From Rhodamnia argentea (taxonomy: Eukaryota; Streptophyta; Magnoliopsida; Myrtales; Myrtaceae), in the NCBI RefSeq assembly GCF_020921035.1, contig NC_063155.1:5441001-5505000 (forward strand): a stretch of 64,000 nt of DNA. The letters run 5' to 3'. The notes under the pieces were generated by a model, which saw only the letters and a program-made list of their open reading frames with translations, did not search any database and was not told where the DNA came from. Shown piece by piece: positions 1-64,000 of the stretch (position 1 is its first letter; each line of letters starts with the position of its first letter). The translations under genes were made by a program, and so were the position numbers.

Positions 1-22
1 AATTTCTTAAGCAAAAAATTAC

Positions 23-378
23 CTTTGCTTTCGGTTTCGGGGATGGGTTCGGTGTAGACGGTGAAGAAGGTGAAGAAGGAATGTCGGAAGCTGGCGTTCC
101 CGTGCTACCTTCCGGCTTGGTCTCCTGCAATATTCACCACGCATCAATGTCTATGCAATTGACATTCCAACACCATACTACCGACACAACAACTCAGACT
201 GATCGAAATCGTGCTACTTTACCTCAGACATACACTTCACACGCAAGCCACTCCGGTGAGACATCCTAGGTACATGGTTGCCAGGGAAAAGCACTCTCAC
301 AACAGATCTCCTGGAATTAATGTGGATCGCGGTCCTAGGACTCCCGGGGATCGAGCTCATCAGGTTTGCCGAGGCCAT
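23..378 (-). CDS. ELIP: Early light-induced protein, copy A (5' part; rest lies off the window)
   Basis: Chloroplast thylakoid protein of the LHC superfamily that binds chlorophyll and carotenoid under light stress. Two exons are visible on the minus strand. Exon 1 is 223..378: 52 codons starting MASANLMSSIPGSPRT, a Ser/Arg-rich transit peptide ending VKCMSE. Exon 2 is 23..124: 34 codons, a Pro/Ser-rich linker. Both joins use GT-AG. The exon carrying the membrane helices lies beyond position 1. Exon 2 is 57 bp longer than in copy C because of extra Pro/Ser/Thr codons, so the linker length varies between copies. The start is the first ATG after a TATA box and aligns with the start of copy C. 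Both visible exons are open, but whether the gene is whole cannot be seen. Family assignment comes from the transit-peptide and linker pattern and from homology with copy C. Confidence 0.85.
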
Positions 379-480
379 GATCTTTGAACAATGACCGAAG
401 GGTATTCGTAATTGAATCGAATCTGAATAGATTGAAGTGCTACTGTGTTCGGACTATGAATTGTGTGGAACGAACCCGCA

Positions 481-495
481 TTTATATAGCGCCGG

Positions 496-530
<35 letters not shown>

Positions 531-553
531 GTGGATGGCGGTGGTTCCACGTG
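481..553 (-). promoter_or_regulatory. ELIP copy A core promoter: TATA box, GA repeat, G-box
   Basis: Read on the minus strand, CTATATAAA lies at 489..481, about 103 bases upstream of the ATG. A GA/CT microsatellite (about 499..528) follows upstream, then a CACGTG G-box at 548..553. The same order is kept in copy C. G-boxes are bound by bZIP factors such as HY5, which is known to drive ELIP genes in light; its use here is inference. Confidence 0.6.
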
Positions 554-919
554 ATGCATTTCTGTGCAAGGCTAAACGGTCTTTTCACCATGTCCGTCTA
601 ATGTGAAAGTTAACGACGTGGACCTTCAAATGGCCCTGAACAAACAACGGACGAAGATTGGTGGGACTTTCGATGCTTGTTGGCTTTTGGATGTGAGGCC
701 AAGGGAGGAGCAACGTAGGTCGAGGTTTTTCGACAGTGGGAGAAACCACGTTTGGACCTGCAACTTAGTTTGGCGTGACATTGGTGAAAACGACTTGGCA
801 CTGACTTTGCAGCTCCAGCATGATTTAGATTACGCTACTCCTTTCCCGTCTCTCTTCGCGTTCCGGAAGGCTCGTTCTCCAGGAAGGATCTAGAGCTCTC
901 TTTGAGAATTTGTAACTGC

Positions 920-2565
920 AAAGGTGGAAATAACCACGGCCGTTTTCGAGACGCAGTCTCAAACGCAACCGACGACCTATCAGCAATCCATATTTGTATG
1001 TTTGTAGCCAACAACTAAACCCAACAAACTCATCTCCGTTCATACCCAAAAGCCCCCGATCAAAATGCCGTCGCGATAACACGAACGTGTCTTGTTCTAT
1101 TTGCCGTTAACCGAGGAACTTGAAAAACATCTAAGACAAATGTTTTGAGCAATCACGGCCTAGGAAGCAGCACGTCACTTCCAAGCCAATCGAGCAATCA
1201 CTATGCATCTATATAAAGCTATACTATAAACTCATACTCCAAACCCAAGATATAGTATACATACCAAATGAAATATGAGCTATTTCATTTCAATGAAAAA
1301 ACAAAAAATACTTTTTTAATTTGGCATTGCAATTCAAACATCAATGGTCAAGTCCATTATTCAATTTCTATCGAATCACACGTAAACGGTTCATTCCATT
1401 CACCAATATATTCCTCAATATCAAACCACGACGACAACACAATGCCTAGTGACAAGGATACTAAGGTTCTCCTTTGGTAAGGTCTCCACTTATTATCAGT
1501 CAGTGGTTCGGCCCATAAAGCTATCCTAAAATCAGTATGCATACCCCGAACACGGTGATCATGAGTATTTAAACCATCACCCTCCAATATCAAAAAAAAA
1601 AAAATCCCAAAATTGGAATACATTTTATAAACCAAAACAAATAACATTTCGCCACTCAGCTCGGCCCCGGAAATACCTTTTGTAAAGCATTCCTCAAATC
1701 TTTTTAGAATTCATTTCACGGATACATCTTAAACCATTTCAAATAACAAATAGGGTAGCAAATGCCCGATTTTAAGTTATGCATCAAATGTGTTATGAAC
1801 ATCACTTTTTCCTTTTAACCAAATCACACTTTGCACGTCATATATCCAATCCTTTCATTTTCAAAATATGATTATACGAATTCAAATAAGATATAGCGCA
1901 ACTTACCTGGGAATGCCCAAAACCAAATAACAAAGGTTACTCGAACCGTCAAAACTTGCAATTCAAAATAAGTGAGAAACGCTACCTCAACTGTGAATCT
2001 CCTTTCGACCAAAAAAAAAAAGTATGAATCTCCTATAGAAGCTTAATCGCTAACAAAATAACTCACATGCGTCGACAAGTTCGCCCAAACCGATTATTCA
2101 AAGCTATTTGCAACAGGGAGCTTAAGCACAAAACTATAGAATTTCACTCCAACTAATCTATTTCTCCTTATCGATTTTCCTCATGACTCCACAACATCCT
2201 AGTATATCATTTCCATGTAATTCGACAACATAACAACTCCAAAATCAAACCTCATAGTTCAAATTTCACATAACTTCGAATTTGCCCTAAATCAAGGAAT
2301 TACTCCGATTAGATGAACAAATGGCTTAAGCCTTACGGGATGTTGCGAAAACGAAGTTAATCTAACTTGGCGATTTTCTGTGACGTGTACCCTTGCCCTT
2401 TTTCATTTCACTTTCTTTCTTCTTCTTCTTTTTTCTTCTTCTTTCCGTGCGTTTCTATCTCATTGTTGTTTTTCTTTTTCTCTTTATAAATGTGGACTTC
2501 CACTTTTTTCTTTTTCCTTTTTACTACAACTTTTTGACTTTTTGACCAGTTAAAATGTCAAACAG
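920..2565. other. Stretch without recognisable genes, inserted between ELIP units
   Basis: AT-rich DNA. In the C-side junction (7371-7480) the end of one ELIP unit directly abuts the start of the next. Here the matching ends, about 915 and about 2570, are 1.65 kb apart, so this stretch looks like inserted sequence. I see no convincing ORF, terminal repeat or target duplication. The T-rich run near 2400-2530 is low complexity. Confidence 0.4.
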
Positions 2566-2964
2566 GCACAAATATTACAATTACTGTTGCTTCAGTTGAT
2601 CTACTTCTGAAAACAATGAGATCCTTAAGTTTATCCTTGTTTCACGTTTTATTCATTTGGGTCTCACCGTCAACTCTTTGGCAAAGGTGCCTACGGCTCA
2701 TTAGTCTGCAAGTCCCACCTCATAGATTAAACGATGCTTCTTTGCTTTCGCTTCATACCCATCAATGTTTCCTCTTAGGGAAGGAGTTCTTTTCAATTTA
2801 TACCACATGAATACTTTTTTAAATATCCTTCGGGAGAATGAGCAGTAGTATTTCTACTACTGATCTAACCAAGAAGGCATTGTGCACAATAGTTGTATCA
2901 AGACAATGGTTCGCTTTATTGGCTTTTTAGGATCACATCCTCATCTACTTTTCCAAGTATTATA

Positions 2965-3643
2965 TGTTGGAAAATATTGCGCACACATTAACGTATTAGG
3001 GAAATACGTAACATTGTTTGTATGAAATCAGAAAAAATAATAACGGAGAGGCGATGACAATATTTAATACCGATCAAGCCAACGTACAAATCTTTACAAA
3101 TAAATATTACGAAACAAATGAATTTGCCGAACACTGTAAACTCGAAATAAGAATTGGACAAGATGTGAGGTACGGCTAACCGAATCTCCCTAAGGCGATT
3201 GGTTCCTATCAACGGTACAAGTAGCTTCAAGAACTATGCCTCTCAAGATACAATATCTCGAACCTGTTTGTATCAACATTATACGAACAGGACTTTGTCG
3301 AACATTTCTCGAAATCAGCACACTTGGAGGACAACTACAAGAGACTAAAGGAGTGCGACACGAGTTGTGAGTCGTGTTTCTAAATAACGGAAATACGTTT
3401 ATTTATACACCGGGAAAACTGCGGTTACGCTGACATTAAGCCACCGTTGACATTAATCCACGTCGGTTACGCGACAACATCGGTTACAAGGACATAAGTG
3501 CACGTCGGTTACATTAACATAAGTGCACACGTCAGATTCACTGACATTAAACTAGAAAAGACGTAACCGCTATAGAAACTGAAGAGACATGAATGCAACA
3601 ATATCTCATTGATGTTGAGCCATTAACACAAAAAATTACAACA
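2965..3643. mobile_element. Solo LTR of an LTR retrotransposon (fossil)
   Basis: A 679-bp block begins TGTTGGAAAATATT and ends AATTACAACA, so it has the TG...CA ends and the short TGTTG/CAACA inverted termini of an LTR. It is flanked by a perfect 5-bp direct repeat, TTATA, at 2960-2964 and 3644-3648. No internal retrotransposon region accompanies it, as expected after LTR-LTR recombination. The matching 3' flank of ELIP copy C (about 7460-7850) lacks it, so it inserted after the ELIP duplication. Superfamily not determined; the termini would suit Ty1/copia. Confidence 0.8.
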
Positions 3644-3664
3644 TTATACTCTAATTCCTAAACC

Positions 3665-4522
3665 CTACACAAGTGTTTCTCTCTTAACATATTCAATGAA
3701 GACCAGCGCAACCAGTCCCAACATCGCCAACCTTCCATTCCACAACTCGGCATCGGAAGTCATCGACCCGTCCGACTTTGACTCGACCGTGACTCCTTGA
3801 AACAGAGGAACAAGAGATGCGACAGAGAGCAGAATGCTCGTCCTTATGAACCACGGGGTGCCACCTTCACTGATCTGAGCGAAAAAGTCTTGGCCGTTGA
3901 TCCTCCCTGGTGCCGGCCCGCTGAATGCGAACACGTCTGGTGCTCACCTGTCAACATTATTAACGTCAGTTACGCAAGGAGTAGCTATGCATTTGGTGAA
4001 ATTAATTGACGAATCTTTAGTCAATGTAGAGGGGCATGTGACTAGCACATATCGTGTTGCACTATTCTTTATACAGAATTTATTCAGCTGAGCATCACTT
4101 GTTCAATTTCTCTAACGATTCTTATCATTGAAAAACTTTAATCCTAAAGCTTAAGTGACGTTCACAAGTAAGGCCTTCCCAAAACTCGTATTCATGTGCT
4201 ACGAGCTCTCAAGCATAAGTATACCTTCAATTTCGATTTCAGGGATGGGTTCAGATCCTGCTTGCTCTCCTGCATTATTCACCATGTACCAATGTTAATT
4301 CAAGTAACTTCCCAATGTCACATTGTTGACGTAATATGCAAAATCAATCGAAATTTTGCTACTATGCCTCACTCACACACGTCACACTCAAGCCAACTCA
4401 GGAGCCAACCTAGGACTATGGTTGGCAGGGAAAAGTCATCTTATGACAGATTTCCTGGAACTAATGCCGATCGCGATCCTAGGTCTCGCAGGGATCGAGT
4501 GCATCAGGATTGTTGAGGCCCT
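3665..4522 (-). pseudogene. ELIP copy B, decayed
   Basis: Same three-exon layout as copy C: exon 1 at 4368..4522, exon 2 at 4225..4269, exon 3 at 3665..3947. Several independent lesions are visible by comparison with A and C. The start codon is AGG instead of ATG (4522..4520). A TGA falls in the transit-peptide frame. The intron 1 donor is GC instead of GT. An 8-bp loss at the start of exon 3 shifts the frame. An in-frame 54-bp deletion removes the 18 residues from RLAMIGF to ELSKG, the core of the first chlorophyll-binding helix. A gcc triplet at both edges suggests a microhomology deletion. The C-terminal half, with ELWNGRLAM, stays readable. Its promoter motifs are also damaged. A functional protein is very unlikely. 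Confidence 0.88.
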
Positions 4523-4650
4523 GATCTTGAAACAATGACCAGAAGTTTTGGGAAAGCTAGCAGAACAATACTCAAAAGCATGCAATCGAGTCGAATCTCA
4601 CTAGATTGAAGTGCGACTTTCTTACTGTAGAATTACAGCAGGAAGCTGTA

Positions 4651-4714
4651 TTTCTATAGTGCTGGAGAGAGAGAGAGAGAGAGAGAGAGGGGTGGATAGT
4701 GTTGGTTGCACATG
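4651..4714 (-). promoter_or_regulatory. Decayed promoter of ELIP copy B
   Basis: The position matching the TATA box reads CTATAGAAA (4659..4651) instead of CTATATAAA. The position matching the G-box reads CACATG (4709..4714) instead of CACGTG. The GA repeat between them is kept (about 4665..4690). Both changes would weaken the promoter, in line with loss of the coding region. Confidence 0.55.
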
Positions 4715-4959
4715 ATGAATGTTTGTTGGGGCTAAATGGTTTGACTTTCACCTCGCCCGTCTAATGTAAAGTGACAACGTGGACCTTGCAATAGCCCTGA
4801 ACGAACAAAAGGACAAATGGTTTGTCGGGCTTCAGTTCTTGTTGGCTTTCGAATGTGAGGCCGAGTGGGGGGTAACGTAGTTGGAGGTTTTCGACGGTGG
4901 AGAAACACATTGGGACCTTCACCGGGACTCGCCGTGACGCGAATGCGAACAGCATGCCA

Positions 4960-7350
4960 CGACTTTGAAGCCCAAGCGCGATGTAATAGATGGGCCCATA
5001 AACCCAACCCATGACTCCCAAAGCCCAAGCCCCAACCCATATTTCTTTCCTCTTCGATAGATTGTGCAAGAGGACTCCGGCGGACAAAGCAAGGAAAATC
5101 AAATCAAAGGGAGCTCGTCTAGGAAGCATCGACACTCTTCTGGGGCTTACGTGTCGTATCGTGTTGTGTTTGACATTTTTCGACATGTGATAAACACGTG
5201 GTCAGCGCTCCAAACACGGCAGCAACGCGCAAGTCTAGCAACCCAACATACCATTTCGACAACATACGGGATCAATTTAAAGTGTTTTCAATAAATTATG
5301 AGTCAAAATATAAATTTATCAAATATATATACTTAAGTCATATATCTAGCAATCCCAAAATTTATATAACCAGCTATAATTATATAAAAAAAACTATTCG
5401 TGAATCCTTGAAAGAAGAAAAAGACGAGACTCATTGCTGATATTTTTATATTTCTAAAAAAATAGAGAATCCCAACACATTGTATTTTAAATTTATCATA
5501 TACATTTAATATCAACGTGTCGGGATATTCTATTTTTTTAGAAATGACGTGTCGGCTTGCCGTGTCCTGTCGTGTGGTGTCATATATTGCCTGTTGTGTC
5601 GGTGCTACTCGGGAGCTCGTCCCGTGAATGGGAAAAGGAGGAAATGAAGAAAGAAGAGAAAAGTTCCTTGGGTAGCTGATTCGGATGTCCTGACAAGCTG
5701 AATCAACTCCGCATCGCAACACCTGCTAAGTATCCAAGCCCAATATTCATCTAATCTAAGTAATTTTCCAAGTCAGGTCGTAAATTTGGAGTTATGTGAA
5801 TCTTAAATTCAACCAAGGAATTATGAAGTTGTGGATTTATATAGAAATGATAGTTTAGGGTGCCGATGAAACCTAGTCAAAGAACTTACGAAATGATAGT
5901 TCACAAAAATCAATTCCGAATTATATGAAAATCAATTTAGGGTGTTGATAGTTTAGGATTTATATGGAATTGATAGTTGACAAAAAAACAATTCCAAAAT
6001 ATGGTTTGACCAAAACAAATTTATGAAGTTTCGTGTGCGAGTTACACATAACGGTCAGTAAGCAAGCACATAAGAGTCGATTGGTCGAAGAATAAGCGTA
6101 ATTTAGTCGAGTTGGTTGTTAAAGTAGTGTATTACGAATTTTTTTTATAAGTTTTTTCGATTAATTGATAGGAATTTGAGTTCGTTGATTCGAGTAACCT
6201 TCATAGGTTTATTTTCAACTTTTTTGGGTGAGTGTGCTATCTCTTCTTCGAGTTTATAAACTTGTATTTTAATAGTGATATGAATTAGTTATATTATGAG
6301 TTAAAAAATGACATTTTTAGTTGCATAAAATTGGATCGAGCATTTACTACTGTTATATCTATATGAAATGGCAAGATATCTTTTAATTACAATTTGAGTT
6401 GATTACATATAAATGTTTTCTCAAAACTTTTATTGAAAAATCAACGAGTTTTGACTTCGAATATAAAATTATGAAAGATTCTATGCCTCATAAATTGAAT
6501 CTTGAGTTTTGAAATGAATTCTGGATTTGATTGTAGATTATTATAGAATATTGTTAGTGTATTATGCTCATGGCACCACGATTAAAACTCATTGAGGGGT
6601 AAGTATGCATATTGTTATTCGGACATCCTTTTGGGCAGAACCACCGGCTAATATAATTGGAAACCTAGTCAAGAAGGAATAACTTGGTTATCTTTGTCAC
6701 AGGCGTTAAGAGAAACCATAATTGAAAATTGAGCATTAGATTAATCTACGGAATGGACCATAAAGGTTTGATCAGATTGGGATTAATCAAATAAATGAAC
6801 CATTGATGGTTGTTTTGTTATTATTGAGTGGATAGTGTTAATTCATTTTATACATAAAAAGTTTGGTAGGAAAGATATCACCCATTTTGATATTTTACAT
6901 ATATCTTGTTGTGAATTTGGATTGATGAGTTATGTAATCGGTTTATAAAGATGCATAATAAATGTTCAATCTGCTTAGAAGAAATATACTATTCATCGAG
7001 CTGTGATTGCTCATTCCATTCATCTTACTTACTTTTTAGAGCATTTGCTTATCAGGACATTTAAAAGCAAGTAAGAAGAGAACGTTTACTTATCAAAAGG
7101 ACATTTTGATAGTGGGATTTATGAGTTGTATATGGCTATGACAAACTTCTGAGTTAGTTGTTAGTTGGTGATATGCATATTCTCTTGATGGATTGTAGAT
7201 AATCTGATCTTCTAACCAGACAACTCTTTTTGTCCAATACACGCATGTACATAATTCGATAACACATTGATGATGATTATGTTTAAGGCGGCGTCTTTCG
7301 GATGGAAAGACGGCCGTGTCATTGCTGCTATACTTGTAGAGTTGAGGGTG
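4960..7350. other. About 2.4 kb of unassigned inserted sequence upstream of ELIP copy B
   Basis: Homology to the ELIP C upstream flank runs up to about 4958 (catgccac) and resumes near 7355, where a near-copy of that motif, catgacac, stands. The intervening DNA is AT-rich and has no gene I recognise. Short ORFs inside it lack family features. The near-duplicate 8-9 bases at both edges may be a target-site duplication. I found no inverted ends, so the class stays open. Confidence 0.4.
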
Positions 7351-7852
7351 CGAAACATGACACGTCACTCGCTTCTAGTCTCTCTTCACGTTTCAAATGC
7401 ACATTCACTTGAAAGGATCTAGAGCTCTCTTGAGAATTTCAACTGCAACAAGTAAGTCGGAGCACAATCATTACTGTTGCTTTAGTTGATTTACTTCCGG
7501 ATAATCCTGAGATAACTGTGTCCTTCTTCAACCTTTTTGCCGTCAACTCATCGGCAAAGTTGCCTGTGGCTTATCAGTCTGCGAATACCATCTCGTAAAT
7601 TCACAGATGCTTCTTTACTTCCACTTCATACGAATGGATGTTTCTTCTTACGGAAGATGTTCACTTAAAAGTATACTCCATGTTTAATAATACACTTTAG
7701 AATGATCTTATAGAATGGCAACTACTGTTATGTGGTATCTAACCAAGAAGGAATTGTGCACAATCTTTGTATTAAGACAATGGTCAGTTTATTGGCTTAT
7801 GAGGATTACATTCTGACCTACTTTTCCATGTACATACTGTAATTCCCAAACC

Positions 7853-8775
7853 CTACACGAGTGTTCCTCCCTTGACATATTCCGTGAAGGCCAGCGCAAC
7901 CAGTCCCAACATCGCCAACCTTCCGTTCCACAACTCGGCATCGGAAGTCATCACCCCATCCGACTTCGACTCAGCCGTGACTCCTTGAAACAAGGGAACA
8001 AGAGAGGCGACCGAGAGCAGAATGCTCGTCCCTATGAACCACGGGATGCCACCTTCGCTGATCTGAGCGAACAAGTCCTGGCCTTTGGACAGTTCAACCG
8101 CAATGGCTGCCACAAAGCCAATCATTGCGAGTCTGCCATTGATCCTCTCTGGTGCCGGCCCACTGAATGCGAATACGTCCGTGAAGTCGGTGCTCACCTG
8201 TCAACATGATCCGCGTTAGTTTACGCAAGGAGAAGTTATGTATTTGGTGAAGTGGATTGACCAATCTTTGGTAGAACGACATAAAACCAGTACATACTGT
8301 GTATGAACTATTCTTTATACACATCACATCTGTCGCACACTCGTCACGCAACTAAACTCATTTCAATCCTAAAGTTTAAGCTCTTTAAATAGAAAAAAGT
8401 GACGTTCATAAGCAAGGCCTCCCCGAAACTCGTTTTCATGTGCTAGGATTAGGAGGCTCTCAAGCATAAATATACCTTTGGTTTCGATTTCGGGAATGGG
8501 TTCAGATCCTGCTTGCTCTCCTGCAATATTCACCACATACCAATGTTAATTTAAGTAACTATTTGTTATCACATTGCCAACATAATAAGCAAACATCGAT
8601 CGAAATTCTGCTACTTCACCTTAGCCATACACTTCACACGCAAGCCAACCCGGGGAGCCAACCTAGGACTATGGTCGGCAGGGAAAAGTCCTCTCACAAC
8701 GGATTTCCTGGAGCTAATGTCGATCGCGGTCCTAGGATTTGCAGGGATCGAGTGCATCATGATTGTTAAGGCCAT
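7853..8775 (-). CDS. ELIP: Early light-induced protein, copy C (intact)
   Basis: Thylakoid LHC-family protein that binds free pigment and limits photo-oxidation during light stress or greening. Exons: 8620..8775 (52 codons), 8476..8520 (15 codons) and 7853..8197 (114 codons plus stop), all GT-AG, giving 181 aa. Family members are usually about 190 aa. Residues 1 to about 50 form a plastid transit peptide. Both LHC chlorophyll-binding signatures are present: ERINGRLAM at 84-92 in helix 1 and ELWNGRLAM at 155-163 in helix 3. A middle helix (about 120-137) follows [10 protein letters not shown]. The start is the first ATG after the TATA box and matches copy A. This is the only copy in the window with every element visible and intact; copy B next to it is broken. 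Confidence 0.93.
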
Positions 8776-8906
8776 GATCTCCAAACAATGACCAGAAGTT
8801 TTGGGAAAGCTAGTACAACAATACTCAAAAGATATGGAATCGAATCGAATCGGACTAGATTGAAGGGCTACTGTCTTGGAGTATACAGTGAACGATACGA
8901 AGCGGT

Positions 8907-8970
8907 CTTTATATAGTGCTGGGGAAGAGAGAGAGAGAGACCGGTGGATGGACGGTGTTGGTTCCACGTG
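8907..8970 (-). promoter_or_regulatory. ELIP copy C core promoter: TATA box, GA tract, G-box
   Basis: On the minus strand a canonical CTATATAAA lies at 8916..8908, about 132 bases before the ATG. A short GA tract (about 8926..8940) and a CCACGTGAC G-box/ABRE-like site (CACGTG at 8965..8970) sit upstream. Spacing matches copy A. Light or stress control through bZIP factors is inferred from known ELIP regulation. Confidence 0.65.
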
Positions 8971-9309
8971 ACGCATGTTCGTGGAGGTTAAATGGTTTCG
9001 CCATGTCCGTCAAATGCAAAAGTTACGACGTGGACCTTCAAATAGCCCCGAACAAACAAAAGGACAAATGGTTTCTGGGACTTTAGTTCTCGTCGGCTTT
9101 CCTAACGTGAGGCCAAGAGGTAAGTAACGTCGTCGGAGATTTTTCTACGGTGGAGAAACACATCGGACCTTCAACGACCGTGAATCGCCGTGACCTTGAT
9201 GCGAAAGTCATGCCACTCTCTTCTTGTCTCTCTCTTCACGTTTCGATGGCGCATTCACTAGGAAGAATCTGGAGCTCTCTTGAGAAATTGACCCGCAGCA
9301 AGAATTCCC

Positions 9310-11285
9310 TCGATGCATCTGGGTCGCTAGATGTGATGAGTTTCACAGGCAATCCACTTATGACCCGCTGGAGCGATGGTCGGAAAATGCGTTCGATTTG
9401 GGGCAATGTCCATCGACACAAACCTGCGAGCGTATTACCAAAGCAGAAGCATCCCCAATTCAAACGATTGGTGAGCTCATAACCGGATAGCTTAAGCGTA
9501 ACGGCCCAGGACATAAATCATGTTATTCTACCGCTGTTAAATTTATTTATTATTTTCTGCCAACCTTTATTCTCTATTCGCGGAAACATTAGTAGCCAAC
9601 ATATTTTAACAAATATAGTAACTTACAAGATATTCATAAACATATTTAGTTTTACACATTTGCCTCAAGTACATTTTACAATAGGCACTAACCTCCATTA
9701 CTATGTACAATCAAAATTGAGGAAGTTTCCCTCGGCTATGACTACTCTGCCCATCCATATTCTTACTAAACTGTTAGGATTTCTTCCTCATTCTGACTCG
9801 CGCACTTTCCTAAGGCGTCACTCCATCTTGGAAACCTGATGATCCATCGAAATTGCACGGAGGACCCATGAGCATCGTAAACTTATGAATGCAACATACT
9901 TTTCCTTTCCACTTTCGAATTCTTTTATTTCTCAAATCTTTCATCATTCATAACAACTCCGTACGGTATTTGTCACAATGTCAAGCATAAACATAATAAA
10001 TGCAAGAAGCACTTTTTTCTTTTCACTTTTCACTTTTGGGCATCCTCTTCCCGAGCTTCTCATCGGGACTTTTGGTACCGAGCAACGTCGTCGCTACACG
10101 TGTACAATAGCACATTCATTTCATATCATCATTAAGTAACAACGTCTACACTATCGCCTCAAGTAATACTTTTAGCAAATGATGGTAGATACATCCATTG
10201 TCGTGAGCAACAGTTAGAGGAAGAAAAATACGTCGCTACCCCCTGAGCCCCTACACCATTGTTTTTCTCACTAACGGTAGCAATTATCGTCTTTTAATGG
10301 CAATCACATACTTGCACGTGCATTCTCACTTTATTATCTCTGATTAGGATTATCATACCATCCACATGTTCTAAGAAAATTTCTATACCGCATGCAATAA
10401 ATACTTATACACACGAGAATAACTTGATTTCTCAACCTATCTTTAGCAATTTTTGTTCATATGATCCGGCAAGCATTTCATTTCATTCATGAAGAAAGAC
10501 CATGTGTCCACTTCAACAAGCATTAAACTAACATCCCTATATCAAAACTAGTAATCCCCTACCTTTTTCGGCGTAGGATTACCCGAGAACACACGAGGAA
10601 CGAGCAAGGTCGTAGTCGAGTAAGCAAGAACACGTGAGGAATGAGGAGATGGGCGTGAGAGAGAGGGAAGATGGCATGAAAGGGAGGGGGAATAGGCGTG
10701 ATGGAGTTAGAGGAAAAAGAAGGGAGGATTGGTGGTTATGGGAATTGAAGATACCTTATCTCTATTTATAGTAGTCTTCCAACTTCTTCCCCAAGTTTCT
10801 TCATTAATGAACTTGCTCGTTAAGTTTCTTCCTACTAATGTGAATGCATTTATGACATCTTGACTTTTCCTACTTCTTTCCCAAGTTTCATTAATGAACT
10901 TGATTGTTAAGTTTTTCCTACCAACGTAAATGTATTTATAACATCTTGACTTTGTTATTGAAAGTGGCAATGTTTTTATCCTAACAATAGAGAATTAACA
11001 AAGAAACATATTTACAGCTGATATATCACCAAGAAACCCGAAACTTTTGTTTCTAAGGCAGTAAACTGTCGTCTGCATAATCCCACTCTCTCTGTATGCT
11101 CTGATTTAATCCTCTCGCAAATTAAGAGGTTAATTAGAGAAAGACTTATTAGTGGTCTGGATGTCAAGGGAAAAGTGTCCTTAGATAGGCATTACATCTT
11201 GTGCTGTAAATGGGGACTTCTAGTTTGGATCTCTTAGTAGGGGTCTGGATGCTCTTGCCAATAGACTAATGATCGATCATCATCA
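9310..11285. other. Intergenic stretch, no gene seen
   Basis: AT-rich sequence between the ELIP array and the AKR pseudogene. No protein family is recognisable in any frame. The only structure I can support is the short tandem duplication at 10781-10954. From about 10985 to 11285 the sequence matches intron 5 of the downstream AKR gene (about 32310-32450), so the AKR duplication starts there. Confidence 0.4.
10781..10954. repeat. Tandem duplication of an ~85-bp unit
   Basis: Two adjacent copies, about 10781-10868 and about 10871-10954, share cttct-ccaagtttc, attaatgaacttg and gttaagttt blocks and the ending atcttgacttt. They differ at about one base in ten. No function is apparent; a short ORF through it is probably chance. 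Confidence 0.6.
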
Positions 11286-11287
11286 AA

Positions 11288-13011
11288 AGCTCTCAACAGC
11301 TGCATTCCCGCCAAAGAACCCATGACCTAGAGGGCTATTTGCGACTATCCCAATGCCGAGTTCTCTGAAATTGAAAGACATGTAAAAACTGCCTCATTTC
11401 CTTGAGATATTGAAGGGACAATAATAAACATCATGAGGATAATTGGAGTAGACATGCAAAGTGGAATTACTTCGTCCTCGATTTCGCGAGTCCACGGAGA
11501 ATACTTCATGTGCACAGCTGTGATTAGATGAATAACATGAGCTCTCTTTATCGTATCGATGCTAGCTTCCGACGAACCAATGTACTTTATCTTCCCTTCC
11601 TCCACCAGCTTCTGGAGTTCTCCCATCCATCTTACCAATTGCAATTCATTTAGCTTAAACCAATTTTTCACATTGCAATTCTTGGAGAAAAATGTTCATA
11701 CGCTAGAAAGCAATGAGAAGAAACGCCATGATTTGATAGTGCTTACAGTATCCTCTATCGCCACTGTGGTGTCCACCCCATGCTGATAGTACAAGTCTAT
11801 GTAATCAACCCCGAGTCTCCTAAGATTGCCTTCACAGCATTCTCTTACATAATTAGGAGAACCTCTGATGGCAATTTGGCCCCCCGCCATCCTTTAAATG
11901 CCGAATTTCGTCGCTAACTGAATCTGATCTCACGGAAGCTCCTTCAGAGCCTGAGTGAGTAATCAATTCGGTCTCAGTAACGGGACAACCAGCAAAGAAA
12001 GTAGGCAACAACACACTGTACTAATAAGAGGTATCATCTCAGACTCAAAATGCCCGTTTCTTAACAATGTTCAGAGTCAAACTTATCACAAAGAGGTCAA
12101 GATATTAATGCATTGAAGCTAATTATAACAGGCATCACCTTCCCAATCACGATCTCATTGTCGCAAGGCTGACCATAAACATCCGCCGTATCAAAGAAGG
12201 TGATGCCCTTCTCGAATGCTCTCTTTATGAGTAAACATCCAGCTTCATGGGAAACAGGAGCGTTCAGGACACCAGAAAGCCCTGCGCATCCAAGGCCTAG
12301 TCTAGACACCTGCACAAGAATAGAGGATATCATGGATTTAGTATCCCTCTCTTTGAGTTACTTCAATCTCAAACCTCAAATCTGGTCTAGAAAAATAACA
12401 AAGAGTACCCCGAATTAAGAGCACACCAGAGCCAAGCTACTCTTGAACTGCTACGAGCCTGACTCAAACTCGACTCAATCATTTCAATTTTGAGGCATTC
12501 GAGTACTCAATTTATTTTTCAATTTCGTTACACCTTCAAAGCTCGCTTAGCTCTAAGTTCAAGCTCAGCCTGCGGTCTCATGTAAAATTCTAGCTTTTGG
12601 ACAGTCTGCTTCGAGCTTGAGGTTATTACCGAACACTTCATTGAGTCGAGCTTGAGCTTCAATCAAGCTCGGTCGAGCTTGAGTAGTAAACTGGGATGAC
12701 CCGACTTCGTTTGCACCCTTAATCAAAAACCCAGGTCACACTTATCATCCAATGCAAGGAGCCAAGGACTTTGGGCACTATGGTGCACTCTAAAGTTTCT
12801 AAACAGTCTCTCGGTCAAATGTCACAAAGAACAGGCACAATCTTTAGGGTTTGACACAAAAACTACTAATCTTGAAAACATGAAGACAAGAACTCAGTCA
12901 TCACTTGAACAAAGCCGGCTCACAAAGACCGAAGGAAGCAAAGATCGTTACCTCCAATCCCTGACTGCCCAATTTCACCCTGGGAATCTGAACTCGCTGC
13001 TTCTCCTCGAT
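11288..13011 (-). pseudogene. Aldo-keto reductase copy 1, truncated and mutated
   Basis: Paralogue of the intact AKR at 31.8-35.7 kb. Readable exons: 12952..13011 (exon 1), 12139..12309 (exon 2), 11747..11950 (exon 3), 11454..11626 (exon 4) and about 11288..11364 (part of exon 5). The first four match the intact gene in length exactly. Lesions: the start codon is ATC, exon 3 has TGA after ELP and a TAA further on, the acceptor before exon 4 is GG instead of AG, and the Tyr of the AYSPLG motif is Asn. Exon 5 runs into non-homologous sequence, and exons 6 and 7 are missing. An in-frame ATG upstream at 13161 would give a different N-terminus, but the exon 3 stops still end the frame. The catalytic Asp and Tyr region (FFDTADVYG) in exon 2 is kept. 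Confidence 0.88.
12425..12720. repeat. Dispersed repeat in AKR intron 1, shared by both AKR copies
   Basis: A block rich in gagcttgagctcg-type words with an edge reading aagggtgcaaacgaag (minus sense) lies in intron 1. A second copy lies at about 34985-35395 in the intact gene. Such sequence resembles common non-autonomous hAT-type repeats of plants, but I could not define clean inverted ends or a target duplication. Its presence in both paralogues means it predates the AKR duplication. Confidence 0.4.
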
Positions 13012-13555
13012 TTTCTTTGCTTTGTTTCTGTTTCTCTTCCTCTTAACGAAGATGGGTTGAAGATGAAGAGGTAGGAGGACAGATTTTTGAGCTCTGCCAC
13101 AATAGCTATCGTTGATGGTGACAGTGACATCTTCTTGTTTACTCTTTCTTTGTGGTGACAAGAAATTTCTGATTGGCTTGTACAGGGAACAAGTTGTTTA
13201 ATAGAAGGGTCGTCATCTTGAATCATTTGCCCAAGGATAACGGGCTGCAGATCTAATTGCTTTTTCCATAGTCCTGCTAACAGCCTAGGAATGAAAAACT
13301 GGAGTTGCAGGAGCGCCCCCCGCCCCCCCCCAACCCCCGATTGCAATCGGTATATATTTACCTCGGCTTAAAGTGATTTTCCGTTTGATCTCCCGGTTCA
13401 CCGCATCTACTAGAAGCATGCTCCATACAGTCCGACCCGACTAGACAAGAGTTTGTTAGCGGTGATCGGTAATTTTTCATCTCCTAATTCGAGCAAGAAT
13501 CAAATAATTAACTGCTTAAACATACCACACCTGATTTGCTCAACTATTGACCGTG

Positions 13556-14207
13556 GTGAGAAGTGTCAAAAAAGTTCTAAACCTATTGTATTAGTATCAA
13601 TTCAGTCATAAACTTTTTTTTTGTACCAATTCAGTCCTAAACCTTTTGTATTGATGTTAATTAAATCCTAAACCTTTTATTGGTGCTAATTTAGTCCTAA
13701 ATCTTCTGTATTGTTGCCAATTCAGTCTTAAATCTTTTATATTTATACCAATTGAGTTAATTCGGCCAATTTTGAACGAAAATCGTTGACGTGGACATCA
13801 ATTATCCTACATGGCACGGCTAGCGCTAACTTGGACATTTTTTTAATATTATTTTAATATTTTAAATAATTTTTTTGGTTCTTTTCAAAATTATTTTTTA
13901 AAAATATTTAAAATATTTAAAAAAATATCCACGTTAGCCCCAACTGTGCCACGTAGGATAATTGACGTCCATGCCGGTGATTTCCAATCAACATTGGCCC
14001 AATTGACTCAATTGGTATAAATGCAAAATTTTTAGAACTAAATTGGCACTATTGTAAAAGATTTAGGACTGAATTGGCACTAATTAAAGGTTTAGGACTT
14101 AATTTGCACCAATACAAAAGATTTATGACTAAATTGGCACCAAAAAAGGGTATATGACTGAATTAGCACTAATGCGATAGGTTTATGACTTTTTTGACAC
14201 TTTTTTC
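13556..14207. mobile_element. Mutator-like MITE with long inverted arms
   Basis: A 652-bp fold-back element. Its ends carry the inverted words AAGTGTCAAAAAAGT and ACTTTTTTGACACTT. Each arm is an array of an ~30-bp word related to caattcagtcctaaac and its complement, with an AT-rich centre. It is flanked by a perfect 10-bp repeat, ATTGACCGTG, at 13546-13555 and 14208-14217. The homologous flank of the intact AKR gene (about 37300-37330) has the empty site, attaaccgtt. It has no coding capacity. Long arms plus a 9-11 bp duplication indicate the Mutator superfamily. Confidence 0.8.
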
Positions 14208-14879
14208 ATTGACCGTGAGAAAGTGAAACTTTTTATCTATACCCAAATCTATTGGACCGAATTCATCAATGACCCTCAATTTTGTGAATCCTGAGAGTGC
14301 TAAGAAAAACTCAATCTCCAAATTCATCACGGGTGAGCAACACCAGGATGATGGATTCAACATAGCAACTTTTAGCACAAAGATGGGTTAAAGCTTGGAC
14401 CTTACGTAAGATTAAGTTGGTGACCACAGATCCCCTTTTTGAGACAAAGTCTACCTTAATCCATCTTGTAGGAAAACGGTCCTATTTCCTACCGTCATTA
14501 GAAAATTTTCCTCAAGAAGTTAAAAAGTCGCCGCCTCGTCGTGGAGGAATGAAAGATCACTTGCGCTAATTTAGAAAACTTAACTCGATCGAAACGGAGG
14601 ACATCAGAGGGAATTAAGGGAACTCCAATTTAAAACACTGACCTCGGTCGGATCACAAAGCCTAACTCGACAAACAGAACCGAAACAAGAGTTACGTCAG
14701 TGATATTAGGAGGAAAATTGCCCTCATAAGAACCGCCAAACTACCTAGCTTCAATTCTGGGGCTTCTTCATTTTGGGTCAAAGTATAGAATTTCAGGATA
14801 TGAGATTCACTCCCCCAATTCAATTGCATTAAATTACGGGAACAAGTACATATTTCAACATTTTTATGGCAATGCAGAC

Positions 14880-15487
14880 AAGCCAAACTAAGGACACTGT
14901 CGAACTGAATCGATCAGACTAAATCGAAAGTGCAATGATGATAATCGGTCACTCGTATCCAGTTCAGCCTGGAGAAACGGACACGACCAAGGCTGGCCAT
15001 CAAAATGATCAAGTTGAGTTGTTAGCAAAAGTAATTCAGTGTCCACAGAAAGATCAACTGAGAGTCTCCAAGCAACATTCACCGTGCACCGAATATTATC
15101 CTTCTCTGCAAGATACGCTGTTCGGACCGACAAGTTATGGTCCCTACTGTACCGTAGGTGGACCCCATTGTTGGACAACCGATGAAGTATTAGGTTGGCA
15201 CAAAGCACAGGCAAAGCATCTCCACCTTAAAACAGAACACCTCTGCTTGTTGAATCCCAACATTCAAGCATACATTACAGTTTTTATCACAAGAAGCTTG
15301 AAGAACGGAGGGAAATATTCTCATGATTTTTAAGGCCCCTAGTGATAAGACCGAAATGCGGATATCGACCACCGATCTCACACTTTCCACTGCAATATTC
15401 TCCTCGCAACATGTAGCGGAAATAAGAAAAGGATAAATGCCTCCATCGAGCAAATCCATGGTCAATCTTTTATCCATGCCGCGCGTT
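14880..15487. repeat. Detached copy of an AKR 3' flank
   Basis: From about 14880 to 15487 the sequence matches 31310-31761, the DNA just 3' of the intact AKR gene. Shared landmarks include gcaacattc-ccgtgcaccgaatattatc, aagaccgaaatgcggatatcg and caatcttttatc. The match stops exactly where the AKR stop codon would begin, and the CACTA transposon starts there. The rest of this AKR copy is absent on both sides. Together with the truncated copy at 11.3 kb and the intact copy at 31.8 kb it points to a longer AKR tandem that was later broken up. Between 14218 and 14880 there is only partial similarity to the 5' flank of the intact AKR gene and no gene. Confidence 0.7.
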
Positions 15488-16320
15488 CACTACAAAAAAA
15501 CACCGATTTAGCCACGAAATTTGCGACGTAAATTTTGGAAAAATTCGTCGCTAATCGATTTTGCGACGAAAATTGCGACAGAAAAATATTCGTGGCTAAT
15601 ACGGCGTCGCCAATTTGCGACGATACTTCTGACGAACAAATATCCGTCGCAAATGAGCGACGACATTGTTCGTCGCAAATTACCGACTCACTTTGCGATG
15701 GAGTACGTTTGTGGCAAATTAGCGACGAAAAATATAGTCGTCGCTAATTTAGCAACGAATTTTTTCCGTAACAAATTAGAGACGAACGGTTTAGTGACGA
15801 ACGTTGCGACGGAAAAATTCCATGGCAAATGAACGACGCACAAATGTGTCTGAAGGTGGCAACGAACTTAGCGACGAATTTTTTACCGTAGCAAATAATA
15901 TCTTTGCGACGAATTTTTTACGTAGCAACGTACCGACGAACTTGTTCGTCGCAAAGTTCGGCGACGACGTTGGCGAGGAATTGTTTTCATCGGTAATTAC
16001 GTTTCGCTCCCAATTTCGTCGCTAATGCCACATTACTGTTCAATTATTTAGCGACAAATATTGAAAAATTCGTCGCTATATTGCGACAAAAATTGGTGAC
16101 CGTCGCTATATTCGTGCAACGAACGTTGGGCATTTGCAAGGAAAAGTTGTGTAGGTACAATGATTTGTGACGAAAGTACCAGCGAAGTGGCTGAAATTAG
16201 TGACGACATAATTTTTTTTTTGCGACGAATTTTTGTTTATTCTTTAGAGATGAATTTTGCGACGGAAAAACGGACGACGAATTTAGCAACGACTAGGCAC
16301 GGGACGATTTTATAATTTGT
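15488..16320. repeat. Left subterminal repeat array of the CACTA element
   Basis: About 800 bp dense in gcgacgaa, ttcgtcgc and variants, often as inverted pairs. In En/Spm such subterminal motifs are the binding sites of TnpA. ORFs crossing the array are products of the repeats and not genes. Confidence 0.85.
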
Positions 16321-16643
16321 GATGATCGTATGGTAAAATAATTTTTTCATTCTTCGATTTTAAATGTAACTAAAAGCAAAATTAATTTCTAGAATTTATA
16401 TTTACCATTGAGTGAGCAAGTAATAAGACGTAAATATTCAAGGACAGATGTTATAGTCACCAAAAGAAGAAATTGTAACATCTTAATCCAAATAAATACC
16501 GATACAGTATATCTTTACATCTATATCATCAATAGAACTGGAAAATGATACAGTAATAGATTTTCCTAATAGAAATCCCGAAAAAAAGAACAGAGAGTGG
16601 AGGAAGCATGAAAAAGTGCAATCGATTATCCCTAGAACCTGAC

Positions 16644-17690
16644 CTTACTGAAAAGGATATCCTTATTGTTTATATGCATTATGCCATCCTCAAGTGTGCA
16701 CTTCCACCTGCTCTTCGTCCGTGTCACCTATCCACACAAAAACACAAACTGAAAACATAGTTTCTACCTGAACAAAATATGATAGGTCCAAGGCAGATCA
16801 TCATTGTCATCCTGAAGCAACTGTCATCTTGTCAAATTGAGCTAGAACTAGGTGCTGAGTATTTACCTCCTCTCCCTCATCTACATCATCCTCATCATCA
16901 TCATTTTCATTCAACGGTAGCTCATCTTCATCTTCATCGTCTCCAACATCATTATGAACTCCAATAGCAAGAGTAGGTGCCTGTAAGTCTGAAGAAAAAC
17001 AAGAGGGAGATCTTCTAAGTCTTCTAATACACTAGTGACACCAAAGGACTGGGTCACATGTCATGAACTTGCAAAAGTCGCAAATACCATTTGGAGCTGG
17101 TGTACTAGCAATGTTGTAATCTTCATTCACGACTCCTTGATAATTGTAAATCTGCATTGCGAAGAAAGAAAACACATCAGAAGGGAACCAACCAGTGAGA
17201 TTGCTCCGTATCGCCCTTTTTTCTCGCGAAAGTTGCTCATCTCAAATTGAATCAACCTTAAATGTAGGGCACGGTATGGATAACAACTTTTTTAAGTTGT
17301 TTATTTTTGTTTTTTGGTGGGGGCAGTGGAGAAGGGTGGTTATTTGGAATTTTAGCGCAGATCATGGTATACCCTTGCACCGTCTGAAGACTTCCTAAAA
17401 TGTGCAATTACATGTAGTTTATCAAGATATGTGTTCATCACATGGATCCTGAAGGCAACTACGGAACTTTCTGCCCACAGCATCAAAAAAGGAAACGCAT
17501 GAACAAGCAAAATTCAGAATTATATTATTAGAAAAAGCAGAAGAGAGGATCAAGCATTCAATTCTGTGTTCTAATATCTTAAATGTTACTCACATTGGGA
17601 GTAGAACGCATCTCGTCATAAGGAACAGGAGTTTGCCCATCTGCTTGAGGTATCTTTGACAGTGGCCTTCCCACATGTGCCAGCATTTAC
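16644..17690 (-). pseudogene. Captured 3' exons of the TFIIA large-subunit gene (TOA1/TFIIA-L)
   Basis: Four exons on the minus strand encode the C-terminal third of the TFIIA alpha/beta precursor, a general transcription factor that stabilises TBP on DNA. Exon from about 17690 to 17594: SKIPQADGQTPVPYDEM..STPN. Exon 17088..17151: IYNYQGVVNEDYNIASTPAP. Exon 16828..16988: the acidic run ELPLNENDDDEDDVDEGEE followed by TQHLVLAQFDK. Exon 16644..16727: VTRTKSRWKCTLEDGIMH then INNKDILF. Frames and phases join across the introns, so this is a genomic capture and not a cDNA copy. The donor after QFDK reads AT instead of GT. The final exon (usually ending GEFDF) and all N-terminal exons are missing, so the host protein cannot be made from here. 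It lies inside the CACTA element in the same orientation as its genes. Confidence 0.85.
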
Positions 17691-17699
17691 CTATTTCTG

Positions 17700-19560
17700 G
17701 TGTCTGTAGTGGATAGAATAGTCGTCTTCTCTGTGACCTGCAAGTTTACCGCACCTGAGTTAGCAAATATACAACTAAGCAAATTACAAAAGTTCGGAAA
17801 GAGATGCTGAAACTAAATCCACCAGGAAAAGGATCAAATATCCTGCAGCTGGTGCACAGTACATACGTTTGCCCAGGATAAAAAACTGAGCTTCAACACT
17901 TGAACTAGAAAACAATAACCAAACTTTAAACACCAGATGTACAAGTTTATACTCCCAAAACTCCCCCTGGTTCAAAATCATCTACCTCATTCGGTTATAA
18001 AAAGCATTCATAGAGACTATGAAGTATCAAGGCCTGAGAAAATGGCATTATAGCAACATAAAAGACCACATAAAATGTGTGCATGTCGCGCTAGCGTTAG
18101 TGATTCTCTGAGCCGGTCTAGATTTCCAATGCCTTGGGAAACTGAGCACACGTCAATAGTCACTTTCGTTGCTCAACATCTATATAGTGCAGCTTTGTTT
18201 TTTGCTAGAGCTTTAAACCACTAAAACAAAGAAACTACTTACAACAGCAACCAGCTAACTGATTCCATCAATTGCACATACAAAATCTGCTTTACTGAGA
18301 AGATCGTCTTATCTCTGTCTCAATCGACCGAGAGAATAAAGAAAGTGGAATAAGCAATTGGCCATATTCAGCAAAATAGAGCCGAAAATATCAGCCAAAC
18401 GAAATAACAATAAGTACACATACGTATTTTGAAAAGAATTAAAGATCACATACTAATAGAAATCCTAATAGAAATGATACAGTATTAGATTTTCCTAATA
18501 GAAATCCTGAAAGTAATGGAGAAAACACTCTCATCATTGCACATGACGAAATTAATTGAAGCATACCAAAGAACTCATAACATTTTAACCCAAAGCAAAT
18601 GCAACTGATACAATATATCTTGACATTACCCTTTGGTTACTCCATGTTAACTTGGTATTTATAACCCCACAGCCAATCTTCAAGAGATATCCGCAGCAGC
18701 TACTTTCTATAGAAGTCTTTCAACTCCATCCTCTGGAAAAAGGAAACAGAGAAGGTAAAGAAAAAGAAGATGCCGGTTAACGTTGTCTCCAGCATAATGG
18801 AAAGGGATACACCATAAGTAAATGGCTTATACAGCTCGATTAAATGTTTCATTAGCCATCACTAAATGGAAATGTAAAAATCAATGTAGGTTTTAGTAAA
18901 GATTTTTAACTAGCAGAATGGACTGACGAAAATAGCCGTACATACTAATAGAGACAACTACAACATCATTTAGCAAATCAATGAAGATAAGAAAAATTTT
19001 AAAAAATGAAACAGGCTAAAACATTCTTACCTTGTCAACTCCAGTTCCTCTTATGCTAGAAATCTGCACAGATGATGAGATATCTCAGGAAAAAAAAGCT
19101 AACAAAACTACATATTTACCATGTCATTGGCATTTGGCAAAATAGAGGTGTGAACCCTGACCAATGATCACTCAATTTAGAGAAAGCAAGTCATTGGATC
19201 TGTCTATGAATGGAAAAGGGATGCTTCGGATTGGGACAGCGAACATAATACCTCCAAATTCTACACTAACAGATTGTTGTGCATTGCTTGAGAGAGCAGT
19301 GAGTAAGTTGGATCAGTAGCCTCTGCATCTGCATCAAGAGCATATAACATGAGCAGTTGCATCCTTTAGCAAGCACAAAATTAAGCGAGCATAGTCTCTC
19401 CGACAATGCATATCTAAGCTAATCTGCGATTCAATGCATGCAACCAAATAAGTAGCTGTGCACATTACTAATAAAAATCAATAAAGCTATAGACAGCTGC
19501 AAAAACTGTTCTAACCTGACTGCCAAACAAAAAAGAAGCCATGATGTCGGCAAACATGTT
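17700..19560. other. CACTA interior between captured TFIIA exons and the second transposase gene
   Basis: No gene I can name. A block near 18460-18620 repeats words from 16470-16600 (gatacagta-tagattttcctaatagaaatcc), so part of this region was duplicated. A minus-strand stretch around 19260-19370 reads as a short open peptide (LDADAEATDPTYSLLSQA) that could be a further captured exon; I do not recognise it. Confidence 0.35.
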
Positions 19561-19562
19561 GT

Positions 19563-21234
19563 TTATGGAATTAACTCACGGAGAAGATCCTCAGCATCAA
19601 TGTCATCATCATTGCGCCGCTCCTCGTCGTGCCGATGACCTATTTCATTACCTGGAGGTGCAGGAGGAACCTCAGCCGGATTTATGTTGAGGGTTTGCAA
19701 GACCATTGCCATTTGAGCCTGCAGAGATCTGATTTGGTCATCCTTCTGTGACAATCGTTCTTCTTGCCGTTTCATTTGTTCGTCTTTCTCTGCAAGCAAA
19801 AGTGTCGGTCGGCTCACTTGTTGTGCCGTTGCCTCATCCAGTCGTCTCCTCCTTGAAGCAGCCGCATTGGAGGATGAACTTCCACCATCCTTTCCAACCA
19901 ATTCCCTTGACAAGTTCCCCCACCCATATATTTTTCCTCGCTTGACCCCACCCGACGCCTCCAACCATATTGTCGTATTGTCGGCTGCCACCTCGGACGC
20001 AGCCCCACCATCACCGCCACCACCCGCACTCATTAAAAGCTCATCATATTTTTCCTATATCAACAAAAATATTGCAAGCATTCATGGTTTTGATTGTACT
20101 TTCCATAAAGTGAAAAGTATAACCTCACATACCTTAACAGATTTCGCTCGGTCGCCAACCCATGTCTTATCTTTCTTTTGGAAAACACGTTCGAATGTGG
20201 CTGTATACGTCGGTTCAGTCCCCAAATCATGTGCCTACAAAATTGAAACATAAATGAGTAATTGAATTAAATTAACTTACAACATGTTTAAAAAACTTAC
20301 CAATCTTTTTCTATGCTCCCCAATGTTGATAGAACCTCCAGCATATGTTGCAGATGCAGAAGACCCTTCACTCGAACTGGAAGCTCGATTCTTGGCATTT
20401 TGTGCACTCCTTTGCTTCATTTTTTCACCTTCCCAAGTTCTATTCATTTCAGTCCAATCTTCACCGGTAATAAAGTGTGGCTTCACCTTTTTTGTCTTTG
20501 CTTTATTCATCACATTGCGGATGTGATCACCGGCTTTTTTCTTAAATATTCTTCTAATTTCATGCTCTTGCAATTCATCCCAGCTGAATTTCCTCTGTAA
20601 TCAAGAGCAAAACAACTTGCTTTATTTACGCCCAACTTAGTTTTTCAGAAAATTCAAACAAACTTACCTTGAACTCACTCCACCACAACTCTTTCACTTC
20701 TTCTGGCGCGCTACCGTAACTAATCCACGGGCCTCTCCAATAGTTATTCACTATTTTATTAAGTTCCCGCACGACCTCCGTAGCATCTTCAAATCTTTAA
20801 ACAAGGACAATTCAGTTAAATCCATATCTAACACCCAAACGATTCCCTAAATATTACATTTACTTAAAATATTGAAGTACTTACGAGTCTCCCTGCGGGC
20901 ATATGACACGCCGGCTATCTTGTGTAGCTAAGCTCTCCCGATCATTCGATTGTTCCACAGGAGAAGGTGGAACTGAGGCAGATGGAGGAGTCGCATGTAG
21001 AGATAGAGGGCGAGATGAAAGGGAAGGGGAAGATTGCTGGGATGGGGACGGGGACGAGGACGAACAAGGGGAAGACGAATGGGAAGGGGCTCCTCGGCTT
21101 CCTTGTGAAAATGCACCACGCATGTCACCTCCACGTCTATAATACTGACAAATAGAAATGTTAGAGAAATATCAGAAAAAATACACAACAGTTTATTCGG
21201 GACACATAATGACGTACATCACGAAGCTTACCAT
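19563..21234 (-). CDS. CACTA second gene: plant transposase Ptta/En/Spm (Transposase_24) family
   Basis: Predicted 425-aa protein from six exons: 21232..21234 (start codon only), 20885..21144, 20668..20794, 20301..20594, 20133..20234 and 19563..20054. All joins are GT-AG and in phase. Order of parts: a YYRRGGDM start, a Ser/Pro-rich segment (about 15-85), a conserved core with NNYWRGPWISYGSAPE, ELWWSEFK, the basic RRIFKKKAGDHIRNV and GEDWTEM, then YTAVFERVF and DKTWVGDRAKSV, and a C-terminal coiled coil with repeated KDEQ/KDDQ words. This is the usual partner gene of Tnp2 in plant CACTA elements. By analogy with TnpA it may bind the subterminal motif; that role is inferred. The ATG falls exactly at an exon end; an alternative start is Met at 21123. 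No break seen. Confidence 0.8.
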
Positions 21235-22092
21235 TTTGGTTCGGAGAGCACGCGAGAAACTTGAGAAATCGAAAGAATCAATGGTTGTATCTGATAAGGA
21301 AATGAATAGTTAGTTAATCGTAATGTTCCTTTGCATATGTGGAGCTTTCGCTGCACATAACTATCGACATTACTCCTCCAACATCAACACTCCTTTAACA
21401 CACACAAGCACCAACTACCAAGCTATACCAACATGGTCTTAATCTGAGTTAGTAGAAGCAACACAAAAGAAATGCATAGACCGAAACCCCGATGGTCTTA
21501 ATCTGAGTTACCATAAGCAATGCAAAAGAAAGTGGCATACTGTCCTCATCCAACTCAAGCAGAGACGCAAGCGGAGGAGGGTAATACCTTGAGGCGACGA
21601 GCAAAGGCGAGAGCGGGGTTTGGAGAATAAACAAAATGGCCAATTTGATCCTGAAAGAGGAAAATTAATGGTATGAACAGACGTTGTGCTAGCTATTTGA
21701 CGAGCAAACAATTAGTGAAATAGTAATGATTCCTTTGAAGACTCAATTTTCACAAGATGGAGTAGTGTGGATAGGAAAAAAGATGAGGTCGGTTTAATGT
21801 GACGAGTGCATATACCATGGACAGAGCTGCCGTACATCAGAATTCACAGCACAAGCTTCATCATCATACCACAACCCGCGAGTTAAGGAAAAGTATTTGC
21901 CGTTTAGATATCCCACCCAGAAAGTTCATGCCAAAATGCAATCCCGACCATAGACAACCTATTCGGGAGAAACATATTACCTCAGCCTACATGCCCTCTT
22001 TGCAATCAAGATGCGGGAACAACTCGTTCTTGCTTTGTCCTTGGTCAGATTCGGTCCGGGACTAAACCTTCGCTACAAATCAAAATTTCAAG

Positions 22093-22560
22093 TCAATGGG
22101 GAGCAAGGATTTGGCCTTTTGGCTGCAATCTTACAGTACCCACTCGACAAACCCACCTTCCCTTGACAATGTGGCTTGCGTTCGTTTGACACCAACTCCC
22201 AAATCCCGCTACCCTAGTGCAATCGGAACACATACTCAGAAATTTTGCAAGATGGAATGCCAAAAAAGGGTGACACCCACTCGGAGATCGGAGACTCACC
22301 TCAACGCTGGACTCCACCGAAAGACAGAAACTTTTTGACGGAGCGAGCACCGGAGCTATAGCCAAATTAGCGGGTGACTCGACGTGAACGCCCGTCGATG
22401 GTTTGGCCAGATCGGTTCCAGCGGCTCCTGCTCTCGAAGTCCAAGCTCTAACACTTGTTGAAGTACACTCTCTCCACACGGCCAAACCGGAGCGGGAGAG
22501 GGACGCTACACCCCACACTCAGGCTAAGACCGCGAGCGGGAGGCGTCGAGCGAGAAGGAT
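22093..22560 (-). promoter_or_regulatory. GC-rich leader upstream of the second CACTA gene
   Basis: About 450 bp clearly richer in G+C and CpG than its surroundings, between the internal motif array and the second transposase gene. A possible donor (GAGGTGAGTC) lies near 22300. En/Spm elements have a GC-rich first-exon control region near the promoter, and this could be the equivalent. A 141-codon ORF through it has no recognisable domain. Confidence 0.35.
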
Positions 22561-22648
22561 GTAAGTGGACGCATTGGGGCGATTAGGGTTCTTCTCCACA
22601 CGGCAAAACAAGAAGAGGCATTTCGGTGATGAAGTTATTAGTATTTGT

Positions 22649-23670
22649 TTAGCGACGGACTCATCTGTTCGTCGCTAATTGGCACCGTACATTAGCGACG
22701 AAAAAAAATATTCGTCGCTAATTAGCTACCCAAAAAAATATCCATCGCTAATTAGCCACGAAAAAAAATGCCCATCCCTAATTAGCCACGAAAAAACGTT
22801 TCGTCGCCAATATAGAAGTAATTAGCGACGAAGATAGTTTTCGTCGCTAAATTCACTCAAGTAAAGTAGCGACAAATAGGCATGTCGTCGCGAATATAAA
22901 AGTGGACGTTTAGCGATGACATAACATTTTCGTCGCTAATTAGTGACAATCAAAATTGTCGTCGCAGAAAACATACAAATAAAATAGCGACGAACAACAT
23001 TGTCGTCGCTAATTTACGTGTATGTGGTTCGCGACGAATTAGAATATGCGTCGCTAATTATCGACAAACACAATAGTTCGTCACTATTTTTAGTCTTTAG
23101 CGACGAACATATGTTTCGTCGGTAATTACTGTGAAGCAAATTACCGATGAAAATATTGTTCGTCGTAAATTAGCGACGAATTACGTGTTTGTCGCTAAAT
23201 AAAATGGTGATTTAGCGACGACAATGCTTTTCGTCACTAACTTGTATTGAGACGAATTACAACATGTGTCGCTAATTATCGACGAACATATTTTTCGTCG
23301 CTATTTAATGTGATGCAAATTACCGACGAAAATATTGTCCGTCGTAAATTAGCGACGAATTTGGATTTCCGTGGCTAATTAGTGACGAATTACGTATTCG
23401 TCGCTAAATAATATTGTGATTTAGCGACGAGCATGCTTTTCGTCACTAACTTTTATTCAAACAATTTGTAGCGACGAACAAGGTTTTCGTCGCCAATTTA
23501 CTTGTCAAATTAGCGACGAAAATATTATTCATCGCTAATTTGGCGACGCGCACCTACTTTTCGTTGCTATTGCTTCAACGAATTCCTTTTTGTATAAATT
23601 TTGCGCGAAATTGGTTTTGCTTGCAAAATTGGCCATGAAATATATATTCGTCGCTAACTTTGGCGACACG
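22649..23670. repeat. Internal array of the CACTA subterminal motif
   Basis: About 1 kb packed with ttagcgacgaa and ttcgtcgctaa, mostly as facing pairs separated by 4-10 bases, so many units are imperfect palindromes. It lies between the stop of the Tnp2 gene and the leader of the second gene, about 7 kb from either terminus. No CACTA-type end flanks it. It may mark an old nested element or a motif array acting on the second gene's promoter. Confidence 0.8.
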
Positions 23671-23811
23671 TAACAATTGTCTTCCACATCAAAACAATAA
23701 AAATATATAATACTATTCACAAAAAATTGTAATAATAAAATAAAATTTAAAGTAAGAAACGTCATACTAATAATAATAAGTATACATAATTAGTTAAAAT
23801 TGGCAAAATGT

Positions 23812-26800
23812 CTAATCTTCGTCTTCATCATCATCTTCATCTTGACTTTGGTCTTCGTTTTGATCTTCTTCTTCATCTTCATCTTCATCTTCATCTTCAT
23901 CTTCATCATGAGTATCATCTTCATCCTCTGTCCCAAAATCAGATTCTTCATCACCATCTACATTTGATTCGCGAATTTCAGTTTCATCCACATCTATGAC
24001 TGCTCCACATGGATCTCGTAAAGTCAGAATGTTATATTCCTCAACTTCAACCGTGTTACAAACTTCCTCTTGTTGATACGCTGTATCCTTCCGGTGTGCC
24101 TCAATTTTCGTTCGTGCTTTGGTTTTACATACAGCCCACCAATCGCCTTTGTCGCGTTTTAAACTAGGATATGATGCATAATATACTTGAATTGCTTGTT
24201 GTGCTAAGACAAATGGTTCATATTTCATAAACCTTTTCTTGTGATTTACTTCAACCATATTGAACTTCCTATGCACTTTCATTCCTCTGACGGGGTCGAA
24301 CCACATGCACTTAAATAATATAACCCGCATTAATGGTCCAGGGTACTCTATCTCTATGATTTCATCCAACAAGCCATAAAAATCATCTTTCGCACTACTA
24401 CCATTGGATGACCGAACACACACACCACTATTCATTGTGGCTTTTCCCGTTCCGTACTCTCGAGTATGAAAATTGTACCCGTTTATGAAATATGCTGGCC
24501 AAGTTCGTACCCTTGTTTGTGGACCCCATGACAGATGATATAGCAATCCTTGCTCCTCGACTTGATCATGATTGCTGTGAATCTGAAGTCACACATGCAA
24601 AGTTAACACAATATTTTTTAACTAATGATTTCTAGAACATTAATAACTTACATAAGTCCATAACCAACTTACATATATTTTGAACCATGTCGCAAATTGT
24701 TCATCGCACAAACGGTCAAACTTATTTGGTGGTAGTCCATACATTGAAGTTTGAAAAATCCTATTAACAAATACCATTTAAATATTAGCAAATGTTTGAA
24801 ACACAATAAATATATTTGTAGAAGTACACTTACTTGAAGTATGGCCCCACTTTCGGACAATTCAGCAAAATATATGTATGAGTTGCTCGCCATTCTTGGT
24901 CCGTTAAATAACGACACTTACATGCGCCACTTGGTCGACCAAGATAATTAAAAATAGAGAATGGTTTGCAATTGGGATCAATGGGCCCCTCATCATTTCT
25001 TCCTGCTCTCTGCCTCTTGCAATGCACGTGCGGCTCAAAATAGTATGATGCAAATGTTGTCACTTCTTCCACAACATATGCATTACAAATTGAAGCTTCA
25101 ACACATGCCTTGTTATTTGCTTTTCTCTTCAAATGATATAAGAACCTACTTGCAATATGAAAAAGTTAATAAGAATATAATAAGTGATAAAGTAATTTCA
25201 AATTTATTAAAGAAATATTTTACCTTTCAAATGGATACATCCAGCGAAATTGGACGGGACCCGCAACTTTGGCCTCATAAGGCAAGTGAACTAATAAATG
25301 TTCCATTGAATCAAAAAACGATGGAGGGAATATCCTTTCTAAGTTGCAAAGAATGATTGAAATATCTCTCTCCAGCTTCTCCATGTGTGATGCTTTTAAC
25401 ACAGTTGAGCAAATATCATGAAAAAAATTACTTAACTCTGTGATAGCGCCCCATACAAAGTTCGGTAGAAGTTCTTTGAAAGCTATTGGAATTAGTTTTT
25501 CCATAAATATGTGGCAATCATGGCTCTTCATACTAGTCAACTTGCATTCATTCAAATCAACACATCTCCCGAGGTTCGAAGCGTATCCATCAGGAAATTG
25601 CACAAATTTCAACCATTGGCGGACAACCCGTCTCTGCTCCCTATTCAAAGTGTAAACCGCTTTTGGTTTTGGTCCCCTACTGCTTGCATCCACATCTAAT
25701 GCTGGTCGATCACAAATAACTCTCATATCTTTTCTCGGATTCAAGTTGTCTTTCGTTTTTCCAGTAACATCCATCACAGTATTGATGACATTATCAAAAA
25801 CATTCTTTTCCACGTGCATGACGTCAAGATTATGACAAATAAGATGGGTCTTCCAATATGGTAGATCCCAAAATATACTGCGCTTAGTCCACTTATGTGT
25901 GCTACCGTACGCAAAAGTCGTGCCATGGGGGTTTTCAACAACAGTCGGGAAGTCATGCACTCGCTCCCAAATTTGATCACCAATCAACCTCAATGGTGGG
26001 AGTGTTCTTTCAATCCTATTTTTGATGAACTCTTTTTTATTCATTCGAAATGTATGATTTCTCGGCAAAAATTGTCTGTGACAGTCAAAATAGGTGGCCT
26101 TCTTACCGTGTTTTAATCGGAAGGACTTTGATCTCTCCATACAAATCGGACATCCTAACATCCCAGTTGTACTCCATCCAGATAACATCCCATAAGCTGG
26201 AAAGTCATTTATCGTCCAAAGAAGTGCAGCATTCATTACAAATGTTTGATTAGTAGAAACATCATATGTAAGAACACCTTCATCCCATAGCTGCCATAAC
26301 TCCGTAATCAATGGTTGCATATAAACATCTATCAATTTTTTCGGATTTTGCGGGCCGGGCATGATCAATGTCAAAAACATATAAGGTGTCTTCATGCACA
26401 TACCAGGTGGCAGATTATACGGAGTTAAGATAACTGGCCAACATGAATAGTTTTTTCCCGATTTCCCAAATGGGGCAAATCCATCAGCACAGAGACTTAA
26501 CCTAATGTTTCGAGGCTCCATCGCAAACTCGGGGTATGTTCTATCAAAACATTTCCATGCCTCTGCATCCGAAGGATGACACATCAAACCCTCCTCGGTT
26601 TCATGATTTGCATGCCAAGTCATGTGTTCAGTGATGGCTTGAGACGCATAAAGCCTTTGCAATCCGGGGATTAAAGGCAGATAAAACATTTGCTTGCATG
26701 GTCTACGCTTCTGATTACGATCTTGCCTCCCGCTAATCTTGTACCTCGGTTGGTTATAGAATTTGCAAGATTCGTCATTTTCATCATTCCCCCAATATAA

Positions 26801-27583
26801 CATACAACCCCCACTACATACATCAATCCTTACAACTGGAAGACCTAAGTCATCAACTAGCTTCTTCATGTCATAAAAATCATTTGGCATAATATTATCG
26901 TGAGGCATTGCTTCTCACACTACGTCAACAAAAGAGTTGAAGCAATTCTCGGACACATTATGCTCTGCCTTGATGTTTAACGGTCTCGCGGTCACCGATA
27001 ACTTAGTATGGTTGTCACAACCTGCCCATAAAGGTTCATCTGCTGCTTTCAATACTTCCCGGAACTGATTAGATGTAAAAGCTTCATTCTGCACATTCTC
27101 ATCGGAACCCGTTACTCCCGCCTCTTGAAATTGCGATGCATAGCTAGTGCCCACTTGTTCAAATGTAGGAGCAAAACTAGTACTCGCATGGTTCGTTTCT
27201 GAAACGAAGTTTTGACCAGCTGCATCAATCACCATCCGCTGGTATGGGTTCAATTGGTTATAATAGCTACATTCTTCCCTAACTGAAAATTGATCACTTC
27301 TTCGATATTCTTCATCGGATATAAATTGTTCACCATGGCAAGTCCAATTATAATAATTCGGAGTGAACCCAAATCTACAAAGATGTTCTCTAACTTGATC
27401 ACACTCATAAAATTTATTATTACTACACCTTTTACATGGACACCTTAACTTACTTCCATCCATAAACTCAAATTCACTACTAGCAAAGTCCAAAAACTGT
27501 TCCAACCCAGTCTGAAACTCATCGGTCAATCCTCGTCGTCCGGATAAGTTCTTATTATACATCCAAGCTCTCTGACTTTGCAT
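23812..27583 (-). CDS. CACTA transposase, Tnp2 family (TnpD-like), one in-frame TGA
   Basis: Catalytic transposase of a CACTA element. Exons 25224..27583, 24834..25145, 24673..24760 and 23812..24582 join in phase at GT-AG sites, about 1176 codons. Domains in order: an N-terminal transposase-associated domain starting WMYNKNLSGRRGLTDEF with Cys-rich RCPCKRC; the Tnp2 core from KLVDDLGLPV through VCSGGCMLYW, LSLCADGFAPFG and LICHNLDVMHVEKNVFDNV; DUF4218 around VHLPYEAKVAGPVQFRWMYP; DUF4216 around REYGTGKATMNSGV and IEYPGPLMRVILFKC; and an acidic Asp/Glu tail. The start is the Met of MQSQRAWMY, as is usual for the family; an upstream Met at 27613 is in frame. One codon, number 223 (26917..26915), is TGA where the family normally has Arg. 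No other break seen, so this copy is probably not autonomous unless the stop is read through or spliced out. Confidence 0.9.
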
Positions 27584-28420
27584 TGTATACGTGTAAATAT
27601 TAAAAATTTTCATAAAATATGAAAAATACCATCTCCACTATTTATTAAATTTCTATTTGTGACGAAACAATTACTTTCAAATTGAAAAAGATACCATGTC
27701 AAGAAGACTTACCCAAATATTTGATTGAAATCTTTATAGTAACAAGCGCTCGGTTTGATGAGAAGTGCACGGTTTTCTTGTATCGCGAGCCTTCAAATGG
27801 ACACGTACCCAAAAAAAAAAATTACTTGACATTCATGAAGCTTATGCCAATTCACAGAAGAAAATGGTGAAATATATAATAGTTTATTCTAGGAATAGCA
27901 TAACACACGAATTTAGGAACGAAAAAAAATTTCGTCGCTAATTAGCCACGGACAACTTTGTTCGTCTCTAATTTCCGACGGAAGAGCACGTCCGTCGCAA
28001 ATTAGCGACGAATTAAATTTTCCGTCGCAAATTAGCGACGGCCACGCTCTTCCGTCGCTAATTACGTTACGAACATTAAAAAAAAAATGTCGCAAATATT
28101 ATCATTAATTTCGCATTACTACATATTTTACAGAGATACCTTAACTTATTTCAATCCATGAGCTCAACTTTACTTTGAAATAACAAAAAGTTACAATGTC
28201 GACAACACTTACCGAAGTATCCGATTGAATTTTTTTGTAGGAGAAAGTGGTCAATGATGAAAATTCCAATGTTCGCTTGGATTGTGAGTCTTTCAAATGA
28301 ACACGTACCTAAAAAAAAAATTATTTAGCATTCATGAAATTCATGGTAATTAATAGAAGAAAAAAGTGAAATAAACAACAAGTTACTCTATCATTACCAT
28401 AAGACACAAATAGGAATAGA
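27430..28420. repeat. Partial tandem duplication at the 5' end of the Tnp2 gene
   Basis: Sequence at 27690-27900, upstream of the transposase start, recurs at about 28190-28410 (shared words: tcaaatg-acacgtacc, gacattcatgaa-style blocks, and a poly-A tract). A piece of the first coding exon near 27430-27480 recurs at about 28125-28180. A short subterminal-motif array (about 27910-28090) sits between the copies. The second copy has no long ORF, so it looks like a duplicated promoter/leader. Confidence 0.6.
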
Positions 28421-28641
28421 GAAGACAGGAGGCAAACAAGAAGCGAGCAAAGAGTGGACGACGAAAGACTCTTCTGTGGATAGAGAGAAGGTAAAGGGGT
28501 TTTAAAGAGAGAAGATAAAGCGGTCTAAGTCCTCCTCCTCCACAGCTGATGTATTGCCAATTGCTGCGCCTGCAGCTATGATGGCTCTTGATGACGTGCT
28601 GTCTTTTCCGTGACCAGAGACTTCTTCTGACATCTATGAAG

Positions 28642-29999
28642 CACTACTATTTAGCGACGAATATCATAATGTCGTCGCTAATTAGCGACGAAAAAACTTT
28701 TCGTCGCTACATTTAACGTAACCCATTTGCGACGGAAGCATAAGTTCGTCACTAATTTGCGACGAACGTATATTTCGTCGCTAAATCTATCTAGCCAATT
28801 TACGACGAACAACTGTATTTGTCGCCAAATTCAAAGAAAACACTGGCGACGAAAATCATATTTCGTCGCTGAATAGCGACGAAAGTCATTTTCGTCGCTA
28901 GAGTCAGCTAACATTGTGCGACGAAAAATATTCATTAGTATGGTCGGTGAACTCGGTTTTACATCAAGTTTTTCAATCTGCTTTAACCGACATTATGTCG
29001 GTGGCCGGAGGGAGTGACATCATGTCGGTGGCCCGTTAGTGATAACTTTGCGGAAATGAACGGTTGAGAAGTTTTACATTTGCGACGGAAATAGAACGTC
29101 CTCACTAATTACCGACGAAATATATTTCGTCGCTAATCATAATACACAATTGGCGACGAAGGGACACGTTCGTCACCAATTAGCAACGATGTTCTGATAT
29201 TTCGTCGCTAAATTCCCACTATTCTCTGTTTTTTCCTTACGGTTTCTGCAGCCTTTCTTTACTTTCGAAAGGAGACCCACACTTTTTTCTCAAAAGGAGA
29301 GTCGCCCTTTTTTCTTTTCAACGTTGAAGAGCCAGAAAGCATTTGCCTGCAGAAGAAAGCGTGTGGCCGTACCAATTTTGAGTTACTAAAGCGAGAGAAT
29401 TAGTAACGAATGTTTAGCATTTCATCGCTAATTCTCGACAATAAGTTCAAAATCGTCGCCAACTGTTGATGGTCTCTCATTAGCGATGAAACACATTATT
29501 TACGACTATTATGTTCGTCGCCAAATTGTAATTTACCAATAAACCAATATATTACTGTCGTCGCTAAATGTTAGGTCTCGCTCAGTAGCGACGAACACTT
29601 TATTCGTCGCTAATTTACTCAACAAGCAATCAAATATGAAGGGTCTGCATTAAACATTAGCGACGGAATAATTTTTCATGGATATTTTCGTCGCAAATGT
29701 GTCACATAGATATTTCATCGCCAATTTCGTCGCCACTTAGCGGCGGAACTTTTTTCATGGCTATTTTCGTCATAAATGAGCTACAAATATTTTATTCGTC
29801 GTTAGGGTCGTCGCAAATTGGCGACGACTTATTTTCCGTCGCTTAGTTCGTCGCACATTGGCGACAAATAATATATTCGTAGCTAATTATGTCGCTAATT
29901 AGAGACGAAGTAATTCGTCGTTAAATCCGTCACAAAAAATATGATTCGTCGCTATTATCGTCGCTAATTGTTCGTGGCTAAATAGGTGTTTTTCTAGTG
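28642..29999. mobile_element. Probable nested non-autonomous CACTA-like element
   Basis: The right end reads, in reverse complement, CACTAGAAAAACACCTATTT followed by AGCCACG, a second CACTA-type terminus 494 bp inside the outer end. A matching left candidate, CACTACTATTTAGCGACG, lies at 28642. Flanking triplets are aag and aat, so only two of three bases agree. The 1.36-kb interior is mostly subterminal-type motif with a unique core around 28930-29080 and no transposase. Its right terminus is clearer than its left. Confidence 0.5.
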
Positions 30000-30493
30000 A
30001 ATTTGCGACGAAAAAAGGTGGTCGTTGCTAATTAGCGACGAAATGTGAATTTTCGTCGCTAATTGGCGACTAATCATATTTTTGTCGCAAAGGATATAGC
30101 GACGAACAATATTTTCATGGCCGTTTTCGTCGCTAATGTTCGACGAAATTTTTTTGTCGCTATTTTCGTCGCAACGAAATATTGTTCGTGGCTATTGTCG
30201 TTGCAAATTAGCGACGAAAACTATTTCGTGGTCATTTTCGTCGGAAATTAGTGACGAAAAATATTTCGTGGCTATTTTCGTCGCAAATTAGTAACGAAAT
30301 TTGTTTCCGTCGCTATATTCGTCACTAATTAGCGACGAATTTATTCGTCACTAATTAGCGACGAATTTATTCGTCGCTAATTTCGTCGCAAATAGCGACG
30401 AATATTATTTTTGTCGCTATTTTCGTCGGAAATTAGCAACGAATGTTTTTCGTCGCAAATTTTTCGTGGCTAAATCCGTGTTTTTTTGTAGTG
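30000..30493. repeat. Right subterminal repeat array of the CACTA element
   Basis: Dense gcgacgaa / ttcgtcgc motifs, including several exact palindromic units such as attagcgacgaatttattcg, up to the terminal GTAGTG. This is the counterpart of the array at 15488-16320. Confidence 0.85.
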
Positions 30494-31309
30494 TGGGATT
30501 GTTTGACGGTTCATGAGCATCAACTTAAGACAGCTTAAGGAATATCGCGCCTCCCAATGAAAATTGAAGTCTATGGAACGCCTAAGTCTCACTTATCAAC
30601 GATGTTATCTCGTTGCAAGTTAAGACAAGTGCCACATATATATAGCATTTTATCTCACCACACCCAGGCGAAGTGGGATTTCATTCATTCCTACCCTATC
30701 ACCATATTAAAAGCCTGCTAGGAGCCGCTCCTTATCTAGACCCTCTAGTTCATGCGAACACTTCATGCCCTCATTGGACCGGGTCGTTACATGCACATCA
30801 TCACAAATATGCTGTGAAGCACCTTTAGTTTCTGCTAGGTCCCTTTAGATTTGTAATGAGTTTAACTATATATTTGATCTCTCTTTTTACGACGCAGGTA
30901 TTGTGCTTCTATTGCTTACGCCTGTCCTCGTCGGGAGGTATACGGATTCCGATTTTGAAAAGCATTAACTCCTAGTATCAAAACCAATTATCAATCTCAG
31001 ACCCTACAATTCACATTGTGGGGACAATTTTTTATTTTGACTATACTTCATTGTAGAATTTGGTACAAAGTATCTTGATAAGCAATGGCAGAAGCATGCT
31101 ATAGCAAAGAACTTGCCAACAAACTTGGGGAAAGTAATCCAAAAATTGATAACATATCAGGTGTTTTTCCTGAACCGCTCATTTGGCATCAAACATGCTT
31201 GTCATTGGAAGGATCAAGTAGACATGTTCGAGTTCGGGACAATTCGCCAAAGCACTTCAAGTAACATTTTCAGCTAAAGGAACATTTTTCTTGGTCTTTA
31301 TCTGAAGCA
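30494..31309. other. Unassigned sequence between the CACTA end and the AKR 3' flank
   Basis: Not homologous to the AKR exon that should stand here if the CACTA insertion were simple. The first 300 bp ends at gggtcgttaca near 30793, which looks like the end of an LTR-type repeat, but I cannot define a start or a target duplication. A 59-codon ORF at 31085..31264 (MAEACYSKELANKLGES...) has no recognised family. Confidence 0.3.
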
Positions 31310-31761
31310 GACATCAATCAATGTCCACAGAAAGATTAACGGGCGCTCTAAGCAACATTCTCCGTGCACCGAATATTATCTATCTATCTATCTATCAGTG
31401 AGAAGCTAACCGTGTCGTGCTCCATTAGCCGAACCTCGCTGTTGCACAACTGATGAAACATTAGTCAGAATAAAGCACAGGCAACGCATCTCCACCTTAA
31501 GACAGGACACCTCTGCTTGTTCAATCCCAACATTCACACACACACACACACTACAGTGTCTACCACAAGAAGCTCAAACAACAGAGCAACATACAATGTC
31601 TGCCACATCACTTATTCTCATGATTTATTTAGGCTCCCCATGTTAAGACCGAAATGCGGATATCGCAACCACCGATCTGGCGATTTCACTACAATATTCT
31701 CCTCGCGACAAAGTAACTCCATCGAGCAAATGCATGGCCAATCTTTTATCTACAGCACGCC

Positions 31762-34700
31762 TTATCTTGCTGGGGTATTTGCATGTCTCCATGAATGCTT
31801 GGCTAATAATTCCACCTCTCTTTCACCACTTACTTCATTCATGGCCATGACATCGCAAATTTCTCTCATCTCGTCTTGGCTAAGCTTAATTCCCACTGAT
31901 CCAATATTGTCTTCAAGGTTCTCGGCTTTTCTGGTCCCTATATATCGTGGCAACTGAAAGTTAAAACGTTTGTGATAAATATGGGAAAACCAACAATTGC
32001 CTGATTTGACAGACCTCCTAACTTTGCAAAATTCAACGGCTATCAGCATAGTAACACTAAATATATTACAATGTGACGCACTGTTTGCTCAAAATAGTTA
32101 CCTGGTATTGGGATAATGTCAATCCCTTGATGAAGAAGCCACGCTAGGGCCAGTTGAGGAGTGGTGCAGCCATGCTTTGCAGCGAGGTCGACAACTTTTT
32201 GATATATAACTTTGTTCTTCTCTAAGTTCTCCCCGGTGAATCTTGGATGCATAGCCTATCATATAACCATAGACATCAGCATAGAAGCACAAACTACAAC
32301 TGATACATAACCAAGAAATCCAAAAAAAAAAAGTTCCAAGGCAGCAAAAGGTCTTCTGCATAATCCCACTCTCTCTGCAAGCTCTAATTCAATCCTCTTG
32401 GGAATGAAGAGGTTGATTATAGAAAGGCTTAGTGGTTCTTTGAATGTGAAGAGAAAAGTATGCTTAGATAGGCAAAAGATGGGGACTTCTCGTTTGGTTT
32501 TCTTAGGCTGCGCATAGTAACCATTCTGTTCCTTAAAACTGATTCTGATTAAAATGACTTTTTCTGATTACGTTTCTGGATGAGTTTTAGAGAATCAGAA
32601 CGCATTTGGTAACTGCCCAAAATTTCTGTTCCTGGAATAGAAACGCATTTGATAACTGCACAAAATTTCTGTTTCAAAAAATTGTTTCTCTTCCTAATTT
32701 TTCTCATTTAAGTTAAATAACTATGTAGTTAATTTGTAAAAATTTCATTCTAAATTGAAGATTAATTTTCAATGCATACTAAAATAATTTAAAATACATT
32801 TTTTTTTTAGCATGTCATAAATGAAATACAAATTTTAATACATTACGTTTGAAGTTCGTTTAAAGCATGAGAAAGTCCCCATATTAAGAACTCATTTTTT
32901 TTTCTTTAAATGTTGCATTATCCAAAATACATACAAACATAGAAGCCAAATAATCAAATTATCCACTAACAAAAAAAAAAAACAAATTATCTTCCTTGAT
33001 ACGAAGTACAAGTTCTTCACTATTATTTTGCAACTTTTGTCCTAAATCCAAGTGGGTGTTTAGATTCAACTCTACGTGCAAATGTTTACATTTTGTGACT
33101 CACTACTACGAGTATATATGTTATCATCCACATGTTGGATGCCATCATCTTCGTGACATTTTTTACGGTAAGAGTGAAATCTATGAAATTTAGGCTCAAA
33201 TTTATGAAAATGAGTCAAACTAGTCTAATATAAGATTATTCTATTTTTAGGGATTTTCTAAATTTTTGGTGATTTTTAAAAAAAAAATCCAATTTTTTTT
33301 AAAATTTTAAATTTTAAATTTTATTTTTATTAGGTTGAGGGAAAAGTGATGAGAGAACTAAAAGGGAAAAGTGAGAGATGTGAGAATTCATTTTGTTTTG
33401 TGATTCTCAAAAGTGATTCTTTTTCCGGAATCAACTTTTTTTTTGTTCTGGATTTTACTTTAAAACCGATTTCGATTTTCTAAAACCGATTCTGAGAACA
33501 GAATCATAATCAAATTTATTTGCGTTACCAAACGCGATTCTCATCCTTTCTTATTTCCAGAATCGGAATCGGAGAATGAGAATGGTTACTATGCAGGCCA
33601 TTAGTTGCTGTATATTGAGCTTGTAGCAGGATTGCTCACCCGCTTGCTGCTGTTGATGCTAATATAAAATTAAGCTTGAAGGTAACATAATTCAGATTCT
33701 CTTGCCAATAGACTAATGATCGATATCACCAAAGTAAATTGCGAAAAAACATACCAACACGCTCTCCGCGGGCAAGCTCTCAACAACCGCCTTCCCGCCA
33801 AAGAAACCATGACCTAGAGGGCTATATGCGACTATCCCAATGCCAAGTTCTCTGAAATTGAAAGACACGTAAAAACTGCCTCACTTCCTTGACATATTGA
33901 AGGGACAAATAACAAGCATCTTGAGGATAATTGGAGAAGACCTGCAAAGTGGAATTAATTCGTCCTCGATTTCCCGAGTCCACAGAGAATACTCCATTTG
34001 CACAGCTGTGATTGGATGAATGGCATGAGCTCTCTTTATTGTATTGATGCTAGCTTCTGACAGACCAATGTACTTTATCTTCCCTTCCTCCACCAGCTTC
34101 TTGAGTTCTCCCATCTATCTTACAAATTGCAATTGATTTAGCTTAAACCGATTTTGCAAATTGCAATTGGGTTGGAGAAAAATGATCATATGCTAGAAAA
34201 CAATGTGAAGAAACACCATGATTCGACAGTGCTTACAGTATCCTCTATCGCTACTGTGGTGTCCACCCTGTGCTGATAGTACAAGTCTATGTAATCAACA
34301 CCAAGTCTCTTAAGACTACCTTCGCAGCATTCTCTTACGTACTCAGGAGTACCTCTGATGGCAACTTGACCCCCCTCCATCAGTGCAATGCCGAATTTGG
34401 TCGCTAACTGAATTTTCTCTCGCGGAAGCTCCTTCAGAGCCTGAGCAAGTAATCAGTTAGGACAACCAGCAAAAAAAAAAAAAAGACTAGGAGGCAACAT
34501 AACACACTAATAAGAGGTATCATCTGAGTCTCAAAATGTCTGTCTCATAACAATGTTCAGGGTTAAAAATTATCACAGAGAGATTAAAATCTTGATGCAT
34601 TGAAGCTAATTAAAACTGGCATCACCTTTCCAATCATGATCTCATTGTCATGATCATGACCATAGACATCTGCTGTATCAAAGAAGGTGATGCCCTTCTC

Positions 34701-35688
34701 GAATGCTCTCTTTATGAGTAAACATCCAGCTTCATGGGGAACAGGAGCATTCAGGAAACCAGAGAGTCCCCCGCATCCAAAGCCTAGTCTAGAGACCTGC
34801 ACAACATGAGACGATGGCATGAATTCAGTATTCTTCTCTTCAAGTTATTTCAATGTCTACTCTAAAATCAGAAGACGACAAAATTTCTTCACTATTCTAA
34901 GACTAAGGGTCCTGAACAAAATGTTCCTCTACTTCTCCCTTGAAATGACTTGACCATGTTTCTTGTCCATCCTCGCTTGCCCTTGCCGGAATTAAGAGCA
35001 CACACAAGCCAAGCTAATCTTGAACTGCTACAAGCCTGACTCAATCTCAACTCAACCCTTTCAAATTCGAGGCGTTCGAGTACTGAAGGGAATCGATAAT
35101 GTGATTGAGCATATTTAGACTTGAATAGCTGAACTATGATATCCCAATTACAGCAACACATCTAAATACGCAAGAATTGCGTATTACCTTGTTTTCCAAT
35201 TTCATTATACTTTCAAAGCTCACTTAGCTCAAGTTCAAGCTTAGCTTGTGGTCTCGTCTAAAATTGTTACTTTTGAACAGCCGATTCGAGCACGAGCTTA
35301 TTACGGAACACTTTATCGAGTCGAGCTTGAGCTAAGATCAAGCTCGATTGAGCTCGAGTAGCAAACTGAGATCGCCTCAACTTTGGTCACACCCTTAATC
35401 CAAACCCCAGATCACACTGATCAACCAATGCAAGGAGCCAAGGACTATGAACACTATGGTGCACTCCAAAGTTTGTAAACAGTCTCTAGGTGAAAACTGT
35501 CACAAAAATCAGGTACAATCTCTAGAGTTTGAAAACGAAACTACTAATCATGAAAACATCAAGGCAAGAACTCATTGCTCAGTTGAACAGGGACAGCTCA
35601 CAAGACAAAAAGGAAGCAAGAGTGTTACCTCCAATCCCTGACTGCCCAGCTTCACTCTTGGAATCTGAATTTGCTGCTTCTCCTCCAT
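31762..35688 (-). CDS. Aldo-keto reductase, AKR13/perakine reductase-like (IN2-2/PCNT115-like), intact
   Basis: NADPH-dependent cytosolic reductase of aldehydes or ketones; the substrate cannot be told from sequence. Exons: 35629..35688, 34626..34796, 34237..34440, 33942..34114, 33755..33851, 32102..32255 and 31762..31937. All are in phase with GT-AG joins, giving 344 aa, the usual length (about 345). The N-terminus is [20 protein letters not shown]. Catalytic residues expected for the family are present: Asp60 and Tyr65 in FFDTADVYG, Lys92 in LATKFG, His134 in YYQHRVD. Later landmarks are the TM-barrel strands [21 protein letters not shown] and [12 protein letters not shown], and the cofactor-site segment [16 protein letters not shown]. 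It lies head-to-tail downstream of PIG-O. A truncated paralogue is at 11.3-13.0 kb. Intron 5 is enlarged by an inserted DNA transposon. Confidence 0.93.
32506..33600. mobile_element. PIF/Harbinger-like non-autonomous element in AKR intron 5
   Basis: A 1,095-bp element. The left end is GGCTGCGCATAGTAACCATT and the right end, reversed, TGGCCTGCATAGTAACCATT. Both are followed by degenerate inverted copies rich in gattctg/gaatcgg words. It is flanked by TTA at 32503-32505 and 33601-33603. The paralogous intron of the AKR pseudogene (near 11237) has the uninterrupted site cttag. The TTA duplication and GGC-type ends fit the PIF/Harbinger superfamily. No transposase is encoded. Confidence 0.78.
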
Positions 35689-35969
35689 TTTCTCCTCTTC
35701 ACTTTTTGCTTCTACCCCTTCTCCAAGGGAAGATGGATTGAATATGAAGAGGTAAAGGAGATAGATGGTGACAGTGTCATCTTTTTTGTTTTTCTTCTTT
35801 TGGTGATAAGAAGATTATGATGGACTTGTAGAAAGGTGGTCCAGGACTTGAGTTGGCATCTTGAACTTATACCTGACGATAATGGAGTGCAAACCCATTT
35901 GCTTTTTTTGTACAGTCACGCTAATTGCTTAGAAATGAAAAATCGGAGTTGTAAGGTCCCTGTCGATGC

Positions 35970-36325
35970 GATTGATTAACCATTATATGCAATCAATGAA
36001 CCGAAATTCAAAAATATTTTCAGAGATACAAAGAAAGAAGAAATTGACGAAAAGATCTGAAAGACAAAATCACCATAAATCTTATTATCTCGGAAATGTC
36101 ATATTTCTTCGAGTTGGTAGTTATAGAATGGACGCAAGTTAGGATTTGATTAATTGACCATTACTTGTGATCAGTGAACACAGATTCAGAGATAATTTCA
36201 GAAATATAAAGAAGGGAGAAATTGACCGGAAATATCTGAGAGACAAATTCAACATAAACAGTATTATCTCGGAGACTTCATATTTCCCAGAGTTGGTAGT
36301 GATACAATGGATGCAGGTTAGGGTG
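35970..36325. repeat. Tandem duplication of an ~178-bp unit
   Basis: Two adjacent units (about 35970-36147 and 36148-36325) share accattac/t-tg, atttcagaaata, gaaattgac, attatctcgga and gagttggtagt blocks. The LINE fragment inserted just after the second unit. Absent from the matching flank of the AKR pseudogene. Confidence 0.6.
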
Positions 36326-36340
36326 TGAATTCCATTTTTT

Positions 36341-37088
36341 TTTTTTTTTTAAGGTAAGAAGTATATTGACTTTCCGCATCGCAAATTACAGTGAGTTAGC
36401 TGAACACAAAAACCTCGTACCCACTACAACACTTGGAAGTGTCATAGCGGGTGCAAAGGTGTCACGGCCATACAAAAGGAAAGTGTGAGGCCGAATCACA
36501 TATACACGGCAACTAGGAAGAAGCGGGCAAAACATATAGCCCGACAAGTAAGGACAGCCACAAACAGATGCAGCAACTCCCTAATCAAAAACAGAAACCG
36601 AGATCCCCTATTTAAGTTGTATTCGCCTATTACGCGGCGTGTCCTCTACATGATGAAAAGAGAGAGCTTTGTCCCGGACAACCCTCTCCAGATGCTTCAT
36701 AAGTGCGGGCCCAAAGAAAGCTCGATCTCCGAATATGATGTGGTTACGTTTTATCCATATAATATAACATGCAGCCGCAAAGGATAATCGGGTGATACAT
36801 TGATAGAACTGCTGGCCATTAGTATTATCGATGACCCAATGCAGATTGTCCCGCCAAGTCCAATTCCGCCAGACCAAATTTCATCTCTCCGCCCAGGCTA
36901 AAATGAGGGTGGCCGTGGCTTTACATGCAAAATATAAATGATCAATCGAGTCTGGTCTACATCAACAAAGGCCGCATACACCATCCGTAATCCTACGGTA
37001 GTTTAGCAAAAATACCTGGGTCGGAAGTCAGTTGAGGGTGGCTAGCCAAAAGAGGAAACCATGCCTCGGAGTAATGCATGGGTCATAA
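36341..37088 (-). mobile_element. 5'-truncated L1-type LINE fragment
   Basis: On the minus strand this ends in a poly-A tract (36350..36341) and encodes the C-terminal zf-RVT region of a plant L1 reverse transcriptase: FLFWLATLNR, a Cys/His cluster with ITDGVCGLCR and SIDHLYFAC, and NLVWRNWTWRDNLHWV. The longest open piece is 36608..36877; frames change along the rest. It is flanked by an 18-bp direct repeat, gtgtgaattccatttttt, at 36323-36340 and 37089-37106. This is typical of target-primed insertion with 5' truncation. Confidence 0.85.
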
Positions 37089-37739
37089 GTGTGAATTCCA
37101 TTTTTTATCTCTACATAAAGTGATTTTCTGTGTTTCAAAGAGTGGAGCTCCCGGCTAGAAACATGTACTGTACCTGCTGGAAAGGCACTTCCGACAATCC
37201 GACACGACAAGAGTTTGATAGTGGCGGTCAGTGATTTTTCGTCATTTGACTCGAGCGAGAACCAAATAATTGACTACTTGAATAGATAACGCCCCTCATT
37301 CACGTTTATTAACCGTTACACACTGAAACTACTAGTCTGGACCCGAATCTATTGGACCGAATTTATCACAACCCTCAATTTTGTGAATCTTGTCTGTGTT
37401 CCAACCCAATCTCCAAGTTCGTTGCGGATGAGCAACACAAAGGATGACGGATTAGCGACTGCTAGCACTAATATGGCGAGCTCCCAACTTTATCGCCTAA
37501 TCACAAACTAAAAGAACTCAAAGAAATGGAAAATAAACACAATCAGAGTGAAGCATGTAGTCGCTATCATAAAGGCATTATCAATGTTGATTTCTCCATC
37601 TTCTGTACAGAAGAACTCCAAAAAATAGTCAGGGAAACCTCAAAATGCTAACAAATTAACACAATCCAACATTTGAAGGCACGTCTCTCAAAGAATCAAC
37701 TCTCCAATGAATCAACATCAATTGCAGTTTCGAGAACTT

Positions 37740-40700
37740 TCATCTTCCACCAGTATTAGTTTCTAGTTTAAGATCTTCTGGCTGGCAAAAGTAGTAAAGT
37801 GATGCCAAACAAATCAGTACATCAGTAAGAACGAGACCCGCCACATCAAATACAAACTTCGGTGCAAATAATCCCCATACCTGAAACCAAAGCAGCCAAT
37901 GCACAAGCTATGAACACAAGTATAGTAATTTAGATGAAACATTGCATTGAAATGTGGCATGATTGTTACCATCAAATGCCTCCTCTGTATCATAACACAC
38001 AATATGGTTACTGTGACTGTAGCAGCCATAATGAGCCCAAACATCATATAAGCCTGAGAAGAGAGAGATCTTACATGTTTAGACAATCTAAGAATTTTAA
38101 GTCACTCCATGAAACAAAAAAAGATAGACAAAATGTGAATGGCTTGTTCAATTGTTCACTTACTAGAGACAATTGCACAAAGAGGTCTTTCTGAGCAAAC
38201 AACTTGTGACGTAAGACAAGGAATGGAAGTCCAAAAACCGGAATAATATGCGAAAACCCAAATGTCTCAATGGTAAGAAGAATTGCTTGGCGTATGAGGA
38301 CAAACTCATCAAACCTGGAAAAAAAGGAGGAAATTTTAACTCATAAACTGGACATCACAGAATGATCCCAACAGCAGAATTGTACAATAAAGAAACAAAT
38401 GATTGTGGATTGTAAATAAACAAAATTTCAGGCTTAAGGAAGTAAACAGCAGTAATTTATGAATGGGTTGTCGAAAACAATGCATCAGAATATTGAATCT
38501 CCAAGAAAATTCACTTATCCATGACTTACCCAATAAATGCAGCGCCATAGCGGAGACCATCAAAAGCACACCTGAAGAAAAACATCATCAGACATTAGAA
38601 ATAACAAATGATAATAACACATGGAGGTTCAAGTCAACACTACCAGAAATGTGATAGAGTTCGAGCAAACATAAAGAGAGGTCCTAAGTCAACCAAATTG
38701 TGACCACACACTAAAGCAAAGTACAACATAAGAAAAACCACCACCAGCACCTAGCCTTATTCCAGTAAGTGAAAATGGCTAATAAACACCAGTGTGCTAC
38801 TTGACTGTATTTTGGACCAGTTAAGCAGTGCGTCACTTGTAAAAAGTTATATCTAGAGCGCAAAAAAGCAATCTTACCAATGACCAGTACAGAAGAACAT
38901 AGAGAGAGCTAAAAGGCTCCATTCCATTACTGAGAGAGGATTGACAACCAATGGTTTGGCAGTTCCATCGCTCTCTTCTTCTATATTCTGCAACATCACT
39001 ATGCAGAAGCCTGTAAAAACATTTTTTCATTATCCTGAATTGTCTAATATGGAGCGTCAGAACTTAAAGGAGTATATCTAAAGTGCCAAGGGAATCCATG
39101 AGAAAAACAAAGCACCTCCAACTATGGATGCTAAAGCGATCAGAGGCCCCTGCCTTCCTGACAGGATGATCACAGTTGGACTCCATGCAGATAACATGCT
39201 CACTGTTTTACTAAATAAGCTTCTGTGATCAACAACTTTGCTTCCGTTAAAGAGCTGGCCAAATGCCAGTAGTAACATCTGTCCAATTCCAATGGCGTAT
39301 ATAATCCTGGGGATGACATTCCTTGCAGTGTTGATTAGTGCCAGGCCTAACATGTTACTTTCAGAGGCCCAGTATACTACTATAAGAACATAACTGGCAA
39401 TGGTTCCCATAACAACAAACCGGCAAATCCTCTGAGAACAGCCATCAGCGGTAGACTTGTGCAAAAGATGGGCCAATCCAATTAGAGCAAGCATTGGCAA
39501 AAGTTGAAGAATGTAAACCAAAACAGGATGATTAAAGTCAATCCCAATCATCCATGAGGTACTAGAATGCAAAAAAGCTGAAGTGGCAGCCTGCTTGGAT
39601 AGCCCAATTTCAATGGTAAATCTCAGAAGGCAAATGAGGATGAGAAAGAGACCGGCCTAGATACAGAAACACAAAAGTCAGAAGCAGAGTCACAGAATTT
39701 TAGTTGTATGATCTCCATATAATTTCATGCCAAATATTACTAGAAGCTCAAAGAGAAAAAAAGAACCGACTTCGAAAATCCTTTTCCTTTTCATGATCGA
39801 ATATCTGAACTTAGCAACTCCAGCCGTCGCCAAAAGGAAATTTGCCACTTTCCCTTCTTCCACTGACAAAAAGGTTCGAGGAGAGGAAAGTATATTGGCA
39901 GTGTCAGTAACAGGAATTGATGTGATAACGAGAAGTAAAAGGATTTAGGGATATGGAACTTACAAATGTAACTATTTGATAGTAAACTGCATGCACGAAT
40001 CGCCACAATAAAGAAAGCAAATATTAACCCAAAGGAAATTCCAGAACTTCCTATTGGATTAAAAGAACCATTGTGCAGCTCATTCACCATTTTGATAGCA
40101 AGAACGTGGACGAGAAGCGATAGAAGCATCATACCCAAACCAATACCCATAAAAGTCAAATTAAACTCAGTCCATTTTGATCGAGCTAGCTCAGCAACAC
40201 TCCCTAAAAATTTTAAGTAGGCATCAATTTGGCTCTTCAGGGTAGATAACCTTGAAAGTTCGCTCTTGGATGAGAAGTTGTCCCTTTTTCGAGCAAAAAT
40301 AGCTTCTGCTTCATCATACAAGTTTGCTACATGTAACAGGTCATCCGAGGAAAACCCAATCAATGATGACGCTGAATAGATATCGATGTACCTCTTTACC
40401 TACACAATATCCACAAATAAAAGAAAAACAGGTAGGCGGATAAGGATGATCTCTTGCTGGAAAGTGGTTGCTATTGTCTTAAGAAAACAATTACTCAGGT
40501 CAATGCCTTGATTAGCATCTTGTCTAGTCATGACTATAAATTTACTGCAGATGACAAAGACCCGTTAGTCTTTCTCCAAATAAAAGGATCATAGCTCTCA
40601 AGTGAATTTTAAACTTCACCATCGTTATTCTAAGTTCCATGGTAGAGCACCAGCACAAAGACAATGAACTATATGATGCTGCTTAACAATACGCTTACAG

Positions 40701-43700
40701 AAAGTTAATTACCTGCCAAGCATTGATGCATAGTACATTGGCATAGTTATGCAACCATTCTGCAGACTTGAAATGATATTCTGGATTGTCCGACTTGAGT
40801 TTCTCCATATTCCATGTCCCAGCAGCTAAAGCATAGAGTTCAGGATTAACCCGTCCAATGCTGAAAAAAGTCAATCTCGTGAGTTCAGTAGAATATATTC
40901 ACATGCATTTGCTGAAAAACCAGAAAACTCTCATCTTCTTTTGAGATTACTTGAATGATGTTCGTTTGTCAAAAACAAGAAAATAGAATAATTTACAGGC
41001 CAGAGAACCCGCAATAAATATCTGAATGCAGATGTAAGAAACGGATAAAATATTTCAATGGTCCAACGTCTTTGGGAGCGCATGGTAACACTGCAAAAAT
41101 TCCATTTCTCTGCCAAAAGCCCATCCGGCAAAGAAATGTGTTTGATAAAAACCTGATCGAAGTAGAAATCCATTTGGTAAAAAAATTGACTTCCGGTAGG
41201 ATTTTTAACTTCCGGCAAGATTTTTAACTTCTGATAGGATTTTTGGCCAATTTTAAGAAGTAAAAAATTTTAACTTCTCGGCTCCCGAATGACTTCTTGC
41301 ACCACACCCGCCTCCGTCGACCACCGTTGCTGTGACCGCCGGCCACCGACCACAACCTCCGCGGCTGCGGCCGGCCGCCGCCGCCGCCAACCACCGTTGT
41401 TGTGATCGCCGACCACGCCCACCGCCGAACGCCACCTCCGGCCGCCGCCGACCACCGCCGCCGAAGATTTTGTTAATAATATTTCAAAAGTAGAAATTTT
41501 CAACCGTTATCAAACGAATTTTTCTGATCAGAAATTAATCTGGAGCAGAAGTAGAAAAATCAACTTCTACTTTTGAAGAGAAGTAGAGAAATCAACTTCT
41601 GATCAGAAGTTGATTTCTCACGGAGAAGTGTTTTCATGCGCACCCCTTACTCTTCATGGCAGAAGACCTTAAGATTCTCAAGAGCATGACTAGATGAGAA
41701 CCATAATACGAAACGACTTTAGTCGATTAATGTTAGAATACCAAGTATCAATAAAACATAAGTGATAAATAGATCAAAATCAATAATTATTTGAGATTCT
41801 ACTTTTCAGACAATATATGAAATATTCATCATAAATAGCGATTAATGGATATCTCATATCAATATAAAATATCCCAGGAGTATAAAATACAAGAATTATT
41901 CCAAGTACACCATCTCACGCCAAATCTGCATGAAATTTACCAATAGAACCTCAGAAACAAATCACAACGAGGACATGTGCAATATACATATATTATAACA
42001 CCAACTGAAATTAGACTAACTTGTCCTAAATAGCTATATATCACTATAGTGCTTTCTCCCTGAAATTTCTTCCTTCGAGGTAGAAACAGTGAAACAACCT
42101 CTGACCCATCTACTAATTTTTTATTAGTAAGAGAACTGTGATGAACTCTGTTACATAATTAATAAGATGATCAAAGGGTTAGCATCACCAGAGAGCTTAC
42201 ACTGCACCTTCCAAAAGGGAAGGGAATGCCCAGCAGTGCTGAAACCGTGACTGCAAAGTCAAGCTGCGGAAAAAGATATGTCTAAGTACACATGAAGAAA
42301 GGATAGATCTAATTCTCAGTCACTTGAAATTAAAACTTCTTCATTAGTTGGGCAAATAAGTTGGTCACCTGTTCGATTGAGCTGATGCAAAATCTTTCAT
42401 CCTGAAAATTTTGGAAATGAGAGGTTAAAATGAGTAGAATATATGTCAAGTTATTCGTGAAATGTCAAGTGGTACTCATCAGAGTTTAACTAACAGGAAA
42501 AATAAATCCAATTACAAGCCAGATGCAAATGATAAAAGTAGCATACTCCTGCAAATTAATCCTCAGCTATCATTACCAGTTTTAAATATATGTTAAATGT
42601 ACTTTCTCTGTAATTATGCATTTAAATTTCACACCAATGCCCGTATTATTCTGCCTATGAAATCTAATTCTTGACATTACAATTATATTTATGCATATGA
42701 TGAACATCACTGAGGAAGAAAATTCTTAAAGGAACACATAGAATGGTAAACCTAATTGAACAAAATTTCCTGGAAGAACGGAATGAAGAAAGCTCAAAGA
42801 GATGAATTACCGAGGCATATTCGCAAGATATACCAAGTTCAGCTGGTATGGCAGACAGAGGCTTCTTAAAACTCATTGCGAAAATTGAAGTTTCAACCTA
42901 CACAAAAGAAGCCATTTAGATATAACAATGGAATCAAAGACCCAATAAAGTTCATGGTTAAATTACAAAAAATTGTGCCGAAACTTAGGCCCATGTGCAA
43001 TGCAGTCCCTGAACATTTAAATTGTTCAATATGGCCCCTAAACTTTAACACAATTTGGACTAGATTGAACATTTACCATAAATTCACAAACCACATTGAA
43101 CAAATTAAAAGTCCAAGGACTATTGCACATTAGGCTAAAGTTTAGGGACCACATCAAAAAAAATTAGAAGTTCGGGGACCACAATGCATATTGAGCCTAA
43201 GTTCATGGACCATTTGCATCATTTTCCCAAAGTTCATTAACGTTAGCAGTGACATACCTCTTCAGCACTTCCTCCCCCATGATCACCATTTAAGGTTTGC
43301 CCATGGTCACCCAGCACAAGGAGAAAAGTATTCTCATGCAAACCACCGGGTCCTGATTGGCTTTCCAGCACACTAATCACGTTCTAGCAAAACTATACTA
43401 TATTAGTAGATTATGAGAGAAGAAGGGAAAGAAAAAGATGTTCACAACACAACATTGGATTTTGCAGTAGAACCACATTGTAACAGCCAAACAATCTCTG
43501 AAAAAGAAGCAGCAGATCTCTGAATCAGAGAAACTAACTTAGCTAGTCTCAGGTTTTCAAGAGTCATAAAATACAAAACACAGACAGACAACAACACTTT
43601 ACTTAAAAACGCATGATGTAAGCATCGATAAATTTCAAATTGCTTGGCATATGAAGCGAGGACAGTTTTCTAACAGGAAAGCCACAATCAATAATAAAAA

Positions 43701-46439
43701 TGCAAATTTATCCATCTATCAAGTAAAGTACCTCAAGAACAGTGTTATATTGTTCCAACTTCTCTATCATCGGAAGGGAATCGACCCCAAATATGTGCCC
43801 TGCATGATCCTAAACCAAGTAAAGGCGGTATATCAGATGCCATCCATTATTCTAAGTGAAATAGCATTGGCAAATTGTAGGACCGCACACTCTACGTCAT
43901 AAAGAAATAAAGTTAAATGATCCATATGAACACAACATGTGTGGACCACAGAGAGAGAGAGAGAGAGAGAGAGAGGAAGGAATCTGTAAGGCCAGACGGA
44001 TACAGATGCACTTCAATCTATCTGATGCACAGAAGTTCCATAGCATGAAGACTGATGACTAGCAGCCTTCACCACAAAGAGCATGAGCATGAGACAAGCT
44101 ACCGATTCTTTAAAACTGGACACTTCTTTAAACACATCATAGCGGTACCATTTTTCACGGTATAAGCACTTGTGAGCTTTAATCTAATTCTCTGAAACTG
44201 GACAGCTCCATTGATCAAATCAATTGTCCACGGTTCCATTTCTCAGTTTTATCACAATATGTGGCTCTTAGTATTTAACAAGATGCATTCGACTGGAGAA
44301 TGATCATTCAGCAGAATTGGCTGATATCTCTACCCGTTTTTATATAGCATCAACCTGTCAAACTGTCAGAAGATGACAACTTCCCTTTGATGAGACATTA
44401 TCTGCCGCCTGGACAACATATATGCCTCATAATTATTAATGAAGTTTTAATTAGCTTGAACATCATTCATTACAACATAAGTCGCGGAGATAAACCCACC
44501 ACGCCTAGAAAATGAGCAATTAGAACCTCCCAATCTTCTTGGTACAATGATGGGAGCAAGTTGTCAATGCATCCGTTATCCACCTAGACAATGAAGGCCA
44601 ACTTATCCGATTCAGAAGCTTATACATGATGCTTAAACCATCGAGGAGAAACTATTCAGGATTTGCATGCAAAAGAAAGTAAGCACTCACCGTATGAAGA
44701 TCTTTTACATTAAAAGAAGGGAAAGGATAAGATCTTTTGAAATGATGAGGAAACAGCTGCACCCATGTATCGTCCCCCATCATCAATACTCTCTTCCCAT
44801 TTCGGATTAGCTGCAGCAGGTTGAGCATGTGCAATAAGTGAGATTGTTCATGACTAATGAATGATCAACATACCTAATGTGGCTTATTAAGGTTCAGACA
44901 AATGACCAAACCTGATTTATCAAGTTATCTTCAGTGATTGCAGGCGCACCAAAGCTATTTCCTACATCGACAAAGGTTGGCAACCCACCTGTTGTCAAGC
45001 CCTGCGACCATTAAAAGAGTAACCAGTTGCCATCAATATCCCACATTATGCTTTATGTGCTACAACTCAAGCTTTTACGGAGTTAACAAGTGCAACCACA
45101 ATATCCGTGTCAGCATATTTCTCTCATAGGATGACTACAAAAGGTCTCATTAAATCACTTAACAATTGCGATCGCAATACCTGTGTCACTATATTTCTCT
45201 CATCAAATGACTTCACGAGGTGTAAATAATTTCCATAGATTAATAGTTGTTATATAGGCATAACACTATTATAAGTTGTCCATGTAAAAAACTACCAGCT
45301 CTCTTTACTTCTTTTTTTTTTTTTTTGGTGACCAACATACAACAGATTTAACCTTACCCAAAAAAACATACAACAGATTTAAGAACTAATGCACAAGAAA
45401 CTCATTGCGTACTCAATGGAATTAAACTGAGCCCTGATGGAAAATTTGATAGCACTTCTACTACTGACAGAAACAAACTAACAAACAAACTTTTGAGCAA
45501 CAAAAAAAAAATCATAATAGATGTTAAAAACATCAAACTGGTTCGAATTTGCACGAAAACCTGAAGAAACCTGGATTGAGTTTTGAAATATAATCAGAAG
45601 TGGATGGTATCACCTTCAAACGCTGCAAACTTGTAGTAGGTGGATCAGCAATTGCTTTAAAAATCTTAGCAGATGATCCTTCTTTAAATGCCAGCTTTTG
45701 CAATACTGGTAATCTATCCATCCATGGTTTTGTTTCTATAAGGGAAAAAAAATTAAAAGTTGAAACCACAATGCCTGCATTGCAGAGAAAAATAACTGAA
45801 AATACATAAGAGCCGAACGGCTCATTATTGACAATTAGCTCAATCAACTACTTTCAGGCGTCACAGACTAAGAAGCATGATATCCCATTCTCAAGTAGAC
45901 GGGTAAAATCAGAATCTTTACCAGTCGCCATCGTCCAATAATGAAAAAAAGGAACATATGTTGCTCATTCATTCCATTACCAAAGTAAGACAGAACACCG
46001 GCAGACACCATAATTCGTGATTGACCAGCAAAAAATCCAGACGCTAACCTTTAAAAAACGCACTGGGCGCAACAAAATCGAACCTGCAAGACGCAACAAC
46101 AACGAAGTGTCAAATCACAAACCCAGATGCCCCACAACCTACACAAACTCACAGCGCGTTTCTGTCGAACCGATGGCGTCCACGCTACCTGAGGGCATCA
46201 AGGACAATGATGACGACCCTATCAACCGCGGGCTTAGTCCAGCAACGCTCTGAACCACCCGTCCCGTTCGAACCCGCTGCTCCGGAACGAGAGAAGCAAG
46301 GAGAGTCGGAGACGTCGGAGCAGCTGCTGTGGAAGGGGAGCTCGGTGCGAGTGAGGAGGAACCCGCGAGTGAATATGAGAACGGCGGCGACGTGGAGCGC
46401 CATTATCGCCCAGAAGACCCAAGTTACTCTCCATTTCAT
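37740..46439 (-). CDS. PIGO: GPI ethanolamine phosphate transferase 3 (PIG-O homologue)
   Basis: ER membrane enzyme that adds phosphoethanolamine to the third mannose of GPI anchors, the group later joined to protein. Twenty exons: 46189..46439, 46049..46083, 45614..45735, 44912..45001, 44691..44810, 44500..44583, 43732..43809, 43258..43383, 42811..42897, 42369..42401, 42208..42263, 40713..40860, 39964..40399, 14th ending 39771 or 39741 (starts 39862), 39116..39656, 38878..39010, 38530..38571, 38164..38314, 37970..38053, 37740..37880. All phases fit; total 949 or 959 aa. Residues 7-29 are a membrane anchor. The lumenal alkaline-phosphatase-like domain has the metal-site motifs VVIIVLDALR (about 75-84), GDDTW, DHAGH (about 236-240) and GDHGQTLNGDHGGGS (about 287-301). 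The C-terminal half has many membrane spans. The exon 14 donor is the only uncertain joint (GTCGGT or GTAATA). No break seen. Confidence 0.92.
41074..41645. mobile_element. MITE-like inverted-repeat element in PIG-O intron 11
   Basis: Ends read GGGAGCGCATGGTAACACT and, reversed, GGGTGCGCATGAAAACACT, about 570 bp apart. The interior holds repeated aacttctgatcaga-type words and a GC-rich run near 41290-41460. The flanking duplication is unclear (ctt on both sides is possible). The ends resemble those of the element in AKR intron 5. No coding capacity. Confidence 0.55.
42956..43228. mobile_element. Short Mutator-like MITE in PIG-O intron 8
   Basis: A 273-bp element beginning GGTTAAATTACAAAAAAT and ending CATTTGCATCATTTTCCC, with inverted ctgaacattt / gttcgggg-type arms. 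It is flanked by a perfect 9-bp repeat, AAAGTTCAT, at 42947-42955 and 43229-43237. It sits between exons 9 and 8 and should be removed by splicing. Confidence 0.7.
43951..43973. repeat. GA microsatellite in PIG-O intron
   Basis: A perfect run of (ga) repeats, likely length-polymorphic. Confidence 0.85.
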
Positions 46440-46939
46440 CGTCGAAGTTCCGTACTTTGAACGTGGGATCGGATGAAGGGAATGCGGGATCTTTGTCGCG
46501 GGATCGATCGAACTGAGTTAGTCAAAAACCCAGACCCAGCGTTGTTGGCAAGAGCGATGCGATCATGCGACTGAGTCCCGAGGAAAGAAAGAAAGAAATG
46601 GAGGGGAGAATTACGCTTTGCCCCCTCGAGATTTTGACATTGTTGCTAATTGGCCCTTTAGATTTTAATAATTGCAGTATTCTCCATGATCTCTCCAAAT
46701 TCATTATAATCTCCCCCAAAAGCATCGGCTCCGCTTGAGTTCATGAAAATTAATGATTTGAAAATTAATTTTCTAAAAAAGATATCTAGAAATAATTAAT
46801 AAATAAATAATATTTTCAAAGAAATTATTTTCAATAATTTATTTATTTATTTTCCGCAAAAATAATTAGATTCTAATTGAAAGATGGGAGGAGAGGGTCA
46901 ACCCACACATGGGTTAGTCTTTCTCCCCCTCCATGAAAA

Positions 46940-47290
46940 TAGGACAAAGCATAATTGACTAACTAAACCGGGAACCACTTGGACTAAATCGATCGGATTG
47001 GTTGTTCCCGGGGGCTTTGGTCCGGTTTTCCATAAAAGTGAAATTAGTTACGGTCGGACTAGTTCCAAGAGGGAACCGGACCGAATATAAATGTAAATCT
47101 AAACCTAAACTTAAGATGTTTAGATGCTTAGCATGACTTCTAAATTTAGCAATAACCCAATACAACTAACGAGGTTGTGAGATAAAAATGTCGTTAACGA
47201 AACAAATGTATCGACTAATCATACACAAAAAGTGCGATCGGTTCCATGATTGGATTGCTTGAGAACCGGACCAAGAACCGATCACCCCTA
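46940..47290. mobile_element. hAT-like MITE candidate
   Basis: Both ends, read inward, begin TAGG (TAGGACAAAG on the left, TAGGGGTGATCGG in reverse on the right). The 351-bp block is flanked by a perfect 8-bp repeat, catgaaaa, at 46932-46939 and 47291-47298, the size made by hAT elements. The interior is rich in gaaccgg words. Inverted ends are poor beyond the first bases. Confidence 0.5.
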
Positions 47291-47478
47291 CATGAAAATG
47301 CCTTTGGTCGTTGTGGCGGTGATAGTATCACCATTAATGACTTCATTGGCGAAGGCCGGTTTGCAACATTATACACCGCCACATATAGAAGACTGCTTAC
47401 CCTCTCCTTTCTCTTGTGTTTTTTTTTTTTTTGCCATTTTTTTCATCAATGTTTTTAACTTTTAATACTACTTCTAGA

Positions 47479-48064
47479 ATAGAATAACACCTCAAGTATC
47501 AATATTTGTGTATAACACTTACTTTGGTGCCAATGACGAGAGATTTCGGCCAACTAATTATGTATTTACCTATCAATTTAAAAAAAAATTCAAGCCACGT
47601 GGAATCCACATAGACTTTTATACTTAAAAATAAGTTAATTTAAAAAAATTAAATTAAACTTAAAAATAAGCTTAAAAAAATAGAAGTTGTAACAATGAGA
47701 GCCGTGCAAACCTTCATCGACCATTGCCGGCGATGGTGGGGCGGCGGCAACGAGGGCTTGCACAATCCTCGTCGTTGCAACTTCTATTTTTTTATTATTT
47801 GATTTTATTTTTATTTTTTAGCTTATTTCTTGATTTTCTAATATTAAGTGGAATTTTTTTTATTAATTTCTGGCTTTTTTATTGCTAACTAGGATTTTCC
47901 GGTGAGCCACGTAAATGCCATGTAAGATTTCCAATGAATCTCATTGGAGTTGGTATTGAAATAACCGTTTCTCAAAAAAAATTGGCACTTGAATTATCCA
48001 AAAATAAATATTGATATTAAAATAAGCGTTGTACACAAATATTGATACTATGTGTCCTTTTGCC
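47479..48064. mobile_element. Mutator-like MITE
   Basis: A 586-bp element with inverted arms sharing GTATCAATATTTGTGTA then caac-cttat, and a further inner inverted pair around 47690-47790 (agaagttg..aac / gttgcaacttct). It is flanked by a perfect 11-bp repeat, CTACTTCTAGA, at 47468-47478 and 48065-48075. The long duplication favours the Mutator group. Confidence 0.72.
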
Positions 48065-48075
48065 CTACTTCTAGA

Positions 48076-49297
48076 GAAGAATCTATGTAGTTGTAAAAAC
48101 AGAATATAATTTTAAATAGTTGATTTCTTCCCTCAAAAGGTGTAACTTCCCTCCACATAAAGGACATGTGAATATTGAATAAAACCAATGAGCAAGTACG
48201 TTTTCATTGCCGCATGTAATAAGAATAGAAATTAGATAGTATTGTAAAGGCCCAGAAGAGAATTGGGTCAGATGGGTTACAAGGCCAATAAGCTGTTTCG
48301 GCTAAATACCCCATTTATGGCTTCGGACAGAAGAAAACAGGCCGATATCGAAGGGACATGTCCGAGATCAACTGGTCGGCGTCGTATGGTGGAGATCGAC
48401 GGGCAGTCGTCAAAAGGTAAAAACGTTTCAAGGCGAGAAAAGCACAGAACGAAGAAGTACCTGTCGAGGATACCCGCCAAGGACAAACGATGGGAAGATA
48501 TGGGAAGTCATTGCCAGACCGACTTGTACCGTTTTAATCTTCACAAGTTTTTTCTGGTGATCTTAGGCTCGGTATTGATCCCAGTTCAACTTTACTTAAC
48601 AATTTCGAAAACATCGGTAACATTAGACCCACATAATATAGATTAAGTTAGCTTCTAATCAATAATTTGAACTTTGTTCACTTCTCTGCTTTTTTAATTT
48701 ATAACTACCTCGTTCTAGTTGGTTGAGACATTGATCCCACTCGTGGGTCGACTTTCAAAGAACAAACTGATCGAGCGGTTAGGGCTTCAACACGCAACGC
48801 CGCGCCCTTAAAACGTCCAGCAACCAACGGCCATAATGACCACCCATTAATGCCAACCACGCCATCACAGTCACCACCACAAAGTCAACCATCATTTTCA
48901 GACCTTGTTAAGCAAAGATCTTCTGGTATGCTTGCCATACACTGGATTGATCTTGCTCTCCAAGGAAAAGTTCTTCCAATGGAAACATTTCTTGAGAAGA
49001 AAGCAGCTTTCATTGGAACAATCCATCCCTAGTATCCAGTCTCCGTCCTCGAATAAGAAGAGCACAAGATAAGGACACCATCTGTTCACAAGGGCTTCAT
49101 CGCGCAAATTCACAGCTCATAATGAAGTTAGAAACCAAAGATTGCCACAAGTCACTGTCTAACTCATGGACTATTATATGTTTAAGCCAAAAAGCAGTGG
49201 TTCAGATGAAGGGGCACATCTTTTCTTCTACTACATCTCTCTAAACTCATCTACGATTGACTGTGGGTTGAAAATGAATAAAATCGTTACAGGCAAC
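48076..49297. other. Intergenic stretch, no gene supported
   Basis: A 127-codon plus-strand ORF (48263..48646) and a 60-codon ORF (48850..49032) are open but show no recognisable domain or start context; they may be repeat remnants. The last ~170 bases are probably the 3' UTR of the p24 gene. Confidence 0.35.
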
Positions 49298-52137
49298 TCA
49301 GACTCGGTTGTATCCCACTGATTTGCTGAAGAGCTGGCGGATGTATACAACTTGAAGTGTGCTTACGCAAGCCAGCAAGAGGTATTCGGCAACAGTGTAG
49401 TATATAACACGTTTCCTCGTGCTCTCATTTGCTGCAGCAGAACCGGCCATCCAACAATAAGTGCCCCGAGAGGAACAAAACAACATTTTAGGAGCAGATA
49501 ATGAAACACTAAACCGAGTCAAAGTTCTTCCACTGCAGAATGCTAAGGTAGATTGAAAGTGATTAATCTCCATATACGGATAATGTAGAGCAGAGAAGAA
49601 TAATAAGTTACATTATGGAACCCAAGAGCTTTTGTGCAAGATCGAAATGCTGGAAAGTATGACAGCAAACATTGGAGCATGCAAGTCTAGTTGCAGTATA
49701 GAAAAGTGGCACGCTAGCATTCATAAACTAACTCTCCATGAAAACTTGATTTGAAAGAGGGACATTTCTGAGTTCATGTTCATTCACATAAACGGGAAAT
49801 GAAACAGTAAAAACTCTTCCAACCAAAAAAAAAAAAAAACACCTCACCACAGAAGCACTAAAAACCTCCTTACAGTGAAAATGGCAAAACAGAGAGCCAA
49901 AAAATCACACATCATTGGCAGATCCACAGGTCAGATTCTGAAGGGCTTCTCCTCCAGCATCAAAAGCTCATATATTGCGAGTGTTAAGATTCTTGCTAAA
50001 CACATACATATATATTCAGCTCAAAAATACCAAGCAGAGGAAGAGGCACAATGCACATACATGCCCTCTTTGGTTCAACCTTTCCATCAAATAAGAAAAA
50101 CACACAAAACAACCTTCATTTTTAAAATCAGGAACACGTATATTCTATGAATCCTACTGAACTGAGGGGTGAATCACCAAGCCCATATACCAGCATGTGT
50201 GACATATATTTGAGCTGCATGTGTACTATGACAATTTCCAGTCAAGTTATCATCTAGTATGGCCAACGCTAATTTATATGCATCCATTCATATCACTCAC
50301 TGAGGCATGCCAATAGAGAAAACCAAGAATCTTACTATGACGATGACGAGAATCCCGAGCTTTCAGGTACTTCTGCTCTGCTGTGACAGATTCCAATGCC
50401 TCTCTCAACTCAGCAATTTTAACATTTATTGGGTCCAAGTGCTCTGCATCACACACCCCAAATAAGTCATCAAAGCTTAATGTCCTATCAAAGTACACAA
50501 GATAAGAAGAACATGAATAACATAATTGAATGTCCACATTAAAGAAAAATATTCATATAACAACAACACAAACCATCTTTTGCTAGATCATGCTCGTTTG
50601 GGATATGTCCAGCATGTATGTAGAAGGAGACGGTCTCTGGTGTTGAATAGGGATTGTGAAAACAGAATTTGTACATTCCACTTCGTGGCGCCTTGAATTC
50701 GAACTTATCCCCAGATGTTCCTTTCAAAGTCTGTACGACATTACCTGCCGGAGAAGTGACCTACAGGATAGGCATCAGAATCAGCAACTGAATCTGATTG
50801 TACAAGCAGGTGGATGTTTGACCATATAATCTCAATATATATTTTTATCTCCAGAGATTTCACCAAAATTTCTAATCTTTAGAACACCCACCCCCCAAAA
50901 TAAAATACATAAATAAATAATTAATTAATTAATAGGGGGGGGGAAGAACCTCTGGACAGAAACCCGAGGGCCCAACGCAATTCCTAGTCCCACATTCTGC
51001 CTCAGCCATATAAACATAGCATCACATGCATGAATATCAAATGCACCAAGTATCAACTATTTTATTACGTTATAATTTGAAATACATCATCTGATCAAGG
51101 AGGAGAAGAAATAACAAGGGAAAACCTTCAACAGCGCATCAGTTTTGAGAGAAAAAGAAAGCACTTTAGTACTGTAAACTAAGTTTATGGCAAGATTAGT
51201 TGTGCTAAACATCTAATGAGCAAGAGAACCATTGACATTTGCGAACAGGATACATTATGATGAAAAGCATGCTCAAGTTTCATCATAGTCATACTGAACA
51301 TAATATAAAACCAGATCCATTCCCAAGCAAACTGATTTAAGCTCACGCAGTCCATATAAGTTACAAAAGAATTCCCCGAATTGCCATCAATAAGAACCAA
51401 TTGCAATCATGGACATTCAGCCACTGCAACTACCAAATGTACAATGAAAAGCAAAAATAGGACATTGTTACATATATTTACTAAACGTGCAACAGAATTT
51501 GTCAAAGAAAGAGGCTGACCTAATCAAAACTGAAAATTTGCACAAAAAGAAAATCAGGAGAACAAAAGCATTTCGTGAAGAGAATACATTGACCATTGAC
51601 ATGGATCCTATCCAGATTAGTCACTACTATAGATCAATCAGCTAATGAAAAACGAAAGGAGCTCCTCATACCAAGCACTCAAAAAAAGGGGTGGAACAAA
51701 GCAGTAAAAAGGCCCGATATTTAACTAAACCAAATCAACATCCCCCCTATGAGCAACAACCCAGAAGGCGAAACCGAATTACAATAATTCTCAATGCATA
51801 AGCGAGTCTAAATCAGACACGAACGAATCCCTAATCTCAAAGGCAATCAACAAATCGACTTCAAAGACGAGATCTCGATACAACGCTCGAAAGGAAAGAG
51901 GAAAAAGGCGCGCATGCTCACGGTCAAATCGATCCCGGGGTGATCGGAGCTCCAGAAGATGTCGTGATCGACGACCACGAAGTTCCCGGACACGGTGTCG
52001 CCCTCGTAGAGCACGTACTCGTACACGCACTCGACGTCGTTGACCGTCACCGACAGGGACGATACCGGCGCCAAAGAGGAGGTGAGGACGAGGCCGATCA
52101 ACAGCAAAAGGTTCGCGTATCCGGGTCGCGTTCCCAT
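49298..52137 (-). CDS. p24 family cargo receptor (emp24/GOLD), beta type
   Basis: Type I membrane protein of COPI/COPII vesicles that helps sort cargo between ER and Golgi. Four exons: 51922..52137 (72 codons), 50574..50760, 50336..50443 and 49298..49431. All are in phase, giving 214 aa, the normal family size. Signal peptide at about 1-27 (LLLLIGLVLTSSLAPVSS). GOLD domain from about 28 to 120 with the conserved Cys pair (VECVYEY and YKFCFHN) and the PYSTPETVSFYIHAGH segment. A coiled-coil region contains IAELREALESVTAEQKYLKA. The membrane span is about residues 180-202. The short cytosolic tail RQLFSKSVGYNRV resembles that of Arabidopsis p24beta3. The start is the only Met ahead of a good signal peptide. 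The 1.16-kb first intron has no gene-like content. Confidence 0.92.
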
Positions 52138-52259
52138 GGCGCTCGATCGATGGCTTTCGATTTCAGGTCTCTCGCCGAGAAAGGCAGAGGAGGGCGGTGG
52201 CTTTGGTAAATTTCGGACCCGCGAGAGTTGAAACGGGCAGGAGGAGTCGATCTCAGTCT

Positions 52260-53750
52260 TGAGATGGTGTCTAAATGCGGCACGTGATCTTCTCTTTCCC
52301 CTTCGGGCCTCGTCACGTGATCAATGGACTCTGCTGCAAACCAACGAGGCTCCTGTCCCAGCCCAATTTAGCAGGTAAGGAGTCGGCCCATGAGCCCAAA
52401 AAGCCCACCATGATAGGCATACTTTTTAATGCGAGACTTTTTTTTTTTTTTTTTTCATTCTCTAACATTCAATAGAAGTGATTGATTTCAGGATGGGTAG
52501 AACCGATCCAGGCATGACCGGTTCTCCGTACTTTGAGATCGAGAATCGGATTTGTTGCCTTGGAACCGGCCGGCTTTCCTTTTTCGTTTTACCATGTACA
52601 ATGTAAAGATTAGCCCATTAAGGGCTCAACTTCTTTAATTCTTTAGGCGATTTACTCGAGACCATTTTGGCGTTGACTCGAGATACAGCACCCGGGATGG
52701 AAATTGGAATGGAGCGTTGTGCCGATGAGCTAAGCAAACTATTTGAAAGAAACAGTGCCTACAAAAGCACATTTCTATCAGATGATTTTTTTTTTTTTGT
52801 GTGTGCGGATATAATATTTGCATTTATCATTTACTGGGTGATCATGTTGGATGATCATCGTCCAAAATGAAAATAGATAATCTGCATTTTCTTAGAATTA
52901 TTCCTCTTTTTTTGTAGCAATATGCAGCAGTTCAAGTTCGTGAACAGAACAAACACAAAGCAAGAATGTGCCAGCCACTTCCCATGTCTCATCTCACCGT
53001 AGAGTATCCCAACTATTTTATAAGGAACAATATCGCTCCGGATGTACCACGGAGTGGAGTTGCTAGAGCGAGTGGTGGAGTGGAGTGGAGTTGCTAGAGC
53101 GAGTGGTGGAGTGGAGTGGAGTTGAGCTGTTGAAGAGGAGAGTGAGACATGAGAGAGATGGAGAGATGAGAGGCGCAATCGAGCCGCGAATTCAAAGAAG
53201 GCCCACAGTGACAAATCTAAGAGTGAAAGTGTAATTGTGTGTGCAAGGGAAAGAGAGAGGGAGGTGGCAAGAGTCAAGATCAGTAAAGAAAGAAAGAACT
53301 CAGGCTTTAGTACTTGAGGATAAACCGATTCAATTCTCAATTTTACTCTAGAATCGTGAACTAACTAGTTTATGGTCTAGAATCGAGAATCGAACTCGGG
53401 TACTCTCCGACAATATACATTAACAATATTTCGAGAATTGATTGTTTTTTTTTTTTTTTTTTTGGGTTACTTGTGTTTGCTAAACATTTCGGAAATGCCC
53501 GATTCAAGAAATTGCAGGCCGATTCTAGGGAAAATGCTTCGTTTTATTGCCGTTAGAATAAGCACGGAGAATCTGAGGGACAAGAAAGGAAAAGACAAAC
53601 AAGCTCAGATCTAAACAGTCCACCGAGTCACCGACCTCGATCATTGACCTCGCACCATTTTCCCTCATTTTTCCCGTTTGTTTTACTCGTTTCCGCCACA
53701 CATTCAATGTATCAATGCTGTCCTGTTCAGTAATTTTACACGAACATCGA
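52260..53750. other. Intergenic stretch between divergent genes
   Basis: No gene supported. Minus-strand ORF 52855..53340 is low complexity and overlaps the tandem repeat at 53051-53127. Words related to gaaccggttc and gaatcggatt occur near 52500-52590 and 53330-53400 and are probably degraded repeat DNA. Confidence 0.4.
53051..53127. repeat. Tandem repeat, 31-bp unit, about 2.5 copies
   Basis: The unit ggagtggagttgctagagcg plus agtggtggagt occurs twice without change (from 53051 and 53082), followed by a partial third copy. Confidence 0.8.
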
Positions 53751-53754
53751 AATC

Positions 53755-54401
53755 CACGTGCCACGTGACCACCGGCATTCTGTGGATAAGCTCTGCAACT
53801 TCTTTTGTTTTTTTTTTTTTAAATCTAATCGGACGGTTTAGATTAGAAATAAAGGCCGTTGTCAGACAAGATTGCCGTGTAGCGCAATCACCGGACCCAC
53901 GGTACGAGATTTTGTCAAATCATTTATACCGCAATCAACTTTTTCTTAAATGGACTTTTCTCCAGCTGCCACGTGCCCGCTCTCTTTTTTTTTTTTTGGT
54001 TGGGGGGTGGGGGGCCTCGTCCGATCTTTTTATTACCGGAAAAAGAAAGGTAGATGCTACCTCAAGAACTCATATGGAAGCACACGGATCTAATGTACAA
54101 GAGAAAGAGAGAGCTAAAAAATTGATTTGGAGAAGAGTTTCAAATTAACAAACGAAATGGGACCGCTGCTTTAGGAAAGGGTTCAACGTGAACACTAACT
54201 CAAATGAAGATCTAAATGAATATTATTCGAATTTGCCGACCGACTGTTAAAATTCAAGCGATTTTGTTTGGGTGTTTCTTTTTTATCCAAAATGAAATTA
54301 AGGTTTCCCAACCCTACGACTGGCTAAAGCATTAATTTCGAATTTATTATTTGTGTAGTTTTCCGTTGTATCGGTGCCACGTCACTTTTCTTTTCCACGT
54401 G
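53755..54401 (+). promoter_or_regulatory. Cluster of CACGTG G-boxes upstream of the TSJT1-like gene
   Basis: Perfect CACGTG palindromes lie at 53755-53760, 53762-53767, 53970-53975 and 54396-54401. A CACGTC site is near 54379. The first two are adjacent. Such ACGT-core sites bind bZIP or bHLH factors and often mediate ABA, light or sugar control. DUF3700 genes are known to be stress- and sugar-responsive, so a regulatory role is plausible but inferred. Confidence 0.55.
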
Positions 54402-54493
54402 GATAACGGCAACAGTTTAAAGAAATGGATAACAAAGTGGAGCAATTAACGGAAAGGAAAGGGCAGTTTCGAGAATTCTCCGGTTCGTCGTCG

Positions 54494-54502
54494 TATATTT
54501 AA
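54494..54502 (+). promoter_or_regulatory. TATA box of the TSJT1-like gene
   Basis: TATATTTAA lies 168 bases before the ATG. A CT-rich leader (about 54568-54588) follows, as is common in plant 5' UTRs. Confidence 0.6.
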
Positions 54503-54669
54503 TCACCACCTCCACCCTTTCCCTTCACTTCGACCGCATTCTGCCATTCATCAGTTGCGTTCAACCATCTCTCTCTCTCTCTCTCGCTCTAGCTCGCTCG
54601 TCCCAGTCGGCTCTGCGATCGGACCGATCGATCGTCGTTGTCCAGTCGAAGCAACAGGAGAGGCGGAAA

Positions 54670-56703
54670 ATGCTGGCGGTGTTCGACAAATCGGTGGCGA
54701 AGAGCCCGGAGGCGCTCCAGAGCCCGCACTCGGAGTCGATTTCGGCCCTCAAGGGCGGCGCTCTCGGCCAGCACTTCGCATCCGTCCATCCCGGCGCGGT
54801 CACCGTCAATCTCGGGTCCTCCGGCTTGCTGGCCTACTCTCTCGATCGGCAGAACCCTCTTCTTCCCAGGTCTCGTCCTATTTACATTTCCAACCCCTAA
54901 TTCGTCCGCATCTTGGGTTTCGTTTCTTTGTGGGTTGAAAGATCTTCTCGATCCCATTTGAAGGGTCTTTTGTTCGTTTCTTTTTCGATTGACTCTAAGA
55001 TCGGGGTGATTATGTTCGCGGATCTTGGTGCTTCCTTGCTAGATCACACCCTGATCAACGATTTTGTATATCGTTTGGCATCATATTCTTGGTTACATTG
55101 GAATTCCTCAAACCTTGTGCCCCACACTGGCGCTATTAGTTTTGTGTCTTTAACGAAGATGTGTAGTGACTTGTTTTACGAAGTGGACTATCTGTGGTTG
55201 CCGTGTGGAATATTATCCACAAAATCCAAAGTTATATGCTTTTTCTTTTTTATTGTAAAGTTTTATTCTATTCATAATAGCTTGCCGTGTAAGGACCAAA
55301 AAAGGATTGGTATCTTAGTTGCTCCGTGTCTTTATTCGACTATGTTTTCCTTGTTAGGAGTGTTTGTCTTTCCTCAGAAAATATAACCTTTTCAATCAGA
55401 AGGGTACGTGCCCAACCAAAGGATTCTTGGAGGATGCTGGGTATTTAACAAAACAATGGTAGCTTAAAGAAAAAAACAGACTCGTCACTTCAATTTTTAG
55501 AGAGGCAAATGTTAAATCAAACTGATTTCGGTGGGAATTGAGTATGATAGCACTAGAGGTTGAAAGTATCAGCCAAAAGGAGAAAGTGTTACTCGAGCCT
55601 CCAGTTCATTTCGAAAAGCAGAAGATGAAATTATTGTATACCACTCTCCTTGATTGGGTCACACTGAGATATTTGACATGTCTCATCCTCTTGGCAGATT
55701 GTTTGCGGTCGTCGATGACATCTTCTGCATGTTTCAAGGGCACATAGAGAATGTTGCTCTTCTCAAGCAGCAATATGGATTGAACAAGACTGCCAATGAG
55801 GTCACTATCATCATTGAAACTTATAGAACTTTGAGGGATCGAGGGCCATACCCTGCTGATCAAGTTGTAAGAGACATCAGCGGGAAGTTTGCTTTTGTGC
55901 TCTTCGACAGCTCTTGTAAAACCGCTTTTCTAGCCTCCGTAAGTAATCATGATTTTCATGGTTTCATTCTGGGGTATCGCTCTGAATCTCTCCCTCCACC
56001 TGCGATCTATCTGATCCTTTCTGTTCTCTTAATCATGCAGGATGTTGATGGAAGTGTTCCTTTCTTCTGGGGAAGTGATACTGAAGGCAATCTTGTTCTC
56101 TCGGATGATGCAGAAGTTGTGAAGAAGGGCTGTGGGAAATCTTTCGCACCATTCCCTAAAGGTAATTATTGTTTCGGATCGGTGATGCGGCTTCACTGGA
56201 GTTTCCTCCATGCATTGGAATGTGAAAAGTAAGGATGGATGAACTCTATTGATGTCAAGCAGAGTTCACAGGAAGAATGTTATGTTGCTGTATAACAATA
56301 TATGTGAAGACTTGTAGGAAGTAAAGATATTTAAGGTTTAGCAAGAAGGTTTTTGTTTTTTGGGTCAGAAAGGTTTGACATGAGTTGGAAGGGGTTAAAA
56401 TCGTATTCTTTACTGGTATGCATGTTTTGACATGTGCATTTTCAGCTACAATGTTGCTCTCCCAATGGTTTTCGAGCACCAAATCCCTTTTAACGTTGCC
56501 TTCTTTTCCACTCAGGATGCTTCTTTACTAGCTCTGGAGGTTTGAGGAGTTATGAGCACCCACTGAATGAGGTGAAGCCAGTTCCTAGGGTGGACAGCTC
56601 TGGCCAAGTGTGTGGTGCTACATTCAAAGTGGATGCGGAGTCTAAGAAGGAGTCCAGCATGCCTAGAGTTGGGAGTGCTGCGAACTGGTCCTCGCAGTAC
56701 TGA
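54670..56703 (+). CDS. Stem-specific TSJT1 / aluminium-induced protein-like (DUF3700, YGL and LRDR motifs)
   Basis: Four exons: 54670..54869, 55698..55938, 56041..56161 and 56516..56703, in phase with GT-AG joins, 249 aa, the normal family size. The fold is related to class II glutamine amidotransferases, but the protein starts MLAVFDKS without the Cys2 nucleophile of true amidotransferases. The naming motifs are present: YGL at 93-95 within QQYGLNKTANEV, and LRDR at 112-115 followed by GPYPADQVV. Other conserved blocks are GKFAFVLFDS, GSVPFFWGSD and a C-terminal TSSGGLRSYEHPLNEVK. The encoded protein is of unknown biochemical function; relatives are induced by auxin depletion, aluminium, sugar starvation or ABA. 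The start is the first ATG after the TATA box and gives the standard N-terminus. Confidence 0.93.
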
Positions 56704-56939
56704 GTCTTGTGGTTTATGGCCCTTTTTCAACCAGGCCATTAGTTATTGAATGGCCTGGCCTTCTGTTGCTTATATCTCATACATTGACAATTTTCAGCTC
56801 TACTGGTTGGTTGCTCTATGCTGGGGGTTTGAAACGACATCGTTTCTATGCAGCCTGTATGTGTTGCTTATAAAACCAAGCATTTACAAAAACTAATATG
56901 CTCTGTGCAATAACTTCTGGCACTTCATTTGGCTATCAT

Positions 56940-57060
56940 GCAGAGTTCATCCAATGTAACGTTTTTTTTTGCTTAGTTGTTTGTTGTGTTACTGGTATCT
57001 TTACTAGTTTATTAGACCAAAATAACTTGCATGCTAGTTCCGATATGGAAATCGAGTTGT
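56940..57060 (+). repeat. Direct repeat shared with 58040-58165
   Basis: The two blocks share tagttg-tgttgtg, aaaataacttg, catgctagttcc and atggaaatcgagtt. They are imperfect copies about 1.1 kb apart. The first leads directly into the PORR gene fragment; the second stops before it. Confidence 0.6.
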
Positions 57061-57480
57061 TGAAAGGAAAAGGTCCTAATGATTTTCTTGAGGGTAGATC
57101 TGAGGATGAAGGCATCCCTATGCAGCTTGACCAAAGAAGAAGCCATTGGTGAATTGGAGGATATTGCAGTTGGAAACAGCTCCTTCATGGTTATTCATGA
57201 AATTGACAATGAGTACAAGCCTCATGATTCATTTTAAGGTCATATGTTTTTGTTCGAGCAGTCGAGATAACTTGCTTTCCGGTCTTCTTCTTCACAAGTT
57301 CAAAGTTCCGAGTATTTGTGTTACAGATTTAATCAGATAAACTTGTGCTTACTACTATAACTCAAGTCAACCGATAGCGGACTGATCCATCTCAGTCCTC
57401 TATAGTCCGAAATATTGCCACTGGAACTCCTGAGATCAATGACTCAGGAAGAATATGCGGATAAAACTGCCTTTTGCAAC
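57040..57480 (+). pseudogene. Fragment duplicated from the 3' end of the PORR gene
   Basis: Matches about 63415-63890: the end of the coding region (SEDEGIPMQLDQ ... EIDN.Y.P.DSF) and about 240 bp of 3' UTR, including aaggtcatatg and gataacttgctt blocks. The frame of the PORR C-terminus breaks after LDQ in the copy (one-base difference). No RNA-binding domain is present. It may be the leftover of a larger PORR duplication or a local template-switch copy. Confidence 0.75.
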
Positions 57481-57489
57481 ATACTGTCA

Positions 57490-58565
57490 TTTGCTTTCTA
57501 TCCGATTGCCTCTTCCGCAGGCCTTGCAATTTCTGTTCAGAATCTCTATGAAACTATGTCACGCTCATGTTTTTGGACATTTTACTAGAGTTTTCCGTTG
57601 TTGGATTTAGAGCCCAACATCAAAGGGTGAGTAGTTTTATGTTGGCCTGGGTCTATAATTGATGCATTTACACTCGCTGCGCAGGCTTTGGTAATTCGTT
57701 TCAAGCGATTAAATGGTTTGACTAAAGATCAGGAATCCGAGGATTGTACGCTTCAAATATCTTCATTGATTGCACTTTTTGTGTCAGATCATTCTGGAGG
57801 GTGTGACAGAAATGCGATTATAAAAAGGACGCACGCGAAAGGATGTATCTGGTACGAATATCGAAAGTCTTTCGTTTGCACCTTCCCAACTGGAAATCAT
57901 GATTATGTTGATTCATCTGTCAACCAAATGCTCAATAACCAGGATATTATATTTGAGTGATCTATGTGACAAATCTCTTCAGTCTATCAAAGCGACACAA
58001 AGTTCTGGTATTGTCCCTCTAGGAACTCTGAAGTTGAGCGACCTTGTTACGACACCATTGTTTTCGCTAGTTGTCTGTTGTGCTAATCATATCTCTACTT
58101 GTATATTGGATCAAAATAACTTGGAGCATGCTAGTTCCCACATGGAAATCGAGTTAGCACACCTTACGAAGGGTCATTTGAACTTTAATAACAGACAATG
58201 ATAGAATCATAGAATGTTTGATGTTAAGGCTAAAGCAGCAGACAAGCTAAGCTATCAACAGGAACTTGACGAGCTAAGCTATCAACGGGAACTTGACGTA
58301 TGCCGATACAGACTTAATATGAGAGAAGATAGAGGAAGCTGTCGATACTAACAAATGTCAAATAGCAGATAACAAAGAAGGCACTTAGCCTGGCCTTATT
58401 GTTCTGGTTGCGGAGACCTCCTCGGTCCTTTGCATCAGCCATGCCTCCCGGTGGTATCTACATGGAACAAACCTCAGTTTTCTCTTATTGCACGGTGAGC
58501 TTTCCGTAAGGTTTCTGAGGAAAGTAAGTGATGGTATTGATAGATTTGTGTTCTGTCCATAGTAC
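57490..58565. other. Stretch without recognisable genes
   Basis: Short ORFs only. The repeat at 58040-58165 (partner of 56940-57060) is the one structured part. Confidence 0.4.
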
Positions 58566-58569
58566 AGGC

Positions 58570-59955
58570 TTCGCATGTGTATGGCTAGATGAAGATCCAG
58601 CGCAAAAAGGATACAGCTTCCACTTCGGGTACGTGTGAGGCTTTGACCAGCCTGCAGACCCGCTGCTCACCTTCCCCCTTGCTAAACATCAACCCTCATT
58701 TTGGATGCATGAGCTAGAACATGCCCACCCGCAGTTTTCTTTGGGTGTGACGACAGTGAAACAAATAAATCAAAGAGAGACAGTAAAGAAACCTTCTGTT
58801 TTTCCTAGCTCATGGACTGCAGCTACTCTATGTATCTCTGGTTAACACCTAAATAGCTGGTTCTTTAGATTTCACGAATTAGTATGAGCTTAGTGCAGTC
58901 CCCAAATTGCTATCTTCCAGAGTGCAACCATCAAAGGGGTAAATTGGATAAGATCTTTTAATGGATGCACAACCATGTGGGAGAAATGAAAATGTGATGC
59001 GATACCTTGGTTGGTCATGTAGATTGCGACTTTAAATTCATTTGCTATCTGATTTAAACGTAAGAGCATCTGTTCCAATTTTTGCTGCAATTCAGAATCT
59101 ATTGGTGTCAAACCAGATGACCTGAAAAATGACGAATGATTTTATGGTTTCAGAACCAACCTGGCGATCTGCACGTCTTCCCCTTCCGATAAAATTTACT
59201 CAGAAGTGAGCACTGATTGAATCCACTATCTGAAAATATTACTCACCTAAGGTCAACTATCAACACCTCACGAAATTTGTACAGATTGATTCTGAAGTAG
59301 TGTCTTACCAGTAACCTAAATCATGAAGCAGCTCGAACTGATGCTCGTGATTTTGGGCTTGGGCACGAAGGATCTGAAATTCATGGAAAGACTAGATTAT
59401 AGCAAGTACGTTATCCAGAAAGAAGGAAGAGTTGCCAGTGTCAAAAGCATTGCTTACATTATCTCGGACTGCAACAGGATCCATGCCAAATCTCTCGGCT
59501 ATCGATACAATTAGTTCAGGGCAACTGCATGTGTACTAAGTTAAGAAAGTGCAGATGCACTTGCACGAACATAAGACGATTATGACAACACAAGAAGCTT
59601 TGTCAAGGTCAAGAAAAATCCAGGCAGATTAAAATAGGACACAAAGTTCCTTCTGTATCAACATAAGCTACCTTGCCATTTCCTCCTCCCCTGCGAGTTG
59701 GCAGCCGAAAATTTTTGACGAACATGGAATCCACAAACCATAAATTATCGAAAACAGGGGCAAATACTGTTGCAGAATTTGCAACTAGAGTAGAGTATCT
59801 TCAAGCATCACAATGGATAGGACATGAGTAGGGTGAAAAAAGACATAGGACATCAAAGGTAACGCATGATAAATACTAACACAGTACGCAAAGGAAAGTA
59901 TATTAACGCCTAAAAGCTCGTCGAGGGCTTGGCTTCCAGTTGTGATGAACTTTTC
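58570..59955 (-). pseudogene. DMC1/RAD51-like recombinase relic
   Basis: Exon-sized pieces on the minus strand follow DMC1 order. 59908..59955 has TTGSQALDELLG. A piece ending 59643 has GGGNGKVAYVDTEGT. 59458..59524 has IVSIAERFGMDPVAVRDN. 59316..59373 has AQNHEHQFELLHDL. About 59239..59275 has FREVLIVDLR. 59006..59121 has QQKLEQMLLRLNQIANEF then KVAIYMTNQ. About 58590..58735 has TAGGHVLAHA and GEQRVCRL. Introns are kept, so it arose by DNA duplication. Missing: the N-terminal HhH domain, the Walker A exon (GEFRSGKTQ type), the L2 loop before PKK, and a proper C-terminus. An in-frame TAG and a frameshift lie before GEQRVC, and the exon around FREVL is out of frame. Not able to encode an ATPase; remnants resemble DMC1 more than RAD51, a weak preference. 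Confidence 0.78.
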
Positions 59956-60791
59956 CTGAAAACAAAGCCATTAAAGGTACTTTGTGCTGTGAGGTCAGTA
60001 GTGTTTCAGGCAAGTGCAGATATCTACTGTCCATATGCTAATTTGCAGGCTTTATTTCAAGAGTCAATGACTCATTGAGGTATTCCTTACCATTTTAGCC
60101 CAAAGTTTGCAGAATTAAGAACTTACTCTAAGCACATAGTCAATTACAGTAATCCAGCCAAAATTTTGATGAAACAAAGGGAAGTTTATGCGAGATGGCC
60201 CTTCTTCTTGATAGCATTGGTCTCGCCCTAGCTCCGGTTATTCGCTGTTAAAAAATTCTTGTAAACGAAAACAACTCACCGTCGTGCTAATTATACATCG
60301 GTGGATGTAGAATGTCAAGACAAAATCATTTCCTAGATGAACGACAAAGTTCACTTCAACAACGAGAAAGTGCTTCTGAACTCATTTTGATGTAAAACAG
60401 AGGATCAGACGAACGAAATTGAATCCAACAAAATTAGGGAAGTCAATAGTCACATAGCTGAACGGAAAATCACGATTATCGTTTTAGAATCAAACAGAAT
60501 CCTCACTCGCAACCTACACTCTGTTTCGCTCTTACTTACGTTGTTTCTCGATTATTCGGAACCAGGGGTCATCTGCTCTTCGCCTCTGTAGATCAACGAG
60601 AAACACAAGCCGAAACTCGGAATCAATCGTCTTTGCGATCAACTCACGGAGAAGACAGGAATCGAAATCCGCGGAGATAGCGGAAGTCACTCGAGAGACG
60701 AGGTCATCTTCGCGCGACGATCGGCGAGAAATTCCTCCGCGTCTGTGCGATCGCAGGCTTGGTTTGCCTCCGTGAAGGAGAGGCTTTCAAA

Positions 60792-60847
60792 TTTTTGGCG
60801 GATGGGAAATCAGAAAGTGGAGCGTGTTTATATATAAATGGCGGGAA
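60792..60847 (-). promoter_or_regulatory. E2F/TATA promoter-like cluster upstream of the DMC1-like relic
   Basis: On the minus strand the order is TTCCCGCC (60847..60840, a canonical E2F core), then TTTATATATAAA as a TATA box, then CCGCCAAAAA (60801..60792, a second E2F-like site). E2F sites mark S-phase and recombination genes. The promoter looks better preserved than the coding region it faces. Confidence 0.5.
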
Positions 60848-60849
60848 GC

Positions 60850-62040
60850 GGGATTGATTCGAGCTGGGAAATTGTTTAATATCCGCTATTCGATTTTTTT
60901 TTTTTTTCTTCTTCTTCTGTTTAGAGAAAAAAATATTTAATTGAGTTTTATGAATTTACGAGATCCATTTCTATAAGAGCGAGAGAGAAAATTCGGTTTC
61001 TTTTTTACTTTTCGCGTCGAGTAACCCCAATTCAATTTATCATGGACCCGCAATTCGAGTAAACGGAGTTCGGTTTCATACTCACATCGATCCCGCTAAG
61101 TTTATAATTTGCCCATAATGTTTACTGAGTAATTTTTTTTTAGAAAGAGAAAAATTAGTATGCATCGTGATATACTCTTTGCTGGAATGCACAGTACTCA
61201 AACTCCACGGCCAACTATCTTAAAATCGTATGAGAATACGAACCAACGATTAAGCCATTTGGAACACGGGTCTTGTCGGGAGCGGTCGTGCTTGCATAGG
61301 CTGACTCGTTTCCTAGCACTTACGACTTTGTGATTCAGTAAATGGCGACGGACATGGAGCATATTTGATTTATTGCTTTAATGTATGAAAATTTGATTTT
61401 TATCTAGTATTGAACCTTTCCTCTCCGAGTAGTACGCAAATCAGACTATACAATTAAATTCATTTGGCAATCTCTTACATGTATTTTCCTAAAAGAATTA
61501 TTCTATTACGCAACTTTTTGGATTTATACATAATGAGGAGGAGATTTAACTGCCTAGATATCACTATATATTAATCCTTGGTTTCACATAAACACGTGAA
61601 AAAAACCATTTATAAGAATCTCGAGCTCTTGTAATTATTCAAATCAAAGAATCATTTTTGCGATAACGAGAAATGCAAACCTCTTTTTGTTTCGGACATT
61701 GCTAGCATAATCGCGTGAGAATAATAAAATTTTATGCGCTAGAAATTCTTAAAAATATGGACTCCATTATGATTTTTAATTATTTATTTTTTACGACTCA
61801 AAATAAGCTGTTAATAAAAACAAAATTTTTGTTCGAAGAAACGCAGGACTCATTGGGCAGCTTAAAAGCAAAACAAAAAGCCGACACGTTTTAATTTTTC
61901 TTAGCTTTCGGGCAAACGTAATAATGAGATAGAATTGCCAAGGTCCTTTGCAAAAACCCAAAACTACCGCCCCTTCGCTCTTCTTCGCGCCTCGCTGCTG
62001 CTGCTTCTTCTTCTTCATAACCCGCACAAACCACACCTGA
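60850..62040. other. Intergenic stretch, no gene seen
   Basis: AT-rich. Short ORFs near its right end and on the opposite strand of the PORR leader have no family features. Confidence 0.4.
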
Positions 62041-62263
62041 AATCCAATTGGCTTCTGTTGAAGTCAAAACTGGTGCTGATCGAGTGACCCAAGGAGGTGG
62101 TAATCGCCCATTTATGGTGGTCTTCTCGAATGTTTTCGTTTTGGGGTCTTGTCTTCCCTCTTTCTGTTGCGCGCAAGCTGTTTGATGTCTGTCTTGACTG
62201 AGAGGCATTTGTTTTTTCTTGCGCTTGTTTCTTGGACTTGGAGCAAAGCATTAGCATCTTGAG

Positions 62264-63661
62264 ATGACCCGTCTTCAATTCGTTTTTGAATCCGTAGCTT
62301 CCTCGAATGAATGGAGCGCGACAAGGCAGTGTGGATGCATTGTCACCTCCCTAGTGCGTTTGCCTACCCTGAGACGAAATTGGAGTCTTGGCGAGGTTTT
62401 ATTTAACTGTTTGCAGCGGAGATTCATGACCACCAGCAAGAGAGTGCAAGATAGGAGCAAAAACAAGAGGGTCCATCATCTCGAAATCGCCACCGAGAAG
62501 CATAAAGTGGTGTCTAAGGTGTTGGTTTTGATGGAAATGTTGAAGAAGGAACCGGAAATGATAATCCCCGTTAGGTCGGTGGATCGATACCGGCAACAAA
62601 TTAACTTGCCCAAGCCACACAGTATAGTGGATTTTATTCGGAAGTCGCCGAAACTATTTGAGTTGTATAAGGATCAGAAGGGCGTATTGTGGTGTGGAAT
62701 GACTAAAGAAGGTGAGGACTTGTTAGAGGAAGAGGAGAGATTGATTAGGGAACACTCAGGCATGGCTGCTGAATACGTGACTAGGATGTTGATGATGTCG
62801 GTAGATAAACGGCTTCCACTGGACAAAATTGCGCATTTCAGGAGAGAGTTTGGTTTGCCAGCCGATTTTAGGAGCAAGTGGGTACACGAGTACCCACAGC
62901 ACTTCAAAGTGGTTAAATCTCCAGATGAAGTTGATTATCTCGAGCTCGTAGAGTGGAATCCTGCTTGGGCTATCACAGAGTTGGAGAAATCCGTATTGGG
63001 GGGATCAGAGTCTGTCTCTCGTACTCCAGGGTTGCTTTCCCTATCTTTCCCCTTGAAGTTTCCTGCCGGTTACAAAAAGGTGTATAGATATGGAGGGAAG
63101 ATTGAGCACTTTCAGAAAAGGTCTTACTTATCTCCTTATGCTGATGCACGTGGCCTACAAGCTGGATCAAAAGAATTCGATAAGAGGGCCGTTGCGGTGA
63201 TGCATGAGCTACTTAGCTTCACAATGGAAAAGAGGTTGGTAACAGATCACCTCACCCACTTTCGACGAGAATTCATGATGCCTCAGAAGCTGATGAGACT
63301 CCTGCTGAAGCATTTGGGCATTTTCTACGTCTCTGAGAGGGGGAAGAGGTTCAGCGTGTTCTTGACAGGAGCTTATGAAGGTGTGGAGCTGATTCAGAAA
63401 TGTCCACTGGTTATTTGGAAGGAAAAGGTCCTAAGCCTTATTGGTTATAGAGGGAGGAAGAAAAAGATAGAAACTTTTACAGACTTATCGGATATGGAAG
63501 ATAATGGTGTGCTTGAGGGCGGCTCTGAGGATGAAGGGATCCCTATGCAGCTTGATCAAGGAGAATCCATCAGTGAATTGAAGGATATTGCAATGGGGGA
63601 CAGCCCCTTCATGGATATAAGTGAAATTGACAATGTATACAGGCCTGATGATTCATTCTAA
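62264..63661 (+). CDS. PORR domain protein (plant organelle RNA recognition; WTF1/RPD1 type)
   Basis: Single-exon gene of 465 aa. PORR proteins bind group II introns or other organellar RNA and promote splicing in plastids or mitochondria. The N-terminal ~55 residues are Arg/Ser-rich and low in acid, as in a mitochondrial or plastid presequence. The PORR domain follows (about 65-390). Visible landmarks are KHKVVSKVLVLMEMLKKEPE, VDFIRKSPKLFELY, MMSVDKRLPLDKIAHFRREF then GLP, KVVKSPDEVDYLELVEWN, and near the end MHELLSFTMEKRLVTDHLTH then FRREF. An acidic C-terminal tail ends YRPDDSF. The first Met was chosen; Met55 (MTTSKRV) is downstream of the likely targeting sequence. A copy of the 3' end lies at 57.0-57.5 kb. 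Confidence 0.92.
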   Translation: MTRLQFVFESVASSNEWSATRQCGCIVTSLVRLPTLRRNWSLGEVLFNCLQRRFMTTSKRVQDRSKNKRVHHLEIATEKHKVVSKVLVLMEMLKKEPEMIIPVRSVDRYRQQINLPKPHSIVDFIRKSPKLFELYKDQKGVLWCGMTKEGEDLLEEEERLIREHSGMAAEYVTRMLMMSVDKRLPLDKIAHFRREFGLPADFRSKWVHEYPQHFKVVKSPDEVDYLELVEWNPAWAITELEKSVLGGSESVSRTPGLLSLSFPLKFPAGYKKVYRYGGKIEHFQKRSYLSPYADARGLQAGSKEFDKRAVAVMHELLSFTMEKRLVTDHLTHFRREFMMPQKLMRLLLKHLGIFYVSERGKRFSVFLTGAYEGVELIQKCPLVIWKEKVLSLIGYRGRKKKIETFTDLSDMEDNGVLEGGSEDEGIPMQLDQGESISELKDIAMGDSPFMDISEIDNVYRPDDSF

Positions 63662-64000
63662 GGTCATATGTCCTTGTTTGAGCTATCAAGATAACTTGCT
63701 TTTTCAGTCTCCTCACAAGTTCAAAGTTTAAGTATTTGCTGTATATACTTAATTACACATACTCGCATTTACATCTATGAAGGAAACCAATAACGGACCG
63801 ATGCAGCTCATTCCTCATAAGTCCTAAGTATTGCCTCTTGAAGTCCTGAACTGAATGATTCAGAAAAAGAATATGTGCGGATGATGCTTTTGGCAACTCT
63901 CAGCTCGCCTTGGTGCCAGTAAGGACATTAGAAGCAATCTACATATTTGACCAGTTCAATCCAGGTTATTGGTCCGATTTAATGAGTGCTGCAAGCCAAA
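63662..64000 (+). other. 3' flank of the PORR gene
   Basis: Probable 3' UTR, matched by the fragment at 57240-57480 for roughly its first 240 bases. No other feature before the window ends. Confidence 0.5.

Follow-up and report, generated by a model that had tools for sequence, protein, structure and literature searches.

A probably defective CACTA element of Rhodamnia argentea that carries exons of the TFIIA large-subunit gene

The stretch of Rhodamnia argentea DNA analysed here (the window, 64 kb) holds four exons resembling part of the gene for the large subunit of the general transcription factor TFIIA (TFIIA-L), and these exons lie between the ends of a transposon. The locus raises the question of whether they are cargo that the transposon acquired elsewhere or the host gene itself, broken in place by insertion, and whether their presence in the element has any consequence for the host. 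By its content, the window looks like plant nuclear DNA, and four of the eight flanking reading frames compared with Pfam were matched (chlorophyll a/b-binding, PF00504; aldo/keto reductase, PF00248; DUF3700, aluminium-induced; and PORR). The parts of the transposon are as follows, with positions numbered along the window.

15488..30493, transposase genes on the minus strand: CACTA (En/Spm) element, 15,006 bp
15488..16340, unstranded: terminal inverted repeat and array of subterminal repeats on the left side, with a boundary near 16340 drawn by eye from the sequence
16341..19562, minus strand: motif-free region that separates the left array from the TNPA-like gene and contains the TFIIA cargo (from the motif profile)
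19563..22518, minus strand: TNPA/TNP1-like second gene, 22518 being the upper end of the open frame and not a mapped gene start
22650..23700, unstranded: internal block of subterminal-type repeats, about 1 kb, separating the TNPA-like gene from tnp2 and lying away from both element ends
23812..27637, minus strand: tnp2 transposase gene with Transpos_assoc, Transposase_21, DUF4218 and DUF4216 (Pfam)
29580..30493, unstranded: right end, with its subterminal repeats and terminal inverted repeat

The element has the terminal inverted repeats starting with CACTA, the tnp2 transposase and the subterminal repeat arrays by which the CACTA superfamily is recognized. Its inverted ends, CACTACAAAAAAACAC(C/G)GATTTAGCCACGAA, are 31 bp long with one mismatch and lie at 15488 and 30493. 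The 13-bp CACTACAAAAAAA has 13 matches if up to two mismatches are allowed, the two exact ones being those at 15488 (plus strand) and 30493 (minus strand), and the left end (15488-15731) could be aligned in inverted orientation with the right end (30493-30275) at 69% identity. Subterminal-type 7-mers are nearly confined to the element, which holds 158 of the 164 matches in the window; the left array accounts for 26, in the two bins covering 15501-16500, and the bins from 16501 to 21500 hold none. The right end is the 5′ side of the element, as judged from the direction of the genes. For tnp2, Pfam gave matches to Transpos_assoc (7.3e-21), Transposase_21 (PF02992, 2.4e-81) and DUF4216 (7.1e-22), with the DUF4218 match split over two exons (1.4e-25 and 9.3e-10), and the second gene matched Transposase_24 at 20283-20600 and 19566-20054, weakly and under the Pfam cut-off (E-values of 0.0019 and 0.0089). 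The tnp2 frame is interrupted by an in-frame TGA at 26917-26915, which probably makes this copy non-autonomous unless the TGA is spliced out. To judge from its sequence, the element is full-length, yet now probably defective.

The borders of the element are less regular. Lengths of 2-10 bp were compared around 15488/30493 for a target-site duplication and none was equal (at 3 bp, GTT versus TGG); the CACTA duplications given in the literature are 3 bp (PMC8978399, PMC2613891) or, in rice and maize, 5 nt (PMC8903248). A single clean insertion is therefore less well supported, and the identification as CACTA is unaffected. The left flank (15036-15474) has a paralogue of 70% identity at 31318-31750, which continues without a transposon; the similarity stops 13 bp ahead of the element, and those 13 bp match the paralogue at 7 of 13 positions. 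We considered this paralogue as an empty site and rejected it, because the right flank (30494-31318) gave no match with the paralogue's continuation (score of 20, shuffled sequences reaching 27), so that support extends, at best, to the left junction. Taken together with the lack of a target-site duplication, this means that the right border has been rearranged, that the two ends come from different insertions, or that the paralogy just stops. The flanks have other duplicated sequence: two diverged aldo/keto-reductase regions lie either side of the element (11287-13307 and 33774-35951, 86% over 1.1 kb), the family match in Pfam being obtained for the left copy, and a 317-bp inverted repeat at 13561-14202 (79%, 8-bp spacer), which looks like a foldback element, interrupts sequence similar to 37190-37476.

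The TFIIA-L exons lie in the motif-free region at the left of the element.

17690..17594, minus strand: exon A, readable from 17686 as MLAHVGRPLSKIPQADGQTPVPYDEMRSTPN
17151..17088, minus strand: exon B, IYNYQGVVNEDYNIASTPAPN and the first base of the next codon, with AG acceptor and GT donor
16988..16828, minus strand: exon C, an acidic stretch and NTQHLVLAQFDK, with AT and no GT at the donor
16727..16644, minus strand: exon D, VTRTKSRWKCTLEDGIMHINNKDILFSK, then GTCAGG

A first, sequence-only reading of this DNA had described four in-phase exons of TFIIA-L inside the transposon ends, oriented like the transposase genes, and in this it was right: the exon phases are compatible (0 for A/B, 1 for B/C and 0 for C/D), the exons lie between the ends at 15488 and 30493, and exons and transposase genes are all on the minus strand. 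When joined, the four exons encode 134 aa, of which residues 11-134 matched the Pfam TFIIA family (PF03153) with an E-value of 2.5e-25 over profile positions 321-408 of 415; three other families gave weak matches under the cut-off (0.026-0.88). With the acidic stretch in exon C, this also agrees with the proposal that the fragment covers the acidic linker and the conserved beta region. A search of the PDB with the joined exons (E-values up to 10) gave 13 distinct sequences, 10 of them TFIIA chains, including the best match, human TFIIA beta (1nvp_C, 1.9e-13), and yeast TOA1 (1nh2_C, 4.3e-13). The others were two of tubulin chaperone D (E-value of 1) and a protein deposited as PWWP domain-containing (9hd7_P, 1.2e-8), residues 844-905 of which align with the query's TFIIA beta region.

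The 64-kb window was searched by tblastn with a presumed Arabidopsis TFIIA-L protein as query. Exon D was found at 86% over 28 aa, exon A at 74% over 23 aa, and exons B and C as one gapped alignment running across the introns, at 35% over 156 columns. These exons account for three of the 40 matches listed; the other 37 had E-values of 0.091-22, led by a match in a low-complexity, acidic part of tnp2. Alignment to TFIIA-L, without which the identification would have failed, was thus obtained with Pfam, with TFIIA chains in the PDB and with the Arabidopsis query, and the agreement of the joined exons with TFIIA is far beyond chance. No further TFIIA-L exon was recognized in the window among the matches listed for the Arabidopsis query; in particular, for an N-terminal exon or alpha domain, up to 46 kb upstream, the listed matches to the first 75 query residues had E-values of 7.3 or worse. 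The final codons of TFIIA-L, too few for a reliable search, were not recognized. With no credible match for the N-terminal alpha domain among those listed for the whole window, the cargo is a fragment and not a complete gene.

The exons are not intact, and here the sequence-only reading needs amendment, since it overlooked several signs of decay: the AT donor, a TAA, the TGA of tnp2, an out-of-frame fusion between the TNPA-like gene and exon A, and the lack of a target-site duplication. The splice acceptors are AG at all four exons and the donors of A, B and D are GT, whereas exon C has AT in this position (GACAAG followed by ATGACA). Past exon C the frame reads FDK, then six codons, MTVASG, and a stop, ending ahead of the RTKSRWKC part. 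Exon A becomes readable directly after an in-frame TAA (17689-17687), 17690 being the start as drawn here, from which that of the parent may differ. Exon D ends in FSK and is followed by GTCAGG, which is probably the parental donor, and its continued frame reads VRF and a stop. The four exons are therefore present as described, with the qualification that exon C lacks a GT donor and exon A can be read only from 17686. Across the joined exons A-D the frame has stayed open, so the decay is limited.

We also studied the sequence around the exons. A comparison of all six frames of 17691-19562 with Pfam, in which stops were treated as residues, revealed no additional captured gene, giving four weak matches in three of the six frames, all under the cut-off (E-values of 0.04-0.13). 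The exons are flanked by a 41-bp direct repeat (95%) at 16543-16583 and 18472-18512, and a second, weaker pair (58 bp, 78%) lies in swapped order at 16467-16520 and 18569-18626. These swapped repeats could be the scar of a capture by repair synthesis.

The introns retained between the exons point to genomic DNA, not a processed transcript, as the most likely source. With exons and introns together within matched inverted ends and no other TFIIA-L exon among the matches listed for the 64 kb, there is good support for the capture of genomic TFIIA-L by a CACTA element. This is in keeping with the earlier suggestion of genomic transduplication, which presupposes that the genome holds an intact parent gene as well. 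We consider it very probable that this full-length, probably defective element carries a transduplicated genomic fragment of TFIIA-L as a passive, decaying passenger. The fragment would cover the exons from the one containing SKIPQ to the one that ends in FSK, placed between the TNPA-like gene and the 3′ subterminal repeats, and would have been captured elsewhere, from the intact TFIIA-L gene of the host. Aberrant excision, or repair, at CACTA copies lying close together may have been the route, which has been proposed for Pack-CACTA elements; in a review, capture is ascribed to neighbouring insertions with complementary end deletions (PMC13317346). At most, the fragment might now give rise to small RNAs or be transcribed as an untranslated tail behind TNPA.

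The same review also gives a tandem-array hybrid model for Pack-CACTA (PMC13317346), and a variant of capture along these lines would make the present element a composite, with one CACTA element contributing the TFIIA cargo and the left end, fused to another contributing tnp2 and the right end. The internal subterminal-type block at 22.6-23.7 kb is in keeping with such a fusion, as are a degenerate second CACTA-like end (29999-29977, about 0.5 kb inside the right end and in matching orientation), the absence of a target-site duplication and the failure of the right flank to resume the paralogue of the left flank. However, the outer ends are almost identical (one mismatch in 31) and the subterminal motifs are common to the whole element, both as expected of one element, and the TNPA-like gene could have its promoter in the internal repeats that lie upstream of it. 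We regard a composite origin as rather unlikely, while giving it some weight.

Read-through from the transposase genes into the TFIIA exons had been suggested, which their shared orientation would allow. The last TNPA frame ends in ELIP and a stop, with a possible donor (CTCC followed by GTGAGT) after 19580, in phase 1. Splicing from this donor to exon A at 17690, as proposed, shifts the frame and runs into a stop, and junctions to exons B and D are also out of frame; what survives of the suggestion is that exon C can be joined in frame, although the reading then ends in FDKMTVASG and a stop if the C/D intron is retained. A second GT, after 19818 and in phase 0, is in frame with exon B or D. 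If joined to exon B, with the C/D intron again retained, it gives a reading that ends in MTVASG and a stop, and if joined directly to exon D it keeps just 28 residues of the domain. Since the reading through exon C ends in this way, a product with the complete TFIIA beta domain is unlikely, and the region from TNPA to TFIIA could possibly give truncated acidic peptides or untranslated transcripts.

That chimeric TNPA-TFIIA transcripts or small RNAs alter host TFIIA is very improbable. The common orientation and the in-frame junctions from 19580 and 19818 would permit it, and there is a precedent in soybean, where fragments in Tgm-Express1 are spliced into chimeric transcripts (PMC1947982); against it, the exon A junction first proposed fails to keep the frame, the reading after exon C stops ahead of the RTKSRWKC strand, and tnp2 is interrupted. 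Likewise very improbable is the specific case in which host TFIIA-L would be dampened by small RNAs or by transcripts spliced in frame from TNPA to exon C, so that the transposon could act on the general transcription machinery or shelter from silencing behind an essential host gene. Small RNAs from the fragment, if made, would link the silencing of transposons to an essential gene, but this is hypothetical and has no support here; functional consequences of the cargo are not supported. That the exons are the host TFIIA-L gene in place, broken by at least one CACTA insertion, is very unlikely: the kept introns, most of the splice sites and the unmatched target sites, which could follow two separate insertions, would suit it, but there is the AT donor of exon C, the in-frame TAA ahead of the readable part of exon A, and the tblastn matches listed include neither an N-terminal exon as far as 46 kb upstream nor any other TFIIA-L exon of the 64 kb.

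With capture as the preferred reading, the element can be compared with others. CACTA elements with captured fragments of host genes have been described in grapevine (PMC2528002), Chenopodium (PMC8978399), soybean (PMC1947982) and Arabidopsis (PMC8903248). Captured fragments are mostly non-functional, yet numerous ones are expressed with signs of selection, as stated in the review (PMC13317346). Among the papers listed in the literature searched, of which coverage was partial, no report of TFIIA as CACTA cargo was found by title or abstract start, and, by title, literature joining CACTA, TFIIA and transposon concerned only bacterial blight resistance in rice. Collections of viral and prokaryotic contigs gave no TFIIA relatives, nor the viral one any tnp2, results of little weight given the makeup of these collections. 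Fragment capture by CACTA elements is therefore already known, whereas TFIIA as the cargo may be new.

In two Cactavine-5 copies of grapevine, a fragment of a PPR gene lies downstream of the transposase ORF (PMC2528002), and the Rhodamnia element is similarly a CACTA element with a transposase ORF and a piece of host coding sequence downstream of it. However, Cactavine-5 has as its cargo a portion of a PPR gene together with the 3′ UTR, in opposite orientation, whereas that in Rhodamnia is from TFIIA-L, in sense orientation and with three introns kept. The CACTA-like elements of Chenopodium, with captured Neprosin and AP2 fragments (PMC8978399), share the tnp2-type coding domains and the position of the host fragments outside the coding sequence, but their fragments are short (80 bp for AP2) and lie in the 5′ region, compared with about 1 kb on the 3′ side here. 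Tgm-Express1 of soybean (PMC1947982) is alike in that CACTA ends enclose host gene fragments with exons and introns. It differs in being a 5.7-kb element inside F3H, with five fragments and demonstrated chimeric transcripts, whereas the Rhodamnia element has one recognized fragment, retains transposase genes and is known from DNA alone. The Pack-CACTA elements of Arabidopsis (PMC8903248) also have captured coding DNA within CACTA ends, but they are by definition non-autonomous and carry it without a transposase gene; the Rhodamnia element has the tnp2 domains and keeps both tnp2, in interrupted form, and the TNPA-like gene, and is thus not of this type. A subunit of a general transcription factor therefore joins the list of host fragments in CACTA elements, in an element where the transposase genes are still present and the introns of the fragment have been kept.
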